A stretch of DNA of 64,000 nt from the NCBI RefSeq assembly GCF_029323795.1, contig NZ_CP119758.1, forward strand, positions 1,984,001 through 2,048,000. The letters are read 5' to 3'. Within the stretch, counting starts at the first letter, position 1; each line of letters opens with the position of its first letter. Below are positions 1 through 64,000 of this stretch, in pieces. Origin of the DNA: Zobellia alginiliquefaciens. Lineage in GTDB: Bacteria > Bacteroidota > Bacteroidia > Flavobacteriales > Flavobacteriaceae. The translations under genes were made by a program, and so were the position numbers. The notes beneath the pieces are model-generated. The model worked only from the letters and a program-made list of their open reading frames with translations. It had not been told where the DNA came from and did not search any database.

Positions 1-307
1 TTAGCTCAACCACGGTTAGGCAGGAATGTTGCTCATGATCTGGGCAAAGGCCACAATCATAAGGGCAACCATAATGGGTTTTGGTATTAAAAGTCTTTGG
101 GTATTCAGAAGCCTTGTTGTAGTTTCTGATATTCTTGTAATATTCTATATCATCTGCAATAAGCACCTTGCTTTTGCCATGCTCTTTACAGTTTTTGAGC
201 ATATATACCTTATCGTTCTCAAAAACGATTTTAGCATCTACACGTCGTAAACATTCCGGGCAAAGACTAAGCGTAAAATCATAATAGGTGTAGTTTTTTG
301 AGGGCAT
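1..307 (-). CDS. Radical SAM protein, N-terminal part (runs off window)
   Basis: The minus strand from an ATG at 307 is open to the window edge and gives 102 residues. An N-terminal segment with two Cys pairs (CPEC, then C..H) is followed by GCPYDCGLC, a C-x3-C-x2-C cluster-binding motif, then PDHEQHSC. This matches the radical SAM family related to MJ0619 and the archaeal tetraether lipid synthase Tes, which begin with a short Cys-rich domain before the SAM cluster motif. An in-frame TAA lies 51 bases upstream, so the ATG at 307 is the only ATG start. It overlaps the 3' end of the lgt-like gene by 29 bases, suggesting translational coupling. The substrate cannot be told from this part. Confidence 0.75.
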   Translation of the reverse strand, partial: MPSKNYTYYDFTLSLCPECLRRVDAKIVFENDKVYMLKNCKEHGKSKVLIADDIEYYKNIRNYNKASEYPKTFNTKTHYGCPYDCGLCPDHEQHSCLTVVEL

Positions 308-1046
308 AGGCAGTGGCTTGGCGAATGGTTTTTTGGTAGTAGAAAAGACAAATTAAGCATAATATCTGAATGCTGCTTAAACCTAAAGTAAAAAAGGTAT
401 TCGGTTTCAAGAACTCAATAAGGAATCGAAACGTAAAGTATGAGATCATGAAAAATTTGAAAAGCATTCCGCTCTCTAAAGACTTTGAATTTCTTTGAAT
501 CTTTGTTAAAAGAATGAACAACAGTAATAGAAAAAACACTTCATACAGTGCCACAGGGTGTCTGTTTAGACCATCGCCTAAATTCATTCCCATAAAAAAT
601 GAGGTCTTTTTACCATAAGTAAATTCGTTTGTTCCCGCTAAAAAGCACCCAACTCTTCCTATGATGATTCCAAGAATTATTGGAAATGTAAAAAGGTCTC
701 CTGAAGACTGTTTTTCGCCGATTATCACCTTTGCTAACTCTACACCCAACAAGCCTCCAAAAAGTCCGCCCATTATAGTTTTATTGTTCATTAAGGCCAT
801 CCACTCTTCTTGGGAATGAATTACCGGGTTCTCTAAAAAAGCTACAGCTCTAGAGAGCAGTAAAGCACCAAAAATTGCACCAATGATTATAGAAAGCCGA
901 TTGGCGGAAGTAATGGAATCGGCACTTCGCTTTCGTAGAAAGACATAATACCTAAAAGCGATAAAAAATGCCAAATACTCTAGAATTAGGTGTATGTTCC
1001 ATTTTATACCGAAAAGTATAGGCTCAAAAGGCAGGGTTATATTCAT
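279..1046 (-). CDS. Prolipoprotein diacylglyceryl transferase-like membrane protein (Lgt family)
   Basis: A 255-residue polytopic membrane protein. Lgt transfers diacylglycerol from phosphatidylglycerol to the lipobox Cys of preprolipoproteins in the inner membrane. Visible support is the Lgt signature around GRVGCFLAGT followed by a HPVALYE motif, which corresponds to the conserved HPTQLYE block, and about seven hydrophobic segments. The ATG at 1046 was chosen because a TAnnTTTG promoter element lies only nine bases upstream on this strand; a TTG further upstream falls inside that element. The downstream radical SAM gene overlaps its end. Flavobacteria often carry more than one Lgt-like gene, so this may be an accessory paralogue with a specialised acceptor. 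Confidence 0.8.
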   Translation of the reverse strand: MNITLPFEPILFGIKWNIHLILEYLAFFIAFRYYVFLRKRSADSITSANRLSIIIGAIFGALLLSRAVAFLENPVIHSQEEWMALMNNKTIMGGLFGGLLGVELAKVIIGEKQSSGDLFTFPIILGIIIGRVGCFLAGTNEFTYGKKTSFFMGMNLGDGLNRHPVALYEVFFLLLLFILLTKIQRNSKSLESGMLFKFFMISYFTFRFLIEFLKPNTFFTLGLSSIQILCLICLFYYQKTIRQATAYALKKLHLL

Positions 1047-1055
1047 AGCTTTCAA

Positions 1056-1063
1056 CAAAGATA
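1056..1063 (-). promoter_or_regulatory. Bacteroidetes -7 element for lgt-like gene
   Basis: On the minus strand this reads TATCTTTG, an exact TAnnTTTG match, nine bases before the ATG at 1046. The divergent dusB-like promoter lies about 40 bases away. Confidence 0.55.
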
Positions 1064-1100
1064 GTTAGGTTCAACATTTTAACGGGTTGCAGATTAGTTG

Positions 1101-1108
1101 TAAATTTG
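1101..1108 (+). promoter_or_regulatory. Bacteroidetes -7 element for dusB-like gene (leaderless arrangement)
   Basis: TAAATTTG matches TAnnTTTG exactly and ends five bases before the ATG at 1114. With transcription starting a few bases after the element, the mRNA would be leaderless or nearly so. Confidence 0.6.
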
Positions 1109-1113
1109 CGGCC

Positions 1114-2109
1114 ATGCCAAAAATAGGAGACATACAACTACCTGACTTTCCGTTGCTTCTTGCACCAATGGAAGATGTAAGCGACCCACCTTTTCGTGCA
1201 TTATGCAAAGAACAGGGTGCCGATGTGGTGTACACCGAATTTATTTCTTCGGAAGGATTGATTCGTGATGCTGCCAAAAGCGTAATGAAGTTGGATATTT
1301 ACGAAAAGGAGAGGCCTGTGGGCATTCAGATTTTCGGTGCTAATCTGGACTCTATGCTGCAATCGGTAGAAATTGTAGAGAAGTCCAAACCGGATATTAT
1401 CGATATTAATTTTGGCTGTCCCGTTAAAAAAGTGGTCAGTAAAGGTGCCGGTGCCGGAATATTAAAAGATATTGATTTAATGGTTTCGCTCACCAAAGCA
1501 ATGGTGGAACATACCAAGTTACCGATTACCGTAAAAACCCGTTTGGGGTGGGACAGTGATTCCATAAAAATAGTTGAGGTTGCCGAACGTTTGCAAGATG
1601 TAGGCTGTAAAGCGATTGCCATTCACGGTAGAACCCGAGTACAGATGTATAAAGGCGAAGCCGATTGGAAACCTATTGCCCAAGTAAAGAACAACCAGCG
1701 CATGCACATTCCTGTTTTCGGAAATGGCGATGTAGACACACCTGAAGCCGCTGTAAAAATGCGCGATGAATACGGCTTGGACGGTGCTATGATCGGTCGT
1801 GCCAGTATTGGATATCCGTGGTTTTTCAATGAGGTAAAGCACTTTTTTGAAACCGGAACACACAAAGCACCGCCAACCATGCCAGAACGTGTTGAGGCCG
1901 CAAGACGTCATTTGAAAATGTCTATTGATTGGAAAGGAGAAAAACTAGGTGTTTTTGAAACCCGTAGGCACTATACCAATTACTTTAAAGGCATACCTAA
2001 TTTTAAGGAACACCGTATGAAAATGGTGACCAGTGATGATTCGGTAGATGTATTTGCTGCTTTTGATGAGGTGCTTCAGAAGTTTGGCGATTATCAATTT
2101 ACTCGATAA
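1114..2109 (+). CDS. tRNA-dihydrouridine synthase (DusB-like)
   Basis: A 331-residue FMN enzyme that reduces uridine to dihydrouridine in the D-loop of tRNA. The N-terminus LLAPMEDVSDPPFR is the Dus signature. DINFGCPVKKVVSKGAGAG holds the catalytic Cys and is typical of the DusB branch. TVKTRLGW and MIGRASIGYPWFF are the flavin-binding strands of the TIM barrel, and a helical tRNA-binding tail follows. Length fits the family. The ATG at 1114 is preferred over an upstream TTG because a -7 element sits between them. It is a single gene, divergent from the lgt-like gene and convergent with the permease gene. Confidence 0.93.
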   Translation: MPKIGDIQLPDFPLLLAPMEDVSDPPFRALCKEQGADVVYTEFISSEGLIRDAAKSVMKLDIYEKERPVGIQIFGANLDSMLQSVEIVEKSKPDIIDINFGCPVKKVVSKGAGAGILKDIDLMVSLTKAMVEHTKLPITVKTRLGWDSDSIKIVEVAERLQDVGCKAIAIHGRTRVQMYKGEADWKPIAQVKNNQRMHIPVFGNGDVDTPEAAVKMRDEYGLDGAMIGRASIGYPWFFNEVKHFFETGTHKAPPTMPERVEAARRHLKMSIDWKGEKLGVFETRRHYTNYFKGIPNFKEHRMKMVTSDDSVDVFAAFDEVLQKFGDYQFTR

Positions 2110-2215
2110 TCAAGATTAAATGCCACGAGTCTCGCCTTCCAAATCAAGGGGGTATTCCTTTTAATGCCTCGCGGGCTTGCCCGGATGTAGCTTATTTCCT
2201 AATAAATCCGAAACT

Positions 2216-3409
2216 TTAAATTGAAATCATTTTCTTGGTAATTCTGCTACTCGCAATTTTTGAGGCGATGATTCCCAGAATAAAAATAGTTCCGAAAACA
2301 ATAAGGACGTTTATAAACTGATACTCCACTGGGTAGGCAAGAGAAGGTGTTATTTTCAACCATTCGAATGCGATTTGCGACCATATTAAGAGTGATGCGG
2401 ATACAACCCCGATTATTCCGCCTAAACTGGTAACCAATATTCCTTGAACAAAATAAATTCGTCGCAACTCTTTAAGCGTAGTACCAAGGCTATACAGGGT
2501 TTTAAGATTTTGTAGCTTATCTAGGATCATCATAATTATTGCTCCCACCACATTAAAAAGCGCAATGACCAAAACCAGGGTAAAGATGAGGTACGTAGCT
2601 AAATTTTCCGTGTTGAGCATACGGTGCAACGTACTGTTTAGTTCTTGCCGGTCTTTTAATAATACGGTATCTCCAAGAACTGTGGCTATCTGATTTTTAA
2701 CGGCCGAAAGCTGCTCAACATTCGTGACTTTGAAGTTTACACCAGATACTTCGTTGGGTTTCTTTTCCAACAACAGTTGCACCTCTGGCAGTTCTGCAAA
2801 AACATATTTTTTATCCAGATTTTCTTCTACTGAATAGACACCACTAAGTACAAGGGATTTGGTTTTAAGCGATTTCTGGGTAAGCGAGCCTTTGCCCGGC
2901 TTTAGGGCAAGCACCACCAAAGGGTTTCTGTACTGATTAATGGTAACCCCTAGAATATTTGTCACACCAATACCGGCAACAGCTTCTTGGCTATTGATTC
3001 GCCAAGTGCCGTACAAAAGCATACTGTCAACACCCATAACATTGGTGTAATTGGTGTCAATACCTTTTATAAAAGCAATATGGCCTTTTTCGCGATGCTT
3101 TAGATATACTTTTTCCTCAAGCTCTTTTGAGTAGTAGGCAAGCCCTTCAATTTGTTGGAGTTTTTCTTCTTGATCGGGAGAAATAGAAAAAAATTTCCCA
3201 GTGGCCGGCAAAGCCTTTAAATCAGGATCAAAAGTATTACTGAAAGATAAGCTGAAAGTTTTTAGTCCTGCAAAGCCAGAAAGCACTACAAAAAGGGCAG
3301 CAGAGCCAATAACCGTTACCAAAAAGGTAATAAAGTTAATGACGTTTACCGCATTTTGACTGCTTTTAGAGCGAACATAGCGCTTGGCAATGTAGAATGG
3401 AAAATTCAA
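2216..3409 (-). CDS. ABC transporter permease, FtsX/LolC-LolE type
   Basis: A 397-residue inner membrane protein with the MacB/FtsX layout: one N-terminal membrane helix (residues ~20-47), a large periplasmic domain (~50-270) and three C-terminal helices with the conserved LKTLYSLGTTLKELRRIYFVQG segment between them. In Bacteroidetes such single permeases are usually annotated as LolC/LolE-like lipoprotein-release permeases that work with a separately encoded ATPase; none is nearby here. The start is TTG at 3407-3409, only two bases after the rbfA stop codon and without a usable ATG, so the two genes are probably translationally coupled. The substrate is inferred. Confidence 0.8.
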   Translation of the reverse strand: MNFPFYIAKRYVRSKSSQNAVNVINFITFLVTVIGSAALFVVLSGFAGLKTFSLSFSNTFDPDLKALPATGKFFSISPDQEEKLQQIEGLAYYSKELEEKVYLKHREKGHIAFIKGIDTNYTNVMGVDSMLLYGTWRINSQEAVAGIGVTNILGVTINQYRNPLVVLALKPGKGSLTQKSLKTKSLVLSGVYSVEENLDKKYVFAELPEVQLLLEKKPNEVSGVNFKVTNVEQLSAVKNQIATVLGDTVLLKDRQELNSTLHRMLNTENLATYLIFTLVLVIALFNVVGAIIMMILDKLQNLKTLYSLGTTLKELRRIYFVQGILVTSLGGIIGVVSASLLIWSQIAFEWLKITPSLAYPVEYQFINVLIVFGTIFILGIIASKIASSRITKKMISI

Positions 3410-3411
3410 CC

Positions 3412-3804
3412 TTACATCTTTTTTCTTTTGTCCAAAAGGTCTCTATTCTCTATTGGGTTCTCTTCTCGTTTCAGTGATTTCTCAATATTTTCGATATAAT
3501 CCAAAGAATCATCTAAAAAGAACAAGAGCTCAGGAACCCTTCGCAATTGGTTTTTGGTGCGCTGCGCCAATTCATGCTTAATAAGCGGCTGATTGGACTT
3601 TATTCCTTCCATAAGCTCACTTGCATCTTTGTTCGGGAAAATACTGATATATACTTTGGCAATAGAAAGGTCGGTCGTTACCGAAACTTTTGAAACCGAA
3701 ATCAACGTACCTTTCAACCCACCATCAATGGCGGCACGCTGTAGAATATCTACGATATCTTCTTGTATGACCCCCGCAATCTTTTTCTGTCGTTGTGTTT
3801 CCAT
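3412..3804 (-). CDS. rbfA: Ribosome-binding factor A
   Basis: A 130-residue single KH-domain protein that binds the 30S subunit and helps mature the 5' end of 16S rRNA. METQRQKKIAGVIQEDI and the KVSVTTDLSIAKVYISIFP strand match the RbfA core, as does the C-terminal RRVPELLFFLDDSLDYIENIE block, the most conserved part of the family. The ATG at 3804 was chosen because a TAnnTTTG element ends four bases upstream and an in-frame upstream extension has no family similarity. It shares a transcript with the following permease gene. Confidence 0.93.
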   Translation of the reverse strand: METQRQKKIAGVIQEDIVDILQRAAIDGGLKGTLISVSKVSVTTDLSIAKVYISIFPNKDASELMEGIKSNQPLIKHELAQRTKNQLRRVPELLFFLDDSLDYIENIEKSLKREENPIENRDLLDKRKKM

Positions 3805-3808
3805 ACCG

Positions 3809-3816
3809 CAAAAATA
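3809..3816 (-). promoter_or_regulatory. Bacteroidetes -7 element for rbfA (leaderless arrangement)
   Basis: On the minus strand it reads TATTTTTG, an exact TAnnTTTG, four bases before the rbfA ATG. Spacing is almost identical to the dusB-like promoter. Confidence 0.6.
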
Positions 3817-3875
3817 CGGAGAAATAGCGTAATTTAGGGGGATAAACACCAATACGGATAAAATTCATCTTTCAT

Positions 3876-4280
3876 TTGGAAAAAATAGAGCATATAGGCA
3901 TAGCCGTACACGACTTAGAAGCGGCCAATGAACGCTTCGGAAAGCTTTTAGGACAATCGCACTATAAGATTGAAGAAGTGCCCAGTGAAGGCGTCCGTAC
4001 CTCATTTTTCAAAACTGGGGAAAGTAAAATAGAACTTTTAGAAGCAACAGAGCCATCGGGACCCATTGCTAAATTTTTGAATAAAAACGGCGAGGGCATG
4101 CATCACATAGCTTTTGCTGTAGACGATATTGAAAAAGAAATGAAAAGGTTAAAGGCAGAAGGTTTTACTTTAATCAACGAAAAACCAAAAAAAGGAGCTG
4201 ATAATAAACTAGTTGCTTTTCTACATCCCAAGAGCAGTAACGGGGTTTTGATAGAATTATGTCAAGAAATAATTAAGTAG
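3876..4280 (+). CDS. mce: Methylmalonyl-CoA epimerase
   Basis: A 134-residue vicinal-oxygen-chelate (glyoxalase fold) protein that interconverts (2S)- and (2R)-methylmalonyl-CoA in propionate metabolism. EHIGIAVHDLEAA at the start, the KIELLEATEPSGPIAKFLNKNGEGMHHIAFAV block and the C-terminal GVLIELCQ strand are diagnostic. They supply the metal ligands (His near residue 6, Glu in IELLE, His in MHHIAF and Glu in LIEL). The start is TTG at 3876: no in-frame ATG exists upstream, and MEKIEHIGIAV is the normal N-terminus of the family. It is divergent from rbfA and is followed by the tRNA gene. Confidence 0.93.
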   Translation: MEKIEHIGIAVHDLEAANERFGKLLGQSHYKIEEVPSEGVRTSFFKTGESKIELLEATEPSGPIAKFLNKNGEGMHHIAFAVDDIEKEMKRLKAEGFTLINEKPKKGADNKLVAFLHPKSSNGVLIELCQEIIK

Positions 4281-4429
4281 CGAATAAAATAGCTTGCACC
4301 ACCAAAAAATAAGTAGTAATATTGCAGTCCAATTTTTGCTCCTGCGGTTCAGCTGCTTGTAGTACCTAACGCTTCCCGATAGCTATTTGGGGACGATGGA
4401 TTAGAATTGAAATATTGAATTATATAACC

Positions 4430-4503
4430 GGTCCTATAGCTCAGCTGGTTAGAGCACCTGACTCATAATCAGGTGGTCCCTGGTTCGAGTCCAGGTGGGA
4501 CCA
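4430..4503 (+). tRNA. tRNA with CAU anticodon (elongator Met, or lysidine-type Ile)
   Basis: A full cloverleaf of 74 nt can be drawn. The acceptor stem is GGTCCTA with TGGGACC, the D arm GCTC/GAGC, the anticodon stem CCTGA/TCAGG with loop CTCATAA (anticodon CAT), and the T arm CCTGG/CCAGG with loop TTCGAGT. CCA is not encoded. CAU may mean elongator Met or Ile decoded through lysidine; I favour Met but cannot exclude Ile2. Its last 15 bases are part of the attachment site of the downstream integrative element, which regenerates an intact 3' end. Confidence 0.95.
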
Positions 4504-4504
4504 C
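4489..4504 (+). repeat. attL: 16-bp core in tRNA 3' end
   Basis: GTCCAGGTGGGACCAC, the T-stem and acceptor end of the tRNA, is repeated exactly at 12034-12049 in the same orientation. Confidence 0.88.
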
Positions 4505-4506
4505 GG

Positions 4507-4543
4507 AAAACCCTTAGAAACACTATGTTTTTAGGGGTTTTTT
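4507..4543 (+). terminator. Intrinsic terminator after the tRNA
   Basis: An imperfect stem (AAAACCCTTAGAAACA with TGTTTTTAGGGGTTTT) ends in a T run. It lies inside the element, so it replaces the ancestral tRNA terminator now separated by 7.5 kb. Confidence 0.6.
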
Positions 4544-4549
4544 AATTTA

Positions 4550-4584
4550 AGGGTGCTCGCCAGGGTGCTTTTTACAAGAAATTA
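4550..4584 (+). repeat. Paired AGGGTG motifs, left end (candidate integrase arm site)
   Basis: AGGGTGCTCGCC is followed directly by AGGGTGCTTTTT, a 12-bp period. The second copy and the following bases resemble 11901-11923 near the right end (AGGGTGCTTTTT, then GAA-TTA). Confidence 0.5.
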
Positions 4585-4698
4585 CTATATCTAAGCAGCA
4601 ACCATCAAAAAAAATTCAAAGGCTTAAGCTTTGGAGTTAATTCGAAAGGGGGGACATCCTCTTCTACTTAAAATTATGGGGGGCTTTTAGTAAGGGCG

Positions 4699-4759
4699 TA
4701 TGATTTATAGACGTATACCCACTTTTCATAAATTATGATTTATAGACGTATACCCACTT
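4699..4759 (+). repeat. Two 26-bp direct repeats, 35-bp period
   Basis: Identical 26-bp units at 4699-4724 and 4734-4759, each with the palindrome GTATAC inside GACGTATACCC, and similar A/T-rich spacers after each copy. They may be iterons, excisionase sites or operators. Confidence 0.8.
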
Positions 4760-4943
4760 ATTATAAATATTGAGTTTCTGCAATAGCGCACGCATAGTAC
4801 AGATTTAACATTTTTTTTATTACCATATTTTCACCTGAAAATAGCACATCTGACCGTAGGTCGATTTAGGAAACCATTTGTACTATCTATTTGGTTTATC
4901 GGATTTAAAACTCAATATTGCCTCCGTTACAATCAAATATTAT

Positions 4944-5330
4944 ATGTCTGAGCTAATTAAACTTAAAATCAAGAGTGAAGCCACTACTGGCAAAACTGCA
5001 CAAAAAATCACATCACACTTCATTGAGGCTTGTCTTAACTTAGACTGTTCCATATTGGAACCTATGATAGATGAAGACCAGTACTTCGAAGAGTTGGATA
5101 AATACAGGTTTCTGGCTTCTTTGAAACAGCAGTTTGATTGGGCAATTGCCAGGGGAGCTACTAACATCACTATGAGGAAAGGAAAATGTGAAATATGTGT
5201 TATTGGTCACTCTACGTATGAATTTTACGGCAACAGAGCTAAACCAGAATTTGCGTATATCATTAATACAAGAAAGAATGGTATTAGAGATATATTCCTT
5301 TGCAACGGGAGTTCTGGTTGGAGCAACTAA
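4944..5330 (+). CDS. Unknown small protein, element cargo
   Basis: A 128-residue soluble protein of a family I do not recognise. No signal peptide or membrane helix is visible. An N-terminal helical stretch (FIEACLNLDCSILEPMIDED) precedes a Cys pair in GKCEICVIGHSTYEFYGNRAKPEFAYII and a C-terminal FLCNGSSGW. The arrangement of a helix and an acidic segment before a curved-sheet-like region recalls NTF2/SnoaL-like folds, but that is a guess. The ATG at 4944 is preferred because the 22-residue extension upstream looks non-coding. It lies alone between the left attachment site and the convergent NTPase gene, the usual position of accessory cargo. Confidence 0.6.
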   Translation: MSELIKLKIKSEATTGKTAQKITSHFIEACLNLDCSILEPMIDEDQYFEELDKYRFLASLKQQFDWAIARGATNITMRKGKCEICVIGHSTYEFYGNRAKPEFAYIINTRKNGIRDIFLCNGSSGWSN

Positions 5331-5409
5331 GTACTATTTATGTCTAATATAAATTTATAGTTTGTCTGAATCTAAATAAACTAAGAATTTATGCCGAAGA
5401 TTAGGGAAG

Positions 5410-8400
5410 TTAGTATTTGGCAACAACCCTAATCTTGTCATCCAGAATTTTATAGGAAGAGATAAGCTTCTTAGTTTTTAATATTTCCACAAACTCTATA
5501 TTTGTTGTAGACTTGTTAATTGTAGGTTTCTTTTGTTTTTCTGAAATCTTTTTAAACGGGTTTGGCAATAACTGAATAAGTTTAATTGAATTAGCATCTT
5601 CTAATCTATGATGATTGGAATTAAAAAGTTTGATTCTGTTTTCTATAGATTTGGAATTCAAAAAGAAGCTTTTAAGGTATTCAAAATCAAGTTTTGCATA
5701 TCCGTATAAGCTTAAAACATCACCAATCTTTTCTGATAGGTTGACGTTAGAAATAACTTCAGATTTTTCTAGTTTCTCAAAAACTAATATTTTATGTTCT
5801 TTTGATATGAGCGAAGATTCGAAAAATTCTTCTTTCTGACTAATTGTCAAAGGATAAGTTTTCTCATCATATTTTGTAGAAAAAGTGTGCTGATGAATAA
5901 CTAAATACTTAATCAATAATTTTGGATAATTTTTAACAATTTTACTGAAATTAGATTCACTAAATCCTAAAAATTGTAAAGAAATTAGCTCCTGTACTTT
6001 TTCTTGAGACAGTTTTTCAAATTCAATCTTTTTCCATCTGCTATACAATCGAGGTATAGACTTTAGAAGTTTTGCATATGTAGCTAAAGTTAGTTCCTCT
6101 TTTATTATTATGGCTACAGATAATTTTTCAACTAAATCATCATCATTTTTTTTAAAAGCATAAATTTTATCCGAAGATAAAGTAGAATGGTTTTCAGTAT
6201 CATTAAGAAATTCGATTAGTATATCATCAATAGAATTCTCACTGAGTGAAAAATAAAGACTTACATTGTTCCAATTCGGAACTATTTTTCCATGTTTAAA
6301 AAAGCTTGGATAATCACGCTCTTCATTTATTTCTGACAAGTCGGATATCTGTATTGTTTCCTTTTTAAGAAAATCAAACTTAATATCTTCTTTTAATCTT
6401 TTATTATTGTAGATTCTAATTATTGACTCCTCATTTTCTTCAATATAGGCATCCTTAACGCTGTTCGTATACCGTAGGTAATCATTTATTTCTTTCTCTA
6501 CATAGTTTTTTAGATGCTTGCTTTGGGAGCTAACTATATCAGTAAAATTATACCTCTCTTTGACTTTTTTATCTTTACTTAATCCATACTTATTCATCAT
6601 TAAAACAATGTTCTTGTCATTTAATTGATAATAGTTATTTTCATATACAAAATCGAATAGTTTTTTCGTTTGTTCAGTTGGCTCATTCAATATTTTAAAT
6701 TTAATCGTAAGTTTCTGAATAACATTCCCAAACTTTTGCTGATATGACTCGAAAGGAATAGACAAGAAGTCAGGTTGGGAGGAAATGTAGTTTGCAAGAT
6801 ATCCTTCTGAATTTAAACCTAAAATGATTTTGTCATCTACAACTGAAAGAATATATCTCAAGATTTCTGTTGTATCTTTTTTAGACAAGCCTGAAGAACT
6901 ATTTATAAAAGACCAAATATTAAGCCATCTTTTACAAATTTCGTTGAGAAAAATATCTGTTCTGCCAATATTTTGTTTAGGCAATAATTTGGATTCTAAT
7001 GGGTAAGATTTTAAATATGAATTTATAAAACCCATCAACTCTCTTGATTCATCTGATGCATCCTGATTTCGAGTGAGCATGTTGAAAATCGAATTATATT
7101 GTGTAGTGTATGTACCTTTGTTCTTTAAGATAAATGTTATCAAGTCTTGATTCAGAATTGTTTTATTTTCAAAATATCTCGGTTGGATTCTTTTAATAAT
7201 AGTCTTGATGTTTTTTAAACGAAAATCGTGCCCTAAAGGTGACTCGCTTTTTACACTAATTAAGTATTCATTATCTTCAGGAGTTAAGCTCACTCCATGA
7301 AAATATGATATGTAGTCATAATAGTTTTCATCTATAAAACCATTTCGTAGAAAAAACAGCATCAGTTTATCAGATTTCTCTTCTTCCCTTAAAAAATCTT
7401 CAGACTTATATTCTTTTAAAATTGATTTTATACTTAAAGCTTTTGTTCTATTTTTTTTATCCTCAAGTAAATCTATTTGGTATTGTTTTTGACTAACCAC
7501 ATCATTTTCTTTGTCCTTAATATTTTGGATTCGTTCTTCATAGGTAAGATTAGATGAAAGTGAATTTTCTATGTCAGAGAATGTGATGTTAGTACTAGCA
7601 TTGAAATTTGAACCATAAGAGTAGCTTATTTTTTTAGATTTATCTAACTTGAGGAAATGAGGTTCCTGTTCCAGATTTTGAAAAGAAATGTATTCGCTCT
7701 CAATCAAAATTGCTTTAAGGTCATGTCTAACTGATTTTCGTATCTCATTTAAGTATATCGCATTTATTTCCTTTATATCAGTACGTTTTTCATTTCCTAT
7801 TTTTTCAATTTCTTTCTTTAAACAATTTTGTTCGTTTTCAATTGTACTAATAACTAATTTTAAAATTTCTGACTTCCTAGCTCTACTAAGTAAAGAGTAA
7901 ATCTTCCCTTCTTTATTATGAAGACTAACAAAATCTAGGGGTCTCATATTTTTGTAAACTATAGTAGCTAATAGATTGTTTTGTTTTAGCTTCTTATTTA
8001 GTTGTTCTTTATAAATTGTATATTCATTACAAATATTAGTTAATAGTCTCATATCGTCAATAAACAGAGACACATCATCAATAAATTCTTCTGTGAGAGG
8101 ATTAATCAATTTGCTGTTTGATTTATCTAATAATTTCTCTCTAAGCTTTTCGTTAGAATTGTGATTATTAATAAATGGTATAACGGGTATGACAAGGTCA
8201 AAAAATTTGGTCCTATCTTTTTCTTGAAGTATCTCGTCTCTGACGGCATAAATAAATGTAACTTTTCTCCTAGTATCACTAATTACTTGGTTAGAATTAT
8301 TTATTAGACCATTTATTTCACGAAGCTTAGTGAAAATATTAAGTTCGTCTTGTCTGTCTAAATCTTCTATTATTACAACATTAAATGAAGTTCTCTCAAA

Positions 8401-9102
8401 AAAATATAGAATCTCATCCAGATGCTTGTTTAATATAGACTCATCTAATTCCTTACCTAACTCGATACCTTTGACATTGATTTTATTTATTCTAGAATTA
8501 TATAATAACCTAACCACTTTTTTAAGTAAGAAGTATAAACCTACCAAGGAGATAAAAAAAAAGATAAGTGCAGTCCAGTCTGGGTCATATGAAGTGGACC
8601 AATTTGAAGGATTTAGACTATTTACGTAATTAAAACTTATTAAGGCAAAAGTAGATAGCAACCAAAATATTATGGCTATTGAAACACCTATAATTTCTTT
8701 GTTTGAGATATTCTTAATTCTTTTTAGTCTTGAGTCAGGAACATCAATTGGCTTTACCTTATAAAATATCTGTTGTAGTATGCTTAGTTCAATTAGTTTG
8801 TCTAAATTTTCATTATTTTCTCTGAATTTTTGAGGGCTATTATTGGACTCCCATTTAAATTCTGCCAGGGATATATTTAAAAAATTGTAATGACCCTTAT
8901 ATTTCGCTTGAAATGAACGAATAATACTACTCTTTCCAGAACCGTACGACCCTGTCAATGCAAAGTTTTTGACATCCATATCATCTAAACCTTCTTTTAA
9001 AGAACTTAAATAAATGGAAATCGATTCTGAATCAATTTGTTTAGGAGAAAGAGACTCAAATTTTTTTACTACTTCACTTGGGTTTTTTATTGGCTTCTCC
9101 AT
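5410..9102 (-). CDS. YobI-like membrane-anchored P-loop NTPase, candidate defence protein
   Basis: A 1230-residue protein. A short N-terminal segment leads to a Walker A motif GSYGSGKSS (residues 51-59). Two membrane helices follow (about 136-158 and 177-194) and then a Walker B motif NVVIIEDLDR (241-250), a KAP/YobI-type layout in which membrane helices interrupt the NTPase core. FIYAVRDE and a helical lid come next, then a predicted coiled-coil region (about 430-580) and some 600 residues of Lys- and Glu-rich helical sequence without a motif I know. The YobI family match is from memory of the motif order. It is the largest gene of the element, is not needed for integration, and is strongly A+T-rich. 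A role in phage defence is inference from size, architecture and context. Confidence 0.7.
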   Translation of the reverse strand: MEKPIKNPSEVVKKFESLSPKQIDSESISIYLSSLKEGLDDMDVKNFALTGSYGSGKSSIIRSFQAKYKGHYNFLNISLAEFKWESNNSPQKFRENNENLDKLIELSILQQIFYKVKPIDVPDSRLKRIKNISNKEIIGVSIAIIFWLLSTFALISFNYVNSLNPSNWSTSYDPDWTALIFFFISLVGLYFLLKKVVRLLYNSRINKINVKGIELGKELDESILNKHLDEILYFFERTSFNVVIIEDLDRQDELNIFTKLREINGLINNSNQVISDTRRKVTFIYAVRDEILQEKDRTKFFDLVIPVIPFINNHNSNEKLREKLLDKSNSKLINPLTEEFIDDVSLFIDDMRLLTNICNEYTIYKEQLNKKLKQNNLLATIVYKNMRPLDFVSLHNKEGKIYSLLSRARKSEILKLVISTIENEQNCLKKEIEKIGNEKRTDIKEINAIYLNEIRKSVRHDLKAILIESEYISFQNLEQEPHFLKLDKSKKISYSYGSNFNASTNITFSDIENSLSSNLTYEERIQNIKDKENDVVSQKQYQIDLLEDKKNRTKALSIKSILKEYKSEDFLREEEKSDKLMLFFLRNGFIDENYYDYISYFHGVSLTPEDNEYLISVKSESPLGHDFRLKNIKTIIKRIQPRYFENKTILNQDLITFILKNKGTYTTQYNSIFNMLTRNQDASDESRELMGFINSYLKSYPLESKLLPKQNIGRTDIFLNEICKRWLNIWSFINSSSGLSKKDTTEILRYILSVVDDKIILGLNSEGYLANYISSQPDFLSIPFESYQQKFGNVIQKLTIKFKILNEPTEQTKKLFDFVYENNYYQLNDKNIVLMMNKYGLSKDKKVKERYNFTDIVSSQSKHLKNYVEKEINDYLRYTNSVKDAYIEENEESIIRIYNNKRLKEDIKFDFLKKETIQISDLSEINEERDYPSFFKHGKIVPNWNNVSLYFSLSENSIDDILIEFLNDTENHSTLSSDKIYAFKKNDDDLVEKLSVAIIIKEELTLATYAKLLKSIPRLYSRWKKIEFEKLSQEKVQELISLQFLGFSESNFSKIVKNYPKLLIKYLVIHQHTFSTKYDEKTYPLTISQKEEFFESSLISKEHKILVFEKLEKSEVISNVNLSEKIGDVLSLYGYAKLDFEYLKSFFLNSKSIENRIKLFNSNHHRLEDANSIKLIQLLPNPFKKISEKQKKPTINKSTTNIEFVEILKTKKLISSYKILDDKIRVVAKY

Positions 9103-9252
9103 AATTGTAAGTAATTTATCTAGAAATCGTTTAAGTGATACGTATTACGTAAAAGTAATTAGTTTTTTAAGAATTTTATTACACATAAGCGTATCGCAAA
9201 ATACTCTTGTCAAGAATTATGCAAGGGGTATTATATCTTGCATTTACCCCCA

Positions 9253-10179
9253 TCAAGCTACTTTTTGGTAATAGGTTGTAGGATAACAATTCATCAAATG
9301 GTAGAATTTGGCTTTTAATAATTCCCTGATTTGATTCTTGGTTTGTTCTATTCCCATATCATGACAATAGTCATAAAAATCACGTTTATTTCTAGAATAC
9401 ACCTTGTCAGAAACATCCTGTTTTAAAAGTCTCCAGTAATGGGGGTTGCAGTAGTCTTTAAAAGAGTCGTTTTGAGGTCGTTTAAGCGCTTTAAGCATCA
9501 TTTCCGAATCTATTACCATGAGTTTGTTGAACTGCTCTAAAAGAAACTGGAATAGGGTTAAAAACGTTCTTTTTTGAGTAATGTCTCGCAAATTGAAAAT
9601 ACCAAGTTGATGGAGCTTCCTTTTACTAATAATTTTCACCTCAATTCTAAGGATGTTACCCCCAATTTGGTAGTGTTTCGATTTATTGTAAACTTTTAAG
9701 GAATAATCATACTTTTTAAATTCTTTGTAATCGCCTTTACCATTAAATTTTTCATGAACAGTATGGTCTGAGAAATCGTACATTAAAATATTATCCTCAA
9801 TAATCAATTTAGGGTCTTTAGGTAGAGTTATATTCAACCCAAATTCTAAATTTGTTAATTTGGTTTTATTTGAGAGTATATCGAAATTATTACAGATAAC
9901 TTCTATGGTATTCTGGCACTCACAAAAAGAAAAATCATTATGATTATGTTCCATACCATAAAAAGTCATATTGTGAAACTTATGCAAGCTCCCTTTAATG
10001 AAACTTGCATTTTCTTGAAGCCTTACTTCCAGGTTTTCCAATTTACCAATTTTAGGGTATTCGTCCACGGTCCCTGTATTTATGTTAAATCTACTGTTTA
10101 AATCTATCACACCGTTATCCTGGAGAAAAGTGTCAAACCTTTCTTTGTCCAACGGATAGAACTTTACGAAATCTATCAT
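9253..10179 (-). CDS. Probable replication initiator (filamentous-phage gene II/Phage_CRI-like)
   Basis: A 308-residue protein found typically beside excisionase-like genes in small Bacteroidetes elements. The central part SLKVYNKSKHYQIGG followed by NILRIEVKI resembles the YxxxK and LRVEV blocks of gene II/X type rolling-circle initiators. N-terminal strands with FYGMEHNHND could hold metal-binding His residues. I rate the family assignment as moderate, since no complete HUH motif is obvious. Its ATG overlaps the stop of the excisionase-like gene as ATGA, so both are one translation unit. No relaxase or other replication gene is present in the element. Confidence 0.5.
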   Translation of the reverse strand: MIDFVKFYPLDKERFDTFLQDNGVIDLNSRFNINTGTVDEYPKIGKLENLEVRLQENASFIKGSLHKFHNMTFYGMEHNHNDFSFCECQNTIEVICNNFDILSNKTKLTNLEFGLNITLPKDPKLIIEDNILMYDFSDHTVHEKFNGKGDYKEFKKYDYSLKVYNKSKHYQIGGNILRIEVKIISKRKLHQLGIFNLRDITQKRTFLTLFQFLLEQFNKLMVIDSEMMLKALKRPQNDSFKDYCNPHYWRLLKQDVSDKVYSRNKRDFYDYCHDMGIEQTKNQIRELLKAKFYHLMNCYPTTYYQKVA

Positions 10180-10364
10180 ATCGTTGAGGTTTTATAGTTA
10201 GACAATTGAATTTGTTCCATTATATCCTCATATAGATATAAAGGTTTCCTTCCGATTTTGTGTGAGGGTTTTAAGATTCCCTTCTTGTTGTGGTTGTGTA
10301 AGGTAACCAAAGAGATGCCTAGCATCTTTGCGACCTCTTGTCGACTCAAAAATTGTTGTTTCAT
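10176..10364 (-). CDS. Excisionase-like helix-turn-helix protein
   Basis: A 62-residue MerR/excisionase-type winged helix. FLSRQEVAKMLGISLVTLHNHNKKGILKPSHKIGRKPLYLYEDI is the standard form, with the recognition helix LVTLHNH and the wing GRKPLY. Such proteins direct excision or repress element genes. The start is the ATG at 10364. Its stop codon overlaps the ATG of the replication protein, and the region upstream (10365-10567) holds two similar GTTATATAA-containing repeats that could be its operators. Confidence 0.8.
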   Translation of the reverse strand: MKQQFLSRQEVAKMLGISLVTLHNHNKKGILKPSHKIGRKPLYLYEDIMEQIQLSNYKTSTI

Positions 10365-10423
10365 AGTACATTATTTTAATATTATAATGCATAGTTACAA
10401 TCTATATCTTTGGAAGTCAATGT

Positions 10424-10510
10424 GTTATATAAACCAATATAAAAATCAGGACTGAATTTTCATAATAGTCTACTAATCAAAAAGTTGAGGTTATATAAGT
10501 TAATATAAGT
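10424..10510. repeat. Imperfect direct repeats upstream of the excisionase-like gene
   Basis: GTTATATAAACCAATATAA at 10424 and GTTATATAAGTTAATATAA at 10490 differ at three positions in 19 bases and are 66 bases apart. The region between the integrase stop and the excisionase start has no gene. Confidence 0.55.
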
Positions 10511-10567
10511 CTGACTTTAACAAATATTTAACAAGAGGAAAAATGGATTTTTTCGTTAAAGAGTAAT

Positions 10568-11851
10568 TTAATCCGACAAATTGAAAAAACCACTTTGAGC
10601 AATTTTGATGGCTCTTTGCTCTTTTTCTATTCTAATATAGTTATAAAACTCTTTCTCGGAGGCATGACCAGAAAAATGCATAATATCATAAATAGGCATA
10701 CCCTTCTTGTACATATTTGTGCAGAAAGAACGCCTAGCAGTATGAGAACTAATCATTTTATATTTTGGTATTTCTTCGGCACGTTCATGACCTCCTTTAG
10801 TGTAGTTGTTTATGACCGTATGTGTTAATCCTGCCTTTCTACCAACCTCCTTTATGTATTCATTAATATCTTGTTCGTTCATTTTTTTAGGAGGAACATT
10901 ATTGTATTTAGCTAGAATATCTTTAACCTCTAATGTTATTGGGCAGAAAACTTCTTTGTTAGTTTTCTTCTGTTTGATTTTAAAAAATTGAACACCATCT
11001 TTCTCGTAAAAGTTGTTTTGAGTTAAACCGTTGTAGTCACTCACACGCTGACCAGTATAGCAACCGATAAGAAATATATCTCTTGCTATATCTAATTTTG
11101 GATAGGCAGTAAAGTCGTATTTCTGTATACTTTTTAATTCTTTTTCATCTAAATAAATAGCTGTTGTCTGCTCTTTTAGCACCTTAAACTCCCGTTTACT
11201 ATAATCTAAATTAGAGTTTACCCCGTCTTGTGTGGCACTTGCTAAAACTGCCTTTAAATTTTTAATATGCTTACCAATGGTATTAACAGACTTATCATCT
11301 TCTTCTAAAAATTCAATAAAACCATAGTAAAAGCTCAAATCAATCTCATCAAAATCTATATGGCTGTTGAACTCTCGCAACAATCTTTTAGTCTGATTAT
11401 AGGAGCGAATTGTTATTTTTTTCAAATTACTTTTTCTCAGGTTTAAAAAATTATCAAAGTACTGGTAGAAATTAAAGTCCTGCGTTTTATGCTCGCCAGG
11501 TAGGTCCTTATTAGTTAGCATATCTAACTTACTTCTTAAGGCATCTTTTGTAATAGGACTCTGTACGGACTCTAAATGGCTAACTTCTTTATATAACTCG
11601 GTTTTTAAAGAATTCAAGAAATCATTTACAAATGCTCTGTTAAGTATAGTTGCTTTATTTTTTAAGCGTTGATTGGTGTAGTCCCAGTCATTGTATCGTG
11701 AATAATAACCAGTAGAATATTTGAACCTCATTTTACCATAGCTAAAGTGTAACATAATTAAAGATTCTTTATTTGGGTTTTTAGACAATTCTTTTAAGGT
11801 ATCTTTGAATGCAAATCTAATTTTACCCTTTGCTCTTTGAATTATAGCCAT
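10568..11851 (-). CDS. Tyrosine integrase of the element
   Basis: A 427-residue phage-type integrase of the Bacteroidetes kind. An N-terminal arm-binding region comes first, then a SAM-like core-binding domain (about 125-215, NTIGKHIKNLKAVL) and the catalytic domain (about 235-415). Active-site residues are visible: Arg269 in TGQRVSD, His370 and Arg373 in HTARR, His396 in SGHASEKEF and the nucleophile, Tyr405 (Tyr403 is also possible). It lies 182 bases from the right attachment site and points away from it, as is usual. It should recombine the 16-bp tRNA core. Confidence 0.93.
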   Translation of the reverse strand: MAIIQRAKGKIRFAFKDTLKELSKNPNKESLIMLHFSYGKMRFKYSTGYYSRYNDWDYTNQRLKNKATILNRAFVNDFLNSLKTELYKEVSHLESVQSPITKDALRSKLDMLTNKDLPGEHKTQDFNFYQYFDNFLNLRKSNLKKITIRSYNQTKRLLREFNSHIDFDEIDLSFYYGFIEFLEEDDKSVNTIGKHIKNLKAVLASATQDGVNSNLDYSKREFKVLKEQTTAIYLDEKELKSIQKYDFTAYPKLDIARDIFLIGCYTGQRVSDYNGLTQNNFYEKDGVQFFKIKQKKTNKEVFCPITLEVKDILAKYNNVPPKKMNEQDINEYIKEVGRKAGLTHTVINNYTKGGHERAEEIPKYKMISSHTARRSFCTNMYKKGMPIYDIMHFSGHASEKEFYNYIRIEKEQRAIKIAQSGFFNLSD

Positions 11852-11888
11852 GGTTAATTTTTTTATAAAGATAGGAATAAAGAGCTGT

Positions 11889-11923
11889 AGGGTGTTATTA
11901 AGGGTGCTTTTTTCGATGAATTA
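11889..11923 (+). repeat. Paired AGGGTG motifs, right end (candidate integrase arm site)
   Basis: AGGGTGTTATTA is followed by AGGGTGCTTTTT, again a 12-bp period and the same orientation as the left-end pair at 4550. Confidence 0.5.
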
Positions 11924-12033
11924 ACTGAAATCAGACTTAACTTTAATTAACTTGTTTTTTACATTAGTTAGTATAAACAAGGGTTATAAGGGGTTTTGAT
12001 AAAATTAGATTAATTGAAGTAAAATAATTAGTG

Positions 12034-12049
12034 GTCCAGGTGGGACCAC
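12034..12049 (+). repeat. attR: 16-bp tRNA remnant
   Basis: An exact copy of 4489-4504. Only the tRNA end is present, so this is the displaced 3' end and not a gene. Confidence 0.88.
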
Positions 12050-12051
12050 AT

Positions 12052-12091
12052 AAAAAACCTCTCAGAACAATCGTTCTTGAGAGGTTTTTTT
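12052..12091. terminator. Bidirectional terminator, ancestral tRNA terminator
   Basis: A nearly perfect stem (AAAAAACCTCTCAGAAC with GTTCTTGAGAGGTTTTTT) and a loop of about four bases, with T runs on both strands. It stands two bases after attR and before the end of the minus-strand peroxidase gene, so it can serve both sides. Confidence 0.85.
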
Positions 12092-12120
12092 ATGGGTGGA
12101 AACCACTATATATTTATCTT

Positions 12121-13959
12121 TTAATTACGAGCAATATCTGTATTGTTTGCGGAGGTTAAGAATCTAGTATCCGTTAACGTTCGCATAAATGCAATAATAT
12201 CTTGCTGTTCTTCTTCGGTAAGGTTAAGCGGATCTGGCGGTAAGGTTTGATATTCGGCCTCAATGCCAATTCCGGCACCTCCACCTCGGTTATAGAAGTC
12301 CATAACTTCCTCCAAAGTGTTGTATACACCATTATGCATATATGGGCCTGTTTTTTCGATATTACGTACAGTTGGCGTTTTAAAAAAGTGTTTGCGCTCT
12401 TCGGTACCGAAGAAATTAAACCTCCCCAAATCCGGGTCGATTAAAGCGTTTACCGTATCGTTTTTTGTAGGAACACCTATCACCTCCATTTCTGTTTCTT
12501 TAAAAGCTACGGGTACGGTTCCATTAAATACGGGAGCGAAATGGCAGGTGGCACATTTTGCTTTTCCCATGAAAAGATTAAAACCATTAATTTCTGAAGC
12601 GGTAAGGGTTTCTTCTTTTCCTTTGATGTTCTTATCGAATTTAGAATCGAAAGGGGAAAGACTGCGAATGTACTGTGCAATGGCATTGCGTATATTATAG
12701 TCAGTAGTTCCTTTTGTGAAAAGCTTCTCAAATTTCTCGTTATAATCGGCACTTGCTTTTACTCTCTCGGTCAGATTATGAAGGTCTGAGTGAAATTCAG
12801 TTTCATTTTCAACTACAGAAATGATTTGCCCTTCAAGGCTGCCGGAGCGCTTATCGTAGAAAAAATCTTGTTGTAGGCCGGCGTAGGTAAGGGTGGGGCT
12901 GTTACGGGTTTGTCCGGCAGATTTTGCAAGTCCGTCTGTGAATGCCTTATCTTCTAAGTGACAGGTATTGCAACTAATGGTTCCGTTTGTAGACAAGCTG
13001 GTGTCATTAAACAATAGTTTGCCCAAGGCTATTTTATCAGGGTTTTGACCGCCCGATTTATGGTCGGTAAAAAAATCGTTGTTGAAGGTGTCGTTTTCAA
13101 AAAGTGATGCTGCATTATTGTTCACGGCCATGGTAAACGGAAAGCTAACATTCCAATCCTTTACCGTGGTGTTAAACATCTCCATTTGCTTATGTGTGTG
13201 TTTCTTTATAAAATGATAGCGGTCAAACGTCTCAAAATTGGCATCGGACAAGTATGCAATCGTATCATCAATTTCATTGATCCAATTGTTGTATAGCTCT
13301 GTATCGGTAAATAAATACTCCGTAGCAATCAGCAGTTCTTTTAGAGTTCCGTAAACCTCTATTGCTTCCGGAAGCGACCTTTCGAGTACGGGCGAATCAA
13401 ACCCTGTTATCCCCGTAAGGGATACTCTAATAAAACCATCCCTAACCATCCATAAGACATGATGAGGTTTGGCAAAGCCATAATCTATATTGTGGTCTAG
13501 CAAGGTCAAGCGGTTTTTTATAAAGGAAATGGTGCTTTCAATCTTTTGCATGTCCAAAGAATCAGCATATAGATTTTCCTCTAAAACTTGAAAACCAGAA
13601 GGCATCTTAATTTTGATGCCATTGACATCCTCCTCCTCAACCTTAAGTATGTTGGGGGCGTTTAGCACATTGTAAGTGCCAGGTTCTATAAACGCCAGCG
13701 TAGGCTCAAGACGCTTAAACGCGTTTCTCGCCTCAATAAATTGGGTCTTTAAATGTGTAGTATCATCCATTGAACCTTGCATACTATCCAAAGCCATGGA
13801 GCATTGTCCCAAATTATTTTTAAAATTTGTGGTAAGTAGTTGTGCTAAATCTGGTTCTGCCAACTTAGCTAATTCCTTATTTTCTTTACACGAGATGAAG
13901 AAAACAAAGAGGCTTATGATAGCATAAACCCCCTTGTTATTTTTAATTCTTATTTGCAT
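12121..13959 (-). CDS. Di-haem cytochrome c peroxidase (CCP/MauG) lipoprotein with imelysin-like N-terminal domain
   Basis: A 612-residue lipoprotein (signal peptide ending FFISCKEN). The C-terminal half has two haem c sites, CNTCH and CATCH, with the CCP/MauG motifs GKLLFNDTSLS before the first haem and FFKTPTVRNIEKTGPYMHNG near the end. The N-terminal 300 residues are helical. FIEARNAFKRLEP and PSGFQVLEENLY resemble the R..W and GxHxxE regions of imelysin/EfeO proteins, but with Gln in place of His. Family members reduce peroxide or oxidise protein cofactors outside the cytoplasm. It is 14 bases downstream of the PhoX-like gene, probably one operon. A part in iron handling is possible but is inference. 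Confidence 0.85.
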   Translation of the reverse strand: MQIRIKNNKGVYAIISLFVFFISCKENKELAKLAEPDLAQLLTTNFKNNLGQCSMALDSMQGSMDDTTHLKTQFIEARNAFKRLEPTLAFIEPGTYNVLNAPNILKVEEEDVNGIKIKMPSGFQVLEENLYADSLDMQKIESTISFIKNRLTLLDHNIDYGFAKPHHVLWMVRDGFIRVSLTGITGFDSPVLERSLPEAIEVYGTLKELLIATEYLFTDTELYNNWINEIDDTIAYLSDANFETFDRYHFIKKHTHKQMEMFNTTVKDWNVSFPFTMAVNNNAASLFENDTFNNDFFTDHKSGGQNPDKIALGKLLFNDTSLSTNGTISCNTCHLEDKAFTDGLAKSAGQTRNSPTLTYAGLQQDFFYDKRSGSLEGQIISVVENETEFHSDLHNLTERVKASADYNEKFEKLFTKGTTDYNIRNAIAQYIRSLSPFDSKFDKNIKGKEETLTASEINGFNLFMGKAKCATCHFAPVFNGTVPVAFKETEMEVIGVPTKNDTVNALIDPDLGRFNFFGTEERKHFFKTPTVRNIEKTGPYMHNGVYNTLEEVMDFYNRGGGAGIGIEAEYQTLPPDPLNLTEEEQQDIIAFMRTLTDTRFLTSANNTDIARN

Positions 13960-13973
13960 ATTTTGTAATTATA

Positions 13974-15452
13974 CTATCTACCAAGTCCCTTGATTACGAA
14001 TAACTGACTTCCTTCTTTATTGCTATTTGGGTCCATATTGGCTTTTGGATCTGTAAAGGCGGATCCATCTGCAGGTACCCAACCGTGGTTTTGAAAGCAG
14101 ATAACAAAAGAATCTTCAACACCAATAATATCGGATACGTCGATCATACCTTCAATTTCCCAAGTAGTATCCAGGTTTCCGTATCCTTGTGCAACAGCGC
14201 TGGCCTGATCACATTCTAAAACTGTTTTTAGTTCACCGGTGTTCAAGTTATACTGGTACAATCTTGCATAGTGTGTTTTTTCCGGAGAATCCGGTGTAGC
14301 AGCAGGATCCTCTTGTATGTAGGCGTAGTTTTTGGTAACCGTAATGTTATCTGGGCTCAAGAAGTTTTTGGCCATACCATCAAGTTTATCACCATCAAGA
14401 ACACAAGTAATCGTACCTTTTAAAGGGTCGTTTTCATCTAGTACTACTTTATAGATTCTACCAAAGGCAGTACCCTTACCTAAAAGGGCGTCTGTTTTTC
14501 TTCCCGTAACACAGAAGTAAATTTCACGATGGTTGCTAACTACGCCTCTTCTCCAGTCTATATCTTCAACTCTAGAAAAGCCCATAACCCCTTTTTCTTT
14601 AGCTTCGGCATCCAAAAGGTCAGTAGAACCCACTTCGTTCAATTCTACAAACTCAGCCTCATAAGACTCACCTTCGGCCATGTCCATTTCGTACATAATG
14701 CTGTCGTTCAAAACTTTTAAACCGTAAAGAGAACCGCTGTTCAAGTCTCCTCTTGGGCCTACGTACATGCCTAATTGTCCAGAAGGGATGTCGTTATCAG
14801 AATGGTCATCTCCAATTAATACAACTGTTTTCCCTGGGTAGGCTTCCTTGCTCAATGGTACAGCTTGCTCAGTAATGAACTTGCCCATTGCTGGTAAAAT
14901 AGTAGCAACAGATGCATTTTCGGCAGATTTATAAGGGTCTACGGCAAAAACACCGTTTAAAGAACCGTTCCACTCACCACCTGAAAGGTAGATTGGGCCA
15001 AAACCATGCTCTTCTGGGGTAACCAAGGTACCGGAACATTGTGCGGTTTCGGCAGTAGCTTCTGCATTAAGAATGTATTCTCCGCTAACAGGCTTAAAGG
15101 TTTCATCTAATTTTATTCTCGCGATGGCGTAATCAGCTTCAATATTGTTGATTAGCGTGTACGTTCCATCGGCTTCTTTTAAAAGACCTGTACCATCGGC
15201 CATAGATCCGTAGATAAAGTCTGGAGAACCTGCTAATTTATCTTCTGAGCTTAATAAAGAATAGATTTCTATATCACTGAACTCAGGAGCTACTTTGGCG
15301 AAAGTAGGAGTCTTAGAATGGTTTTTTAATTCTACGGTTTTTGCGGTGTCTTCACCATCCGTGTTTGGATGACCAAGAAAGTCATCTAGTTTTTCACATG
15401 AACTGAACATTGCAATTGCAGAGCAATACAACAAAGCATAACGTGTTCTCAT
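13974..15452 (-). CDS. PhoX-like (DUF839) lipoprotein
   Basis: A 492-residue protein with a lipobox (AMFSSCEK). The body has the repeated-strand pattern of DUF839/PhoX beta-propellers: FSRVEDIDWRRG...REIYFCVTGR, then GRIYKVVLDENDPLKG and LSPDNITVT, which correspond to the PhoX metal-binding blades. PhoX enzymes are Ca/Fe phosphatases secreted to the periplasm. Here it is a lipoprotein and lacks a twin-arginine signal, so phosphatase activity is uncertain. It is first in a two-gene operon with the di-haem peroxidase. An imperfect inverted repeat (15515-15543) lies upstream. Confidence 0.65.
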   Translation of the reverse strand: MRTRYALLYCSAIAMFSSCEKLDDFLGHPNTDGEDTAKTVELKNHSKTPTFAKVAPEFSDIEIYSLLSSEDKLAGSPDFIYGSMADGTGLLKEADGTYTLINNIEADYAIARIKLDETFKPVSGEYILNAEATAETAQCSGTLVTPEEHGFGPIYLSGGEWNGSLNGVFAVDPYKSAENASVATILPAMGKFITEQAVPLSKEAYPGKTVVLIGDDHSDNDIPSGQLGMYVGPRGDLNSGSLYGLKVLNDSIMYEMDMAEGESYEAEFVELNEVGSTDLLDAEAKEKGVMGFSRVEDIDWRRGVVSNHREIYFCVTGRKTDALLGKGTAFGRIYKVVLDENDPLKGTITCVLDGDKLDGMAKNFLSPDNITVTKNYAYIQEDPAATPDSPEKTHYARLYQYNLNTGELKTVLECDQASAVAQGYGNLDTTWEIEGMIDVSDIIGVEDSFVICFQNHGWVPADGSAFTDPKANMDPNSNKEGSQLFVIKGLGR

Positions 15453-15951
15453 TTTACTTAAGTTTTAGAGGTTTATATTGAGAGATAAAACTAATGGCAT
15501 TTAATAACCCTGCTGTTATACAACTAGTTATGCTTGTTATAACTAAAAGTTAAAATGCTAAGGGTAATTGTTACTAATTAGAATAGTTCTAAGAAATGGG
15601 ACGTGTAATGGTTTGATAAGCGCCCATGGAAACAATATATTTTAGTGATTTAAAGAATGGACAGGACTATGAACATAGCGGCAGATAACGGCTCTGTGAT
15701 GGGTTGCAAAAGAAATAGATTAAGATTTTTAATAGCTGGCGAAGAAATTCTTGTTCATTTAATTAATCCAGACTTTTCCTTTTTCCACTTATTATTAACG
15801 TTAAAATCAACCTGAAAAGCGTTGAATTTTACTACAAATAACGATATTTAAAGTCGCAGGTAAAATATTAGTCTATTTTACAGCGACAAAAGTGTAACAC
15901 TGGTTAAAGCATCTCAAACCAATAAAAATTTAGTCAAATTAAAATTAACGA
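15453..15951. other. Divergent intergenic region, 499 bases
   Basis: No gene is supported. It holds an imperfect inverted repeat at 15515-15543 (GTTATACAA with TTGTTATAAC) near the PhoX-like gene and a strong stem-loop at 15853-15887 near the S41 peptidase gene. Promoter elements could not be fixed with confidence; TAGTTTTA on the minus strand near 15493 is a weak candidate. Confidence 0.55.
15853..15887. promoter_or_regulatory. Stem-loop or operator upstream of the S41 peptidase
   Basis: GTCGC-AG-GTAAAATA pairs with TATTTTAC-A-GCGAC around a six-base loop, 13 pairs with a small internal bulge. No T run follows on the plus strand, so an operator or leader structure is more likely than a terminator. 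Confidence 0.45.
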
Positions 15952-16914
15952 ATGAGAATAGCAGTTTTATGCATCACTCTTTTATTGATTTCTCACTCTT
16001 GTAAAAGAAAAGAAGAATGGAACGAGGAGGCTTTCTACAATCAAGTGATGAGAATAATTGAAGAAAAGTCAATCAAACGTAATGAGGTAGACTGGATAAG
16101 TTTAAAACAGACTGTTAAAGATTCAATTAAACAGTTTTCCACAAATGAAGACGTCTATAATGCTATTGATTATGCTTTAGAACTGGTAGATGATGGACAT
16201 AGTGTTTTTTTTGCTCCAGAAAATCCTGACAGTATATATGAAAATCGGCTTTTAATGGATACATTGACAGTTCCGGGCATTCATGCGAAAATCATAGAGG
16301 ACGATATAGCGTATATGAAATTGCCAGGATTTTTTGGAAATGATAGTCTATCAAATTTATATGCCTTAAAGGTTAGAAAAGCCTTATTAAAGTTGGATAC
16401 TTCAGAAAAATTAAAAGGTTGGGTAATTGATTTGAGAAAAAATTCAGGAGGCAAAATACCAAGTGAATCCTTAGGATTATCGCCATTGTTCAATCAACCA
16501 TTGATAGGAATTTCTTGCGACAATCAAGAAAGGCTTACAAAGGTGTGCTGTAGTGATGGTGATTTTTATTTTGGTGATTTTAAAATGGATAGTTTAATTT
16601 ATGAATCAACTTTAAGAAATAAGAATAAAAAAATTGCGGTATTAATAAGTAACCATACGGCAAGTGCAAGTGAATTTCTTGCTCTTGCGTTTAAATTTCA
16701 AGATGGAACCAAAACTTTTGGCTCAAAAACAATGGGTAAAACTTCAATCCTTAATTTTATTGAATTTAGAAGTAATGCAAAGTTGCTATTGGCCCAAGAA
16801 TATTATTGTGATGAAGATAGCATTAAGGTCACGTCAGGAATTCTCCCTGATGTGCAATGTGACAGCACAGAGAGTTTGTCAAAAGCAATAGAATGGATAA
16901 AGTATAATTTATAG
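15952..16914 (+). CDS. S41-family peptidase-like lipoprotein
   Basis: A 320-residue protein with a lipobox (LLISHSCKRK). The tail-specific protease core is visible: ALELVDDGHS before the fold, GWVIDLRKNSGG, then TASASEFLAL with the Ser nucleophile (residue 238 or 240) and GSKTMGKTS with the general-base Lys263, a spacing like that of Tsp/CtpA. A PDZ domain is not evident, and the protein is shorter than true C-terminal processing proteases, so it belongs to the small secreted S41 group of Bacteroidetes. The substrate is unknown. It is a single gene. Confidence 0.85.
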   Translation: MRIAVLCITLLLISHSCKRKEEWNEEAFYNQVMRIIEEKSIKRNEVDWISLKQTVKDSIKQFSTNEDVYNAIDYALELVDDGHSVFFAPENPDSIYENRLLMDTLTVPGIHAKIIEDDIAYMKLPGFFGNDSLSNLYALKVRKALLKLDTSEKLKGWVIDLRKNSGGKIPSESLGLSPLFNQPLIGISCDNQERLTKVCCSDGDFYFGDFKMDSLIYESTLRNKNKKIAVLISNHTASASEFLALAFKFQDGTKTFGSKTMGKTSILNFIEFRSNAKLLLAQEYYCDEDSIKVTSGILPDVQCDSTESLSKAIEWIKYNL

Positions 16915-17087
16915 TGTTCCAGAAAACTAATCAATAATATGACGATAAAATCGCCAAGAGTAAATCTTTGATTTATCACTCTACTTTTTTTGTAACCCAT
17001 AGTCATTCGCAAAAATCATAAGAAAAGCAGCAAGGTTTTAAATTTTAGCGATAATCAATAATAAAAAGTTTTTATGGACAATCTGAT

Positions 17088-17095
17088 TACTTTTG
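17088..17095 (+). promoter_or_regulatory. Bacteroidetes -7 element for the AraC-type copper regulator
   Basis: TACTTTTG matches TAnnTTTG exactly and lies four bases before an ATG at 17100 that is in frame with the regulator. Either the mRNA is leaderless from 17100 or it has a leader of about 70 bases to the ATG at 17169. Confidence 0.55.
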
Positions 17096-17168
17096 TCACA
17101 TGGTTCGTCTGAAATTTTTCGCCCCAAAACCCGACAAACTACAAAACAAAATCTACCTTGTAAAAACA

Positions 17169-17726
17169 ATGAGTGAAACATTTTACATAAAGAACATGGT
17201 CTGTAACCGCTGCATAGCCTCAGTTTTGGATATTTTTGCTAAGGAAAACTACACGGTGGAATCCATAGAATTAGGCAAGGTAAACGCCGTTGCAGACAAT
17301 AAAAGTAGTAAGGCCAATTTGGCCAATGATTTGAAGGAAACAGGATTTGAGCTTATCGATAATGAAACTGAAACACTTGTTGAGCAGATAAAAGTAAAAT
17401 TGATAAGTAAAATAGAATCCGGGGAAACGGAACACCTCTTTCAATCGTTAGCGGAAGAATTTGGCAAGACCGAAACAGCTTTGAGCAAATTGTTCAGCAA
17501 ATCTGAGGGCGTAACCTTAGAAAAATACACTATCAACCTAAAAATTGAAAAAGTAAAAGAATACATTCAGTTGGGACAGCTTAATTTCTCCGAAATAGCC
17601 TATACTCTAAACTATAAAACCAGTAGCCACTTGGCACGACAGTTCAAAAATTCCACCGGAATGTCCATGAGCGCATACAAAAACTTAGAAAGCTGGAATA
17701 GAAAGACCTTGGACCAAATTGTATAA
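17169..17726 (+). CDS. AraC-type regulator with N-terminal HMA-like metal-binding domain
   Basis: A 185-residue one-component regulator. Residues 1-65 look like a heavy-metal-associated domain: YIKNMVCNRCIASVLDIF has the CxxC-type site (CNRC), and ETGFELID closes the fold. Residues about 75-180 are an AraC-type DNA-binding domain ending in FSEIAYTLNYKTSSHLARQFKNSTGMSMSAYK. It probably senses copper(I) and controls the copA gene 69 bases downstream. The start is uncertain: the ATG at 17169 fits the HMA domain edge, while an in-frame ATG at 17100 four bases after a -7 element would add 23 residues in a leaderless mRNA. Confidence 0.8.
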   Translation: MSETFYIKNMVCNRCIASVLDIFAKENYTVESIELGKVNAVADNKSSKANLANDLKETGFELIDNETETLVEQIKVKLISKIESGETEHLFQSLAEEFGKTETALSKLFSKSEGVTLEKYTINLKIEKVKEYIQLGQLNFSEIAYTLNYKTSSHLARQFKNSTGMSMSAYKNLESWNRKTLDQIV

Positions 17727-17730
17727 ATAA

Positions 17731-17754
17731 GAATCGTAATTGTGTAAACGATTC
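17731..17754. promoter_or_regulatory. Inverted repeat between AraC regulator and copA
   Basis: Perfect 7-bp arms GAATCGT and ACGATTC around a ten-base spacer, immediately after the regulator gene. A candidate operator for copA. Confidence 0.45.
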
Positions 17755-17760
17755 GCGCTA

Positions 17761-17794
17761 CCTCTTAGTAATTTTACATTTTAAAATTAAGAGG
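17761..17794 (+). promoter_or_regulatory. copA: Hairpin covering the copA ribosome-binding site
   Basis: CCTCTTA pairs with TAAGAGG and, after a three-base bulge, ATTTTA pairs with TAAAAT around a five-base loop. The right arm ends in AAGAGG two bases before the copA ATG, so the stem would hide the likely Shine-Dalgarno sequence. It could also be a DNA operator. Confidence 0.5.
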
Positions 17795-17795
17795 A

Positions 17796-20300
17796 ATGAC
17801 ACATACCTATCATATACACGGAATGACTTGTAACGGATGTCGCGGCCATGTGGAGCAAACGCTCTCCAAGGTCGCTGGGGTGACAAGTGCTTCTGTAAAT
17901 TTGGAGAAAGAAGAAGCCGTCATTGAGATGGAATCTCATATTACTTTAGATACTTTTCAACAGGCGCTAAAAGATGATGGCGGTTCATACAGCATTCATG
18001 ATCTAGGGGAAGGTCCACACCATGAGGCAGCTGAAAAACCCAAACTGCAGGGCAAGGGTACCGGCACTTTCTATTGCCCCATGCATTGTGAAGGTGATAA
18101 GACCTATGATGAAGCAGGTGATTGTCCCGTTTGTGGAATGGATTTAGTGGAAGAGCAAAATTTAAATGCGACATCTTCCGAGAAATGGACGTGCCCCATG
18201 CACCCAGAAGTTATCCGTGATGAACCGGGAAGTTGCCCTATTTGCGGTATGGACTTGGTACCTATGGAACCCGACCTTTCCGCAGAAGAGAAAACGTATA
18301 AAAAGCTCATAAACAAATTCTGGCTGGCACTCGGCTTTACGCTACCCATCTTTATCATTGCTATGAGCGAGATGATTCCGAACAATCCGCTATATGCCAT
18401 TATGGAACAAAAATGGTGGAACTGGATACAGTTGGGACTTTCTATTCCCGTTGTGTTCTATGCCACGTGGATGTTTTTTGAACGCGCCTACCGAAGTATA
18501 AAAACATGGAACCTGAATATGTTTACCCTTATCGGTATTGGTGCCGGGGTGGCATGGCTTTTTAGTGTATTCGGAATGTTGTTTCCGGACTTTTTCCCAC
18601 CACAGTTCAAAACGGAAACAGGTGCGGTGCACGTCTATTTTGAGGCGGCAACGGTCATACTTACTTTAGTGTTGATGGGCCAAGTGTTGGAGGCAAGGGC
18701 ACATAGCAAAACCAATTCCGCCGTAAAAGAATTGTTGAAGTTAGCACCCAATAAAGCGGTACGCGTTGTTGATGGAAAAGAGGAAGAAGTTGCTATAGAC
18801 CAAATCCAAAAAGGCGATGTGCTTCGTGTAAAACCAGGAGAGAAAATCCCGGTAGATGGTTTTATTGTTGAGGGAACGACCACTGTAGATGAATCTATGA
18901 TTTCTGGAGAACCGCTTCCCGTAAATAAGGCGGAGAAAGATGAGGTCAGCAGCGGTACCATAAATGGCAACCAATCCTTTTTAATGAAGGCGGAAAAAGT
19001 GGGGAGTGAGACGCTGTTATCTCAAATCGTTCATATGGTTAACGATGCTAGCCGAAGCCGCGCTCCCATTCAGAAATTGGCAGATACGGTGTCCAGTTAT
19101 TTTGTACCTGCTGTGGTGCTTATTTCTATAATTACATTTGTGGTATGGGCCATTTGGGGTCCTGAACCTGCGTATGTATATGCTTTGGTGAACGCAATTG
19201 CAGTTTTGATAATCGCTTGCCCTTGTGCTCTAGGTTTGGCAACGCCAATGTCCGTTATGGTGGGTGTGGGCAAAGGAGCTCAGAATGGGGTACTGGTCAA
19301 AAATGCCGAAGCTTTGGAAAAAATGTACAAAGTAGATATGCTGATTGTTGATAAAACGGGAACGATTACCGAAGGAAAGCCCACCGTGGAAGCCATTGGC
19401 ACGTCTAAAGGCGAATATTCCGAAAAAGAAATATTGCAGTTAATAGCTTCTTTGAACAGTTCCAGTGAACATCCTCTTGCGGAAGCTACCGTAACATACG
19501 GGAAAGAACAAGGCGTAGAAATCTTGAAGACCGATAGTTTTAATGCCGTAACCGGAAAAGGGGTAGAAGGTAAAATAGAAGGGAAGAAAGTTGCTTTGGG
19601 CAATTTAAAAATGATGGAGCATGCAAAGGCCTCTTTAGGAGCAAACCTGAAGCATGAAGCCAACGAGCAACAGAAAAAAGGCAAAACGGTATCGTATTTA
19701 TCCGTAGGTGAGCAGGTGGTGGGTTATGTTGTTATTGGCGATAAAATCAAAGAAACAAGTGCTCAAGCAATTCAGGCTCTTCAGGAGAAGGGTATAGCTG
19801 TGGTAATGCTAACAGGAGATAATCATGATACCGCCAAAGCAGTTGCCAAAGAACTTAAGCTTGCGGATTTTAAAGCAGGAATGCTTCCTGAGGACAAGTT
19901 GAACGAGGTAAAAAGGTTGCAAGAACAAGGTAAGGTAGTCGCTATGGCAGGTGATGGAATAAACGATGCCCCAGCGTTGGCAAAAAGCGATGTGGGTATA
20001 GCTATGGGAACCGGAACCGATGTGGCTATAGAAAGTGCGATGATAACTTTGGTAAAAGGCGATTTGCACGGTATTGTAAAAGCAAGAAATTTAAGTGAGG
20101 CCGTAATGAAGAACATCAAGCAAAACCTGTTTTTTGCCTTAATCTATAACACCGTTGGTATTCCTATTGCCGCAGGAGTTTTGTTTCCTGTATTCGGTCT
20201 TTTATTATCACCAATGATAGCTGCTCTTGCCATGAGTTTTAGTTCCGTTTCTGTAATTGCGAATGCATTGAGGCTAAGAACAGTAAAAATAGATAGTTGA
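17796..20300 (+). CDS. copA: Copper-exporting P1B-type ATPase
   Basis: An 834-residue copper(I) exporter of the inner membrane. An N-terminal HMA domain with GMTCNGC is followed by two heavy-metal-binding (YHS-like) repeats, FYCPMHCE..CPVCGMDL and WTCPMHPEV..CPICGMDL. Then come the P-type core with the CPC membrane metal site (CPCALG, near residue 474), the phosphorylated Asp in DKTGT (near 519), SSEHPLA with the nucleotide-binding HP, and GDGINDAPAL. Length fits the Bacteroidetes forms with extra metal domains. It follows the HMA-AraC regulator, its likely activator. Confidence 0.95.
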   Translation: MTHTYHIHGMTCNGCRGHVEQTLSKVAGVTSASVNLEKEEAVIEMESHITLDTFQQALKDDGGSYSIHDLGEGPHHEAAEKPKLQGKGTGTFYCPMHCEGDKTYDEAGDCPVCGMDLVEEQNLNATSSEKWTCPMHPEVIRDEPGSCPICGMDLVPMEPDLSAEEKTYKKLINKFWLALGFTLPIFIIAMSEMIPNNPLYAIMEQKWWNWIQLGLSIPVVFYATWMFFERAYRSIKTWNLNMFTLIGIGAGVAWLFSVFGMLFPDFFPPQFKTETGAVHVYFEAATVILTLVLMGQVLEARAHSKTNSAVKELLKLAPNKAVRVVDGKEEEVAIDQIQKGDVLRVKPGEKIPVDGFIVEGTTTVDESMISGEPLPVNKAEKDEVSSGTINGNQSFLMKAEKVGSETLLSQIVHMVNDASRSRAPIQKLADTVSSYFVPAVVLISIITFVVWAIWGPEPAYVYALVNAIAVLIIACPCALGLATPMSVMVGVGKGAQNGVLVKNAEALEKMYKVDMLIVDKTGTITEGKPTVEAIGTSKGEYSEKEILQLIASLNSSSEHPLAEATVTYGKEQGVEILKTDSFNAVTGKGVEGKIEGKKVALGNLKMMEHAKASLGANLKHEANEQQKKGKTVSYLSVGEQVVGYVVIGDKIKETSAQAIQALQEKGIAVVMLTGDNHDTAKAVAKELKLADFKAGMLPEDKLNEVKRLQEQGKVVAMAGDGINDAPALAKSDVGIAMGTGTDVAIESAMITLVKGDLHGIVKARNLSEAVMKNIKQNLFFALIYNTVGIPIAAGVLFPVFGLLLSPMIAALAMSFSSVSVIANALRLRTVKIDS

Positions 20301-20476
20301 TAATGGTCCTGGTTTAAAGTTGCGTCTAGATAAATCCCTTAGAATTGTTTTAAAGAAGAGAGCGCTTACATGCAAATGATATAAAATTGTCTGTAGGGGT
20401 TCTCTTTTATGCCAAATAAATATTGATTTGCAACAACAGAATTTGCCCTATAAGCCATAAGGAAGTATATTTAAGT

Positions 20477-20484
20477 TATATTTG
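20477..20484 (+). promoter_or_regulatory. Bacteroidetes -7 element for the LacI-type gene
   Basis: TATATTTG, an exact TAnnTTTG, 20 bases before the TTG start codon at 20505. Confidence 0.55.
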
Positions 20485-20504
20485 TCGCACTCATTTCTAG
20501 TGAT

Positions 20505-21527
20505 TTGGATAAAAAACAAACGACCTTAAAGGATATTGCCGCGAAACTTAATGTTTCTATTTCTACCGTTTCTAGAGCATTACAGGGCAATACCCGCATC
20601 AGCGCACAAACCCGGGAAAAAGTTCTTGAACTGGCGCAAGAGTACAATTATTTTCAGACCAAGCATATCAACCCCTTTTCTAAAAAGAAGATACAAGCGG
20701 TAGGGGTTATTGTACCGAGTATAAAGTATCACCTCTATGCCATGGCCATTTCAGGTATTGAGGAAGTACTGGAAAAACACCAGATGCAGATAATCATCTG
20801 TCAATCGAACGAGTCGTACGAGCGAGAAAAAATATTGGTCAAAGAATTGATGGACATAGGAGTGTCTGGACTCATAGTTTCTCTGGCAAGCGAAACCAAA
20901 GAGTTCGACCATTTTCTGGAAGCTAAAAAAAGAAAAATACCATTGGTGTTTTTTAACCGCCTTTGCGATGAGGTCGAATCGGACAAGGTAATCATCGATA
21001 ATTTTAAAGCGGCCTACGATGCAACCCAACATTTAATATCAGTAGGGTGTAAACGCATTGCCTATATTGGAGGACCAGAAATGCTACAGATAAGCTCTAC
21101 CCGTCTTTTGGGTTATAAAAAGGCATTGATAGATGCCGATATTCCTGTAGATGATAAGTTTATTGAAAACACCAATTTTACGCGAGAAGGAAATCTAAGT
21201 ACGGCCAGAAAACTATTGTACTCCCCGGAACATGCAGACGGGGTGCTGGCATTTAGTGATCAAGTAGCAATAGGGGTAATGCTCGCCGCAAAAGAGCGAG
21301 GCTTGAAAATGGCCGAAGATATTGCGATTATCGGCTTCAATAATGAGCCTATAGATGAGCTTTTGGAACCCTCTCTTACCAGTATAGATCAGCCCAGTTA
21401 TGAAATGGGTGTAGAATCTGCAAAACTAATTCTAGATAGAATCGAAAACTACGAAAAGGAAGATTCACGTAAGGTCTTAAAATCAGAATTGGTGATTCGT
21501 AATTCTACGAACAAGAATAGATCATAG
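20505..21527 (+). CDS. LacI-family transcriptional regulator
   Basis: A 340-residue repressor. The N-terminal helix-turn-helix TLKDIAAKLNVSISTVSRALQGN and hinge helix are followed by a periplasmic-binding-protein-like effector domain, with VGVIVPSIKYHLYAMAISGIE as its first strand and helix and AIIGFNNEPIDELLEPSLTSIDQP near the end. The start is TTG at 20505, since no ATG precedes the HTH. It stands directly before a sugar-acid operon, and TTTTGCGC-type palindromes lie between them, so it probably represses that operon until a sugar acid or its phosphate is bound. The effector is not visible from sequence. Confidence 0.92.
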   Translation: MDKKQTTLKDIAAKLNVSISTVSRALQGNTRISAQTREKVLELAQEYNYFQTKHINPFSKKKIQAVGVIVPSIKYHLYAMAISGIEEVLEKHQMQIIICQSNESYEREKILVKELMDIGVSGLIVSLASETKEFDHFLEAKKRKIPLVFFNRLCDEVESDKVIIDNFKAAYDATQHLISVGCKRIAYIGGPEMLQISSTRLLGYKKALIDADIPVDDKFIENTNFTREGNLSTARKLLYSPEHADGVLAFSDQVAIGVMLAAKERGLKMAEDIAIIGFNNEPIDELLEPSLTSIDQPSYEMGVESAKLILDRIENYEKEDSRKVLKSELVIRNSTNKNRS

Positions 21528-21635
21528 CTTCCTAGCCTTTCAATACTTTTCCGTATTTATTTTCATTAATCTGTCTTTTCGCAGGAATCAAGTGAAATAA
21601 TTTCTTGGTCAAATATCTTTTTTGATTTAGAACAA

Positions 21636-21651
21636 AATTTTGCGCATAAAT
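21636..21651. promoter_or_regulatory. Candidate LacI-type operator 1
   Basis: AATTTTGCGCATAAAT: a near-palindrome centred on GC/GC that shares TTTTGCGC with operator 2. Confidence 0.45.
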
Positions 21652-21740
21652 GTAACTTTCTTTAGGTAATTATATAGCGTTTTGTTCAGTATTTTATATA
21701 TATTTATCGAAAATTCATTATATATCTGAAATAAAGTGAT

Positions 21741-21765
21741 GTTTTGTGCAATTTTTGCGCAAAAC
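21741..21765. promoter_or_regulatory. Candidate LacI-type operator 2
   Basis: GTTTTGTGCA and TGCGCAAAAC form a 10-bp inverted repeat with one mismatch, and within it TTTTGCGCAAAA (21753-21764) is a perfect palindrome with the central CG-rich core typical of LacI operators. It lies 30 bases before the first operon gene. Confidence 0.6.
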
Positions 21766-21794
21766 ATAATTCAACTACAATTACAAAAAATAAA

Positions 21795-22874
21795 ATGGGA
21801 AAAACGTACAACATCGCTGTTGTTAATGGCGACGGCATTGGGGCTGAAATAGTTCCTGCCGGAGTTTCCGTGCTAGATGCGGTAGCAAAGAAATTCGGAT
21901 TTAATTTAGATAAACAGGAGTTTCCTTTTGGAGCAGGTTATTTTAAGGAGCACGGCAAGTTTATGTCAGACGATGCTCTTGAAACTTTAAAGGAATTTGA
22001 TGCTATATATTTCGGCGCCGTAGGCTTAACGGATGTTGATGATACCCTTCCGGCAAGAGATTATACATTTCGCGTAAGGACCTCTTTTCAACAATATGTG
22101 AATTACCGCCCCGTGAAGTTATTTCCGGGAGTTGAAAGTCCGTTGCGCTACAAAACGGAAAAGGATATTGACTTTGTTGTAGTGCGCGAAAACAATGAAG
22201 GCGAGTTTGTTCAGAGTGGAAAAATCATGCATGGCGACAAACCGGGCGGAATGGCAATGGATACCAGTATTTTCACTAGATTCGGTATTGAACGTATTGC
22301 GCATTATTCTTTCAAATTGGCACGTAAACGTAATAATAAGGTTACCAATGTAACCAAGTCCAACACACTTATCAATAGCCTTGCCTATTGGGACAGTGTA
22401 ATTGCGGAGGTGGCACAAGAATACCCAGATGTTGAATACAATAAAATGTATATTGACAATGCATCGGCGAGTTTTGTTTTGCGTCCAGAGATTTTTGATG
22501 TTATTTTGACAACCAACCTTTTTGGAGATATCCTTTCTGATTTAGGAGGAGCCGTTATGGGTAGTTTGGGTCTCGGTGGAAGTGGAAATATCAATCCAGA
22601 AAAGGATTTTCCTTCTATGTTCGAGCCTATTCACGGTTCTGCTCCCGATATTGCGGGTCAGAATATAGCCAATCCTATCGGCCAGATTTGGTCTGCAGCC
22701 ATAATGTTAGATCATTTGGGAGAAACCGAAGCGGCAAAAGATATTATGGCAGGTATAGAAGCTACAACGGCAAAAGGAAATCTAACAAAAGACCTTCGCG
22801 GTACGGCATCAACGTCTGAAGTGGCCGCCAGCGTAGTGGAGTATATTAATGCTACAAAATTGTCAAGCATATAA
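21795..22874 (+). CDS. Isocitrate/isopropylmalate/tartrate dehydrogenase family enzyme
   Basis: A 359-residue NAD(P)-dependent metal-requiring oxidative decarboxylase of the beta-decarboxylating family. YNIAVVNGDGIGAEI is the N-terminal strand. VVRENNEGEFV, KSNTLINSLAYW, DNASASFVLRPEIFDVILTTNLFGDILSDLGGAVMGSLGL and EPIHGSAPDIAG are the conserved substrate, metal and nucleotide blocks. The form is closest to tartrate/D-malate dehydrogenases rather than LeuB. In this operon it stands where a PdxA2-type dehydrogenase would be in other four-carbon acid pathways, so it may decarboxylate a phosphorylated acid. The start is ATG at 21795, after the operator; the longer frame reads through it. Confidence 0.85.
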   Translation: MGKTYNIAVVNGDGIGAEIVPAGVSVLDAVAKKFGFNLDKQEFPFGAGYFKEHGKFMSDDALETLKEFDAIYFGAVGLTDVDDTLPARDYTFRVRTSFQQYVNYRPVKLFPGVESPLRYKTEKDIDFVVVRENNEGEFVQSGKIMHGDKPGGMAMDTSIFTRFGIERIAHYSFKLARKRNNKVTNVTKSNTLINSLAYWDSVIAEVAQEYPDVEYNKMYIDNASASFVLRPEIFDVILTTNLFGDILSDLGGAVMGSLGLGGSGNINPEKDFPSMFEPIHGSAPDIAGQNIANPIGQIWSAAIMLDHLGETEAAKDIMAGIEATTAKGNLTKDLRGTASTSEVAASVVEYINATKLSSI

Positions 22875-22879
22875 TCAGA

Positions 22880-23518
22880 ATGACGGATAAAAAAATTATT
22901 GACCTTACTTTGCCCATTCAATCCGGGGATAAAGGCGTGACCATCGATAAGGCCAAAACCTTGGCCGAAGACGGGTGGAATGCCACCACTTTACACTTGT
23001 ATTCGCATAGTGGTACCCATATGGACGCTCCGTTGCATTTTGAGGTCAATGATCAAACGATAGATGAAATTCCGGTTGACCGGTTTGTTTCTGAGGCATG
23101 GGTAGTAAACCTTTTGGGTATTCAGCCTAAGGAATCCATTACCGTAGCGCATTTGGGATCGGTGGCAGAAAAGCTCGTAAATGGCCAAAGCATTCTCTTG
23201 CATACAGGATGGAGTAAAAAAGTAGGGACAGAAGAATATCGTGACGCCCTCCCTAGAATCAGCCCTGAATTGGCGCATTGGTTGGGAGAAAAAAAGGTGA
23301 ATATTCTGGGTGTTGAACCCCCTTCTGTGGCGGATGTCAATAATATTCAAGAAGTGACCGAGGTGCATACCATTTTAATGAAAAACGATATAATTATTGT
23401 TGAGGGTTTAACAAATCTAGAGTCAATTTCACAGTCTAAAATCACCCTTGTGGCCCTTCCGTTGAAGGTAAAAAATGGTGACGGGGCACCTGCCCGTATA
23501 ATTGCCATTCAAAACTAA
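22880..23518 (+). CDS. Cyclase-family (kynurenine formamidase-like) hydrolase
   Basis: A 212-residue metal-dependent hydrolase of the cyclase family. The hallmark HSGTHMDAPLHF is at about residues 42-53, DEIPVDRF follows, and VNILGVEPPSVAD plus HTILMKNDIIIVEGLTNL form the rest of the swivelling-beta fold. The family opens amides, lactones or cyclic compounds. Kynurenine genes are absent here, and the gene starts five bases after the dehydrogenase, so a lactone or related sugar-acid intermediate is a better guess. Substrate unproven. Confidence 0.82.
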   Translation: MTDKKIIDLTLPIQSGDKGVTIDKAKTLAEDGWNATTLHLYSHSGTHMDAPLHFEVNDQTIDEIPVDRFVSEAWVVNLLGIQPKESITVAHLGSVAEKLVNGQSILLHTGWSKKVGTEEYRDALPRISPELAHWLGEKKVNILGVEPPSVADVNNIQEVTEVHTILMKNDIIIVEGLTNLESISQSKITLVALPLKVKNGDGAPARIIAIQN

Positions 23519-23524
23519 TTCGCA

Positions 23525-24910
23525 ATGTCTCACCAAACACTTTTAGAATCGATTAAAGATGGGGAAGGCTTGCGTGGCCATGAGTCTGAGGTACGTGCTG
23601 AGCTAGCAAAAAACCCAAAATTGATCGTTGTTTTAGATGATGACCCAACAGGAACACAAACGGTGTACGATGTTCCGGTGATTACAGAATGGACGGAGGA
23701 TATATTGGAAAGAGAACTTTTGGCCAGTCCTGTTTTTTTTATACTCACCAATTCTAGAAGTTTACAAGTTAATGAAGCCAATGCACTTGGGGAACTACTG
23801 GGAAGTAGATTGCAGAAATTGGCGGAGAAGCATCAAAAGAAACTAATTATTATCAGCCGAAGTGATTCCACGCTCAGAGGGCATTATCCTGATGAGGTCG
23901 ATGCGCTGGAAAAAGGAATGGGCCTTAGGCATTCAAAGCAGTTATTGGTTCCTGCTTTTTTTGAAGGTGGTCGCTATACGTATGATGATATTCATTATGT
24001 AAAAGAAGGGAACGATTTTATCCCTGCAGCGGAAACTCCTTTTGCAAAAGACAATACATTCGGTTATACGTCATCCAATTTAAAAGACTGGATAGTAGAA
24101 AAATCAGAAGGGAAAATAGACCGAAATACTATCGATAGTATTTCGGTGAAAGAATTGCGAACTATATCATCCGAAGAAATAAAAACAAGAATTGAACAGC
24201 CAAATACCACACACTTGGTGATAAATGCCACGTCTTATGCAGATTTGCAGGTGATGGCACTTGCTGCTTTACAATGCAATGCACCCTTACTTTTTAGAAC
24301 GGCGGCCTCATTTGTAAATGCCATTTCTGGTATTGACATAAAACCGTGTTTGAAGAAAGATGAAATTTTAATTGATCCATCTTCAAATGGTGCGTTAATC
24401 GTGGTGGGTTCCTATGTGCCTAAGACTACAGCTCAACTGGCTTACATTAAAGAATATGGCGATGCCAAATTTCTAGAGTTAGATGTAACCAATGTTTTTA
24501 ATATTGACCTTTTCTGTAAAGAATTGGTGCTGTTGGTGGATAAGATAAATTTTAATATTAAGTCCGGTCGGGACGTAGTTGTTTTTACTAGTAGAAAAGT
24601 AGTAAAAGGAGCCACAAAACAAGAAAGCCTGGAAATTGTAAATCGGGTTTCCAACGCTCTTATCTCCATTGTAAAAAAGATAAGGATTAGGCCCAAATAT
24701 ATTCTGGCAAAGGGAGGGATCACATCAAGTGATGTAGCTACAAAAGGTCTCAATGTACGTCGTGCAAATGTTCTTGGGCAAGTGCTTAAAGGTGTGCCGG
24801 TTTGGCAATTGGACCAGAAGTCAAAATTTCCAGATATGCCTTACATCGTGTTTCCAGGGAACGTGGGAGATGATAAGGCGTTGTATGAATTAATCACGGT
24901 ATTGAAATAA
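23525..24910 (+). CDS. Four-carbon acid sugar kinase family (DUF1537)
   Basis: A 461-residue ATP-dependent kinase of the DUF1537 group. Residues 33-46, VVLDDDPTGTQTVY, match the N-terminal DD.TG substrate motif. SRSDSTLRGHYPDEV is the second substrate block. The C-terminal domain has AKGGITSSDVA and PGNVGDDKAL, the nucleotide-binding parts. Known members (OtnK, DtnK) phosphorylate D-erythronate, D-threonate or related C4 acids. The DDDPT variant is found in a distinct branch with undefined substrate. It starts six bases after the cyclase gene. Confidence 0.88.
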   Translation: MSHQTLLESIKDGEGLRGHESEVRAELAKNPKLIVVLDDDPTGTQTVYDVPVITEWTEDILERELLASPVFFILTNSRSLQVNEANALGELLGSRLQKLAEKHQKKLIIISRSDSTLRGHYPDEVDALEKGMGLRHSKQLLVPAFFEGGRYTYDDIHYVKEGNDFIPAAETPFAKDNTFGYTSSNLKDWIVEKSEGKIDRNTIDSISVKELRTISSEEIKTRIEQPNTTHLVINATSYADLQVMALAALQCNAPLLFRTAASFVNAISGIDIKPCLKKDEILIDPSSNGALIVVGSYVPKTTAQLAYIKEYGDAKFLELDVTNVFNIDLFCKELVLLVDKINFNIKSGRDVVVFTSRKVVKGATKQESLEIVNRVSNALISIVKKIRIRPKYILAKGGITSSDVATKGLNVRRANVLGQVLKGVPVWQLDQKSKFPDMPYIVFPGNVGDDKALYELITVLK

Positions 24911-24916
24911 AAAAAT

Positions 24917-26185
24917 ATGAAGACTCAGGGCTATTTTCCAAAGCGGTATTTTATGGTTTTAGGCACATTTTTATTGGCCTTACTGCTTTATGTAGACCGT
25001 GTTTGTATCTCAGTGGCAAAAGACCCAATTTCTGATATGCTCAGTTTGAGCGATAAACAGATGGGTTGGGTGCTAGCAGCATTTTCCTTGGGATACGCCC
25101 TTTTCCAAACTCCGGCAGGCATGCTGTCAGATGCTTTGGGACCACGAAAAGTGCTTTCGGCCATCGTGGCCATTTGGTCCGTTTTTACGGCTTTAACAGG
25201 TGCAGCCTTCAATTTTATATCGCTTTTGGTGGTGCGGTTTCTTTTTGGAGCGGGAGAAGCGGGTGCTTTTCCTGGAATGTCAAGAGCAATTTATACGTGG
25301 ATTCCTTTACAGGAAAGGGGCCTAGTTACTGGCATTAATTTTTCTGGTTCTCGATTGGGAGCGGCATTTGCGCTTCCTGCGGTAGCATGGTTGATCGATA
25401 GCTTCGGATGGAGGACTTCTTTTGTTATTCTCGGGGTTGTGGGCGTAGTTTGGGCGGCCGCTTGGTTTCTGTTTTTTAGGGATACTCCAGAGGAGCATTC
25501 CGGCGTTTCCGAACATGAAAAAGAGTTTATTTTATCTACAAGACAACAGCAAGATGCTAGTGTAAAGGCCGAAAAAATAAATATGGGCGACCTGCTAAAA
25601 TCAAAAAATATATGGTTGGCCATGGGGCAGTATTTCTGCAGCAATTTTACTTTTTTCTTTGCCTTGACCTGGCTGTTCCCGCATGTGAAAAGTGAGTACG
25701 GGCTCAATACTATGGAAGCCGGTTTTTATACCGCGATTCCATTAATATTTGGTGCTTTTGGTAACTGGACCTCCGGCGCACTGAGTGATCGTATCTACAA
25801 GAAAGGAAATTGGGATAAGTCGCGAATCCTCCCGGCATCTATTGGTTTTTTTCTTGCTGCACTCGGACTAGTAGGAAGTATTTATATGGATTCCGTGGAA
25901 GGTGCAATCTTATGCTTGAGCCTTGCGATTTTTGGTGCCGATATGACCTTACCATCCTCATGGGCCTTTTGTGTGGATATCGGAAAAGAACATTCAGGTG
26001 CCGTATCGGGAACGATGAATATGGCGGGAAATATTGGTGCTTTTTTGACCGCTTTGGCATTTCCGTATCTACAATCTTGGACGGAATCTACAACTCCATT
26101 TTTTGTGGTGGGCGCATTATTGAATACTATTGCAATCGTAATGTGGTACAACATGAAACCCCAAAGACATTTTACTACCTACTAA
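24917..26185 (+). CDS. MFS transporter, anion:cation symporter (ACS) type
   Basis: A 422-residue, 12-helix inner membrane transporter. LLYVDRVCISVA in the first helix, FQTPAGMLSDALGPRKVL in the first cytoplasmic loop, and LFGAGEAGAFPGMSRAIYTWIPLQERG are the ACS-family motifs seen in hexuronate, glucarate and tartrate transporters. Together with the kinase and dehydrogenase it suggests uptake of a sugar acid by cation symport. It starts six bases after the kinase gene. Confidence 0.9.
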   Translation: MKTQGYFPKRYFMVLGTFLLALLLYVDRVCISVAKDPISDMLSLSDKQMGWVLAAFSLGYALFQTPAGMLSDALGPRKVLSAIVAIWSVFTALTGAAFNFISLLVVRFLFGAGEAGAFPGMSRAIYTWIPLQERGLVTGINFSGSRLGAAFALPAVAWLIDSFGWRTSFVILGVVGVVWAAAWFLFFRDTPEEHSGVSEHEKEFILSTRQQQDASVKAEKINMGDLLKSKNIWLAMGQYFCSNFTFFFALTWLFPHVKSEYGLNTMEAGFYTAIPLIFGAFGNWTSGALSDRIYKKGNWDKSRILPASIGFFLAALGLVGSIYMDSVEGAILCLSLAIFGADMTLPSSWAFCVDIGKEHSGAVSGTMNMAGNIGAFLTALAFPYLQSWTESTTPFFVVGALLNTIAIVMWYNMKPQRHFTTY

Positions 26186-26194
26186 ACAGGAAAC

Positions 26195-27220
26195 ATGGCA
26201 AAATTAAAAGGCGTTTGTATAGGAGCGGGTTACTTTAGTCAGTTTCATTTTGAAGCATGGCAAAGAATAGATCAGGTAGAAATTGTAGGGGTTTGTGATG
26301 CCGTCAAAGAACGTGCGGAAGAAATCGTAAAGATGTATGGGTTTAAAAGGGCCTATGCCGATGTTGAAGAAATGTTCCGCCTAGAAAAGCCGGACTTTGT
26401 AGATATCATTACACCTCCTGAAAGCCATTTGGAACTCTGTAAATTGGCAGTGGCACATACTATTGATATTATTTGTCAAAAACCTTTGGCACCCACATTA
26501 GAAGAAGCCCGCGAGATAGAATCCCTTATTGCTGCATCTAACGTTAGAATGATGGTGCACGAAAATTTCCGGTTTCAACCTTGGCACCGTGAACTTAAAA
26601 AATTACTGGAAACTAATGTAATAGGCGACAAATTGCACACCATAAACTTGCGTATGCGTATGGGCGATGGTTGGCAAACGGACGCTTACATGAACCGTCA
26701 ACCTTATTTTAGGGAAATGGAGCGCTTGCTTATTTATGAAACAGGAATTCATTTTATTGATGTGTTCCGATATTTGGCAGGGGAAATTACCGAAGTCTAT
26801 GCAAAATTGAGGACGCTAAACAGCAACATAAAGGGTGAAGATTTTGCTTGGGTACATTTTGATTTTGAAAATGGGGGATTAGGGTTTTTAGATGCCAACA
26901 GGTACAATGAAAATACTTCCGAAGATCCAAGGTTAACTTTTGGTGCCGTGCTTATTGAAGGAGATAAAGGCAGCTTGAGACTTTACGATGATGGAAAGAT
27001 TACGATTCAGCTTCTTGGGGAGAATGAAAAGGAGTATGAATATAGCTTTAATAATCAGAATTTTTCGGGGGATTGTGTTTTTGCCACGCAACAACATTTT
27101 GTATTGAATCTCATTTCTGAAACTCCTTTTGAAACCGATGTTGCCAATTATATTCCCAACATTTTGATACTGGAAAAAATCTACGAATCCAGTAAAAATG
27201 GAGTCCCGGTAAAAATCTAG
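26195..27220 (+). CDS. Gfo/Idh/MocA-family oxidoreductase
   Basis: A 341-residue NAD(P)-binding oxidoreductase. The Rossmann start GVCIGAGYFSQFHFEAW, the conserved CQKPLAPTLEEA (EKP-like) motif with Lys, and HENFRFQPWHRELKKLL are clear; ETGIHFIDVFRYLAG has the His of the active site. It oxidises or reduces a hydroxyl of a sugar or sugar acid. It is the last gene of the operon, nine bases after the transporter, and may feed the acid made by the others. The substrate is not predictable. The glutamate of the usual EKP motif is replaced by Gln (QKP). Confidence 0.88.
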   Translation: MAKLKGVCIGAGYFSQFHFEAWQRIDQVEIVGVCDAVKERAEEIVKMYGFKRAYADVEEMFRLEKPDFVDIITPPESHLELCKLAVAHTIDIICQKPLAPTLEEAREIESLIAASNVRMMVHENFRFQPWHRELKKLLETNVIGDKLHTINLRMRMGDGWQTDAYMNRQPYFREMERLLIYETGIHFIDVFRYLAGEITEVYAKLRTLNSNIKGEDFAWVHFDFENGGLGFLDANRYNENTSEDPRLTFGAVLIEGDKGSLRLYDDGKITIQLLGENEKEYEYSFNNQNFSGDCVFATQQHFVLNLISETPFETDVANYIPNILILEKIYESSKNGVPVKI

Positions 27221-27431
27221 ATTATATCGCTTTTCGTCTTCATTATTATTGATGGATTCATGTAAATACTTGCCGTATTTTCACTGTAAGAAAACCACCT
27301 TAAGAACGACCAATATTTCCCTTTAAATTTAAAATTTCTTTAGTGTGCTGAACTACATGGATTTAGTTCATTGGCATGAGGGTTTTAGGTTTTAAAGGTG
27401 ATTTATTCTTTAATTTTGAAGATAAGAAGAC

Positions 27432-28433
27432 ATGAAAGAAATGAAAACACCATATTCCATATTAGAATTAGCAACCGTCGGTGCAGGTTTTAAGCCAAAA
27501 GAAGTTTTTGACAATAGTCTAGAATTGGCACAAAAGGCCGAGGAGTTCGGTTACAACCGCTTTTGGTTGGCAGAACATCATAACATGTTGAGCATAGCCA
27601 GTTCTGCCACCTCAGTGCTTATGGGACATATTGCCGGTGGAACACAAAAAATAAGAGTGGGTTCTGGAGGGATTATGTTACCCAACCATTCGTCTTTGCT
27701 CATTGCTGAGCAGTTTGGTACTTTGGCATCCTTATACCCCAATAGAATAGATTTAGGGTTAGGGAGGGCACCTGGAACAGATCAAACCACTGCAAGTGCT
27801 ATTCGACCGGATAGAATGCAGGCGGTATACCGTTTTCCCGAAGAATTGCACAATATTCAAAAATACTTTTCTAAAGAGAATCAGCATGCAAAAGTTAGGG
27901 TGCCTTTAGCGGAAGGGGTCGATGTGCCTATGTATATTTTGGGTTCTAGTACGGACAGCGCACATTTGGCGGCAAAAGAAGGTTTGCCTTATGTGTTCGC
28001 AAGTCATTTTGCACCCGCTCATCTTATGGAGGCGCTGAATATTTACTATAATAGTTTTCAGCCTTCTAAATATCTAGAAGAGCCTTATACTATGGCGGGC
28101 ATAAATGTAATTGCTGCCGAAACCGATGCGGAGGCCGAGACCATTTCAACTTCTATGTTACGTTTAATATTAGGTGTATTGACCGGTAAGATTGATTATA
28201 TGCAGCCACCGGTAAAGATGACAGCTGAGCTTAAACAAATTTCGGTAGACCCTGCTTTTCAACGGATGTTGAAATATGCTTTTGTAGGGAATAAGACTAC
28301 CGTAAAACAGCAAACGGAGGAATTTATTAAACAGACCGGTGTAAACGAAGTCATTGCGGTTTCACATATTTATAATCAGGAAGACCGTATCAATTCATTC
28401 CGACTTTTTTCTGAGGTTATGAAAGAGCTGTAA
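27432..28433 (+). CDS. Luciferase-like (LLM class) flavin-dependent oxidoreductase
   Basis: A 333-residue TIM-barrel protein of the bacterial luciferase family: FGYNRFWLAEHHNMLSIASSAT, GGIMLPNHSSLLIAEQFGTLASLYPNRIDLGLGRAPGTD and ILGSSTDSAHLAAKEGLPYVFASHFAP are the family blocks that bind FMN and form the active site. The form is the single-component group often named alkanal monooxygenase-like (YhbW type). It is a single gene after a 210-base gap; function beyond the fold is unknown. Confidence 0.88.
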   Translation: MKEMKTPYSILELATVGAGFKPKEVFDNSLELAQKAEEFGYNRFWLAEHHNMLSIASSATSVLMGHIAGGTQKIRVGSGGIMLPNHSSLLIAEQFGTLASLYPNRIDLGLGRAPGTDQTTASAIRPDRMQAVYRFPEELHNIQKYFSKENQHAKVRVPLAEGVDVPMYILGSSTDSAHLAAKEGLPYVFASHFAPAHLMEALNIYYNSFQPSKYLEEPYTMAGINVIAAETDAEAETISTSMLRLILGVLTGKIDYMQPPVKMTAELKQISVDPAFQRMLKYAFVGNKTTVKQQTEEFIKQTGVNEVIAVSHIYNQEDRINSFRLFSEVMKEL

Positions 28434-28557
28434 CAACAGTAAAGTTCTTAGGGTTTATTTTTGACCATACAATACTGATAAAGAAAGGTTTTTAATCGTT
28501 TGAATTAATAAAAATAGAATTGATTATCTTTCTTTGACTGTTGTAAACCAACCAAAA

Positions 28558-29013
28558 ATGGAGTTGTCGAAGATTCTTTTAGCCGGACTCGTAGGAACCT
28601 CCCTAATGACTGCTTTCAGTTATTTGGTTGGCCACGTTTGCGATTCTGAACTTGGAGAGCCTAAATTGCTCAATAGGTTTTTGAATGGCTCAAAACGTCT
28701 AGATATTGAAGTAGGCGACGAAAGTATGTTGGGATGGCTGTTTCATTACTTGACGGGATTCCTTTTTGCCAATGCTATATCCCTTTATTTTAACCTGACC
28801 GAAAACCACCCTACATATGGTCTAGCGGTTATTTTGGGCTGTATTTTGGGGCTTTTTGGAGTTTTGGGTTGGGTAATTATGATCCGCCTTCATAGCTCTC
28901 CTCCTAAAATGAACCTTCAACTTTTTCTTTTGCAACTCGTGGGAGCACATGTTGTTTTTGGCTTAGGAGCAACTTTGGTGTTCAGATTTTGGGAGGCATG
29001 TACTGTGATGTAG
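28558..29013 (+). CDS. Small membrane protein of unknown function
   Basis: A 151-residue protein with about four membrane helices: LAGLVGTSLMTAFSYLVG, LFHYLTGFLFANAISLY, AVILGCILGLFGVLGWVIM and LFLLQLVGAHVVFGLGATLVF. I do not recognise the family. His residues within helices (VGHVCD, LFHYL, GAHVVFG) are notable. The ATG at 28558 gives a short cytoplasmic start before the first helix. It converges with the siroheme gene, eight bases apart. Confidence 0.7.
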   Translation: MELSKILLAGLVGTSLMTAFSYLVGHVCDSELGEPKLLNRFLNGSKRLDIEVGDESMLGWLFHYLTGFLFANAISLYFNLTENHPTYGLAVILGCILGLFGVLGWVIMIRLHSSPPKMNLQLFLLQLVGAHVVFGLGATLVFRFWEACTVM

Positions 29014-29020
29014 GCAATAG

Positions 29021-29611
29021 CTATCTGTCCTTATCTTTTTTGTTGACTAGACCTTTTGTGAATTCGTTTAAGGTTTCCACTTTTTCCTCAAAATCCCCTT
29101 TGATGGTTTTTCTAAACTCGTTAAGGTTTTGTACTAGATCATCTATATTTTCAGGAATGACATCTTCAAAAAACTGACGTAAACGCTTTGCGGTCGTTGG
29201 GGATTTTCCGTTTGTGGAAATAGCCACTTTTACATTTCCCTTGGTGACGATTCCGCCCATATAAAAATCGCAGAAAGGTGGGTTGTCCGCCACATTTACC
29301 AATATACTCTGTGCCCTGCAATCATGATAAACTTGCTCGTTAACTTCAACCTTGTCCGTTGTAGCCACTACCATGTGTTTCCCTTCTAAAAAAGTTTTGT
29401 CATAGTCGCTAGTATGCATCGTAATATCAAACTTTTTAGCTAGGGCAATGGTTTCTTCCCTGAACATGGGCGATACCATTTCAACTTGTGCACTAGGGCT
29501 TGACTTTAGCAAAAACGTTAACTTTTCCAACGCCACGTTTCCGCCGCCTATGATTAAAATATTTAGATTCGATACTTTAAGAAATACCGGGTACAGTTCA
29601 TTCCGCTCCAT
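29021..29611 (-). CDS. Precorrin-2 dehydrogenase / sirohydrochlorin ferrochelatase (CysG N-domain type)
   Basis: A 196-residue enzyme that oxidises precorrin-2 to sirohydrochlorin with NAD and may insert iron to make siroheme, the cofactor of NirB. NILIIGGGNVALEKLTFLL is the Rossmann motif, VVATTDKVEVN the end of the NAD domain, and FCDFYMGGIVTKGNVKVAISTNGKSPTTAKRLR holds the conserved active-site block. The ATG at 29611 lies inside the last codons of the sensor kinase gene (14-base overlap), so kinase and siroheme synthesis are translationally linked. Confidence 0.92.
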   Translation of the reverse strand: MERNELYPVFLKVSNLNILIIGGGNVALEKLTFLLKSSPSAQVEMVSPMFREETIALAKKFDITMHTSDYDKTFLEGKHMVVATTDKVEVNEQVYHDCRAQSILVNVADNPPFCDFYMGGIVTKGNVKVAISTNGKSPTTAKRLRQFFEDVIPENIDDLVQNLNEFRKTIKGDFEEKVETLNEFTKGLVNKKDKDR

Positions 29612-31451
29612 GTTCTTCTGCTTGTTTTTCTGTTTTGTAATTGATGGTGACACGTGTTCCTTCGCCAGGAATGGAATTTATAAACAACCTTCCGTTTATA
29701 TAATCTATACGTTCTTTCATGAAAAAGAGGCCCATTCCACCTTCGCTGTTGTTCTTTGGTACTTTTCCTAATATAGAGTCATCAAAACCTTTGCCATCGT
29801 CATCAATAACTATACTTAAAATTTCGTCCTGAAATCTAATGGTTACCAAAATATAATTTGCTTCGGCATATTTAATGGCGTTATTCACCGCTTCCTGCAC
29901 CACACGATACATATTGGTTTCTGCCAGTGAATCAAACCGTAGGTGTTCATCGGTCTTATTGTCGAATAAAACCGTTTTTCCTGTCAGTTTTGAAAGTTCT
30001 GCCGTCATTTTTTGAAGCGCAGGAAAAATACCGTGATCACTAAGCTCGGGGGGAGTTAGGTTAAAAGTGGCAGTACGTACCCCCTTGATCAAATCTGATG
30101 TCAAGGATTTTAGATACGCTATTTTTTCTTCCGTTTTTTCTTGGTTCTGAGGATCAATAGATTCAATATTGAATTTTAGTGCGGTCAGCATTTGCCCAAT
30201 TCCGTCATGAATGTCTTTGGCAATACGCTTACGCTCTTCTTCTTGGCCTTCTACAATTTGGCTAGCCTGCACTTTTTTCTGAAGCATACGAGCTTCAAAA
30301 TTCTGTTGTGTAAGTTGCTCAACCTTTATGCTGTTCTCCTTGCGTTCCGTTACGTCCGAGCATAGGATAAGTATACTCTGTTGCCGGCTGGATTTATGCA
30401 TGGGAACGATAGACATATCTAGCCAAAAACTTTTTCCTTTTGGAGTGGTTATCTTTATTTCTTCCGTACGGATTACATTTTTTCTGTTGTTTTTTAAAAC
30501 CTCTCTAAGATATTCTTGTTGGCCGGGATCAGCGGTTAGAATTTCGGACAACGGCTTGTTCAGTTGATTTTCGGTAATACCTAGTAGGTCCAGAAATTTT
30601 TTACTTATAAAAACAACGCTACCATCTTTTCTGGCACTTGCAAACAGAGCGGCATTATCAATAACAAAGTTTAATTCTTGTAGCTCCTGCAATGATTTTT
30701 CTTTCTCCGTGTATAGGCTTAGGGTTTCCTTTGCCTGATGCTCGGACTGGGCCCTACTTTCTATTAAATTGGCAATGGTTTTTCTTATTTGTATGGAAAG
30801 AGGTCTAAAAATGAACACAATTTCAAGTAGTAATATGAGTAGTGAAATTACGAGTAGCAGATATTCTTTTCGCTTCAGGTTTTTAAGTTGGGCCTTGCTA
30901 CGTTCATCATATTGATTCACAATATCATCCATTAACTGAAGAAAGTTATTTTCATTTTTTAGAACTACGTCAACATTATGTTCCAGCCCAGCCGTGTTGA
31001 GACTCTGGTTGTTAAAGGATGTAATTATGGTTTCCGCAGCTTGTACCATAACGGAATGATGGGGTTCAAGTTTTTTGAACAACATCAGTATTTCAGGGTC
31101 TCTCTCGGCAGGAATACCTATTGCTTCGTCACCGTTTTGAAGTGCTAAATGCGAGTGTTTCCATATAGAGATGGTTTTGGAAAGTGCGTTGATTTTGGGC
31201 TTGATTTCTCCATTGGGAAAGGCGTTCTTAATCAGCAACAATTCTTTGGTCAGCTTTTGACTGTAGGCCCTTTGAAACCCTGCTACATTAATTACCCTAG
31301 AATCGCTAAGTTGGGAGTCTAGGTGGGATTGTATAAGAATTTGTGCCACAATAATCGTAAGCGCAATACCTGCCAATGCCAATAAGTACCATTTTCTGAT
31401 ACTCAGAAAAGTTTCGGAATCTAGCGGTAACCGATTTTTGTTTATTGGCAT
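29598..31451 (-). CDS. NarX-like sensor histidine kinase (PilJ-type sensor, PAS, HisKA_3, HATPase)
   Basis: A 617-residue membrane kinase. A first helix (about 20-40) and a periplasmic domain with RVINVAGFQRAYSQKL (52-67), which corresponds to the P-box of NarX-type nitrate sensors (PilJ-like domain), precede a second helix (about 200-220). A PAS domain (260-375) comes next, then the HisKA_3 motif RKRIAKDIHDGIG with phospho-acceptor His415 and an HATPase domain ending in GMGLFFMKERIDYINGRL. It lies in an operon DUF4202-kinase-siroheme gene. The only matching NarL-type regulator is 13 kb away at 44555, its likely partner. Nitrate or nitrite sensing is inferred from motif and context. Confidence 0.88.
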   Translation of the reverse strand: MPINKNRLPLDSETFLSIRKWYLLALAGIALTIIVAQILIQSHLDSQLSDSRVINVAGFQRAYSQKLTKELLLIKNAFPNGEIKPKINALSKTISIWKHSHLALQNGDEAIGIPAERDPEILMLFKKLEPHHSVMVQAAETIITSFNNQSLNTAGLEHNVDVVLKNENNFLQLMDDIVNQYDERSKAQLKNLKRKEYLLLVISLLILLLEIVFIFRPLSIQIRKTIANLIESRAQSEHQAKETLSLYTEKEKSLQELQELNFVIDNAALFASARKDGSVVFISKKFLDLLGITENQLNKPLSEILTADPGQQEYLREVLKNNRKNVIRTEEIKITTPKGKSFWLDMSIVPMHKSSRQQSILILCSDVTERKENSIKVEQLTQQNFEARMLQKKVQASQIVEGQEEERKRIAKDIHDGIGQMLTALKFNIESIDPQNQEKTEEKIAYLKSLTSDLIKGVRTATFNLTPPELSDHGIFPALQKMTAELSKLTGKTVLFDNKTDEHLRFDSLAETNMYRVVQEAVNNAIKYAEANYILVTIRFQDEILSIVIDDDGKGFDDSILGKVPKNNSEGGMGLFFMKERIDYINGRLFINSIPGEGTRVTINYKTEKQAEEHGAE

Positions 31452-31478
31452 AGAATGTATTTAAGCGTCAGGAAACGT

Positions 31479-32072
31479 TTACTCAGCTATAGCCTTTGAA
31501 ACTAGTTCTAACGATTTTTGTGAAAGTGGCAGTTGCAATGCAGCATTATGGCCATCTTCAGACATTTTTCTCCAAGTTTTCTGTAGAATATCTATTACTT
31601 TGGCATCTTCATGTTCAGAAGCAAATGGTTCAAAATAATGCTCTAAAAACACCAAACAAATAACATCCTCCAATGTTTGGGTATCCTCATTTTTCTTCAG
31701 TTGCTTTTTCTCTAGTAAAAAGGCCACTTTATCAATAGTTTCCTTGTTGTAACCTACTTCCTCTAATATGGAAGCTGCTTTTTTCGCATGGAATTTTTTT
31801 AGGTCCTGGCGCCATTTTAGATATCCTGTACGGTTCATTTCATAGGATTCCCGAGGAATTTCCCAGCGACAGATGTGTTGGCACCTTGCCGTTAGTTGTA
31901 AAGCTTCCGAGGCGTTGGGTGCAAAATCGTTCAATTTTTCCGTCATCCGAAGAGCATAAAGCAATTCTTTTGGGTAGGTTTTCCCAGAGGGAACGGTTTC
32001 TGTATGTGGGTCTTTTTCATTCGCCTTATCAAACAATGAAAAGGCTTGCTGTAATTTATCGGGCGATGTCAT
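31479..32072 (-). CDS. DUF4202 protein, nitrate-assimilation associated
   Basis: A 197-residue soluble protein matching DUF4202: LLYALRMTEKLNDFAPNASEALQLTARCQHICRWEIPRESYEMNRTGYLKWRQDLKKFHA is the family core, with conserved His and Cys residues (CQHICRW) and a later HYFEPF region in which metal binding of HD type is plausible. DUF4202 genes sit in nitrate assimilation loci in many bacteria; their molecular role is unknown. It is the first gene of the kinase operon, 27 bases ahead. Confidence 0.85.
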   Translation of the reverse strand: MTSPDKLQQAFSLFDKANEKDPHTETVPSGKTYPKELLYALRMTEKLNDFAPNASEALQLTARCQHICRWEIPRESYEMNRTGYLKWRQDLKKFHAKKAASILEEVGYNKETIDKVAFLLEKKQLKKNEDTQTLEDVICLVFLEHYFEPFASEHEDAKVIDILQKTWRKMSEDGHNAALQLPLSQKSLELVSKAIAE

Positions 32073-32205
32073 AGCGTAAATTTTGGCCCTAATATACGAA
32101 TACCGTGAAACCTAGTACAGTTCTATGAAATCACTTTGTTCAACTCTTAAGAATTAAGGCTATTTTCGGGTGATTTTACACTTTTCTTATTTACCTGCTT
32201 ACGTA

Positions 32206-32583
32206 CTAGTCTGCAAAACCAACATACACAAAATCGTCCTCTATCTTAACGGGATAGGTGGCAATAGCATCAAGGCTTCCGTTTAGATTTTCGCCTGTTT
32301 TAAGCGAAAAGGTGTTTTTATGAAGCGGACATGCAACTTTGGGCTGCATATCTTCCTCTCCGATCATACCTCTAGAGAGTACCATCTCCATTTTATGCGG
32401 ACATAGATTTTGGCATGCGTACCATGTGCCTTGGCGCGTAAAATTGAAAACGGCAATCTGTTTGTCCTTATACTTTATGCAAGCTCCACCGTTTTTCGGA
32501 AATTTTAGTGCTGGTCCTGCTTTGAACCAGACTTTTACATGAGCTGCTTGTACCGTTTCGTATGTGCTTAAATTTGCAATCAT
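32206..32583 (-). CDS. nirD: Nitrite reductase small subunit (Rieske protein)
   Basis: A 125-residue Rieske-type subunit of assimilatory NAD(P)H nitrite reductase. CQNLCPHKMEM and CPLHKNTFSLKTGE provide two Cys and two His ligands (C..H and C..H pattern) for a [2Fe-2S] cluster. It follows nirB with a 53-base gap on the same transcript. Length and position fit NirD. Confidence 0.92.
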   Translation of the reverse strand: MIANLSTYETVQAAHVKVWFKAGPALKFPKNGGACIKYKDKQIAVFNFTRQGTWYACQNLCPHKMEMVLSRGMIGEEDMQPKVACPLHKNTFSLKTGENLNGSLDAIATYPVKIEDDFVYVGFAD

Positions 32584-32636
32584 AATTTTGTGTTTTAAGT
32601 TTGAGATTTCACTGAACGGAAAATAATTTCAAAGGA

Positions 32637-35153
32637 TTACGCCCACTCTTTAGGCATTTTTTGTTCCCGAAGTGATACAAATTCAATGTTATCGTCCGGC
32701 TCGTCCGAATTAATGAAATGCGTATAACGCTCCCTTATCTCTGGTGTCTCTACGGCTTCTTTCCATTCGCACTTATAGGTGTTAACAAAATTCTGCATGT
32801 CCGTGTCCAATTCATCTACAATCCCTAGAGAATCATTAATTACCACATTTTTTAGGTAGGTTATGCCACCTTCCAGCTTTTCTAACCACGCTGCCGTTCG
32901 CGTAAGTGGTGGAGCAGTTTTTATGTAGAACATCATGAAGCGATCTACGTATTTTATGGCGGTTTCTTTATCTACTTTTTCAGCTAGTAATTCGGCATGT
33001 CTTGGAGTGGCTCCGCCATTTCCACCTACGTAGACGTTCCATCCGCCTTCAACGGCTATAAAACCGAAATCTTTGCAACGTGCTTCAGCACATTCACGGA
33101 TACATCCAGAAACTCCTCCTTTAAATTTGTGTGGAGAACGAATGCCTTTGTACCTGTTTTCAATTTCAATGGCAAAACTTACGCTTTCGTCCATTCCATA
33201 GCGGCACCATGTGGAGCCTACACAACTTTTTACCGTACGCAGTGATTTTCCATAGGCTTGTCCCGTTTCAAATCCTTCGGCTATGAGTTCTTCCCAAATA
33301 AGTGGAAGCTCGTGCAGTTTTGCCCCGAACATATCTATTCGTTGCCCCCCTGTAATTTTAGTGTACAGGTCGTATTTCTTGGCAATTCTACCCAAAGCCA
33401 TTAATTGTTTAGGCGAGATTTCTCCCCCGGCAACCCGTGGTACAACAGAGTAGGTTCCGTTTCGTTGTATATTGGCCAAATAACGGTCGTTACTATCCTG
33501 AATGGTTTCTTGTCGGTTTGCCGTTTCATTATAGATACTGGCAAAAATTGAAGCGGCGGCTGGTTTACAAACTTCGCAGCCGTGACCCTTGCCCACTTCA
33601 TCTAGCAATTGGTCGTAATCTTGAATACCTTTAAGTTTTACGATATCAAATAGTTCTTGACGCGAATAGTCAAAATGCTCACAAATACTTTCCTTAACGG
33701 TTTTTCCTAGTGTTTTTAGACTTTCCTTCACCAAATCTGCAACCATAGGTTTACAACCCCCGCAACCGGTAGTGGCTTTAGTGGCTTTTGCTACATCTTT
33801 AACGGTTTCGTTACCGTCATCAATAACGGAACAACAAACGGCACCTTTGGTAACAGCTTCGCAAGAACAGATTACGGCCGTATCCGGTAAATCCATGGCA
33901 CTACCAAAAGCCGAACCACCTTCGCCTCTGGTGCCAACAATGAGCTCTTCGGCATTATCCGGTAATGGAATATTGTTCAGGTACATTTGGTGTAGGATGC
34001 TATAATCTTCGGCATCGCCTACCATAATACCACCTAACAGTGTTTTGCCATCTAGGCTTACATTTATACGCTTGTAGAGTCCTTTGGTCTTGTTTTCGTA
34101 AATAATGGAAAGTCCTTTTTCCGCAGGCATATAAGGAACACCAAAACTTGCAACATCTACCCCAATTAGTTTCAGCTTGGTAGACATATCTATTTCCGAA
34201 CTCATTAAAACTTCATTGTTTTCTATAATCTGGTTCACGGCTACTTCTGCCATTTCATAACCCGGAGCAACCAGGCCGTATATCATTTGATTATAAAGAG
34301 CAACTTCTCCAATAGCGTATATATTGGGGTCTGAAGTTTGCATTCTGTCATTTACCACAATACCGCCACGGACGCCCATTGCCAGGTTACAGGTTTTGCC
34401 AAGTTCATCTCGTGGACGGATCCCGGCAGAAACTACTAGCATATCAACTTCAAGGGAATCATCCTCTCCAAAGTCCATTCCTGTAATGGCCCCATCACCT
34501 AAAATTCTATTGGTAGCCTTTCCTAAATGAATGTTGATGCCTATGTTTTCTAGGGTTAGCTGTAGAACATTGCTACTTCTGGAATCTAATTGTCTGGGCA
34601 TTAATTTGGGCGCGAACTCCACTACGTGAGGTTCTAGACCCATATCCATTACAGCTTTTCCTGCCTCTAAACCTAAAAGACCACCGCCCAATATGGCTGC
34701 ACGGCCATTGGGTTTCGCTGCTTTTATTTTTTCGGCATACCCTAGCATAGCTTCTAAATCCTCTATGGTACGGTATACAAATACGCCCTCTTTTTCCACT
34801 CCGTTTATAGGAGGGACAAACGGACTTGAACCTGTAGCCAGGACTAGGTAGTCATATTTATATTCTTTATCACTTCCCGTGGTTATGGTTTTTGTTTTAC
34901 GGTGTATATCCGTAACACGTTCGTTTACCACAAGTTCTATATTGTTTTCGGCATACCAACTAGCGGGAGCTAGTTCCAATGCTTTTGCATCTCTGTTTCC
35001 AAAAAACTCGCTGAGGTGTACGCGATCGTATGCGGCACGGGGCTCCTCTCCGAAAACAATAATCTTAAAATTTTCTGATTCTTCTTTAGCTGCGATTTTC
35101 TCACAGAACTTATATCCGACCATGCCGTTACCGACAACAATAATAGTTTTCAT
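32637..35153 (-). CDS. nirB: NAD(P)H nitrite reductase large subunit
   Basis: An 838-residue enzyme that reduces nitrite to ammonium. Domains in order: FAD/NAD oxidoreductase (1-400; VGNGMVGYKF, ATGSSPFVPP, AAILGGGLLGLEAG), two BFD-type [2Fe-2S] regions (CSCEAVT...GCGGCKP and GHGCEVCKP), then two ferredoxin-like halves and siroheme-[4Fe-4S] ligands in SCVGSTWCRYG and GCIRECAEARC. The ATG at 35153 begins MKTIIVVGNG, the usual start. A promoter with a TACGTAT-type inverted repeat lies upstream, shared with the divergent cobA gene. Confidence 0.95.
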   Translation of the reverse strand: MKTIIVVGNGMVGYKFCEKIAAKEESENFKIIVFGEEPRAAYDRVHLSEFFGNRDAKALELAPASWYAENNIELVVNERVTDIHRKTKTITTGSDKEYKYDYLVLATGSSPFVPPINGVEKEGVFVYRTIEDLEAMLGYAEKIKAAKPNGRAAILGGGLLGLEAGKAVMDMGLEPHVVEFAPKLMPRQLDSRSSNVLQLTLENIGINIHLGKATNRILGDGAITGMDFGEDDSLEVDMLVVSAGIRPRDELGKTCNLAMGVRGGIVVNDRMQTSDPNIYAIGEVALYNQMIYGLVAPGYEMAEVAVNQIIENNEVLMSSEIDMSTKLKLIGVDVASFGVPYMPAEKGLSIIYENKTKGLYKRINVSLDGKTLLGGIMVGDAEDYSILHQMYLNNIPLPDNAEELIVGTRGEGGSAFGSAMDLPDTAVICSCEAVTKGAVCCSVIDDGNETVKDVAKATKATTGCGGCKPMVADLVKESLKTLGKTVKESICEHFDYSRQELFDIVKLKGIQDYDQLLDEVGKGHGCEVCKPAAASIFASIYNETANRQETIQDSNDRYLANIQRNGTYSVVPRVAGGEISPKQLMALGRIAKKYDLYTKITGGQRIDMFGAKLHELPLIWEELIAEGFETGQAYGKSLRTVKSCVGSTWCRYGMDESVSFAIEIENRYKGIRSPHKFKGGVSGCIRECAEARCKDFGFIAVEGGWNVYVGGNGGATPRHAELLAEKVDKETAIKYVDRFMMFYIKTAPPLTRTAAWLEKLEGGITYLKNVVINDSLGIVDELDTDMQNFVNTYKCEWKEAVETPEIRERYTHFINSDEPDDNIEFVSLREQKMPKEWA

Positions 35154-35177
35154 AGGCTTCGATTTTAAACTACTTAG

Positions 35178-35185
35178 CAATATTA
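35178..35185 (-). promoter_or_regulatory. nirB: Candidate -7 element for nirB
   Basis: On the minus strand it reads TAATATTG, one mismatch from TAnnTTTG. It abuts and overlaps the right arm of the 7-2-7 operator as seen from nirB, the same arrangement as at nasA (ATACGTAATTTTA). Confidence 0.5.
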
Positions 35186-35199
35186 CGTATTAATACGTA
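35184..35199. promoter_or_regulatory. 7-2-7 operator between nirB and cobA
   Basis: TACGTAT-TA-ATACGTA, a perfect inverted repeat. It is adjacent to the nirB -7 element and about 40 bases upstream of the cobA -7 element. A further TACGTA (35227-35232) overlaps the cobA -7. Confidence 0.75.
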
Positions 35200-35230
35200 T
35201 ATATTTACTGTTTTTATGAAAATAATTACG

Positions 35231-35238
35231 TAGTTTTG
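35231..35238 (+). promoter_or_regulatory. cobA: -7 element for cobA
   Basis: TAGTTTTG, an exact TAnnTTTG inside ACGTAGTTTTG, a sequence repeated exactly at the narK promoter. Confidence 0.6.
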
Positions 35239-35268
35239 TTGAGGAATTACTAATACAACCCTTTAATA

Positions 35269-36051
35269 ATGTTAGGTATGGAAACAGTTAGAGAACCAAT
35301 AGTTACCTTAATAGGAGCAGGCCCAGGAAGCGCAGACCTTATAACAGTTAGGGGTTTGGTGGCTTTAAAGGCTGCGGATGTAGTGTTGTATGACGCATTA
35401 ATTGATGAGGACCTATTATTACAGATTGATGAAAGTATACCTAAGATATACGTAGGCAAACGATGCGGTAAACATTCGTTCACACAAGATGATATTAACA
35501 TGCTCATAGTTGAAAAAGCGTTTGAATACGGTCATGTGGTTCGTTTAAAAGGGGGAGACCCTTTTGTATTCGGTAGGGCTCATGAAGAAATTGATTATGT
35601 AGAATCTTTTGGTATTCCGGTAACGGTCGTTCCCGGAGTGTCAAGTGCAATAGCGGTGCCTTCCAGTCAGGGTATACCCATGACGCGCAGAGGTGTAAGT
35701 AGTAGCTTTTGGGTAATGACTGCAACAAAACGTGATGGCTCCTTTTCGGAAGATTTAAAGTATGCCTCCCAGTCTTCTGCAACTATGGTGATTTTGATGG
35801 GAGTAAGAAAGTTAAAAGAAATATCAGCTGAAGTCAGTAAATATAAAGGTTCATTAACTCCTATGGCTGTTATTCAAAATGGTACAATGCGTAATGAGAC
35901 TTGTAAGGTAGGAACTTTGGGCAGTATAAATTCTGAGATTTCGGATATAGATTTATCTAAGCCCGGTATTATTGTAATAGGAAATGTAGTCGCGGAACAT
36001 CCATCTTTTTTTGAGGAAGAGGTACAGCGCGTACTGCATTCGGGTATGTAA
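35269..36051 (+). CDS. cobA: Uroporphyrinogen-III C-methyltransferase
   Basis: A 260-residue SAM-dependent methyltransferase that makes precorrin-2 for siroheme. VTLIGAGPGSADLITVRG is the N-terminal SAM-binding motif, VVLYDALI the second, VRLKGGDPFVFGRAHEEIDY the substrate block, and VVPGVSSAIAVPSSQGIPMTRRG the conserved core. It works with the precorrin-2 dehydrogenase at 29021; in enteric bacteria these are one CysG protein. Divergent from nirB. The start MLGMET at 35269 could instead be the ATG three codons later. Confidence 0.93.
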   Translation: MLGMETVREPIVTLIGAGPGSADLITVRGLVALKAADVVLYDALIDEDLLLQIDESIPKIYVGKRCGKHSFTQDDINMLIVEKAFEYGHVVRLKGGDPFVFGRAHEEIDYVESFGIPVTVVPGVSSAIAVPSSQGIPMTRRGVSSSFWVMTATKRDGSFSEDLKYASQSSATMVILMGVRKLKEISAEVSKYKGSLTPMAVIQNGTMRNETCKVGTLGSINSEISDIDLSKPGIIVIGNVVAEHPSFFEEEVQRVLHSGM

Positions 36052-36095
36052 AATGATACGGTTCAGAGCGCGATACATATAGTACATAATTCGCT

Positions 36096-36147
36096 AAAAT
36101 CGCTGCATATATTGCTTATTACAGGCAGTGTATACAGCGATTTTTTT
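36096..36147 (+). terminator. Intrinsic terminator after cobA
   Basis: AAAATCGCTG pairs with CAGCGATTTT over a structured 29-base interior and is followed by a T run. Confidence 0.7.
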
Positions 36148-36264
36148 AGATATAATTCGATATTATCAAATTTTCCTAGTCTTTTTTTGGAATAACTGAT
36201 TTTTCTCCGCTTCCACCTTCTATCCTCGTAAAAATACTTAGAATTTAGGCGATATTTTAGATAA

Positions 36265-36280
36265 TACGTAGTAATACGTA
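36265..36280. promoter_or_regulatory. 7-2-7 operator upstream of narK
   Basis: TACGTAG-TA-ATACGTA, one mismatch from the perfect inverted repeat. A third TACGTA (36287-36292) overlaps the -7 element that follows. Confidence 0.72.
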
Positions 36281-36290
36281 TAAATATACG

Positions 36291-36298
36291 TAGTTTTG
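36291..36298 (+). promoter_or_regulatory. narK: -7 element for narK
   Basis: TAGTTTTG in the context TACGTAGTTTTGAG, same as at cobA. The narK ATG is 30 bases downstream. Confidence 0.6.
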
Positions 36299-36327
36299 AG
36301 TATCGTTAAACTTTAAACATCAGTATT

Positions 36328-37749
36328 ATGGAAACTCAATCTAAAAAAGCGACCAGCTTAAAACTGACCGATATTAAAAGTGTGCCAATTCGTACATTTT
36401 GGATTACTTCAATAGCGTTCTTTATTTGCTTTTTTGCTTGGTTCGGTATTGTGCCATTTATGCCGGACGTTGTAAAGGACTTAGGGCTGACCCCTGAACA
36501 AAAATGGAATTCCATTATTTTGGCAGTAACAGGAACGGTATTCGCAAGGTTGCTAATTGGTAAATTATGTGATAAGTACGGCCCAAGAATATGTTACACC
36601 TATTTATTGATTTTGGGCGCTATACCTGTAATTCTACTTGGGTTTGTGCAAACCCCGACACAGTTTTTAATCTGTCGTTTGTTTATAGGTTTTATTGGGG
36701 CATCGTTTGTAATTACTCAGTTTCATACTTCAATCATGTTTGCATCTAATATTGTGGGTACAGCAAATGCAACATCTGCCGGATGGGGAAATTTAGGTGG
36801 TGGAGCAAACCGTTTAGGTATGCCGTTGATTGCCGCTGCGGTGGTGAGTTTTGGAGTTGCCGATGAGGTTGCTTGGAGATATTCAATGATGATTGCGGGT
36901 GTAATTGCTATGCTTATGGGGCTAGTGTACTACTTTTTTACACAAGACACCCCAGAAGGTAATTTTGCCCAACTCAAGAAGGAAGGTAAAATGCCGACAC
37001 TTAAAAAAGATGAGGAAAGCTTTGCAAGCGTATTAAAAGATTATAGAGTGTGGATTTTGTTCGTCATTTATGCAGCTTCATTTGGAATGGAGCTTACCGT
37101 CTATGGAACGATGGACGATTACTTACAGAATACATTTGGACTCACCCGAACCACGGCAGGAAATCTGGTACTCTCGTTTGCATTGATGAATATTTTTGCC
37201 AGAACATTGGGAGGCTTTTTTGGGGATAGATTTGGGAAGTTAAAAGGCCTAAGAGGAAGAGTTATGTTTTTAGCTCTTATTCTTGCTATTGAGGGCTGTA
37301 TGTTGACCATTTTTTCAACAACAACAAGTATTGCGTTCGGTATCTTATTTTTGATTGCCTTTAGTTTGTCTGTTCAAATGGCTGAAGGAGCTACTTTTTC
37401 AGTAGTACCGTTTATAAACAAAAAAGCTATTGGTTCTATCTCTGGTATTGTGGGTGCGGGTGGTAATGTAGGGGCTTTTGTGGCTGCTATGTTCCTTAAA
37501 TCCAAGTCGGCATTGGCCGAGACCCAGGCCATAGCGGAAAATACGGCTTTAGGAGAAGAGGCGGTTAGAACAGCTCAAGCAGCAGCAGCATCTACTGCCG
37601 TATCCGCTGGGTACTTGGTTATTGGTTTATGTGTGGTTCTTACCGCTGGATTATCGTTGGCCATAAAATTTTCTACTGAAGACGAGGAAGCAACTGCACG
37701 AGAAATGAAAAGAACTAAAACTCCTGATTACGCTTTAGGTAACAAATAA
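36328..37749 (+). CDS. narK: NarK-type nitrate/nitrite MFS transporter
   Basis: A 473-residue, 12-helix transporter of the nitrate/nitrite porter family. It has an aromatic-rich first helix with FFAWFGIVPFMP, RLLIGKLCDKYGPR with the conserved Arg in helix 2, and the NNP signature SAGWGNLGGGANRL in helix 5, with a second Gly-rich GIVGAGGNVGAF in helix 11. It imports nitrate and may exchange nitrite. It has its own promoter with the 7-2-7 operator and is followed closely by the FNR-like gene. Confidence 0.94.
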   Translation: METQSKKATSLKLTDIKSVPIRTFWITSIAFFICFFAWFGIVPFMPDVVKDLGLTPEQKWNSIILAVTGTVFARLLIGKLCDKYGPRICYTYLLILGAIPVILLGFVQTPTQFLICRLFIGFIGASFVITQFHTSIMFASNIVGTANATSAGWGNLGGGANRLGMPLIAAAVVSFGVADEVAWRYSMMIAGVIAMLMGLVYYFFTQDTPEGNFAQLKKEGKMPTLKKDEESFASVLKDYRVWILFVIYAASFGMELTVYGTMDDYLQNTFGLTRTTAGNLVLSFALMNIFARTLGGFFGDRFGKLKGLRGRVMFLALILAIEGCMLTIFSTTTSIAFGILFLIAFSLSVQMAEGATFSVVPFINKKAIGSISGIVGAGGNVGAFVAAMFLKSKSALAETQAIAENTALGEEAVRTAQAAAASTAVSAGYLVIGLCVVLTAGLSLAIKFSTEDEEATAREMKRTKTPDYALGNK

Positions 37750-37785
37750 GATGCGATTTTGATTTCTACCCTGACAAATAACAAT

Positions 37786-38517
37786 ATGGCCAGTGCCGAC
37801 GAAAGTACGGTTAATACGGCATGCGCTATTTGTTCAAATGAAAATTGCTTGATAAAGAACAACTTAAAGCAAAATAAAACGGTTTCTCTGTTTACACAAG
37901 AAAGAAAAGAGTTCACTTGTAAGAAAGGGCAGCAGTTTATAATTGAGGGTGCTCCGGTTAATGGCTTGTTCTTTGTGCTCTCCGGGAAAGTAAAGGTTTT
38001 TAGAACGGGTATTAATGGTAGGGAGCAAATCGTTCGCTTTGCCAATTCTGGTGAAATAATCGGGCACAGAGGTTTTGGCACCCAAGAATACTACCCTATT
38101 GGTGCCATGGCTCTAGAAGATACCAAACTTTGCTATTTCTCAAAGGATAATTTACAAGAAGTGCTACTGATGGCGCCAAGCTTCACTTTTGATTTAATGT
38201 TGTTTTATGCCAATGAATTGAACAGAAGCGAGGCCAAGGTAAAATCTATTTCCCAAATGACGGTTAGAGAACGTGTTATTGATACATTGATCTATGTAGA
38301 ACGAAAGTTTGGCCAAAGAAATAATTTTATTGATATCGTTCTCAGTAGACGTGAATACGCCAATTATACTGGTACTACCGAAGAGCAAGTCATTCGCGTT
38401 TTCTCCGCCTTGAAGAAAGAAGGTCTCATTACTGCTAAAGGAAAACGGATAGGAATTAGTGAAATTTCTCTTTTAAAAGATGAAATATCAGAGCACAACT
38501 TTTATCTGGATAGTTAG
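37786..38517 (+). CDS. Crp/Fnr-family regulator with FNR-like cysteines
   Basis: A 243-residue regulator. Residues 13-21 form CAICSNENC, a C-x2-C-x4-C set; Cys116 in EDTKLCYFS aligns with FNR Cys122, and the Cys13-Cys116 distance (103) is nearly that of E. coli FNR Cys20-Cys122. The cyclic-nucleotide-like barrel (45-135), a dimer helix, and a winged HTH, RREYANYTGTTEEQVIRVFSALKKEG, follow. The recognition helix has E-x-x-x-R (Ile instead of the FNR Ser), so its site may differ. The start is ATG at 37786. The gene is 36 bases after narK, probably co-transcribed. An Fe-S oxygen or NO sensor controlling nitrate use is inferred. Confidence 0.85.
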   Translation: MASADESTVNTACAICSNENCLIKNNLKQNKTVSLFTQERKEFTCKKGQQFIIEGAPVNGLFFVLSGKVKVFRTGINGREQIVRFANSGEIIGHRGFGTQEYYPIGAMALEDTKLCYFSKDNLQEVLLMAPSFTFDLMLFYANELNRSEAKVKSISQMTVRERVIDTLIYVERKFGQRNNFIDIVLSRREYANYTGTTEEQVIRVFSALKKEGLITAKGKRIGISEISLLKDEISEHNFYLDS

Positions 38518-38562
38518 TCTCAACATCGCTTTACAATCATAAATTTTATCGTTAAGTACTAC

Positions 38563-38569
38563 TACGTAT
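38563..38569. promoter_or_regulatory. Single TACGTAT half-site, distal to nrtA
   Basis: TACGTAT about 200 bases upstream of nrtA, preceded by a partial TAAGTAC. It may be chance, since the hexamer is expected now and then in A+T-rich DNA. Confidence 0.3.
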
Positions 38570-38710
38570 CTATGTGCGCATGGATGCTATAGGTTAATAT
38601 TTTGATTATTAGTTGTTTATGTCGAATGCATGATTTTTAGCAGGTTTATATATGGTGTAAAAAGAGAGTTTAACCTGTCTTATTCCATATGACGAAAAGT
38701 AAAATACGTA

Positions 38711-38718
38711 TACATTTG
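38711..38718 (+). promoter_or_regulatory. nrtA: Candidate -7 element for nrtA
   Basis: TACATTTG, an exact TAnnTTTG, directly after a TACGTAT half-site (38705-38711). The 7-2-7 operator lies just downstream, so it would overlap the transcription start. Confidence 0.45.
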
Positions 38719-38725
38719 CTTAAAA

Positions 38726-38741
38726 TAAGTATTAATACGTA
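38726..38741. promoter_or_regulatory. 7-2-7 operator upstream of nrtA
   Basis: TAAGTAT-TA-ATACGTA, one mismatch from the perfect repeat, followed by ACGTAGTTAATAT, which resembles the -7 regions of cobA and narK. It ends 23 bases before the nrtA ATG. Confidence 0.68.
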
Positions 38742-38764
38742 GTTAATATAAAAACCATACTATT

Positions 38765-40150
38765 ATGAAAACCATTTTAACAAAAGCATCATTACTGGCA
38801 ACTATAGCTGCAGTAGTTATGGCTTGTGGAGGAAAAGAAACAAAAAAGACCGAAGCAGCCGCAACGGAAGAAACTGTGGCATCTAAGACCAAGATGTTAG
38901 ACATAGAAAAGCCACAACTTACCTTCGGTTTTATAAAATTGACGGATATGGCCCCTTTGGCCATTGCTAAAGAGAAAGGATTTTTTGAAGACGAAGGATT
39001 GTTTGTTTCCGTTGAAGCACAATCAAACTGGAAAAACGTTTTAGATCGTGTTATAGACGGTCAGTTAGATGGTTCTCATATGTTAGCGGGTCAGCCTATT
39101 GCTGCAGGTGCTGGATTTGGTAGACAGGCCAAACTGGTTACTCCTTTTTCTATGGATTTAAACGGAAATGGTATTACTGTTTCCAACGACGTTTGGTCTA
39201 AAATGAAACCGAATGTGCCGGCAGATTCTGAAGGAAAACCAATACATCCCATCAAAGCCGATGCCTTAAAACCTGTTATTACCGAATACAAGAACAGTGG
39301 AAAACCTTTTAAAATGGGAATGGTGTTTCCTGTTTCCACGCATAATTACGAAATACGCTATTGGTTGGCCGCTGCAGGTATCCATCCAGGGATGTATACT
39401 GCTGATAACGTACAAGGTCAAATTGATGCGGAAGTATTACTTTCTGTTACGCCTCCACCACAAATGCCGGCCACGCTGGAATCTGGTACTATTTATGGCT
39501 ATTGTGTAGGTGAGCCTTGGAACCAACAAGCAGTTTTTAAAGGTATCGGGGTTCCTGTTACTACCAATTATGATATCTGGAAAAACAATCCGGAGAAAGT
39601 ATTTGTAATGACCGAAAAGTTCGTTGCCGATAATCCAAATACTGCCATCGCGGTTACCAAAGCTTTAATACGTGCGGGTAAATGGTTAGATGAACCTGCT
39701 AATAGACCGGAAGCCGTTAAAATATTATCTATGTCCCAATATGTAGGTGCCCCGGAAGAAGTGTTGGCCAACTCCATGACCGGTACGTTCGAATTTGAAA
39801 AAGGGGATAAGCGTAAAATGCCGGACTTTAATGTATTCTACAAGTATAACGCTACCTACCCTTTCTATTCCGACGGTATTTGGTTCTTAACTCAGATGCG
39901 CAGATGGGGTCAAATTCCTGAAACCAAATCAGCTGAATGGTATGGAGAAACCATCAAAGATATTTACCGACCTGATATTTGGAAAAAAGCAGCGAACCTG
40001 CTAGTGGCCGAAGGTCAAATTCCTGCAGCCGATGTTCCCGAAACGGATGGATATAAAAGAACAACTACTGATTTTATTGATGGTACATCGTTTGACGCGA
40101 AAGACCCTATTGGGTATATCAATAGTTTCTCCATAGGAAACAAAGATTAA
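38765..40150 (+). CDS. nrtA: Nitrate ABC transporter substrate-binding lipoprotein
   Basis: A 461-residue lipoprotein (VVMACGGKE lipobox). [28 protein letters not shown] begins the binding protein and matches NrtA/CmpA, and the [12 protein letters not shown] and [13 protein letters not shown] blocks follow. [13 protein letters not shown] and [13 protein letters not shown] complete the family pattern. NrtA binds nitrate at the outer face of the inner membrane. It is first in a three- or four-gene transporter operon and has the 7-2-7 operator in its promoter. Confidence 0.94.
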
Positions 40151-40184
40151 GTTTTAGTGAAAATCGAAGCAAAATTATAGGATT

Positions 40185-41285
40185 ATGGAACAAGATATCA
40201 CATTAAAGAAAGAAGGGCAGGGTTTCGCATTTTTGAAGCCGCTTGTGGCAAAACTGACACCTAAATTCCAAAAGGGAAAAATATTCTCATCATTGAAAAA
40301 TACGGGAATTACCGTACTATCCGTGCTTCTGTTTATAGGTCTATGGCAATTGGGTTCTAAAGCGCTTTACAATAAGGAGGCCGATTATAAAATTGAGAAG
40401 GCACTTACTGAAAGAGGTCAAGAGGCTGCTGATGCGGAACGGGCTTGTATTGAATCCGGTGATAGCAGTTGTCAGCCAAATACACTGCCTTCCCCATCTC
40501 AGGTATGGAATTCGTTGCAATCATTAATTGCGGACCATAAAGTAATTACTGCGGATAAAGCCGCTTTTGTACAAAAAATGGCGGCAACCAATGCAAAGTT
40601 GGTTGCACAAGGTAAAGATGCTATTGTTTACACGGGCAGAGCTTCTTTTGTGGATATCGTGCTAACCAGTATTAAAACGGTTTTTGCGGGCTTCTTGCTA
40701 GCACTTTTAATTGCGGTGCCTATCGGTATAATAATAGGGTTGAGTCCGTCTTTGCGCAGTGCTTTCAACTGGTTTATTCAAATTTTTAAACCGGTATCTC
40801 CTGTAGTGTGGTACTTGCTGGTTTTTATGATAGTGAAGACCCTATATATTGGCGATAGTTCGGACAATGCTTTTGTGATTTCTTTTATAAGTGTAGGCTT
40901 GTGTGCCATGTGGGCTACACTTGTTAATACCGCCATGGGTGTTGCTTCGGTTGATAAAGATTACATAAACGTGGCCAAAGTTTTAAAGTTGGGCACTTTT
41001 CAGAAAGTTTTTAAAGTGATTTTACCGTCCTCTCTACCCTTGATTTTTACGGGATTACGAATTACACTTTCCGTAGCATGGATGGTATTGATCGCTATTG
41101 AACTTTTGGCACAGAGCCAAGGGTTGGGCTTGTTCGTTTGGGAGGAATTTCAAAATGGTGCCAATGATTCAAATGCTAAGATTATTGTGGCAATGTTCGT
41201 AATCGGTATCATCGGGTTTCTTTTGGATAGGCTAATGTTATCGGTACAAAACTTGGTTTCGTTCAACAAAAATGAAATGGCGTAA
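40185..41285 (+). CDS. nrtB: Nitrate ABC transporter permease
   Basis: A 366-residue inner membrane permease, BPD_transp_1 type. One N-terminal helix (about 38-58) is followed by an unusually long soluble insert (60-145), then five helices with the ATPase-coupling EAA-like motif [36 protein letters not shown]. The insert, rich in Asp, Glu and Ala with [12 protein letters not shown], is longer than in cyanobacterial NrtB. It lies between nrtA and the ATPase genes and its stop overlaps the upstream extension of the next frame. Confidence 0.92.
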
Positions 41286-41301
41286 TCCTAAAAAAAAGCA
41301 A

Positions 41302-42141
41302 ATGGCATATCTAGAACTGAATAATGTATATAAAAGTTACGGGAAGGGCGAGAATGCTACCAACGTACTTTCAGATATCAATTTACAAATTGAAGAAGGC
41401 GAGTTTGTTGCTATAGTTGGGTTTACTGGTAGTGGAAAAACTACGTTGGTGAATCTTATCAACGGACTTTTAGAACCGACCAGTGGCGAGGTTTTGTTTA
41501 AGGGCGAACCGGTTGTGGACACCAGTCATGAACGGGGCGTGATTTTTCAAAACTACTCTTTGCTGCCATGGTTAACAGTAGAACAAAATGTGTATATGGC
41601 CGTGAAGGAGGCTTTTCCAAAAGAGAGCAAAGCAGTCCTAAAACAAAGGGTAAAAGACTATGTAGAAATGGTTAGTCTTAGCCCTGCAATTCACAAAAGA
41701 CCTAAGGAGCTGTCCGGGGGTATGCGCCAGCGGGTATCGGTTGCAAGGGCACTGGCCATGAATCCGGAAATGATAATTATGGATGAGCCGTTAGGGGCCT
41801 TAGATGCGTTAACACGAGGAAATTTACAGGATGAAATATTGAATATTTGGAGCAAGGACAAACGTACCGCCCTATTGATTACCAATGATGTTGATGAGGG
41901 AATTTATATGGCAGATAGAATCATTCCTTTAAAACCAGGTCCTAATGCCACGTTGGGTCCGGAGTTTAAAATAGAAATTGACCGCCCAAGGGATAAAACG
42001 GCTCTAAACGATAATCCAAACTTCAAAAAAACCAGAAATGCGATTATTGAATATTTAATGGACATCGGAGACCAACGAAAATCAGTTTCTGAGACAGAAT
42101 ATGTTTTGCCTGAAATAGCACCAAAAAGCTTTGTAGCCTAA
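41302..42141 (+). CDS. nrtC: Nitrate ABC transporter ATP-binding protein, first of two
   Basis: A 279-residue ATPase. Walker A is GFTGSGKTT (40-48), the signature is [15 protein letters not shown], and Walker B is [12 protein letters not shown]. The switch His is replaced by Asn195 in [18 protein letters not shown], so its own catalytic site is probably weak. The ATG at 41302 is the start of [14 protein letters not shown]; a longer frame overlaps nrtB. It should pair with the next gene's product as a heterodimer. Unlike cyanobacterial NrtC it has no fused substrate-binding domain, so the gene name marks the role only. Confidence 0.88.
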
Positions 42142-42151
42142 AACGAACATT

Positions 42152-42979
42152 ATGCCAGAGATAAAAGAAAAAAACGAATTGGGAACCATGGAGAATGGTA
42201 TACTTTATCCTTCTCCGGTCATGTTGGATTTACATGATCTTAAAAAGGTGTACCCAACGCCAAAAGGCGATTATGTTGTTCTTGAACATCTAAACCTTCA
42301 GATTATGAAGGAAGAGTTCGTAACCATTATTGGCCATTCCGGTTGTGGAAAAACAACCATGCTCTCCATGATTGCAGGGCTAAACCCAATTTCCGGGGGT
42401 AACATTTCCGTTTTAGGAAATCCTGTAAAAGGACCTGGTCCGGACAGGGGTGTCATCTTTCAATCCCCAAGTTTAATGCCTTGGATGACCGCTTTGGAAA
42501 ATGTTCTATTGGGGGTGAATCAAGTTTTTCCGCACGCCACGAAAACGCAAAGACAGGATATTGCCAAATACTATCTAAACAAAGTGGGTCTTGACGGCGC
42601 TTTTTATAAAAAGGCATCTGAGCTTTCTCAAGGTATGCAGCAAAGGGTAGGTATTGCAAGAGCTTTCGCAATCAAACCCAAAGTATTGCTTCTAGATGAA
42701 CCTTTTGGTATGCTAGATTCATTAACGAGAGGCGAACTACAGGATATCCTTATCGAAATATGGAATAAAGAAAAAATAACCGCGGTAATGATAACCCATG
42801 ATGTGGATGAGGCCATATTCTTGGCAGATAGGGTTGTAATGATGACGAGTGGTCCAAGGGCAAAAATAGGAGACGTGCTCAACATCGATTTTGAAAGACC
42901 ACGTACCCGTAAATCCGTTTTAGAACATGATGATTACTACACGTACAGAAAACATTTGATTGACTTTTTAGAGCATTGA
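42152..42979 (+). CDS. nrtD: Nitrate ABC transporter ATP-binding protein, second of two
   Basis: A 275-residue ATPase with Walker [10 protein letters not shown], signature [15 protein letters not shown] (Gln in place of the first Gly), Walker [13 protein letters not shown] and an intact switch His in [15 protein letters not shown]. The 20 residues before [11 protein letters not shown] are extra. It starts ten bases after the first ATPase and ends the importer operon. With the Asn-carrying partner it suggests a heterodimer with unequal ATP sites. Confidence 0.9.
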
Positions 42980-43102
42980 TTATTAACCAAACTTTCAATT
43001 AAACCTCGCATATGTTGTAAGTCACAATACTACCTAACACCGACCAATATTAAGTTTTGGCGAATAACATATGAATTTTAAATAAAGATAAAATAGACAC
43101 CG

Positions 43103-44407
43103 ATGAAAAAACAGTACACATTTATAACCCTATTTGTCCTATCGATTCAATTTGCTACTGCGCAATTTGTCCTTGATGGAGAATTTAAGCCACGTACCGA
43201 ATACCGAAATGGTTTCGGAAGTATTATTCCAGATGCCGCGGATCCAGGTTTTGGCATTTCTACCCGTTTACGTTTAAATGCGGGCTACCAAACTGAAGCC
43301 TTTAAGTTTTATATGAGCCTACAAGATGTGATGGTTTGGGGAGAGAACAGACAATTAAAACCAGAGGACAGTAACAATTCATTTTCTGTATTTCAAGCAT
43401 GGGCGGACATTAAATTAGCTGAGGGTTTTTCCACAAAAATAGGTCGCCAGATGCTGGTATACGATGACCAGCGTATCCTTGGTGGAGTTGATTGGGCCAT
43501 GCAGGCACGTAACCATGATGCTGCCTTACTGCAATACAAAAAGGGGAAATTTATGATGGATCTAGGTCTTGCCTTTAATCAGGATTTTACGGCAACCACC
43601 GCAAATCCAGGAGGGTTTCAATCCGTAGGTACTGCCTATAACACTACAGGGTTCTTTTCGTACAAAAGCATGCAATACCTCTATTTGAGACACAAAGGAG
43701 AGGCATTTTCCGCAAGCGGATTGGTAATGAACAACGGTTTCCAAAACTTTACAGGAGACGCAGATGCCCAAGTTGCAGACGGTGTAAGCAATTTGGTTAC
43801 GCTGGGAACGCATTTAAATTATAAAAAAGGGAGTTTTGGAGCTGCACTTAATGCGTATTTGCAGACTGGTGAGCGTCAAAACAGCGTAGAAGTTAGCGGG
43901 GCATATCTTTTAGGGTTGGACCTTAGCTACAAAGTATCAAAAGGTATATCTCTGGGATTAGGGGCAGAAATCATTAGCGGAAACGATACTGGTACAGCTG
44001 ACAAGACCGAGGCTTTCTTCCCGCTTTACGGTACCAACCACAAATTCAATGGTTTTATGGATTATTTCTACGTAGGTAACCATGCTAATTCTGTTGGTCT
44101 AACGGATATACATGCAAGTGCTAAGTTCGCTTTGGGCGAAACTTCTAGCCTACTGGTAAAGGTCTTAAACTTTAGCGGTGAGCAAGAATTGGCGAGTGGA
44201 GAAAAATCCTTGGGAACGGAAGTAGATTTGGTATTTACCAAAAGCTTCAAAGGTTATGGGTTGGCCATAGGGTATTCCCAAATGTTTGCCAGTGATGGTA
44301 TGTACGAACTAAAAGGAGTAACGGAAGACGCTGCGGCAAGTAGTCAGAACTGGGCCTGGGTACAATTAACGATGAAACCTAAATTTTTAAATACCGCCAA
44401 GCAATAA
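43103..44407 (+). CDS. Alginate-export type outer-membrane porin, putative nitrate porin
   Basis: A 434-residue protein with a cleavable signal peptide (ending TAQF). It has the alternating strand pattern of an outer-membrane beta-barrel, and FKPRTEYRNGFGSII, RLRLNAGYQTEAFKFYMSLQDVMVWGENRQ and FSTKIGRQMLVYDDQRILGGVDWAMQARNHDAALLQY match the Alginate_export barrel family. Its place after the nitrate importer suggests it lets nitrate or nitrite cross the outer membrane, which is inference. A terminator follows. Confidence 0.85.
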   Translation: MKKQYTFITLFVLSIQFATAQFVLDGEFKPRTEYRNGFGSIIPDAADPGFGISTRLRLNAGYQTEAFKFYMSLQDVMVWGENRQLKPEDSNNSFSVFQAWADIKLAEGFSTKIGRQMLVYDDQRILGGVDWAMQARNHDAALLQYKKGKFMMDLGLAFNQDFTATTANPGGFQSVGTAYNTTGFFSYKSMQYLYLRHKGEAFSASGLVMNNGFQNFTGDADAQVADGVSNLVTLGTHLNYKKGSFGAALNAYLQTGERQNSVEVSGAYLLGLDLSYKVSKGISLGLGAEIISGNDTGTADKTEAFFPLYGTNHKFNGFMDYFYVGNHANSVGLTDIHASAKFALGETSSLLVKVLNFSGEQELASGEKSLGTEVDLVFTKSFKGYGLAIGYSQMFASDGMYELKGVTEDAAASSQNWAWVQLTMKPKFLNTAKQ

Positions 44408-44432
44408 GTTATTTTAAGATGCTTCGATAGGG

Positions 44433-44467
44433 CCGTTACAACCTGTTTGTTGTAGCGGTTCTTTTTG
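44433..44467 (+). terminator. Intrinsic terminator after the porin gene
   Basis: CCGTTACAAC pairs with GTTGTAGCGG (one G-T pair) around a six-base loop, followed by TTCTTTTTG. Confidence 0.75.
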
Positions 44468-44526
44468 TTTTAAACGGATGGTGAATCGGTTTAGTGGTTT
44501 GTTCAACTCCCTTTATAAAAATCGAT

Positions 44527-44534
44527 TATATTTG
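44527..44534 (+). promoter_or_regulatory. -7 element for the response regulator gene
   Basis: TATATTTG, an exact TAnnTTTG, directly followed by the 7-2-7-like site. Confidence 0.6.
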
Positions 44535-44550
44535 TACGTATAATTACGCA
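44535..44550. promoter_or_regulatory. 7-2-7-like operator over the response regulator start site
   Basis: TACGTAT-AA-TTACGCA, with two mismatches in the right arm. It begins immediately after the -7 element, so it would cover the transcription start and could give autorepression. Confidence 0.55.
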
Positions 44551-44554
44551 TATT

Positions 44555-45229
44555 TTGGATCAAACAACAAGTATTATTTTAGCGGACGATCATTCTTTGG
44601 TTCGCGACGGCATTAGGGCTTTATTGGAAAGTGAATCCGATTTAAAAGTTATTGGCGAAGCTTCAGACGGTTTGGAGGCTATTGAAATGGTGAACGAAAA
44701 GTCTCCTGATCTATTGATTATTGATATAAGAATGCCAAGAATGACCGGTATTGAAGCGGTTGAAAAACTAAGCGCCCAAAACTCACCCGTAAAATGCATC
44801 ATTCTATCTATGCACGATTCGGAAGAATACATTCTACAATCGGTAAGCGCAGGTGCACGTGGTTATTTGTTGAAAGACACCGGAAAAACCGAGTTTATTA
44901 AAGCCATTCATGCGGTTCGTGAAGGAGGTAAGTACTATAGTGGCGATATTTCTAACGTCTTAGTGAACAACCTGCTCAATTCTAACGGTTCTAAAGCCGT
45001 AGAAGCCCCTAAAAAAACTGTTCCCACGAGTAATCCTTTTGATTTGACCAATAAAGAACTTCAGGTTTTGGAATTGGTTTTATCTGGGTTGACAAATAAG
45101 CAGATTTCCGAAAAACTTCAGAATAGCAAGCGTACAGTAGAAACACACCGCTTTAATTTGATGCGTAAAATGGAAGTCAAGAATTTAATAGACCTTTCAA
45201 AAAAAGCACAACAGTTTAATTTGGTCTAG
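44555..45229 (+). CDS. NarL/FixJ-type response regulator, nitrate
   Basis: A 224-residue regulator. The receiver domain has acidic Asp11-Asp12, phospho-acceptor Asp57 in LLIIDIRMP, and Lys in LLKDTG. The C-terminal LuxR-type HTH is LTNKELQVLELVLSGLTNKQISEKLQNSKRTVETHRFNLMRKM. The start is TTG at 44555, as no ATG exists before IILADDHS. No kinase is adjacent, and the NarX-like kinase at 29598 is the likely partner. The protein should bind the TACGTAT-type inverted repeats in this island; that match is inferred from the NarL-style 7-2-7 geometry. Confidence 0.92.
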   Translation: MDQTTSIILADDHSLVRDGIRALLESESDLKVIGEASDGLEAIEMVNEKSPDLLIIDIRMPRMTGIEAVEKLSAQNSPVKCIILSMHDSEEYILQSVSAGARGYLLKDTGKTEFIKAIHAVREGGKYYSGDISNVLVNNLLNSNGSKAVEAPKKTVPTSNPFDLTNKELQVLELVLSGLTNKQISEKLQNSKRTVETHRFNLMRKMEVKNLIDLSKKAQQFNLV

Positions 45230-45278
45230 GACTATGAAGCACAACTAAAATTGCTCTAATTCAGTACGGCAACTGTAC

Positions 45279-46622
45279 ATGAAACAAGCCATTTTTTATC
45301 ACATCTATCCATTAGGTCTTTTAGGGACAAAAAGAACCAATGACTTGGTTTCTGAACCAGTTAATCGTTTTTCAGAACTTAGTTCTTGGTTTAAATATAT
45401 AAAAGATCTGGGCTGTAATGCACTTTATCTTGGACCAGTTTTTGAATCTACTAGTCATGGATATGATACTATTGACTATTATTCAGTGGATAGGCGGTTG
45501 GGTGATGATACTTCTTTAATCAATTTTATAAAAAATGCCCATGAGAAGGGCATTAAGGTTGTTTTAGATGGGGTTTTCAATCACGTAAGTAGAGATTTCT
45601 TCGCTTTTAAAGATCTACAGAAACACGGGAGGAATTCAAAATATATTGAATGGTTCGTGAATGTGGATTTTAAAAAAAGAAGTCCTCTTAAAGATTCTTT
45701 TGATTATGATACCTGGAGTGGTTATTATCAACTGGTAAAACTCAACCTTAAAAATAAGAAGGTCCGTGATTATCTTTTGGGTGCCGTTGCCAAATGGATA
45801 GAAACCTATAAAATAGATGGTCTGCGTTTAGATACTGCGGATGTTCTTGATTTTGATTTTATGAAAGAACTCTCTTTCTTCTGTAAAAGTCATAATCCTA
45901 ATTTTTGGCTTATGGGAGAAGTAGTTCATGGGAATTATAACCGTTGGATTACCAATGCCTATCTTGACTCTGTTACCAATTATGAGTACCACACTCCTAT
46001 TTACGAAAGTTTCAATTTGGATGATTTTAGTAAGATTGCAGTAATTTTAAAACGGCAGTTTGGTCCAAAAGGAGTGTATAACAATTTGTCTCTCTATAGT
46101 TTTGTAGATAATCATGATGTAAACCGTGCTGCAAGTACGCTCAACAAACCGGAACATCTATTCCCGCTATACCTTCTTTTATTTACCCTTCCTGGGATAC
46201 CGGCCATCTATTATGGCAGTGAATGGGGTTTTGAAGGAAAGAAAACGGCCCATAGTGATGATGTATTACGTCCGCAAGTGGCACTTAATTCCATAGAAAA
46301 ACAGGCAAAACACCCCAAGTTGTTCAATGCAGTAGAACGGTTTATTTCCATTAGAAAAAACTGTGAGGCACTTGCAAACGGTATTTATGCAACGTTATTG
46401 GTTAGGAAGAAGCAAGTGGCATTCTCCAGAATTTTTAAGGGTAAAACGGTAATCATAATTGTGAATTCCTCACACAAATCGGTTATGGTCAATATTCCTC
46501 TAAAAAATTCATCCGGAGAAAAGTTCCTAGACCTTTTAAATAGCGGATATACTGTAACTTCAGGCAAAAATGGGCTCTCTGTAGAAGTGCCATCTTGTTG
46601 GGGCCGCATCTTAAGCCATTGA
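45279..46622 (+). CDS. Alpha-amylase family (GH13) glycoside hydrolase
   Basis: A 447-residue cytoplasmic enzyme without a signal peptide. GH13 conserved regions are visible: VVLDGVFNHVSRD, the nucleophile Asp in IDGLRLDTADV, the acid/base Glu in FWLMGEVVHG, and the transition-state Asp in YSFVDNHDVNR. IYYGSEWGFEG resembles maltogenic or trehalose-type enzymes. A role in the nitrate island is not obvious: it could mobilise intracellular glucan to supply reductant or carbon skeletons. It is transcribed in the same direction as the regulator, 49 bases before it. Confidence 0.88.
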   Translation: MKQAIFYHIYPLGLLGTKRTNDLVSEPVNRFSELSSWFKYIKDLGCNALYLGPVFESTSHGYDTIDYYSVDRRLGDDTSLINFIKNAHEKGIKVVLDGVFNHVSRDFFAFKDLQKHGRNSKYIEWFVNVDFKKRSPLKDSFDYDTWSGYYQLVKLNLKNKKVRDYLLGAVAKWIETYKIDGLRLDTADVLDFDFMKELSFFCKSHNPNFWLMGEVVHGNYNRWITNAYLDSVTNYEYHTPIYESFNLDDFSKIAVILKRQFGPKGVYNNLSLYSFVDNHDVNRAASTLNKPEHLFPLYLLLFTLPGIPAIYYGSEWGFEGKKTAHSDDVLRPQVALNSIEKQAKHPKLFNAVERFISIRKNCEALANGIYATLLVRKKQVAFSRIFKGKTVIIIVNSSHKSVMVNIPLKNSSGEKFLDLLNSGYTVTSGKNGLSVEVPSCWGRILSH

Positions 46623-46694
46623 TCGAAAACGAGTTAATCGGTGTTTTTTTTGTCGATGTATTAGAAAATCATCAAACTATTACGGATAAAATAC

Positions 46695-46710
46695 TACGTA
46701 TATATACGTA
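46695..46710. promoter_or_regulatory. nasA: 7-2-7 operator upstream of nasA
   Basis: TACGTAT-AT-ATACGTA, a perfect inverted repeat. TAATTTTA (46709-46716), one mismatch from TAnnTTTG, overlaps its right end, so the bound regulator would sit against the polymerase site. Confidence 0.72.
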
Positions 46711-46765
46711 ATTTTATAACTTGCTGTATCTAATTTTGGTGTCTATCATCAAAAAGGAAAATGCA

Positions 46766-49700
46766 ATGTTGAAAAAGAAAACACACAAAACCGTTTGTTC
46801 CTACTGTGGCGTAGGTTGCGGCATACTGGTAGATATAGATAATAAAGGGAAGATTGAGGTAGATGGAGACCCAGATTACCCTTCCAATAAGGGGATGCTG
46901 TGCTCCAAGGGGAGAAACCTGAATTACGTAGCGCAAGACACGTCGGACAGAATTTTGCACCCTGAAATGCGATGGAGCAGAAACCACCCATTGCAAAAAG
47001 TAAGTTGGGATGCAGCTTTTGAGCGTGCTGCTGCAGTTTTTAAAAGTATTATTGCAAAACACGGTCCTGATAGCGTAGGTTTCTACGTTTCCGGACAATG
47101 TCTTACCGAAGAATATTATCTGGTAAATAAGATTACAAAAGGCTTTATCGGAACGAACAATATAGACACCAACAGCCGTTTGTGTATGAGTTCTGCCGTG
47201 GTGGGGTACAAAAAAACCTTGGGAGAAGATTCGGTACCTATTTCCTATGAAGACATTGAATTGGCAGATTGTTTTTTAATCGCCGGAGCTAACCCTGCAT
47301 GGTGCCACCCCATTTTGTACAGACGTTTGGAGCAGCATAAGGAAGATAACCCCAATGTAAAGATAATAGTGGTTGATCCACGAAAGACGCAAACCTGTGC
47401 CTCGGCAGATTTGCACTTACAGATACTTCCGGGTACCGATGTAATTCTTTTTAACGCTATAGCTAGATTGCTTATTGAAAAGAAAAAAATAGATAAAAAT
47501 TTCATTAAAAAACATACCTCAAATTTTGAGGCTTGTAAAGAGAGTGCTTTTTCGCTTTCCTTGCGCCAAGCAGCTGAGAAATGTGATGTTCCCGTTTCTG
47601 ATATCCGTAAAGCTGCACAGTACATTGGTGATGCCAATAAGTTCATAAGTATGTGGACCATGGGTCTCAACCAAAGTGTGATAGGTGTTTCTAAAAATGT
47701 TTCGTTGTTAAATCTCTCATTGTTAACGGGCCAGATTGGCAAACCTGGTTGCGGTCCGTTTTCATTGACAGGACAACCCAATGCCATGGGCGGTAGAGAA
47801 GTAGGCGGTATGGCCAGTCTTTTGGCAGCGCATAAAGATTTGGGAAATCCACAGCATAGAAAAGAGGTGTCCGATTTTTGGGGAGGTAAGGAAATTAATT
47901 CGGAACCAGGTTATACGGCAACGGAAATGTTCGACGCGCTTGAAAGCGGAAAACTAAAGGCAATTTGGATAATCTGTACTAACCCTGCGGTGAGTATGCC
48001 AAACGTTAAAAAGGTTGAAAAAGCTTTGAAAAATGCGGCCTTCGTAGTTGTTCAGGACATCAGCCATAATTCTGAAACCACAAAATTTGCAGATCTTTTA
48101 TTACCTGCGGCTGGCTGGTTAGAGAAGGAAGGTACAATGACGAATTCCGAAAGACGAATTAGTTATTTGCCCAAAGTTATTGACCCGCCAGCGGAAGCTT
48201 TGCCAGATGCAGAAATTCTATGGCGTTTTGCACAGGCAATGGGTTTTGAAGGTTTTGATTATAACAATGCCAGCGAAGTATATGATGAACACTGTCTTTT
48301 GACCAAAGGCACCAATATAGATATTACGGGCCTATCCTACGAACGTCTAAAAAATGAAGGAAGTTTTCAATGGCCGGTTCCACATAATACACATCCTGGA
48401 ACACCACGTTTGTTTGAAGATTTTAGCTTTTACACCAACGATAAAAAGGCGCATTTTAATGCACCGCAGAGCCTCTATAATAAGTCTGAAGAAACAGATA
48501 TAGATTTTCCTTTGGTCTTGAACACGGGGCGGGTAAGAGATCAGTGGCATACACGGACCAAGACCGGAAAGGTGAAGCGTCTGCTCACCCATATTCCACA
48601 GCCGTATCTAGAAATGAACAAAGTAGATGCTTATCTGCGCAAGTTGAAAGAAGGTGATATAGCTGTTATTAAAAGCAGAAGAGGGGAGGTTCAGGTGAAG
48701 GTGAAAATCAATTTTGATATTCGTGAACGGGTCGTTTTTCTTCCGATGCACTGGGGTAGAATCTTAAATAATGATTTTGGAAGGGCAAATAACCTTACCA
48801 ATGATTTGGTTGACCCAGTTTCTAAAGAGCCCGATTTTAAATATTGTGCGGTGCAGGTAGAAAAATATGTAAAACCTGCTCAGAAAGTAGTTGTTATTGG
48901 GGCTGGCGCAGCGGCATATCGTTTTATACAATCGTACCGAGAGAAGAATAAAAAAGACGAACTACATGTATTTTCAAAAGAAAAAGACCCTTTCTACAAC
49001 AGGGTACTTTTACCGGAATATGTGAGTGATGAACTTTCGTGGGAAGCTCTGGAAAAATTAAAGGTTGGAGAGCTAAAAAAACTAAATGTTACCCTACATT
49101 CTGGAATTGGGGTTAATGATATCAATACGTCATTGAAACAAGTGACAGATAGTGCCGGGTTGATTCATTCTTATGACCTGCTTATTATGGCAACGGGTAG
49201 TCGTGCTTTTGTACCCAGTGAGGTTCAGATAAATCTCCCGGGCCGATTTACCATGAGGGAACGTGGCGATGCCGATAAACTTAAAAAATATCTTGAGGAA
49301 ACCGGACTTCCAGCAACGGAACAGCATGTGGTAATCGTAGGTGGTGGTCTTTTAGGCTTGGAGCTTGCGGCCGCACTCAAAAAAATACATATTAATATTA
49401 GTATAGTACAACGGGCACCACGTCTTATGGAGCGCCAGTTAGATCGTGTAGCTAGCCGATTACTTGCCGAAGACGTTACGGAAAGAAATATCAACCTGTA
49501 TTTTGATAATGAAGTAAGTACCGTTTTTGAAGAAAAAGAGAATCCGTTTCAGCTTTTAGTGAACTTAAAGACGGGGCGTACCATACAATGTAACGCTATT
49601 GTATATGCCATTGGTACTCGACCCAATATAGAATTGGCAAAAAAAGCCAATCTAGTTACTAGGAGAGGTGTACGCGTCAATTCGTATTTACAGACCAATG

Positions 49701-50296
49701 ACCCATCTGTTTTTGCTTTGGGCGAAATTGCAGAATTCAACAATGCGCTTTTCGGAATTACCTCTGCAGCGGAGCAGCAAGCGGATATAGCCGCCAATTT
49801 TATTTTAGGCGATTATAGCAGTATATACTATGGCTCTGTTCTTATGAATATTCTTAAGTTCGAGAATCTTGATCTGTGCAGTGTCGGAATGGTAAACGCA
49901 CCTTCTGGCGATAGCAGTTATGAAGAGATTATTTTAATGGATGTCAGCAAGCGTTTTTACAAAAAATGCATCGTAAAGGATGATACCCTAAAAGGTGCTA
50001 TTCTAATGGGCGATAAAAATGAGTTCGCAGAGTTTAAGCGCTTGATCGAAGAAGAAATTGAACTTTCCGAGAAGCGAAACGAACTACTGAGGGGCGCGAC
50101 AAACACTGCTCCGTTAAAGGGTAAACTAGTGTGCTCTTGTAGTCAAGTAGGAGAAGGAAATGTTACCGATGCCATTGCTGGAGGATGTTCGGATTTTAAT
50201 GAGCTCTGTTCTCAGACCGGAGCAGGATTAGGCTGTGGTAGTTGCAAACCAGAGGTAAAGGCCTTATTGAACAAACAATTACAATTAGCAAATTAA
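46766..50296 (+). CDS. nasA: Assimilatory nitrate reductase fused to flavin reductase and BFD domain
   Basis: A 1176-residue fusion. Residues 1-700 are the molybdopterin catalytic part: [4Fe-4S] ligands C11, C14, C18 and C46 (CSYCGVGC..MLCSKG), the Mo-ligand Cys140 in NSRLCMSS, and a C-terminal molybdopterin-binding domain (LPMHWGRILNNDFGRANNLTNDL). From about 705 (VVVIGAGAAAYRF) is an NAD(P)/FAD oxidoreductase like NasB or the NirB front part. At about 1120-1165 is a BFD [2Fe-2S] domain, CSCSQVGEGN..GLGCGSCKP. In most bacteria these are separate NasA and NasB/C proteins. Electrons would pass from NAD(P)H to molybdenum within one chain. The ATG at 46766 is chosen for the MLKKKTHKTVCSYC start. 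Confidence 0.94.
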   Translation: MLKKKTHKTVCSYCGVGCGILVDIDNKGKIEVDGDPDYPSNKGMLCSKGRNLNYVAQDTSDRILHPEMRWSRNHPLQKVSWDAAFERAAAVFKSIIAKHGPDSVGFYVSGQCLTEEYYLVNKITKGFIGTNNIDTNSRLCMSSAVVGYKKTLGEDSVPISYEDIELADCFLIAGANPAWCHPILYRRLEQHKEDNPNVKIIVVDPRKTQTCASADLHLQILPGTDVILFNAIARLLIEKKKIDKNFIKKHTSNFEACKESAFSLSLRQAAEKCDVPVSDIRKAAQYIGDANKFISMWTMGLNQSVIGVSKNVSLLNLSLLTGQIGKPGCGPFSLTGQPNAMGGREVGGMASLLAAHKDLGNPQHRKEVSDFWGGKEINSEPGYTATEMFDALESGKLKAIWIICTNPAVSMPNVKKVEKALKNAAFVVVQDISHNSETTKFADLLLPAAGWLEKEGTMTNSERRISYLPKVIDPPAEALPDAEILWRFAQAMGFEGFDYNNASEVYDEHCLLTKGTNIDITGLSYERLKNEGSFQWPVPHNTHPGTPRLFEDFSFYTNDKKAHFNAPQSLYNKSEETDIDFPLVLNTGRVRDQWHTRTKTGKVKRLLTHIPQPYLEMNKVDAYLRKLKEGDIAVIKSRRGEVQVKVKINFDIRERVVFLPMHWGRILNNDFGRANNLTNDLVDPVSKEPDFKYCAVQVEKYVKPAQKVVVIGAGAAAYRFIQSYREKNKKDELHVFSKEKDPFYNRVLLPEYVSDELSWEALEKLKVGELKKLNVTLHSGIGVNDINTSLKQVTDSAGLIHSYDLLIMATGSRAFVPSEVQINLPGRFTMRERGDADKLKKYLEETGLPATEQHVVIVGGGLLGLELAAALKKIHINISIVQRAPRLMERQLDRVASRLLAEDVTERNINLYFDNEVSTVFEEKENPFQLLVNLKTGRTIQCNAIVYAIGTRPNIELAKKANLVTRRGVRVNSYLQTNDPSVFALGEIAEFNNALFGITSAAEQQADIAANFILGDYSSIYYGSVLMNILKFENLDLCSVGMVNAPSGDSSYEEIILMDVSKRFYKKCIVKDDTLKGAILMGDKNEFAEFKRLIEEEIELSEKRNELLRGATNTAPLKGKLVCSCSQVGEGNVTDAIAGGCSDFNELCSQTGAGLGCGSCKPEVKALLNKQLQLAN

Positions 50297-50307
50297 AAAT
50301 CGGTATT

Positions 50308-51747
50308 ATGAATGATGATCTGCACCGTATATTGATAAAAGGAGGGGTTACCTCACCAGGTGAACTTAAAGATGTTATAGGCTTGTTGGAAGCAGCAGGG
50401 TTAAATGAGGTCTATTTTGGTTCAAGACAAGATTTGCTTTTCCCATTAAAGGGGGCAGAAGAAGCCCACCTTGAGAAAATATCAAAATTTAATACCAATG
50501 TTATTGCAGATAGAGCCTATCAGAATATAGTTAGTTCGTACGTTACTGCTGATATTTTTGAGATGACCCATTGGCTCAAAGGCTCTACGTATCTTTATAT
50601 TCTAGAAGGATTTGGCTTTCTACCAAAACTAAAAGTCAACATTACTGACCCTAAGCAAAGATTGGTGCCTCTTTTCAGCGGAAATTTAAATTTTATTGCC
50701 TCTGAAAATGAGGATTATTGGTACCTGAACGTTAAACTACCACATTGGAAGAATGCTACATACTATCCTGTTCTGATCTACAGCTGGGACATTAGTACTA
50801 TTTCCAAAGCAATCGAGGATATTTATGAAGACGTTCAAGATGTTGAAGAGTTATTTTTTATTCTGAATAAAAATTTGGACACCAATAACAAGACTATTGA
50901 AAAGGAATTAAAAGTGCCTTACCTTACTTTTCCCTATTATGAAGGTATGAATCGCATGGGGCTGGATCAATATTGGTTGGGTCTGTATTGGCGGAACAAT
51001 AGGTATGACCTTTCTTTTTTAAAGGAATTCTGCGGATTTTGTTTGGATAACAGTATTGGTAAAATCTGTATTACCCCTTGGAAGTCTTTTGTTGTAAAAG
51101 GAATACAGAAAAAGAGCAGGCCTGCGCTGGAACGCTTTTTAGGGCAATGGGGTATCAATGTTAGACATTCCCAACTAGAAATGAATTGGCACCTGCCCGT
51201 AGACGATAACGAAGCACTTGAACTTAAAAAATTCTTGGTCCGTAGTTTCGACCAAAACGATATTAGTACTTACGGACTCACATTTGGTATTAGCAATGAT
51301 GTGGGCAAACGATCGCATTTTGCTTCCGTGATTATCGAGAAGAACAGTTCTCCTACAATTGTTAAAGATTTTGAAGTGCGACCAACGTACAATGTGCTTC
51401 ATTTTGAAAATTTTGACCCGAACACCCAGAAATATTTGGCTTATGCCCAAGATGTAGATAAAATTGAGTTACCAGGTCTATTAATGGAGCTCAGTAAAAA
51501 GTATTTTGATCAGTTGGGCAGAGAAGTGGAAAAAAGTGAAGCTCCCAAAAAAATAGTAGAACAAGAGACAAAAACCATTCATCAATGTCAATCTTGCTTT
51601 ACGGTATATGACCCCTCGTATGGCGACTTAACGGCCAATATTTCTAAAGGTACTGCTTTTGAAGATGTGCCGGACACTTATGTTTGTGCAGTATGTGAAG
51701 CCCCTAAGTCGCAGTTTAAAAAAGCGGAACTGAATTTTTCGAGTTGA
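50308..51747 (+). CDS. Rubredoxin fused to a nitrite/sulfite reductase-like domain
   Basis: A 479-residue protein. The C-terminal 50 residues are rubredoxin: HQCQSCFTVYDPSYGD and DTYVCAVCEAPKSQF give the two CxxC iron ligands. The first 400 residues resemble the ferredoxin-like and core domains of nitrite/sulfite reductases in duplicate: GVTSPGELKDVIGLLEAAGLNEVYFGSRQDLLFP and, later, NSIGKICITPWKSFVVKGI. No siroheme-[4Fe-4S] set (C-x5-C and C-x3-C) is present, so the fold should not reduce nitrite. It follows nasA by 11 bases and may shuttle electrons to the reductase or to NirBD. The ATG at 50308 sits after the nasA stop. Confidence 0.8.
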   Translation: MNDDLHRILIKGGVTSPGELKDVIGLLEAAGLNEVYFGSRQDLLFPLKGAEEAHLEKISKFNTNVIADRAYQNIVSSYVTADIFEMTHWLKGSTYLYILEGFGFLPKLKVNITDPKQRLVPLFSGNLNFIASENEDYWYLNVKLPHWKNATYYPVLIYSWDISTISKAIEDIYEDVQDVEELFFILNKNLDTNNKTIEKELKVPYLTFPYYEGMNRMGLDQYWLGLYWRNNRYDLSFLKEFCGFCLDNSIGKICITPWKSFVVKGIQKKSRPALERFLGQWGINVRHSQLEMNWHLPVDDNEALELKKFLVRSFDQNDISTYGLTFGISNDVGKRSHFASVIIEKNSSPTIVKDFEVRPTYNVLHFENFDPNTQKYLAYAQDVDKIELPGLLMELSKKYFDQLGREVEKSEAPKKIVEQETKTIHQCQSCFTVYDPSYGDLTANISKGTAFEDVPDTYVCAVCEAPKSQFKKAELNFSS

Positions 51748-51786
51748 TTTTTGCTACATTTGGATAGTACCAAAAATACCTTCCAA

Positions 51787-52827
51787 ATGAACACAAAGTA
51801 CTTAGGCTTAGTAAGTGGTATTCTACTATTCACGGCTTGCAAAGATAATTCTGATAAAAATACGAAAGTAGATAATCCTGTAGACACGATAACCATTCAA
51901 AAACCAACAATGAAATGGGAGTCGGTTGCATCTGCAGATGACAGTAAACCTGTAGCGCGCCATGAAGCCGCATTCGTTAGAGTAGATGAGAAATTCTATT
52001 TGCTGGGCGGAAGAGGCATACGGCCAGTAAGCATTTATGATACGAAGACACAAAAATGGTCGGAAGGTGAAAAACCACCAATTGAAATGCACCATTTTCA
52101 ACCCATAGTTTTTGAGAAGAAAATCTATCTTATTGCCGCCTTAACGGGGAAATATCCTGCCGAAATCCCAACAGAGCACATCTATATTTATGACCCTGCT
52201 AGTGATGAATGGTCAAAGGGAGACGAAATCCCGGCGGAAAGAAGACGTGGGTCCACGGGAAATATTCTTCATGAGGGCAAGGTGTATATTGCATGCGGAA
52301 TTAAAAACGGACATATAGGAGATTATAAAAAGTGGCTAGATCGTTATGACCCAAGTACGGGTGAGTGGGAAGTTCTGGCAGACGCCCCACGTGCAAGAGA
52401 CCATTTTCAAGCGGTTTTAGCAGATGGTAAAATTTATGCTCCTGCGGGCCGCAATTCTGGTATTGACCCTAATTCTGTTTTTGGAGGAACTATCGCAGAG
52501 GTTGATGTATATGATATAAAAAATTATACTTGGCAAACATTGCCAAATAATATTCCGACAGAACGTGCTGGTAATGCCGCAGCTCTATTTAATGATGAGT
52601 TAATTGTTGTAGGAGGTGAATCTACCACCCAAGAGAAGGCACATTCCGAAGTTGAGGTTTTGGATTTGAACACTCATAAGTGGCATACCCTTCCAAATAT
52701 GGTTGAAGGTAGACATGGCAGCGGTTTGGTTCTATTTGAGAATGACCTTTATATTGCTTCCGGATGTGGAAATAGAGGTGGATCACCTGAGCTGACTTCA
52801 ATGGAAAAGTATGGAGCTGTAGAGTGA
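51787..52827 (+). CDS. Kelch-repeat lipoprotein
   Basis: A 346-residue lipoprotein (LLFTACKDN lipobox) with about five or six kelch repeats: KFYLLGGRGIRPVSIYDTKTQKW, KIYLIAALTGK..HIYIYDPASDEW, KVYIACGIKNG..LDRYDPSTGEW, KIYAPAGRNSG..VDVYDIKNYTW and ELIVVGGEST..VEVLDLNTHKW. They make a six-bladed beta-propeller. It is 39 bases after the rubredoxin-fusion gene, so probably in the nasA operon, facing the periplasm. The ligand or function is unknown. Confidence 0.85.
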   Translation: MNTKYLGLVSGILLFTACKDNSDKNTKVDNPVDTITIQKPTMKWESVASADDSKPVARHEAAFVRVDEKFYLLGGRGIRPVSIYDTKTQKWSEGEKPPIEMHHFQPIVFEKKIYLIAALTGKYPAEIPTEHIYIYDPASDEWSKGDEIPAERRRGSTGNILHEGKVYIACGIKNGHIGDYKKWLDRYDPSTGEWEVLADAPRARDHFQAVLADGKIYAPAGRNSGIDPNSVFGGTIAEVDVYDIKNYTWQTLPNNIPTERAGNAAALFNDELIVVGGESTTQEKAHSEVEVLDLNTHKWHTLPNMVEGRHGSGLVLFENDLYIASGCGNRGGSPELTSMEKYGAVE

Positions 52828-52922
52828 TTTTATAGCGTCAAAATTATTTTCTTTCACCTTACGAACGAACTTAAAAACAATGTACATTTGATAGGATATT
52901 CCCCCCACATCAAACTGTAAAA

Positions 52923-53984
52923 ATGGATTTAAGAGACGGTGTCAAGACCGCAGATAACAAGGTGTCTTCCGAGACCAAAAAGCTGAGCGAATTTGTTAGG
53001 GACAGAAGTAAGTCCCTGGTAGATCGTTTAGAGTCGTATGAAGATATTATTAACCTTGAGGTGGGTGACACGGGCTTGCACCGGGCCAAGACTATGGAGC
53101 GAGAGTTTGATATTCGCCAGCTCTACATCAAATATGAAGGTGATAACCCTACTGGGACCCAAAAAGACCGTATAGCTTTTGCCCAAATATACGATGCGTT
53201 AAGAAGAGAGTTTCAAGTGGTGTCTTTGGCTACTTGCGGTAATTATGGAGTAGCGGTTGCCCTAGCAGCTAATTTGGCAGGTATTGCTTGTAAGATATAC
53301 ATTCCAGAGAGTTTTCATACAGACCGCATAGTTGAGATGGAGTTATTGGGTGCCGAAATAATTCGTAAGCCGGGCAGTTATGAAGATGTGGTCAAAGAAA
53401 GTAGCGAACTCGCAAAAAATAATGATTGGTATGACGCCAATCCCGGTGGGGCTAATACGGCTTTACAAATCAGCGCGTATTCACAGATAGCCACCGAGAT
53501 TTTTGAAGATTTAGGCGATGCTCCTAAATATTGTGCAGTTCCGGTTTCCAACGGTACCCTTTTCGCGGGGATTTACCGTGGATTTGTTAATCTGTACAAA
53601 AGAGGAAAAACATCGCGAATACCGAAAATGATAGCGGCATCTTCCTCCAAAAAGAATCCTATTATCCAATCTTTTATACAGGGGCTGGACTATTGTAAAG
53701 ATTTAAATCCTGAAATCATTAAAGAAACAAAGTATAACGAGCCACTCATTAACTGGCATAGTTTTGACGGGGAAGAAGCTCTGTATGCTTTAAAAGAGTC
53801 GGATGGGGAAGCCTATAATATTAGTGATAGAAAGCTGAAAGATATGACCGCCTTATTAGCTAAAAAGGAGGGTTTTCGCATTTTACCGGCCTCAACCGCC
53901 GGACTTATTGCACTTCTTGAGTTAGACGAAAAAATGAATTTTGAACCAGACCGTTTCGTGGCGGTACTGACAGCAAAAAACTAA
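52923..53984 (+). CDS. Threonine synthase-like PLP enzyme (fold type II)
   Basis: A 353-residue enzyme of the threonine synthase/dehydratase group. IKYEGDNPTGTQKDR holds the PLP Lys, SLATCGNYGVAVALAANLAGIACKIYIPE the phosphate-binding loop, and PVSNGTLFAGIYRGF a Gly-rich loop. It is shorter than true threonine synthases and lacks their N-terminal part, so a different lyase or racemase activity is likely. It is the first gene of an operon with DUF1611 and epimerase genes, ten bases ahead. The substrate may be a D-amino acid or a derivative, as an inference. Confidence 0.85.
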   Translation: MDLRDGVKTADNKVSSETKKLSEFVRDRSKSLVDRLESYEDIINLEVGDTGLHRAKTMEREFDIRQLYIKYEGDNPTGTQKDRIAFAQIYDALRREFQVVSLATCGNYGVAVALAANLAGIACKIYIPESFHTDRIVEMELLGAEIIRKPGSYEDVVKESSELAKNNDWYDANPGGANTALQISAYSQIATEIFEDLGDAPKYCAVPVSNGTLFAGIYRGFVNLYKRGKTSRIPKMIAASSSKKNPIIQSFIQGLDYCKDLNPEIIKETKYNEPLINWHSFDGEEALYALKESDGEAYNISDRKLKDMTALLAKKEGFRILPASTAGLIALLELDEKMNFEPDRFVAVLTAKN

Positions 53985-53994
53985 CATTTACAAA

Positions 53995-55065
53995 ATGAAA
54001 AATTCAATTGATGGTAATGCCCTTGTCTATTGCCAAGGGGCTTTTAATACGCCTAATGGCAAAACTGCACACGGTCTCGTACGTTTTACGGAACGTTATG
54101 ATGTGGTGGGTGTTATAGATGAAAATTATGCAGGGAGGGATGCTGGGGAGGTGCTAGACGGAAAGCCCAATGGAATTCCCGTTTTTGCAAATATGGACCA
54201 GGCCGTTGAGACATTAAATGTATCAGGTAATACGCCTAAGTCCCTTGTAATCGGGTTGGCGCCGGATGGTGGTAGATTACCGCAAGAGGCTAAGGCTACA
54301 ATTGCAAAGGCTTTGGAAATGGGGTGGAACGTAGATAGTGGCTTGCATGATTTCTTGACCAACGATGAAACGCTGATGCAGATTGCTACAAAAAATGGCT
54401 GTCGTATTCGTGACGTTCGTAAAACTCCGGACAGGGATAAACTCCATTTTTTTACTGGCGAAATAGAAAAAGTAGATTGCCTGAAACTTGCTGTTCTAGG
54501 AACGGATTCCGCTCTGGGAAAACGAACTACGGCCTGGTTGCTTGTACATGGTTTTAGAGAAGCTGGTAAAAAAGCGGAAATAATTGGTACGGGCCAGACG
54601 GCTTGGATGCAAGGTGCAAAATATAGTATGGTAATGGACAGCTGTATCAACGACTTTGTTTCGGGAGAGATTGAACATGCTGTGGTAAGTGCGTACAAAA
54701 ATGAAAGTCCAGATGTCATTGTAATTGAAGGTCAAGGTAGTCTGATGAATCCTGCCTATCCTGGTGGTTTTGAGATTTTGGCAGCTGGTAGACCTGATTA
54801 TGTGGTTTTGCAACACGCCCCAAAACGAATGGAATATGATGGGTTTCCCGGTTACAAAATGCATTCTTTGGCAGAACAGATAAATGCCATTGAAGTGATT
54901 TCCGGAAAAAAAGTAATCGCTATTACCGTGAACCATGAAGAAATGAAAGAAGATGAAATACTAGAGGCTTGTAAACAAATTACATTGGAAACCAAGTTGC
55001 CTGCATTTGATGTTTTAAAATATGGCACCAAAGATTTGATAGCGTTGTTAAAGGAAAAAATTTAA
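53995..55065 (+). CDS. dgcN: DUF1611 protein, DgcN-like D-glutamate N-acetyltransferase
   Basis: A 356-residue DUF1611 protein. An N-terminal Rossmann-like region with VIDENYAGRDAGEVLDG precedes a P-loop-like fold, LAVLGTDSALGKRTTAWLLV, and VIVIEGQGSLMNPAYPGG. In marine bacteria DUF1611 protein DgcN acetylates D-Glu, and the next enzyme DgcA racemises N-acetyl-D-Glu to the L-form. The same gene pair occurs here with a one-base overlap (TAATG). The assignment rests on family and pairing, not on active-site residues I could check. Confidence 0.75.
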   Translation: MKNSIDGNALVYCQGAFNTPNGKTAHGLVRFTERYDVVGVIDENYAGRDAGEVLDGKPNGIPVFANMDQAVETLNVSGNTPKSLVIGLAPDGGRLPQEAKATIAKALEMGWNVDSGLHDFLTNDETLMQIATKNGCRIRDVRKTPDRDKLHFFTGEIEKVDCLKLAVLGTDSALGKRTTAWLLVHGFREAGKKAEIIGTGQTAWMQGAKYSMVMDSCINDFVSGEIEHAVVSAYKNESPDVIVIEGQGSLMNPAYPGGFEILAAGRPDYVVLQHAPKRMEYDGFPGYKMHSLAEQINAIEVISGKKVIAITVNHEEMKEDEILEACKQITLETKLPAFDVLKYGTKDLIALLKEKI

Positions 55066-56126
55066 TGAAAATAACCAATGTATCCTACGAGAGGCTGGAC
55101 CTAAAACTCTCATCGCCGTATACCATAGCGTACGAAACTATAGATAGCACGGTAAATTTTATTTTAAAAATAGAAACTGATAGCGCCCTAGTTGGCTACG
55201 GATGTGCAGCACCGGATAAACTGGTGACTGGAGAGCACCCCGCCGAAGTGGAAAGTGCACTAAAAGATATTATTATTCCCCATTTAAAGGGAAAAGACCC
55301 CTTTACCTATGCACGGGTATTGATGGAAATTAAAGCGGCATTGCCTAAAAAGTCAGCATCCTTGGCGATGGTAGATATGGCGTTACATGACCTAATTTCA
55401 AAGAAAGCGGATGTGCCTCTGTATCGATTTTTAGGAGGATATAGATTAAGCATACCAACGAGCATCACCATCGGGATTTTGCCATTGGAAGAAACCCTAA
55501 AACAGGCTCGTGACTTTGTTGATCAAGGATTTACAATTCTTAAAATTAAAGGCGGACATAACCTTGCAGAGGACATTGAAAAAATGACCTTGCTACATGA
55601 GAAATTTCCGGAGGTTACCTTTCGTTTTGATGGTAACCAAGGATATTCGGTAGTAGATTCTGTAGCTTTCGTTAAGGCTACCAGTCAAATTGGAATCGAG
55701 ATTTTTGAACAACCAACAAAGCAGGAAAAGGAAGAACGATTAGGCGAGGTCATAGATCAGATCGATATTCCGTTAATGGCAGACGAGAGCTTAAAAACGT
55801 TGACGGACGTTTTTAGATTGGCACAAAACGAAAGGGTTGATATGGTTAATATTAAACTGATGAAAGTAGGCGGTATTTTTGAAGGCACGCGAATCAATTC
55901 CGTGGCAAAGTCCGCTAATATTGAAACCATGGTAGGTTGCAACGATGAATGTGCATTAGGTATTTCTGCCGGGCTTCACTTTGCGCTCTCAAGACCCAAT
56001 ATCAATTATGCAGATTTAGACGGACATCTAGAGGTGATGAAAGACCCGTTCAAAGATTTATTCAAACTAGAAAAAGGAATATTATACCCATCAGATGCTC
56101 CTGGTTTGGGAAAAATAAACTTTTAA
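55065..56126 (+). CDS. dgcA: Enolase-superfamily epimerase, DgcA-like
   Basis: A 353-residue enolase-superfamily enzyme of the dipeptide epimerase type. The KxK catalytic motif is in FTILKIKGGHN. Metal ligands are in RFDGNQGYSV, EIFEQPTK and LMADESLKT, with the second catalytic Lys in the last motif. MVGCNDECALG and the D-rich DLDGHLEVMKDP loop near the end complete the family. It either epimerises L-Ala-D/L-Glu or, paired with DgcN, racemises N-acetyl-D-glutamate. The last gene of the operon; it converges with the metalloprotease gene with three bases between. Confidence 0.8.
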   Translation: MKITNVSYERLDLKLSSPYTIAYETIDSTVNFILKIETDSALVGYGCAAPDKLVTGEHPAEVESALKDIIIPHLKGKDPFTYARVLMEIKAALPKKSASLAMVDMALHDLISKKADVPLYRFLGGYRLSIPTSITIGILPLEETLKQARDFVDQGFTILKIKGGHNLAEDIEKMTLLHEKFPEVTFRFDGNQGYSVVDSVAFVKATSQIGIEIFEQPTKQEKEERLGEVIDQIDIPLMADESLKTLTDVFRLAQNERVDMVNIKLMKVGGIFEGTRINSVAKSANIETMVGCNDECALGISAGLHFALSRPNINYADLDGHLEVMKDPFKDLFKLEKGILYPSDAPGLGKINF

Positions 56127-56129
56127 AAT

Positions 56130-58694
56130 TTATTTATCCTCATTGTTCTTTATAGATACTTCTCTGCGGAAAGGTATGAACAATGGGTCAACTTCTTTAG
56201 TCTCACCAACTACGGATTCAATTTCTCTTTTCAGGTAGTTTAAGTGGGCAATGGTCAACCTATCGGTCATTACAGGAATAGTTCTTTTAATTTTTCCCTG
56301 TAGGCTTATCAGGTTGTCCAATGCCAATGAACGAACATCCGTATTTGAGGTGTACCCCTTAGAAAGTTTTGCCAATATACCTTCTACCAAACCTTCGGCT
56401 TCATCTGGTTTGTAGAGCGTTATTAGGTTTGACACGTATGATTTTTGTAATTTTCTTCGATACGCATTTGTTTGATAAAATACGTTCATATCTCCCCAGA
56501 CCAACTGATTCAAATCATCCATATAATCTTCAGGAAGATAAGGGTCTTCATTTTCATAACGCTCAGCTATAAAGGTCATACGGCTTAAACGGCTACCTCC
56601 CAAAAGGTTCATCATAACGCTTTCCATAGTCTTGGTAACCGACTCTTTTGATTGCGGAGATTGTATGGCGTTCAAAATATCATTTCGTAGCAACCACTTT
56701 GGTTCTTTAAAAATGTAATCGTTCAAAAATACCAATGCCTGCTTTTGTTTCTGCTTATCTACCGGGCGATACACTTCACCCTCCTCGCCCATAGTTTTTG
56801 GAGTAACATAAATTCCGCCTACATTTTTAGCAACGTGAAAAATATAGTCACTGTACTGCCCCACCAAATCTTTATAAATTTGGTCTAGGTTTGCATAATC
56901 ATCGCTGCTTTTCTGTTGTGTCCATTTTTTTAGATACGGAGCTATTCGCTGTAGATTGAGAATACCGTACATACTGGCCTGCATGGCGTCATCACCTAAA
57001 TCTTCCGTCTGGGACCTTGGGTCAAAATCACGGCCTTCACCTCCAAACCAAAGTCTGGGATTGGCAGAAACACTATCCACAACCATTTGGCTCAGCATTT
57101 CTTTTTCTTCATTCACCGACATATCATCGGCATATCTTGCGTAGCCCCATTGAATGGCCCATTTGTCATAATCGCCAATGCGTGGCATTAAATCCTCGGC
57201 AGGAATACTGTCCTCAGGTTGCGCTACGTAATTAAATCGGGCATAATCCATAATAGAACTGGTATGGCCATTCTTTTCTAGAAATTCAGCATCCCGTAGT
57301 TTTTCAACGGGAGTTGCAGAACTGGCACCCATGTTGTGCCTTAAGCCTAGCGTATGACCAACTTCATGAGAAGCCACAAAGCGAATAAGGTTTCCCATAA
57401 GTTCAGTGTCATATTCCATTTTTCTTGCACGCTCATCAACCGCACCTGCTTGAATCATGTACCAACTGTGTAACAGGCTCATAAGATTATGGTACCAGCC
57501 AATATGACTTTCTAGTATCTCTCCACTTCTTGGATCTACAATATTGGGACCGTATGCATTTTTTGAGGGTGAGGCAAAATAGCGTAAAACGGAAAAACGA
57601 GAATCTTCAAGACTCATGGATTTATCATTTTCGGGCCACGGCTTACCTATGATGGCATTTTTGAATCCTGCTTGTTCAAAAGCCACTTGCCAATCATTTA
57701 TACCCTGTATAAGATAGGGCCTCCATTTTTTGGGAGTAGCAGGGTCTATGTAATAAACAATTGGTTTTTTAGGCTCCACCAATTCGCCTCGTTTCCATTT
57801 TAGGGAATCTTCGGCCTTCGGTTCTAAGCGCCACCGGTGAATGTAGGTGTTGCGGTCTACTTGCTGTTGGTCGTCTCCATATTCCAAATAGGAACTGGCA
57901 AAATACCCTACACGGGCATCGTATAGCCGTTTTTGCATGGGCACTTCCGGAAGTAAAATAAAAGAATTATTAATTTCCAGCGTAACTACACCAGCTAAAA
58001 CAGCAGCGGGAAGTTCTTTTCTTTTGTCAGAACTAGCCCGGGCTTTATAGGTTTTTACCGTTTTTATTTCAGTATTGACAGGAAAGGAATTTATTTCCTT
58101 AATATAGGATTTGTCCTTTTCTAAAGAGATTAGTTTATAATCGTTCTTTTGGTCACCACTAAGAGCTAATAGCGGGTTCTCTCCATTTATAAAATCAGTA
58201 ACCTCTATAACATGGGATTGTTTGTCCTCGTTGGTAGCTTTAATTTCAAAAGCTTCAAGAATAGGGGTTATATTAGAATTGTTGACCGCTTTGGATATGG
58301 CGTCTTCTTCACTTGCTGAACTCACTAATGTAGCAATGCGAAGAAAAATGTTATTGGAGGGACCTTTTTCAAAAGTTATAGTGTTTTCCGAAATTTTTTC
58401 GCCACCGTAATTACCAGCACCGGAGGGTGTTTTTATAAAACGTGTGACTACCAGCATTTCACGATTGAAAAGGCTATCGGGTATTTCAAAATAGTACTTA
58501 TCTCCTATTTTATGAACATCAAAAAGACCGCTATTGGATACGGCTTCGCTTGTAATTAATCTGTCATACGCTTTTGCACTGGTTGATGCTAGACTTTCGA
58601 CCTTGCCATTTTTGTTCGATTTTCGGGCTATGCCAATTGTACTGCAAGATGCAGCCAACAATAGCAACCCTATATATGTTAAAAGTTGTTTCAT
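56130..58694 (-). CDS. DUF5117/DUF4953 zinc metalloprotease lipoprotein
   Basis: An 854-residue lipoprotein (LLLAASCSTIG lipobox). It has the DUF5117-type N-domain, then the metzincin-like zinc site RFVASHEVGHTLGLRHNMGASSA (HExxHxxGxxH) within a block with DPRSGEILESHIGWYHN, and a C-terminal DUF4953 region. Exported to the periplasm or cell surface. Such proteins are common in Bacteroidetes; substrates are unknown. The gene runs convergently to the epimerase gene. Confidence 0.9.
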   Translation of the reverse strand: MKQLLTYIGLLLLAASCSTIGIARKSNKNGKVESLASTSAKAYDRLITSEAVSNSGLFDVHKIGDKYYFEIPDSLFNREMLVVTRFIKTPSGAGNYGGEKISENTITFEKGPSNNIFLRIATLVSSASEEDAISKAVNNSNITPILEAFEIKATNEDKQSHVIEVTDFINGENPLLALSGDQKNDYKLISLEKDKSYIKEINSFPVNTEIKTVKTYKARASSDKRKELPAAVLAGVVTLEINNSFILLPEVPMQKRLYDARVGYFASSYLEYGDDQQQVDRNTYIHRWRLEPKAEDSLKWKRGELVEPKKPIVYYIDPATPKKWRPYLIQGINDWQVAFEQAGFKNAIIGKPWPENDKSMSLEDSRFSVLRYFASPSKNAYGPNIVDPRSGEILESHIGWYHNLMSLLHSWYMIQAGAVDERARKMEYDTELMGNLIRFVASHEVGHTLGLRHNMGASSATPVEKLRDAEFLEKNGHTSSIMDYARFNYVAQPEDSIPAEDLMPRIGDYDKWAIQWGYARYADDMSVNEEKEMLSQMVVDSVSANPRLWFGGEGRDFDPRSQTEDLGDDAMQASMYGILNLQRIAPYLKKWTQQKSSDDYANLDQIYKDLVGQYSDYIFHVAKNVGGIYVTPKTMGEEGEVYRPVDKQKQKQALVFLNDYIFKEPKWLLRNDILNAIQSPQSKESVTKTMESVMMNLLGGSRLSRMTFIAERYENEDPYLPEDYMDDLNQLVWGDMNVFYQTNAYRRKLQKSYVSNLITLYKPDEAEGLVEGILAKLSKGYTSNTDVRSLALDNLISLQGKIKRTIPVMTDRLTIAHLNYLKREIESVVGETKEVDPLFIPFRREVSIKNNEDK

Positions 58695-59025
58695 TGATAT
58701 AAAATTTACCGATCCTATAATTTGGGATTACAGGTGATTATCGGTGTTCGCCCCTTAAAATGTACCCGTGATGGGTCTTTGTATAATTAGCGAACGCCTC
58801 AGTTCTTACTTTAGTATGGTTTTGGCTGGGTCTTCTTTGTTTTTAACAAAAAAAATGTACTGACCTTTAGTGGCTTACGCCTGTAATTATAGATATATAC
58901 GGCAGTTTTAGCAAAAAAGACGAGTTTAAGATACAATTCTGATGTTTCTAATTCAACCAATTAAGAAAAAAATAGGAAAACCAAAATCCTTTGTAAGAAT
59001 AACCTACGGCAAAGCGGTGATTTTA
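58695..59025. other. Intergenic region upstream of the metalloprotease, 331 bases
   Basis: No ORF, tRNA or clear repeat was seen. It should carry the promoter of the metalloprotease gene and the end of the TauE/SafE transcript. No exact TAnnTTTG was found in the expected position. Confidence 0.5.
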
Positions 59026-59802
59026 TTATCTAATTAAAATCATAATAGCACCGAGTGCTGTTAACACCAGAATCATCTTTCGATAAAAATCCTCTTTAAT
59101 AATTTTTACTAGGCGAATACCTAGAAAAACCCCAAGAATAATCCCGGGAATCAACTTTAAATCAAAAAGAAGGGTTTCAACCGTTATGGTTTCCCAAACA
59201 AAAATATGTAAGGGTAATTTTAGCACATTAATAATCAGAAACAACCAAGCAGCAGTTCCAATGAATTCATTTTTGGAAACGCGCATGGCCAAGAAGTAAA
59301 TATTGCTAAAAGCACCTCCTAGGTTACCAATCATGGTAGTGATACCGGCAATGGTGCCAACCAGACCCGCAAACAACCAATGTGTGGGTACAGCTTGTGA
59401 TTTTCGTCTGTCCCACCAATACATCATTACCACGCTAACTAGAATTATAATGGCCATGGCAATTTTAAACACACTTTCATCTAAATCATTTCCAATAAGT
59501 ACACCGCAGGTAATCCCAACTAAAATCCACGGTAAAAATTTTACGATATGGGCCCAATTAGCATGACGGTTATAGTAAATTACTGCAAAAATGTCGCCTA
59601 CGACCAATAACGGCACAACGATACCCGTAGATGCCTTTGCGGTAAAAGCCAGTGCCATAAGAGTAACGTTCACAATTGCAATTCCTTTAATACCAGCCTT
59701 TGAGAGTCCAATAACTGTAGCGGCCGTAAACGCAAGGGCCCAAGCGGTAAGCGTAATGTCAAAAGAAGTAGATAAAAACACAGAAAGAGGTTTGGTTGTC
59801 AA
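59026..59802 (-). CDS. TauE/SafE-family membrane permease
   Basis: A 258-residue protein with about eight membrane helices, GLSKAGIKGIAIVNVTLMALAF with the family's helix-breaking Gly/Pro pattern, and FAGLVGTIAGITTMIGNLGGAFSNIYFLAMRVSKNEFIGT, the second TauE repeat. The family exports sulfite, sulfoacetate or other organic anions. Divergent from the symporter gene by 62 bases. The substrate is unknown. Confidence 0.88.
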   Translation of the reverse strand: MTTKPLSVFLSTSFDITLTAWALAFTAATVIGLSKAGIKGIAIVNVTLMALAFTAKASTGIVVPLLVVGDIFAVIYYNRHANWAHIVKFLPWILVGITCGVLIGNDLDESVFKIAMAIIILVSVVMMYWWDRRKSQAVPTHWLFAGLVGTIAGITTMIGNLGGAFSNIYFLAMRVSKNEFIGTAAWLFLIINVLKLPLHIFVWETITVETLLFDLKLIPGIILGVFLGIRLVKIIKEDFYRKMILVLTALGAIMILIR

Positions 59803-59864
59803 ACAGCAAAAGTATCCTAAAAAATAATATCTTTAAAGGCTAATCCCAAAACCAACGGCTCTTA

Positions 59865-61676
59865 ATGGAATTATCTACTCTAGATTACAGTTTTATCATT
59901 GTTTTTTTCTCCATAGTCCTAGGTATAGGGTTTTATGTTTCTAAAAAGTCTGGAAAGAACTCCTCGGAATTTTTTCTTTCGGGGAGGACTATGCCATGGT
60001 GGTTGTTGGGACTTTCTATGGTAGCCACAACTTTTTCTACGGATACGCCTAATTTGGTTACGGATATTGTTAGAACCAATGGGGTGTCCGGTAACTGGGT
60101 TTGGTGGGCATTTTTAATAACAGGTCTTTTAACCGTTTTTGTCTATGCTAAACTTTGGCGTAAATCTAACGTAAATACAGATTTAGAGTTTTATGAGATG
60201 CGTTATGGTGGTGCTCCTGCTAGCTTTTTAAGAAAGTTCAGGGCTATTTATTTAGGAGCGCTTTTCAACATTATTACCATGGCCTCCGTAACCTTGGCAG
60301 CAATTAAAATAGGCGGAATCATGTTGGGCCTTGAGCCTTGGGAAACTGTGGTTGGTGCAGGGCTGATTACGGTTACGTTTAGTGCTTTAGGTGGATTTAA
60401 AGGGGTGGTCTACACTGATTTTCTTTTGTTTTTTGTAGCTATGGCCGGTGCAATAGGAGCTGCATATTACTTGGTGAATATTCCGGAAGTAGGTGGCATT
60501 GAATCCCTAATGGCACATGATAATGTGATGAACAAACTTGATATTGTTCCTGATTTCAGCAATAGAAAAGCGCTGATTACACTTTTTATTATTCCGTTGG
60601 CCGTTCAATGGTGGAGCTCTTGGTATCCTGGTGCCGAACCAGGTGGTGGTGGCTATATTGCACAACGAATGTTGGCTGCAAAAGATGAAAACCATGCTAT
60701 TGGGGCAACCTTCTTTTTTAACATCATGCATTATGCACTTAGACCATGGCCATGGATTTTAGTGGCCTTGGCATCATTGGTGGTATACCCGGATATTGCT
60801 AGTATTCAAGAGGCTTTCCCAAATATTGCGGAAGATAAATTAGGCCATGATCTGGCATATTCCGCTATGTTGACCAAATTGCCCAGCGGACTTCTAGGCG
60901 TTGTTTTGGCTTCGTTGATCGCTGCGTATATGAGTACGATTTCAACGCAATTGAACTGGGGTTCATCTTATATTGTATTTGATTTTTATAAGCAACAGGT
61001 AAACCCTAATGCTACAGAAAAACAAATGGTTGCTGTGGGTAGAATTTCCACGGTAGTGCTTATGATTTTAAGTGCAGGTTTGGCGTTGGCACTGGAAAAT
61101 GCACTTCAGATATTTGATATACTGTTGACTTTTGGTGCGGGTACCGGACTCATTTTTATCTTAAGGTGGTTCTGGTGGCGAATTAATGCATGGAGCGAAA
61201 TTACGGCTATGTTCGCTTCAGGAGTTATATCCATTTTACTAAAAACAACAGCTTTAGGGTCTTTTCTTTTTGCAGAAACAACAGGAGTTTTTCCAGATTG
61301 GTCAGAGTATCCTTTTGTAGTAGTACTTACTTCTGCAATTTGGTTGACGGCCACATTCATGACGCAACCGGAATCTAAAGAGACCCTCCGTTCTTTTTAT
61401 AAGCGTATTCAACCGGGTGGTCCTGGTTGGTCCAAAGTGGTTGATGAAGCCAGTGCAGACGGAGAAAAAATAAAGAAAGATGATGAAAAATGGAGTGTGC
61501 CGCAAGGTATTAGCGCAATGCTTCTGGGTTGTGTGCTTATTTATACCATTATGTTCGCTACCGGATATTGGATTTACGGCAGAACCGAAGCGGCATTATT
61601 GCTTACGGGAATAGCTATTGTCTCAGGTCTCCTTCTCATACGAGCTTGGAATAAAATGAAAGAAAATATTTTATAG
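59865..61676 (+). CDS. Sodium:solute symporter (SSS family)
   Basis: A 603-residue transporter with about 13-14 helices. Family features are GFYVSKKSGKNSSEFFLSGRTMPWWLLGLSMVATTFSTDTP with the first discontinuous helix, SALGGFKGVVYTDFLLFFVAM, and LASLIAAYMSTISTQLNWGSSYIVFDFYKQ for the sodium site (S..T in helix 8). It takes up an organic solute with sodium. The substrate is not visible. It is divergent from the TauE/SafE gene; the two may share a regulatory region of 62 bases. Confidence 0.92.
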   Translation: MELSTLDYSFIIVFFSIVLGIGFYVSKKSGKNSSEFFLSGRTMPWWLLGLSMVATTFSTDTPNLVTDIVRTNGVSGNWVWWAFLITGLLTVFVYAKLWRKSNVNTDLEFYEMRYGGAPASFLRKFRAIYLGALFNIITMASVTLAAIKIGGIMLGLEPWETVVGAGLITVTFSALGGFKGVVYTDFLLFFVAMAGAIGAAYYLVNIPEVGGIESLMAHDNVMNKLDIVPDFSNRKALITLFIIPLAVQWWSSWYPGAEPGGGGYIAQRMLAAKDENHAIGATFFFNIMHYALRPWPWILVALASLVVYPDIASIQEAFPNIAEDKLGHDLAYSAMLTKLPSGLLGVVLASLIAAYMSTISTQLNWGSSYIVFDFYKQQVNPNATEKQMVAVGRISTVVLMILSAGLALALENALQIFDILLTFGAGTGLIFILRWFWWRINAWSEITAMFASGVISILLKTTALGSFLFAETTGVFPDWSEYPFVVVLTSAIWLTATFMTQPESKETLRSFYKRIQPGGPGWSKVVDEASADGEKIKKDDEKWSVPQGISAMLLGCVLIYTIMFATGYWIYGRTEAALLLTGIAIVSGLLLIRAWNKMKENIL

Positions 61677-61698
61677 CAAATAAGCATGTTAAGCACTC

Positions 61699-62115
61699 TT
61701 ATTCTCCGGGTTCTAGAATAATTTGTAAAACCTCATTATCATTGATTTCAACTATTGAAGTTGCTTTAACTTGGTTTTTGTTACCCTCTGAATCATACGT
61801 GTAGGATTTAAACGAAACTTGTTCTCCATCCTCAAATACTGCTATTTGATAGATAGTACGCGGTCCTTGTTCTAATTCCGTTAGGCTGTATCCGTTTAGA
61901 CTCTGGCCATATTCCTTTTCTGAACCCGTACCATGTCTTAATTTAAAGGTTACATAGTCTGCTGAAAATCCGGTTGAATTGGCAAAAGAAATTCCGGTAT
62001 CGGTAGAAATTTGTGCTTCACCGCTCACTAGGGTTGTCTCTTCTTCGTCTTTTGAACAGCTCACTGAAACTATCAGGGCTACACTGCAAAGTAGGTATAC
62101 AATGTGTTTTTTCAT
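61699..62115 (-). CDS. Small lipoprotein of unknown function
   Basis: A 138-residue lipoprotein (VSVSCSKDEEE, an acidic lipoprotein export signal directly after the lipobox Cys, as in Bacteroidetes surface lipoproteins). The body is beta-rich, with EIND and FKSYTYDSEGN segments, and has no family I recognise. It converges with the symporter gene with 22 bases between. Confidence 0.7.
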   Translation of the reverse strand: MKKHIVYLLCSVALIVSVSCSKDEEETTLVSGEAQISTDTGISFANSTGFSADYVTFKLRHGTGSEKEYGQSLNGYSLTELEQGPRTIYQIAVFEDGEQVSFKSYTYDSEGNKNQVKATSIVEINDNEVLQIILEPGE

Positions 62116-62169
62116 AACTCAATTTTTTTAGGAGGATTTGGGATCTCCTGATTTGGGAAAGTGTAGTTT

Positions 62170-62200
62170 CCTAACACCTTATGAATCAACGTCTGTTAGG
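62170..62200. repeat. Inverted repeat between the small lipoprotein and the secreted protein
   Basis: Perfect 7-bp arms, CCTAACA and TGTTAGG, around a 17-base spacer, in the divergent region. It may be an operator or chance. Confidence 0.3.
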
Positions 62201-62330
62201 TTGGGTTATTGTATTAAATCGTTGTTCGGTAGTCAATATTGAGAAAGGGAAAGTTCTACAAAGTAGAGCATACCAATTAGAGAAAACCTACGTTATAAAT
62301 TATCCAAACCTTTTTCAAATTGACCTACAC

Positions 62331-64000
62331 ATGAGATTTTATCGTCTTCTATTAGTGGCTTTTGTCTTTTCGGCGTTATGTGTCCAAGCACAAGAAAACA
62401 AGAAAATTGACCCCTATTGGCAACTTCTTTTAAAGAACCAGAGACAAGAGGCGCAAGCTAAATTTCAGAAAAAAAACAAAGGAGGTTTGTCAGGCTTACT
62501 AACCGCAGAAATCATTGCCAATGAGAACGGAATGTTCAACTCTCCGGAAGGGTTTGTCAACGATGTAATTTCTCAGAAAGATTTTGAGTATTACTTGTAT
62601 GCTTTGTGGAACAATAGTTTCTTTTTTGATTCTTATCTCAGTTCGGGATTCAACAAAAAAAATATAGCAAACGTTAATAGTATACCTCTCGCCTCAATTA
62701 AGAATACAACGGTAAAAGAATCGCTTCGGTATTTAAAATCAGCGGTAGCCCAACACTCAGATGATTGGAAAACGTATAATCAACTTAATAACGCTATTCC
62801 AGCCATTAAAGCATGGCAATTCTGTGGTAGTTTTGAGAACTTAAATGGTAGTGGTTTGGCTACTGAATATGCTCCGGAGAAGAATGTAGCTTCTAAAACT
62901 AATTTTAACGCCAACAGTAATGGATTTATTAATTGGTACGAACAGAAAGGAAGAGAGACGGAAGCATATCAATACTATTCCAACCATTCAGAATATGGTG
63001 GTGGCGTTAATTACGCGCAGACTTTTATCACCAATCCAACGGCAAGAAAAGCGGTTGTGCGTTTAGGAAGTTCTTCTTTTGCTAAAGTTTGGTTAAACGA
63101 TGTGTTGATTTATGAAAACACAAACGATGGCATAACCGATTTAGATGCGTATAACGTACTTGTAAATCTTCCTGCCGGAACTAACAGGCTTTTGGTTAAA
63201 AGTGCCGATCAAAGCGGAATAGCCTATTTTATTGTCAGAATTACTGACGAAGAAGGCAATGCTTTTAACGACTTAAAATATAGCGCAGCGCCAAGTACAT
63301 ATCAAAAAAGTTCTTTGGCAAAGATTGCTCCTAAGGAACTTCCACATGCTGTTGAGGCATTTTTTCAGAACAAATTAAAGCAAGATCCAAACAACTTCTT
63401 TAATACGGTTTGTTTGGTAAGTGCCTATTTAAGAAATTCAAAATTTAACGAGGCCAAAGCAATTTTACAGCCTTGGATAGAAGTCTATCCTGAAAGTTCC
63501 TTTTTGAGAAAATATCTTATTGAGTGCTACACCAAAGAAAAGGATTATACGTCGGCAAAAGAATTGCAAAAGAATATTGAAAGTGATGATGAGAAATACT
63601 ATTTATCATACATCTATCGCTTTGAAGATTCAAGAGAACTTTTTAAACTGCCATTACCGGAGTTTGAAGCTTTTGTAGAAGAATTTTCAGCTTCGACGGA
63701 TATGGATATTCTAAAACAATCGGCAAAATTACTACTTCATATAAGACAAGAAGATAAGTCGGCCGTAAAGGAAACGTTGCGCATAATTACAGAAGAGTAC
63801 AAGGACCAACTGAGTATTCTCAAAGTATACCTTAATATTTATTCGGCCTATTTAAATGAGGATGATAGGGCTATTGCAATCCTAGAGGATATAGATAAAA
63901 ACTATTTTGATTACAGTGCGTTAAAGTCGCTTGCTAGTTTCTATAACAAACAGGATAGGAAGGAAGAAGCTCTGGCGCTTTTTGAAAAGCGGTATAATTT
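62331..64000 (+). CDS. Secreted TPR-like protein, N-terminal part (runs off window)
   Basis: From the ATG at 62331 the frame is open to the window end (about 556 residues). It begins with a signal peptide, MRFYRLLLVAFVFSALCVQAQ. It has an N-terminal helical region, a beta-rich block (residues about 180-310; AVVRLGSSSFAKVWLNDVLIYEN) and then repeated helical pairs resembling TPR (KFNEAKAILQPWIEVYPESSFLRKYLIECYTKEKDYTSAKELQ). The layout fits Bacteroidetes proteins with a DUF3857 and transglutaminase-like C-terminus, but that part is outside the window. Confidence 0.75.
   Translation, partial: MRFYRLLLVAFVFSALCVQAQENKKIDPYWQLLLKNQRQEAQAKFQKKNKGGLSGLLTAEIIANENGMFNSPEGFVNDVISQKDFEYYLYALWNNSFFFDSYLSSGFNKKNIANVNSIPLASIKNTTVKESLRYLKSAVAQHSDDWKTYNQLNNAIPAIKAWQFCGSFENLNGSGLATEYAPEKNVASKTNFNANSNGFINWYEQKGRETEAYQYYSNHSEYGGGVNYAQTFITNPTARKAVVRLGSSSFAKVWLNDVLIYENTNDGITDLDAYNVLVNLPAGTNRLLVKSADQSGIAYFIVRITDEEGNAFNDLKYSAAPSTYQKSSLAKIAPKELPHAVEAFFQNKLKQDPNNFFNTVCLVSAYLRNSKFNEAKAILQPWIEVYPESSFLRKYLIECYTKEKDYTSAKELQKNIESDDEKYYLSYIYRFEDSRELFKLPLPEFEAFVEEFSASTDMDILKQSAKLLLHIRQEDKSAVKETLRIITEEYKDQLSILKVYLNIYSAYLNEDDRAIAILEDIDKNYFDYSALKSLASFYNKQDRKEEALALFEKRYN

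Follow-up and report, generated by a model that had tools for sequence, protein, structure and literature searches.

A nitrate-sensing two-component system, narHK/narRR, has been described in the Bacteroidetes; its kinase combines a PilJ/NarX-type sensor with a PAS domain, lacks HAMP and GAF and is encoded beside nitrate genes, and its regulator is of the LuxR type (PMC8199190). The sensor family was known from that account, which in its available part names no operator and gives neither a list of targets nor a sign of control (PMC8199190), the three things proposed here, and a literature search covering titles and the beginnings of abstracts found no description of this operator. Rhizobial FixJ, which is paired with an oxygen-sensing kinase, binds an imperfect palindrome and controls the Crp/FNR gene fixK and other targets that differ from those considered here, its Sinorhizobium meliloti fixK sites lying between −69 and −31. 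Escherichia coli NarL has a GerE-type output domain and inverted heptamers two bases apart (7-2-7), the heptamer consensus of NarL and NarP being TACYNMT. An engineered NarL site carries the heptamer TACCCCT (PMC4549865) and selections (SELEX) with FixJ gave GTAMGTAG and TAAGTAATTTCCCTTA (PMC4999443), as far as the available parts of these two papers go.

The window analysed here is a stretch of 64,000 nucleotides of Zobellia alginiliquefaciens (contig NZ_CP119758.1, positions 1,984,001–2,048,000). Its nitrate island carries nirB (32637–35180, minus strand; named from the original prediction and from sequence, and present in 92/92 kinase-positive genomes), a narK-like MFS transporter gene (36328–37749, plus strand; MFS_1), the nitrate ABC transporter genes nrtABCD (38765–42979, plus strand; NMT1_2 for NrtA, the other three being named from sequence) and a nasA-type nitrate reductase gene with a downstream nitrite/sulfite reductase–rubredoxin gene (46721–51747, plus strand; Molybdopterin, Fer2_BFD, NIR_SIR_ferr and Rubredoxin), all of them candidate targets. 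As in narHK/narRR, a kinase with a PilJ/NarX-type sensor is encoded beside these genes (29598–31451, minus strand); it matches PilJ, PAS, HisKA_3 and HATPase in Pfam, has no HAMP match and carries I-N-V-A-G-F-Q-R, and the nitrate motif N-x-[AS]-G-x-x-R is present in all 46 homologues readable at the N-terminus (44 with A and two with S; the other 12 of 58 were unreadable there and were left out). Because seven kinase matches start near residue 190 of 617 and the kinase of genome G390 has no PilJ match, the sensor is not of the nitrate type in every genome; a nirB site within one mismatch is kept in all five late-start-kinase genomes (of the seven) that were examined, and in G390. The island also encodes a NarL-type regulator, as originally predicted (44555–45229, plus strand), with Response_reg (PF00072) and GerE (PF00196) domains; its best full-length PDB match is NarL (1a04), and the sequence pattern [DE]-[IVL]-x-M-P of the phospho-acceptor region is found in 57/59 homologues. 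On the sequence evidence of conservation, position, co-occurrence and independence from Crp, we consider it likely that the palindromes described below are operators of this two-component system, which would be of the Bacteroidetes narHK/narRR type with a FixJ-like response regulator as the reader. A regulator dimer, its phosphorylation responding to nitrate, would bind the 16-bp palindrome TAMGTAT-NN-ATACKTA through a FixJ-like recognition helix, each heptamer taking one subunit, and the regulon would comprise nirB-nirD, cobA, narK, nrtABCD, nasA and the regulator's own gene, together with crp in most type-B genomes (the labels A and B denote kinase similarity). If this is true, nitrate assimilation in marine flavobacteria gains a readable operator and a list of targets.

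The five inverted repeats of the original prediction were recovered by a pattern scan of the window with the same positions and mismatch counts (0/1/1/2/0). These unstranded sites are TACGTATTAATACGTA in the divergent nirB/cobA intergenic region (35184–35199, exact), TACGTAGTAATACGTA before narK (36265–36280, one mismatch), TAAGTATTAATACGTA before nrtA (38726–38741, one mismatch), TACGTATAATTACGCA before the response regulator gene (44535–44550, two mismatches, the same 16 bases occurring in the same-genus genome G001) and TACGTATATATACGTA before nasA (46695–46710, exact). At up to two mismatches the five compare with a mean of 0.08 in first-order Markov simulations (largest value 1 in 60 simulations), and the two exact sites with none. 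Allowing three mismatches adds matches at 19691, 38553 and 49671, and the resulting total of eight (shuffle mean 2.39), which was reached in 2 of 100 shuffles, is weak evidence. Over the whole genome exact TACGTA-N4-TACGTA occurs three times forward and never in the reversed control, all three copies lying within the nitrate island, which also holds three of the eight one-mismatch copies; with up to two mismatches allowed, the genome as a whole shows no excess (193, the control giving 225). What the original prediction had overlooked is that the palindromes are located on core promoters and that further TACGTA half-sites are found at the −7 boxes, promoter starts being taken here from a predicted TAnnTTTG box at −12 to −5. 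The predicted nirB −7 box (TAATATTG, 35178–35185, minus strand) has its TA in common with the operator, and TAnnnTTG stands at the same offset in 56/60 nirB promoters. At cobA, where the palindrome is centred at about −51.5, a single half-site overlaps the predicted −7 box (TAGTTTTG, 35227–35238, plus strand; TAnnnTTG at offset 33 in 23/30 cobA promoters), and at narK a third half-site does likewise (TAGTTTTG, 36287–36298, plus strand; offset 12 in 9/38 narK promoters). Before nrtA a half-site abuts the predicted −7 box (TACATTTG, 38705–38718, plus strand; conserved as TACnTATATATTTG), the start falling at about 38723 and the palindrome downstream of it, centred at about +11. The predicted −7 box of the response regulator gene (TATATTTG, 44527–44534, plus strand; offset −22 also in 4/26 regulator promoters with a site) is followed by a palindrome that spans the predicted start, its centre at about +4.

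Among relatives in the Flavobacteriaceae the motif is shared and conserved at nirB, narK, nrtA and nasA, in agreement with what had been expected. Promoters were counted, where the upstream region was complete in the stretch read, in 65 related genomes, namely 64 of the 92 kinase-positive ones (including all 26 that lack Crp, the other 28 being left out) and G390. The refined motif, TAMGTA-N4-TACKTA, precedes nirB in 60/62, cobA in 30/33, narK in 38/42 and nrtA in 36/38, and is found less often before nasA (25/46), the response regulator gene (26/59), crp (20/36) and a porin gene (6/49); before the kinase, DUF4202, nirD-like and nrtB–D genes of these 65 genomes it was found in no case. The nasA sites divide by type (19/19 in type A, 6/27 in type B). 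The type-B nasA, mostly without a site, sits after narK in many loci. A set of 80 named loci, which overlaps the first set, gave 51/51 for nirB, 51/51 for cobA, 45/46 for narK, 44/45 for nrtA and 70/73 for nasA, with the reversed control at zero for every one of the 13 gene classes. At the regulator gene an exact match to the refined motif stands in 7/79 of the named loci (37/79 allowing one mismatch) and, among the 65 genomes, in 4/27 of type A. A de novo scan for inverted repeats returned TACGTA or TAAGTA with a gap of four as the top repeat at nirB, narK, nrtA, nasA, crp, cobA and the regulator gene. The motif is also present in two genomes from other families, and G001, which is without crp and nrt, keeps four sites. 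Kinase and NirB occur together in 92/93 genomes; in the exception, G390, a diverged regulator (43%) and a PAS-HisKA_3-HATPase kinase are encoded side by side next to nirB, which has an exact site. The regulator was found in 9/9 genomes searched; in G036, where regulator and kinase are on different contigs, 32 nt separate the end of an exact site from the regulator match downstream of it. As regulator or kinase is present in every motif-bearing nitrate island checked, including those lacking Crp, the island NarL-type regulator appears from sequence to be the best candidate for the reader. Nitrate control could be predicted from the motif in genomes without annotation, but the whole-genome count of exact TACGTA-N4-TACGTA as sole indicator was rejected, 75/149 genomes being positive, many with repeats like TACGTAGAACTACGTA.

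The heptamer had been suggested to be a Bacteroidetes version of the NarL code. Of this the 7-2-7 geometry stands, hexamers with a gap of four being equivalent to it, whereas the notion of a NarL heptamer with one letter changed gives way to a helix and half-site that are FixJ-like. Heptamer position 4 is G in both top de novo repeats, not the C/T of NarL. The recognition helix (SKRTVETHRFN) differs from that of NarL (STVKVHVKH aligned to RTVETHRFN), the contact residues of the NarL helix, which were used for comparison, being absent, and is nearer to those of EsrB, SsrB and FixJ; the FixJ helix in 1x3u reads RTVEVHRAN, against RTVETHRFN or RTAEVHRFN here. The half-site TAMGTA fits the published FixJ selections in the part of that work available (PMC4999443). 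In type A the helix is RT[VI]ETHRFN and the half-site has C at position 3 (0.79), whereas in most of type B the helix is RTAEVHRFN and position 3 is A (0.73); it should be noted that the core letters of the weight matrix are fixed by the pattern, so that it is informative only for positions 3, 7–10 and 14. This joint shift is mostly one clade split and gives little independent support. If the assignment is true, NarX-type sensing is tied here to a FixJ-type DNA code.

TACGTA is self-complementary and its final TA is often common to the −7 box, so that chance AT-rich palindromes or an artefact of promoter sequence might be suspected; this reading, almost certainly wrong, is refuted by the dominance of the gap of four, by the zero reversed control in the named loci and by 23 control palindromic hexamers, which gave at most one match per gene class (four for porin) against 45/62 at nirB. 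It is unlikely, too, that another, unlinked transcription factor common in these genomes reads the palindromes. All nine genomes searched have other LuxR-type regulators, most have Crp/FNR paralogues, and the reader is assigned from sequence; the motif, however, tracks the nitrate kinase, TAMGTATNNATACKTA being held by 30/31 kinase-positive genomes (90 sites; reversed control 4) and by 15/118 kinase-negative ones (25 sites; control 18), the latter near control level. Fifteen of the 25 kinase-negative sites were read: three are within a gene frame, five lie between convergent frames and the remaining seven adjoin or precede genes without a recognisable nitrate role. Four kinase-positive sites outside the island (L264–L267) are inside a gene or beside unrelated genes, and no recognisable nitrate gene was seen at the 20 off-island loci read (19 sites from genomes with or without the kinase and one from the window's own genome), which also argues against an unlinked factor.

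The island encodes a second regulator, a Crp/FNR-family protein (37759–38517, plus strand; cNMP_binding and HTH_Crp_2) that aligns to FNR, and this could read the motif as ACGTA-N4-TACGT, since the spacing suits Crp/FNR geometry, in which a G and the dyad are four bases apart, and E and R are retained in the helix; Crp and nrtA are, moreover, nearly always found together (23/24 nrtA genomes). This is very unlikely, and island Crp was dropped as the reader. Of the 92 nitrate-kinase genomes 26 are without Crp (absence threshold 1e-60), G390 being set apart in this comparison, and in all 26 one or more of the target genes are still preceded by an exact refined site (nirB 25/26, cobA 18/19, narK 15/15, nrtA 8/8, nasA 14/22, regulator 8/26), although the argument is limited by the more distant Crp/FNR paralogues that these genomes have; G001, mentioned above, keeps its four sites without crp. 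The Crp helix is nearly unchanged between types A and B while the motif shifts, and in Crp genomes nrtA has a conserved site of another kind at −41.5. In the window this predicted Crp/FNR-type site is an unstranded 16-mer, CCTG-N8-CATA (38674–38689), and −41.5 is the class II position. TG-N8-CA stands at exactly −41.5 in 22/28 Crp-bearing genomes (G002 and G127, of 30, were left out for want of a recognisable layout) and in 0/6 Crp-lacking genomes with a recognisable −7 box (G164 and G211, of eight, had none). The named set is weaker in this respect, with the site in 17/29 loci with Crp and in 3/3 same-layout loci without Crp within the stretch read; in the other nrtA layout, by a looser test, TG-N8-CA occurs within 80 nt in 5/11 Crp-less named loci against about three expected from background. 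The protein resembles FNR/HcpR-type regulators in its CRP fold, its three N-terminal and one central cysteines (C12, C15 and C20 in 34/34 and C115 in 33/34 readable rows, from 36 homologues) and its TG-N8-CA site at −41.5; it differs in a half-site of about ATG rather than TTGAT (the first base is mostly A, 0.62 of 32 sites, not the T of TTGAT-N4-ATCAA) and in its link to an assimilatory transporter, and a cluster or oxygen response is putative. The FNR-like Crp probably activates nrtA from this separate site.

As to how the response regulator would act, most palindromes share bases with the −7 box or lie over the predicted start, unlike those of E. coli NarL and the S. meliloti fixK sites, and the placement of a classical upstream activator was not found. 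Palindrome or extra half-site overlaps the −7 box at nirB, cobA, narK and crp. Because the sites are on the −7 box or at or after the start, the regulator is more likely to exert its control at the core promoter, perhaps by repression, than to activate from upstream in the classical way, and core-promoter occupancy, with repression and autorepression, would seem slightly favoured as the mode. That the regulator activates directly from a position proximal to the core promoter is possible, at rather less than an even chance. In its favour, induction by nitrate is what one would expect of nitrate genes; palindrome-to-−7-box offsets cluster at 0, 8–12, 19–21 and 33, near whole helical turns; and G is scarce (0.00–0.18) at each of ten bases 5′ of the palindrome in 60 nirB promoters, from which the −33 TTG is mostly absent at nirB. 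Against activation, the palindrome is at or after the predicted start for nrtA and for the regulator gene of the window. We know of no NarL/FixJ member that activates from a palindrome in this position on the −7 box, and repression of assimilation genes would require a kinase sign opposite to that of E. coli NarX. In E. coli, NarL represses frdA through a 7-2-7 site located at its start point (−4/+6), according to the available part of the account (PMC4549865). The fuller picture is tentative, a shade under even: a FixJ-coded nitrate regulator whose palindrome is locked on the primary-sigma −7 box (centre about −18.5, two shared bases) might be a nitrate-relieved repressor or an activator in an unusual position, and nrtABCD would have a lac-like promoter, an FNR-type activator acting at −41.5 and the regulator's operator lying at about +11, the FNR gene itself being in the regulon in most of type B. 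If this is true, the two regulators of one island have separate roles in a promoter layout that is testable. The nrtA layout with the palindrome after the start is found in 25/30 Crp-bearing and 0/8 Crp-lacking genomes, and a site precedes 19/24 type-B crp genes, a parallel to the control of fixK by FixJ.

The five inverted repeats of the original prediction lie in the nitrate island exactly as claimed (35184-35199 at nirB/cobA, 36265-36280 at narK, 38726-38741 at nrtA, 44535-44550 at the response regulator gene and 46695-46710 at nasA), with 0, 1, 1, 2 and 0 mismatches in that order, and repeats with up to two mismatches number five in the window against 0.08 in simulated windows. In the host genome (a single contig of 5,066,785 bases) exact TACGTA-N4-TACGTA occurs three times, every copy being inside the island. 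Three of the eight one-mismatch copies are also inside (38553, 38726 and 44535) and five are outside, one of which (TTCGTATGAATACGTA, the only one read) sits within an open frame; two-mismatch copies show no genome-wide excess (193 versus 225 for the control). The additional one-mismatch copy in the window, TAAGTACTACTACGTA at 38553-38568, directly follows crp.

The island, several of whose genes were named from sequence, encodes a kinase with a PilJ (NarX-type) sensor and a PAS domain (29598-31451, assigned by sequence and domain matches), a DUF4202 protein (31479-32072; beside the kinase or the NirD-like gene in the islands read that include the kinase), a NirD-like protein, NirB, CobA, a NarK-like MFS transporter, a Crp/FNR protein, NrtABCD, an alginate-export-like porin, the NarL-type regulator, an alpha-amylase, NasA and, accompanying nasA, a nitrite/sulfite reductase with rubredoxin. 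The alpha-amylase-family gene (45279-46622, between the regulator gene and nasA) is odd cargo for a nitrate island; it is found in the window and in G001, a genome of the same genus, and also in 2 of 16 loci read. The sensor family has been described already, as parts of PMC8199190 indicate. The parts consulted of PMC1274295, which treats HcpR in Bacteroides, contain no such operator, and none was found described in the titles and abstract beginnings of open-licence papers.

Conservation was assessed upstream of island genes at 84 loci in 65 genomes. One-mismatch TACGTA sites were present at nirB (45/62), cobA (28/33), narK (24/42), nrtA (24/38), nasA (21/46), the regulator gene (32/59), crp (8/36) and the porin gene (3/49), and were absent upstream of the kinase (56), DUF4202 (59), nirD-like (63), nrtB (39), nrtC (36) and nrtD (36) genes; 23 control palindromic hexamers gave at most one match per gene class, except for four at the porin gene. 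When all 6-base inverted repeats with gaps of 0-20 were scanned, TACGTA or TAAGTA at gap 4 ranked first for nirB, narK, nrtA, nasA, crp, cobA and the regulator gene. The refined motif TAMGTA-N4-TACKTA bears out the expectation that relatives carry the operator before nitrate genes, being exact at 60/62 nirB (the exceptions are G346 and G228), 38/42 narK, 36/38 nrtA and 25/46 nasA upstreams, as well as at cobA (30/33), regulator (26/59), crp (20/36) and porin (6/49) genes, with none in the same six negative classes. Other gaps mostly gave 0-7 matches, the exceptions being narK at gap 6 (12) and gap 16 (11), which reflect extra half-sites. A second set of 80 named loci, which shares members with the first, gave 51/51 for nirB, 51/51 for cobA, 45/46 for narK, 44/45 for nrtA, 70/73 for nasA, 1/23 for crp and 7/79 for the regulator gene (37/79 with one mismatch), and 0 in the six remaining classes. 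All six porin matches come from type-B genomes (6/22, versus 0/27 in type A; the types are groups by kinase similarity), so a separate promoter may serve the porin gene in some genomes.

A class-wide search found the kinase in 6 of 295 genomes, four in the family and two outside it; G659 carries the motif upstream of nirB, narK and the porin gene, and G599 upstream of the regulator and porin-nrt genes, with nirB one letter off. Among 149 genomes TAMGTATNNATACKTA was present in 30 of 31 kinase-positive (absent from G030) versus 15 of 118 kinase-negative ones.

The motif can be read either as 7-2-7 (NarL) or as ACGTA-N4-TACGT (Crp/FNR spacing) and both proteins are encoded in the island, so genomes with one protein and without the other were sought. 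The kinase is present in 92 of 397 family genomes (1e-80), all within the 93 that have NirB (1e-200), and a Crp orthologue in 66 of the 92. G001 is without crp and nrtABCD, yet keeps sites at nirB/cobA, narK, the regulator gene and nasA; G143 has nrtA and no Crp, with one-mismatch sites at nrtA and nirB. In Crp-lacking genomes one-mismatch TACGTA sites occur at nirB (19/26), narK (10/15), nrtA (8/8), nasA (12/22) and the regulator gene (10/26), and the exact refined motif at nirB (25/26), cobA (18/19), narK (15/15), nrtA (8/8), nasA (14/22) and the regulator gene (8/26), with at least one exact site in every one of the 26 Crp-lacking kinase genomes. Binding by the regulator (44555-45229, forward strand) is the best reading, and a likely one. 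The NarL-type code originally proposed holds in part: the full-length regulator has NarL as its best PDB match, but its output domain is closest to EsrB, SsrB and FixJ, with NarL ranked below. The recognition helix is SKRT[VI]ETHRFN in 27/27 type-A regulators and RTxEVHRFN in the 30 readable of 32 type-B regulators, except for two single-residue variants (x is A in 25), compared with SPRTVEVHRAN in FixJ, for which selections yielded GTAMGTAG and whose fixK site is TAAGTAATTTCCCTTA (in the portion consulted of PMC4999443). At motif position 3, C predominates in type A (0.79 of 91 sites) and A in type B (0.73 of 122 sites), so that helix and position shift together while the Crp helix stays near EEQVIR throughout. 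This points to the regulator as reader, although it is only suggestive because it is mostly one clade split.

Crp (37759-38517, forward strand) would instead have a site of its own. Aligned nrtA promoters display ATG-N8-CAT, and TG-N8-CA is centred at exactly −41.5 in 22 of 28 genomes with Crp, against a background of 0.31% per position, and in 0 of 6 Crp-lacking promoters with a recognizable box; the eight Crp-lacking promoters have just two TG-N8-CA within 150 nt of the start, in G172 and G341. In the window the FNR-like TG-N8-CA at 38674-38689, exactly at −41.5, is the predicted site of this second regulator within the nrtA promoter. At nirB, narK, crp, cobA and the regulator gene, TG-N8-CA occurs no more than twice at any one position. 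The further peak in the nrtA promoters, at −86.5 in 18 of them, corresponds to AACCTG...CAGGTT, an inverted repeat that follows crp and is probably a terminator. Crp can be aligned with FNR, and C12, C15 and C20 are conserved in 34/34 readable homologues (C44 and C115 in 33). In the named loci the −41.5 site was found in 17/29 with Crp and in 3/3 without Crp in the stretch read.

All transcription starts used here were predicted from the TAnnTTTG placement of Flavobacterium psychrophilum, where start mapping (in the part of PMC9723704 consulted) puts it at −12 to −5. At nirB (32637-35180, reverse strand) a TAnnnTTG box begins on the final TA of the palindrome in 56/60 promoters (exact TAnnTTTG in 41), which places the palindrome centre at about −18.5; an extra half-site 27 bases upstream, in type A 24/27 and in type B 6/33, is in the window the cobA half-site. 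Box offsets are 0 in 20/38 and 12 in 9/38 at narK, 33 in 23/30 at cobA, 0 in 14/20 at crp, and mostly 8-11 (16/26) or −22 (4) at the regulator gene; at nasA exact TAnnTTTG has offset 0 in just 4/25 and there is no clear predicted start. At nrtA the palindrome follows TACKTATATATTTG in Crp-bearing genomes and is centred at about +11 (25/30 by strict pattern), a layout seen in 0/8 Crp-lacking genomes, and in the named loci in 29/30 with Crp versus 3/15 without Crp in the stretch read. The palindrome of the window's regulator gene starts immediately after TATATTTG and so covers the predicted start. Where the palindromes sit at nrtA and at the window's regulator gene speaks for occlusion, in the manner of E. 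coli NarL, which represses frdA through a 7-2-7 site at −4/+6 (PMC4549865, in part), whereas physiology and the absent −33 TTG favour activation; we lean slightly towards control by repression.

G033, with no nitrate kinase, has four TAMGTATNNATACKTA sites (control 0), three of them between frames. In G109, G118 and G148, TACGTATNNATACGTA lies between convergent frames, close to genes for a LuxR-type regulator and an OdhB-like protein (named from sequence), perhaps as a terminator or in some unrelated role. G130 and G107 carry TACGTAGAACTACGTA in many copies (19 and 9 exact TACGTA-N4-TACGTA matches), probably a repeat family. In seven genomes (G002, G237, G389, G082, G228, G383 and G180) the kinase match begins near residue 190-200 of 617 in open frames of about 460-480 amino acids, the nitrate sensor part being missing or unrecognized; the five of these examined (G002, G237, G082, G228 and G180) retain the nirB site within one mismatch.
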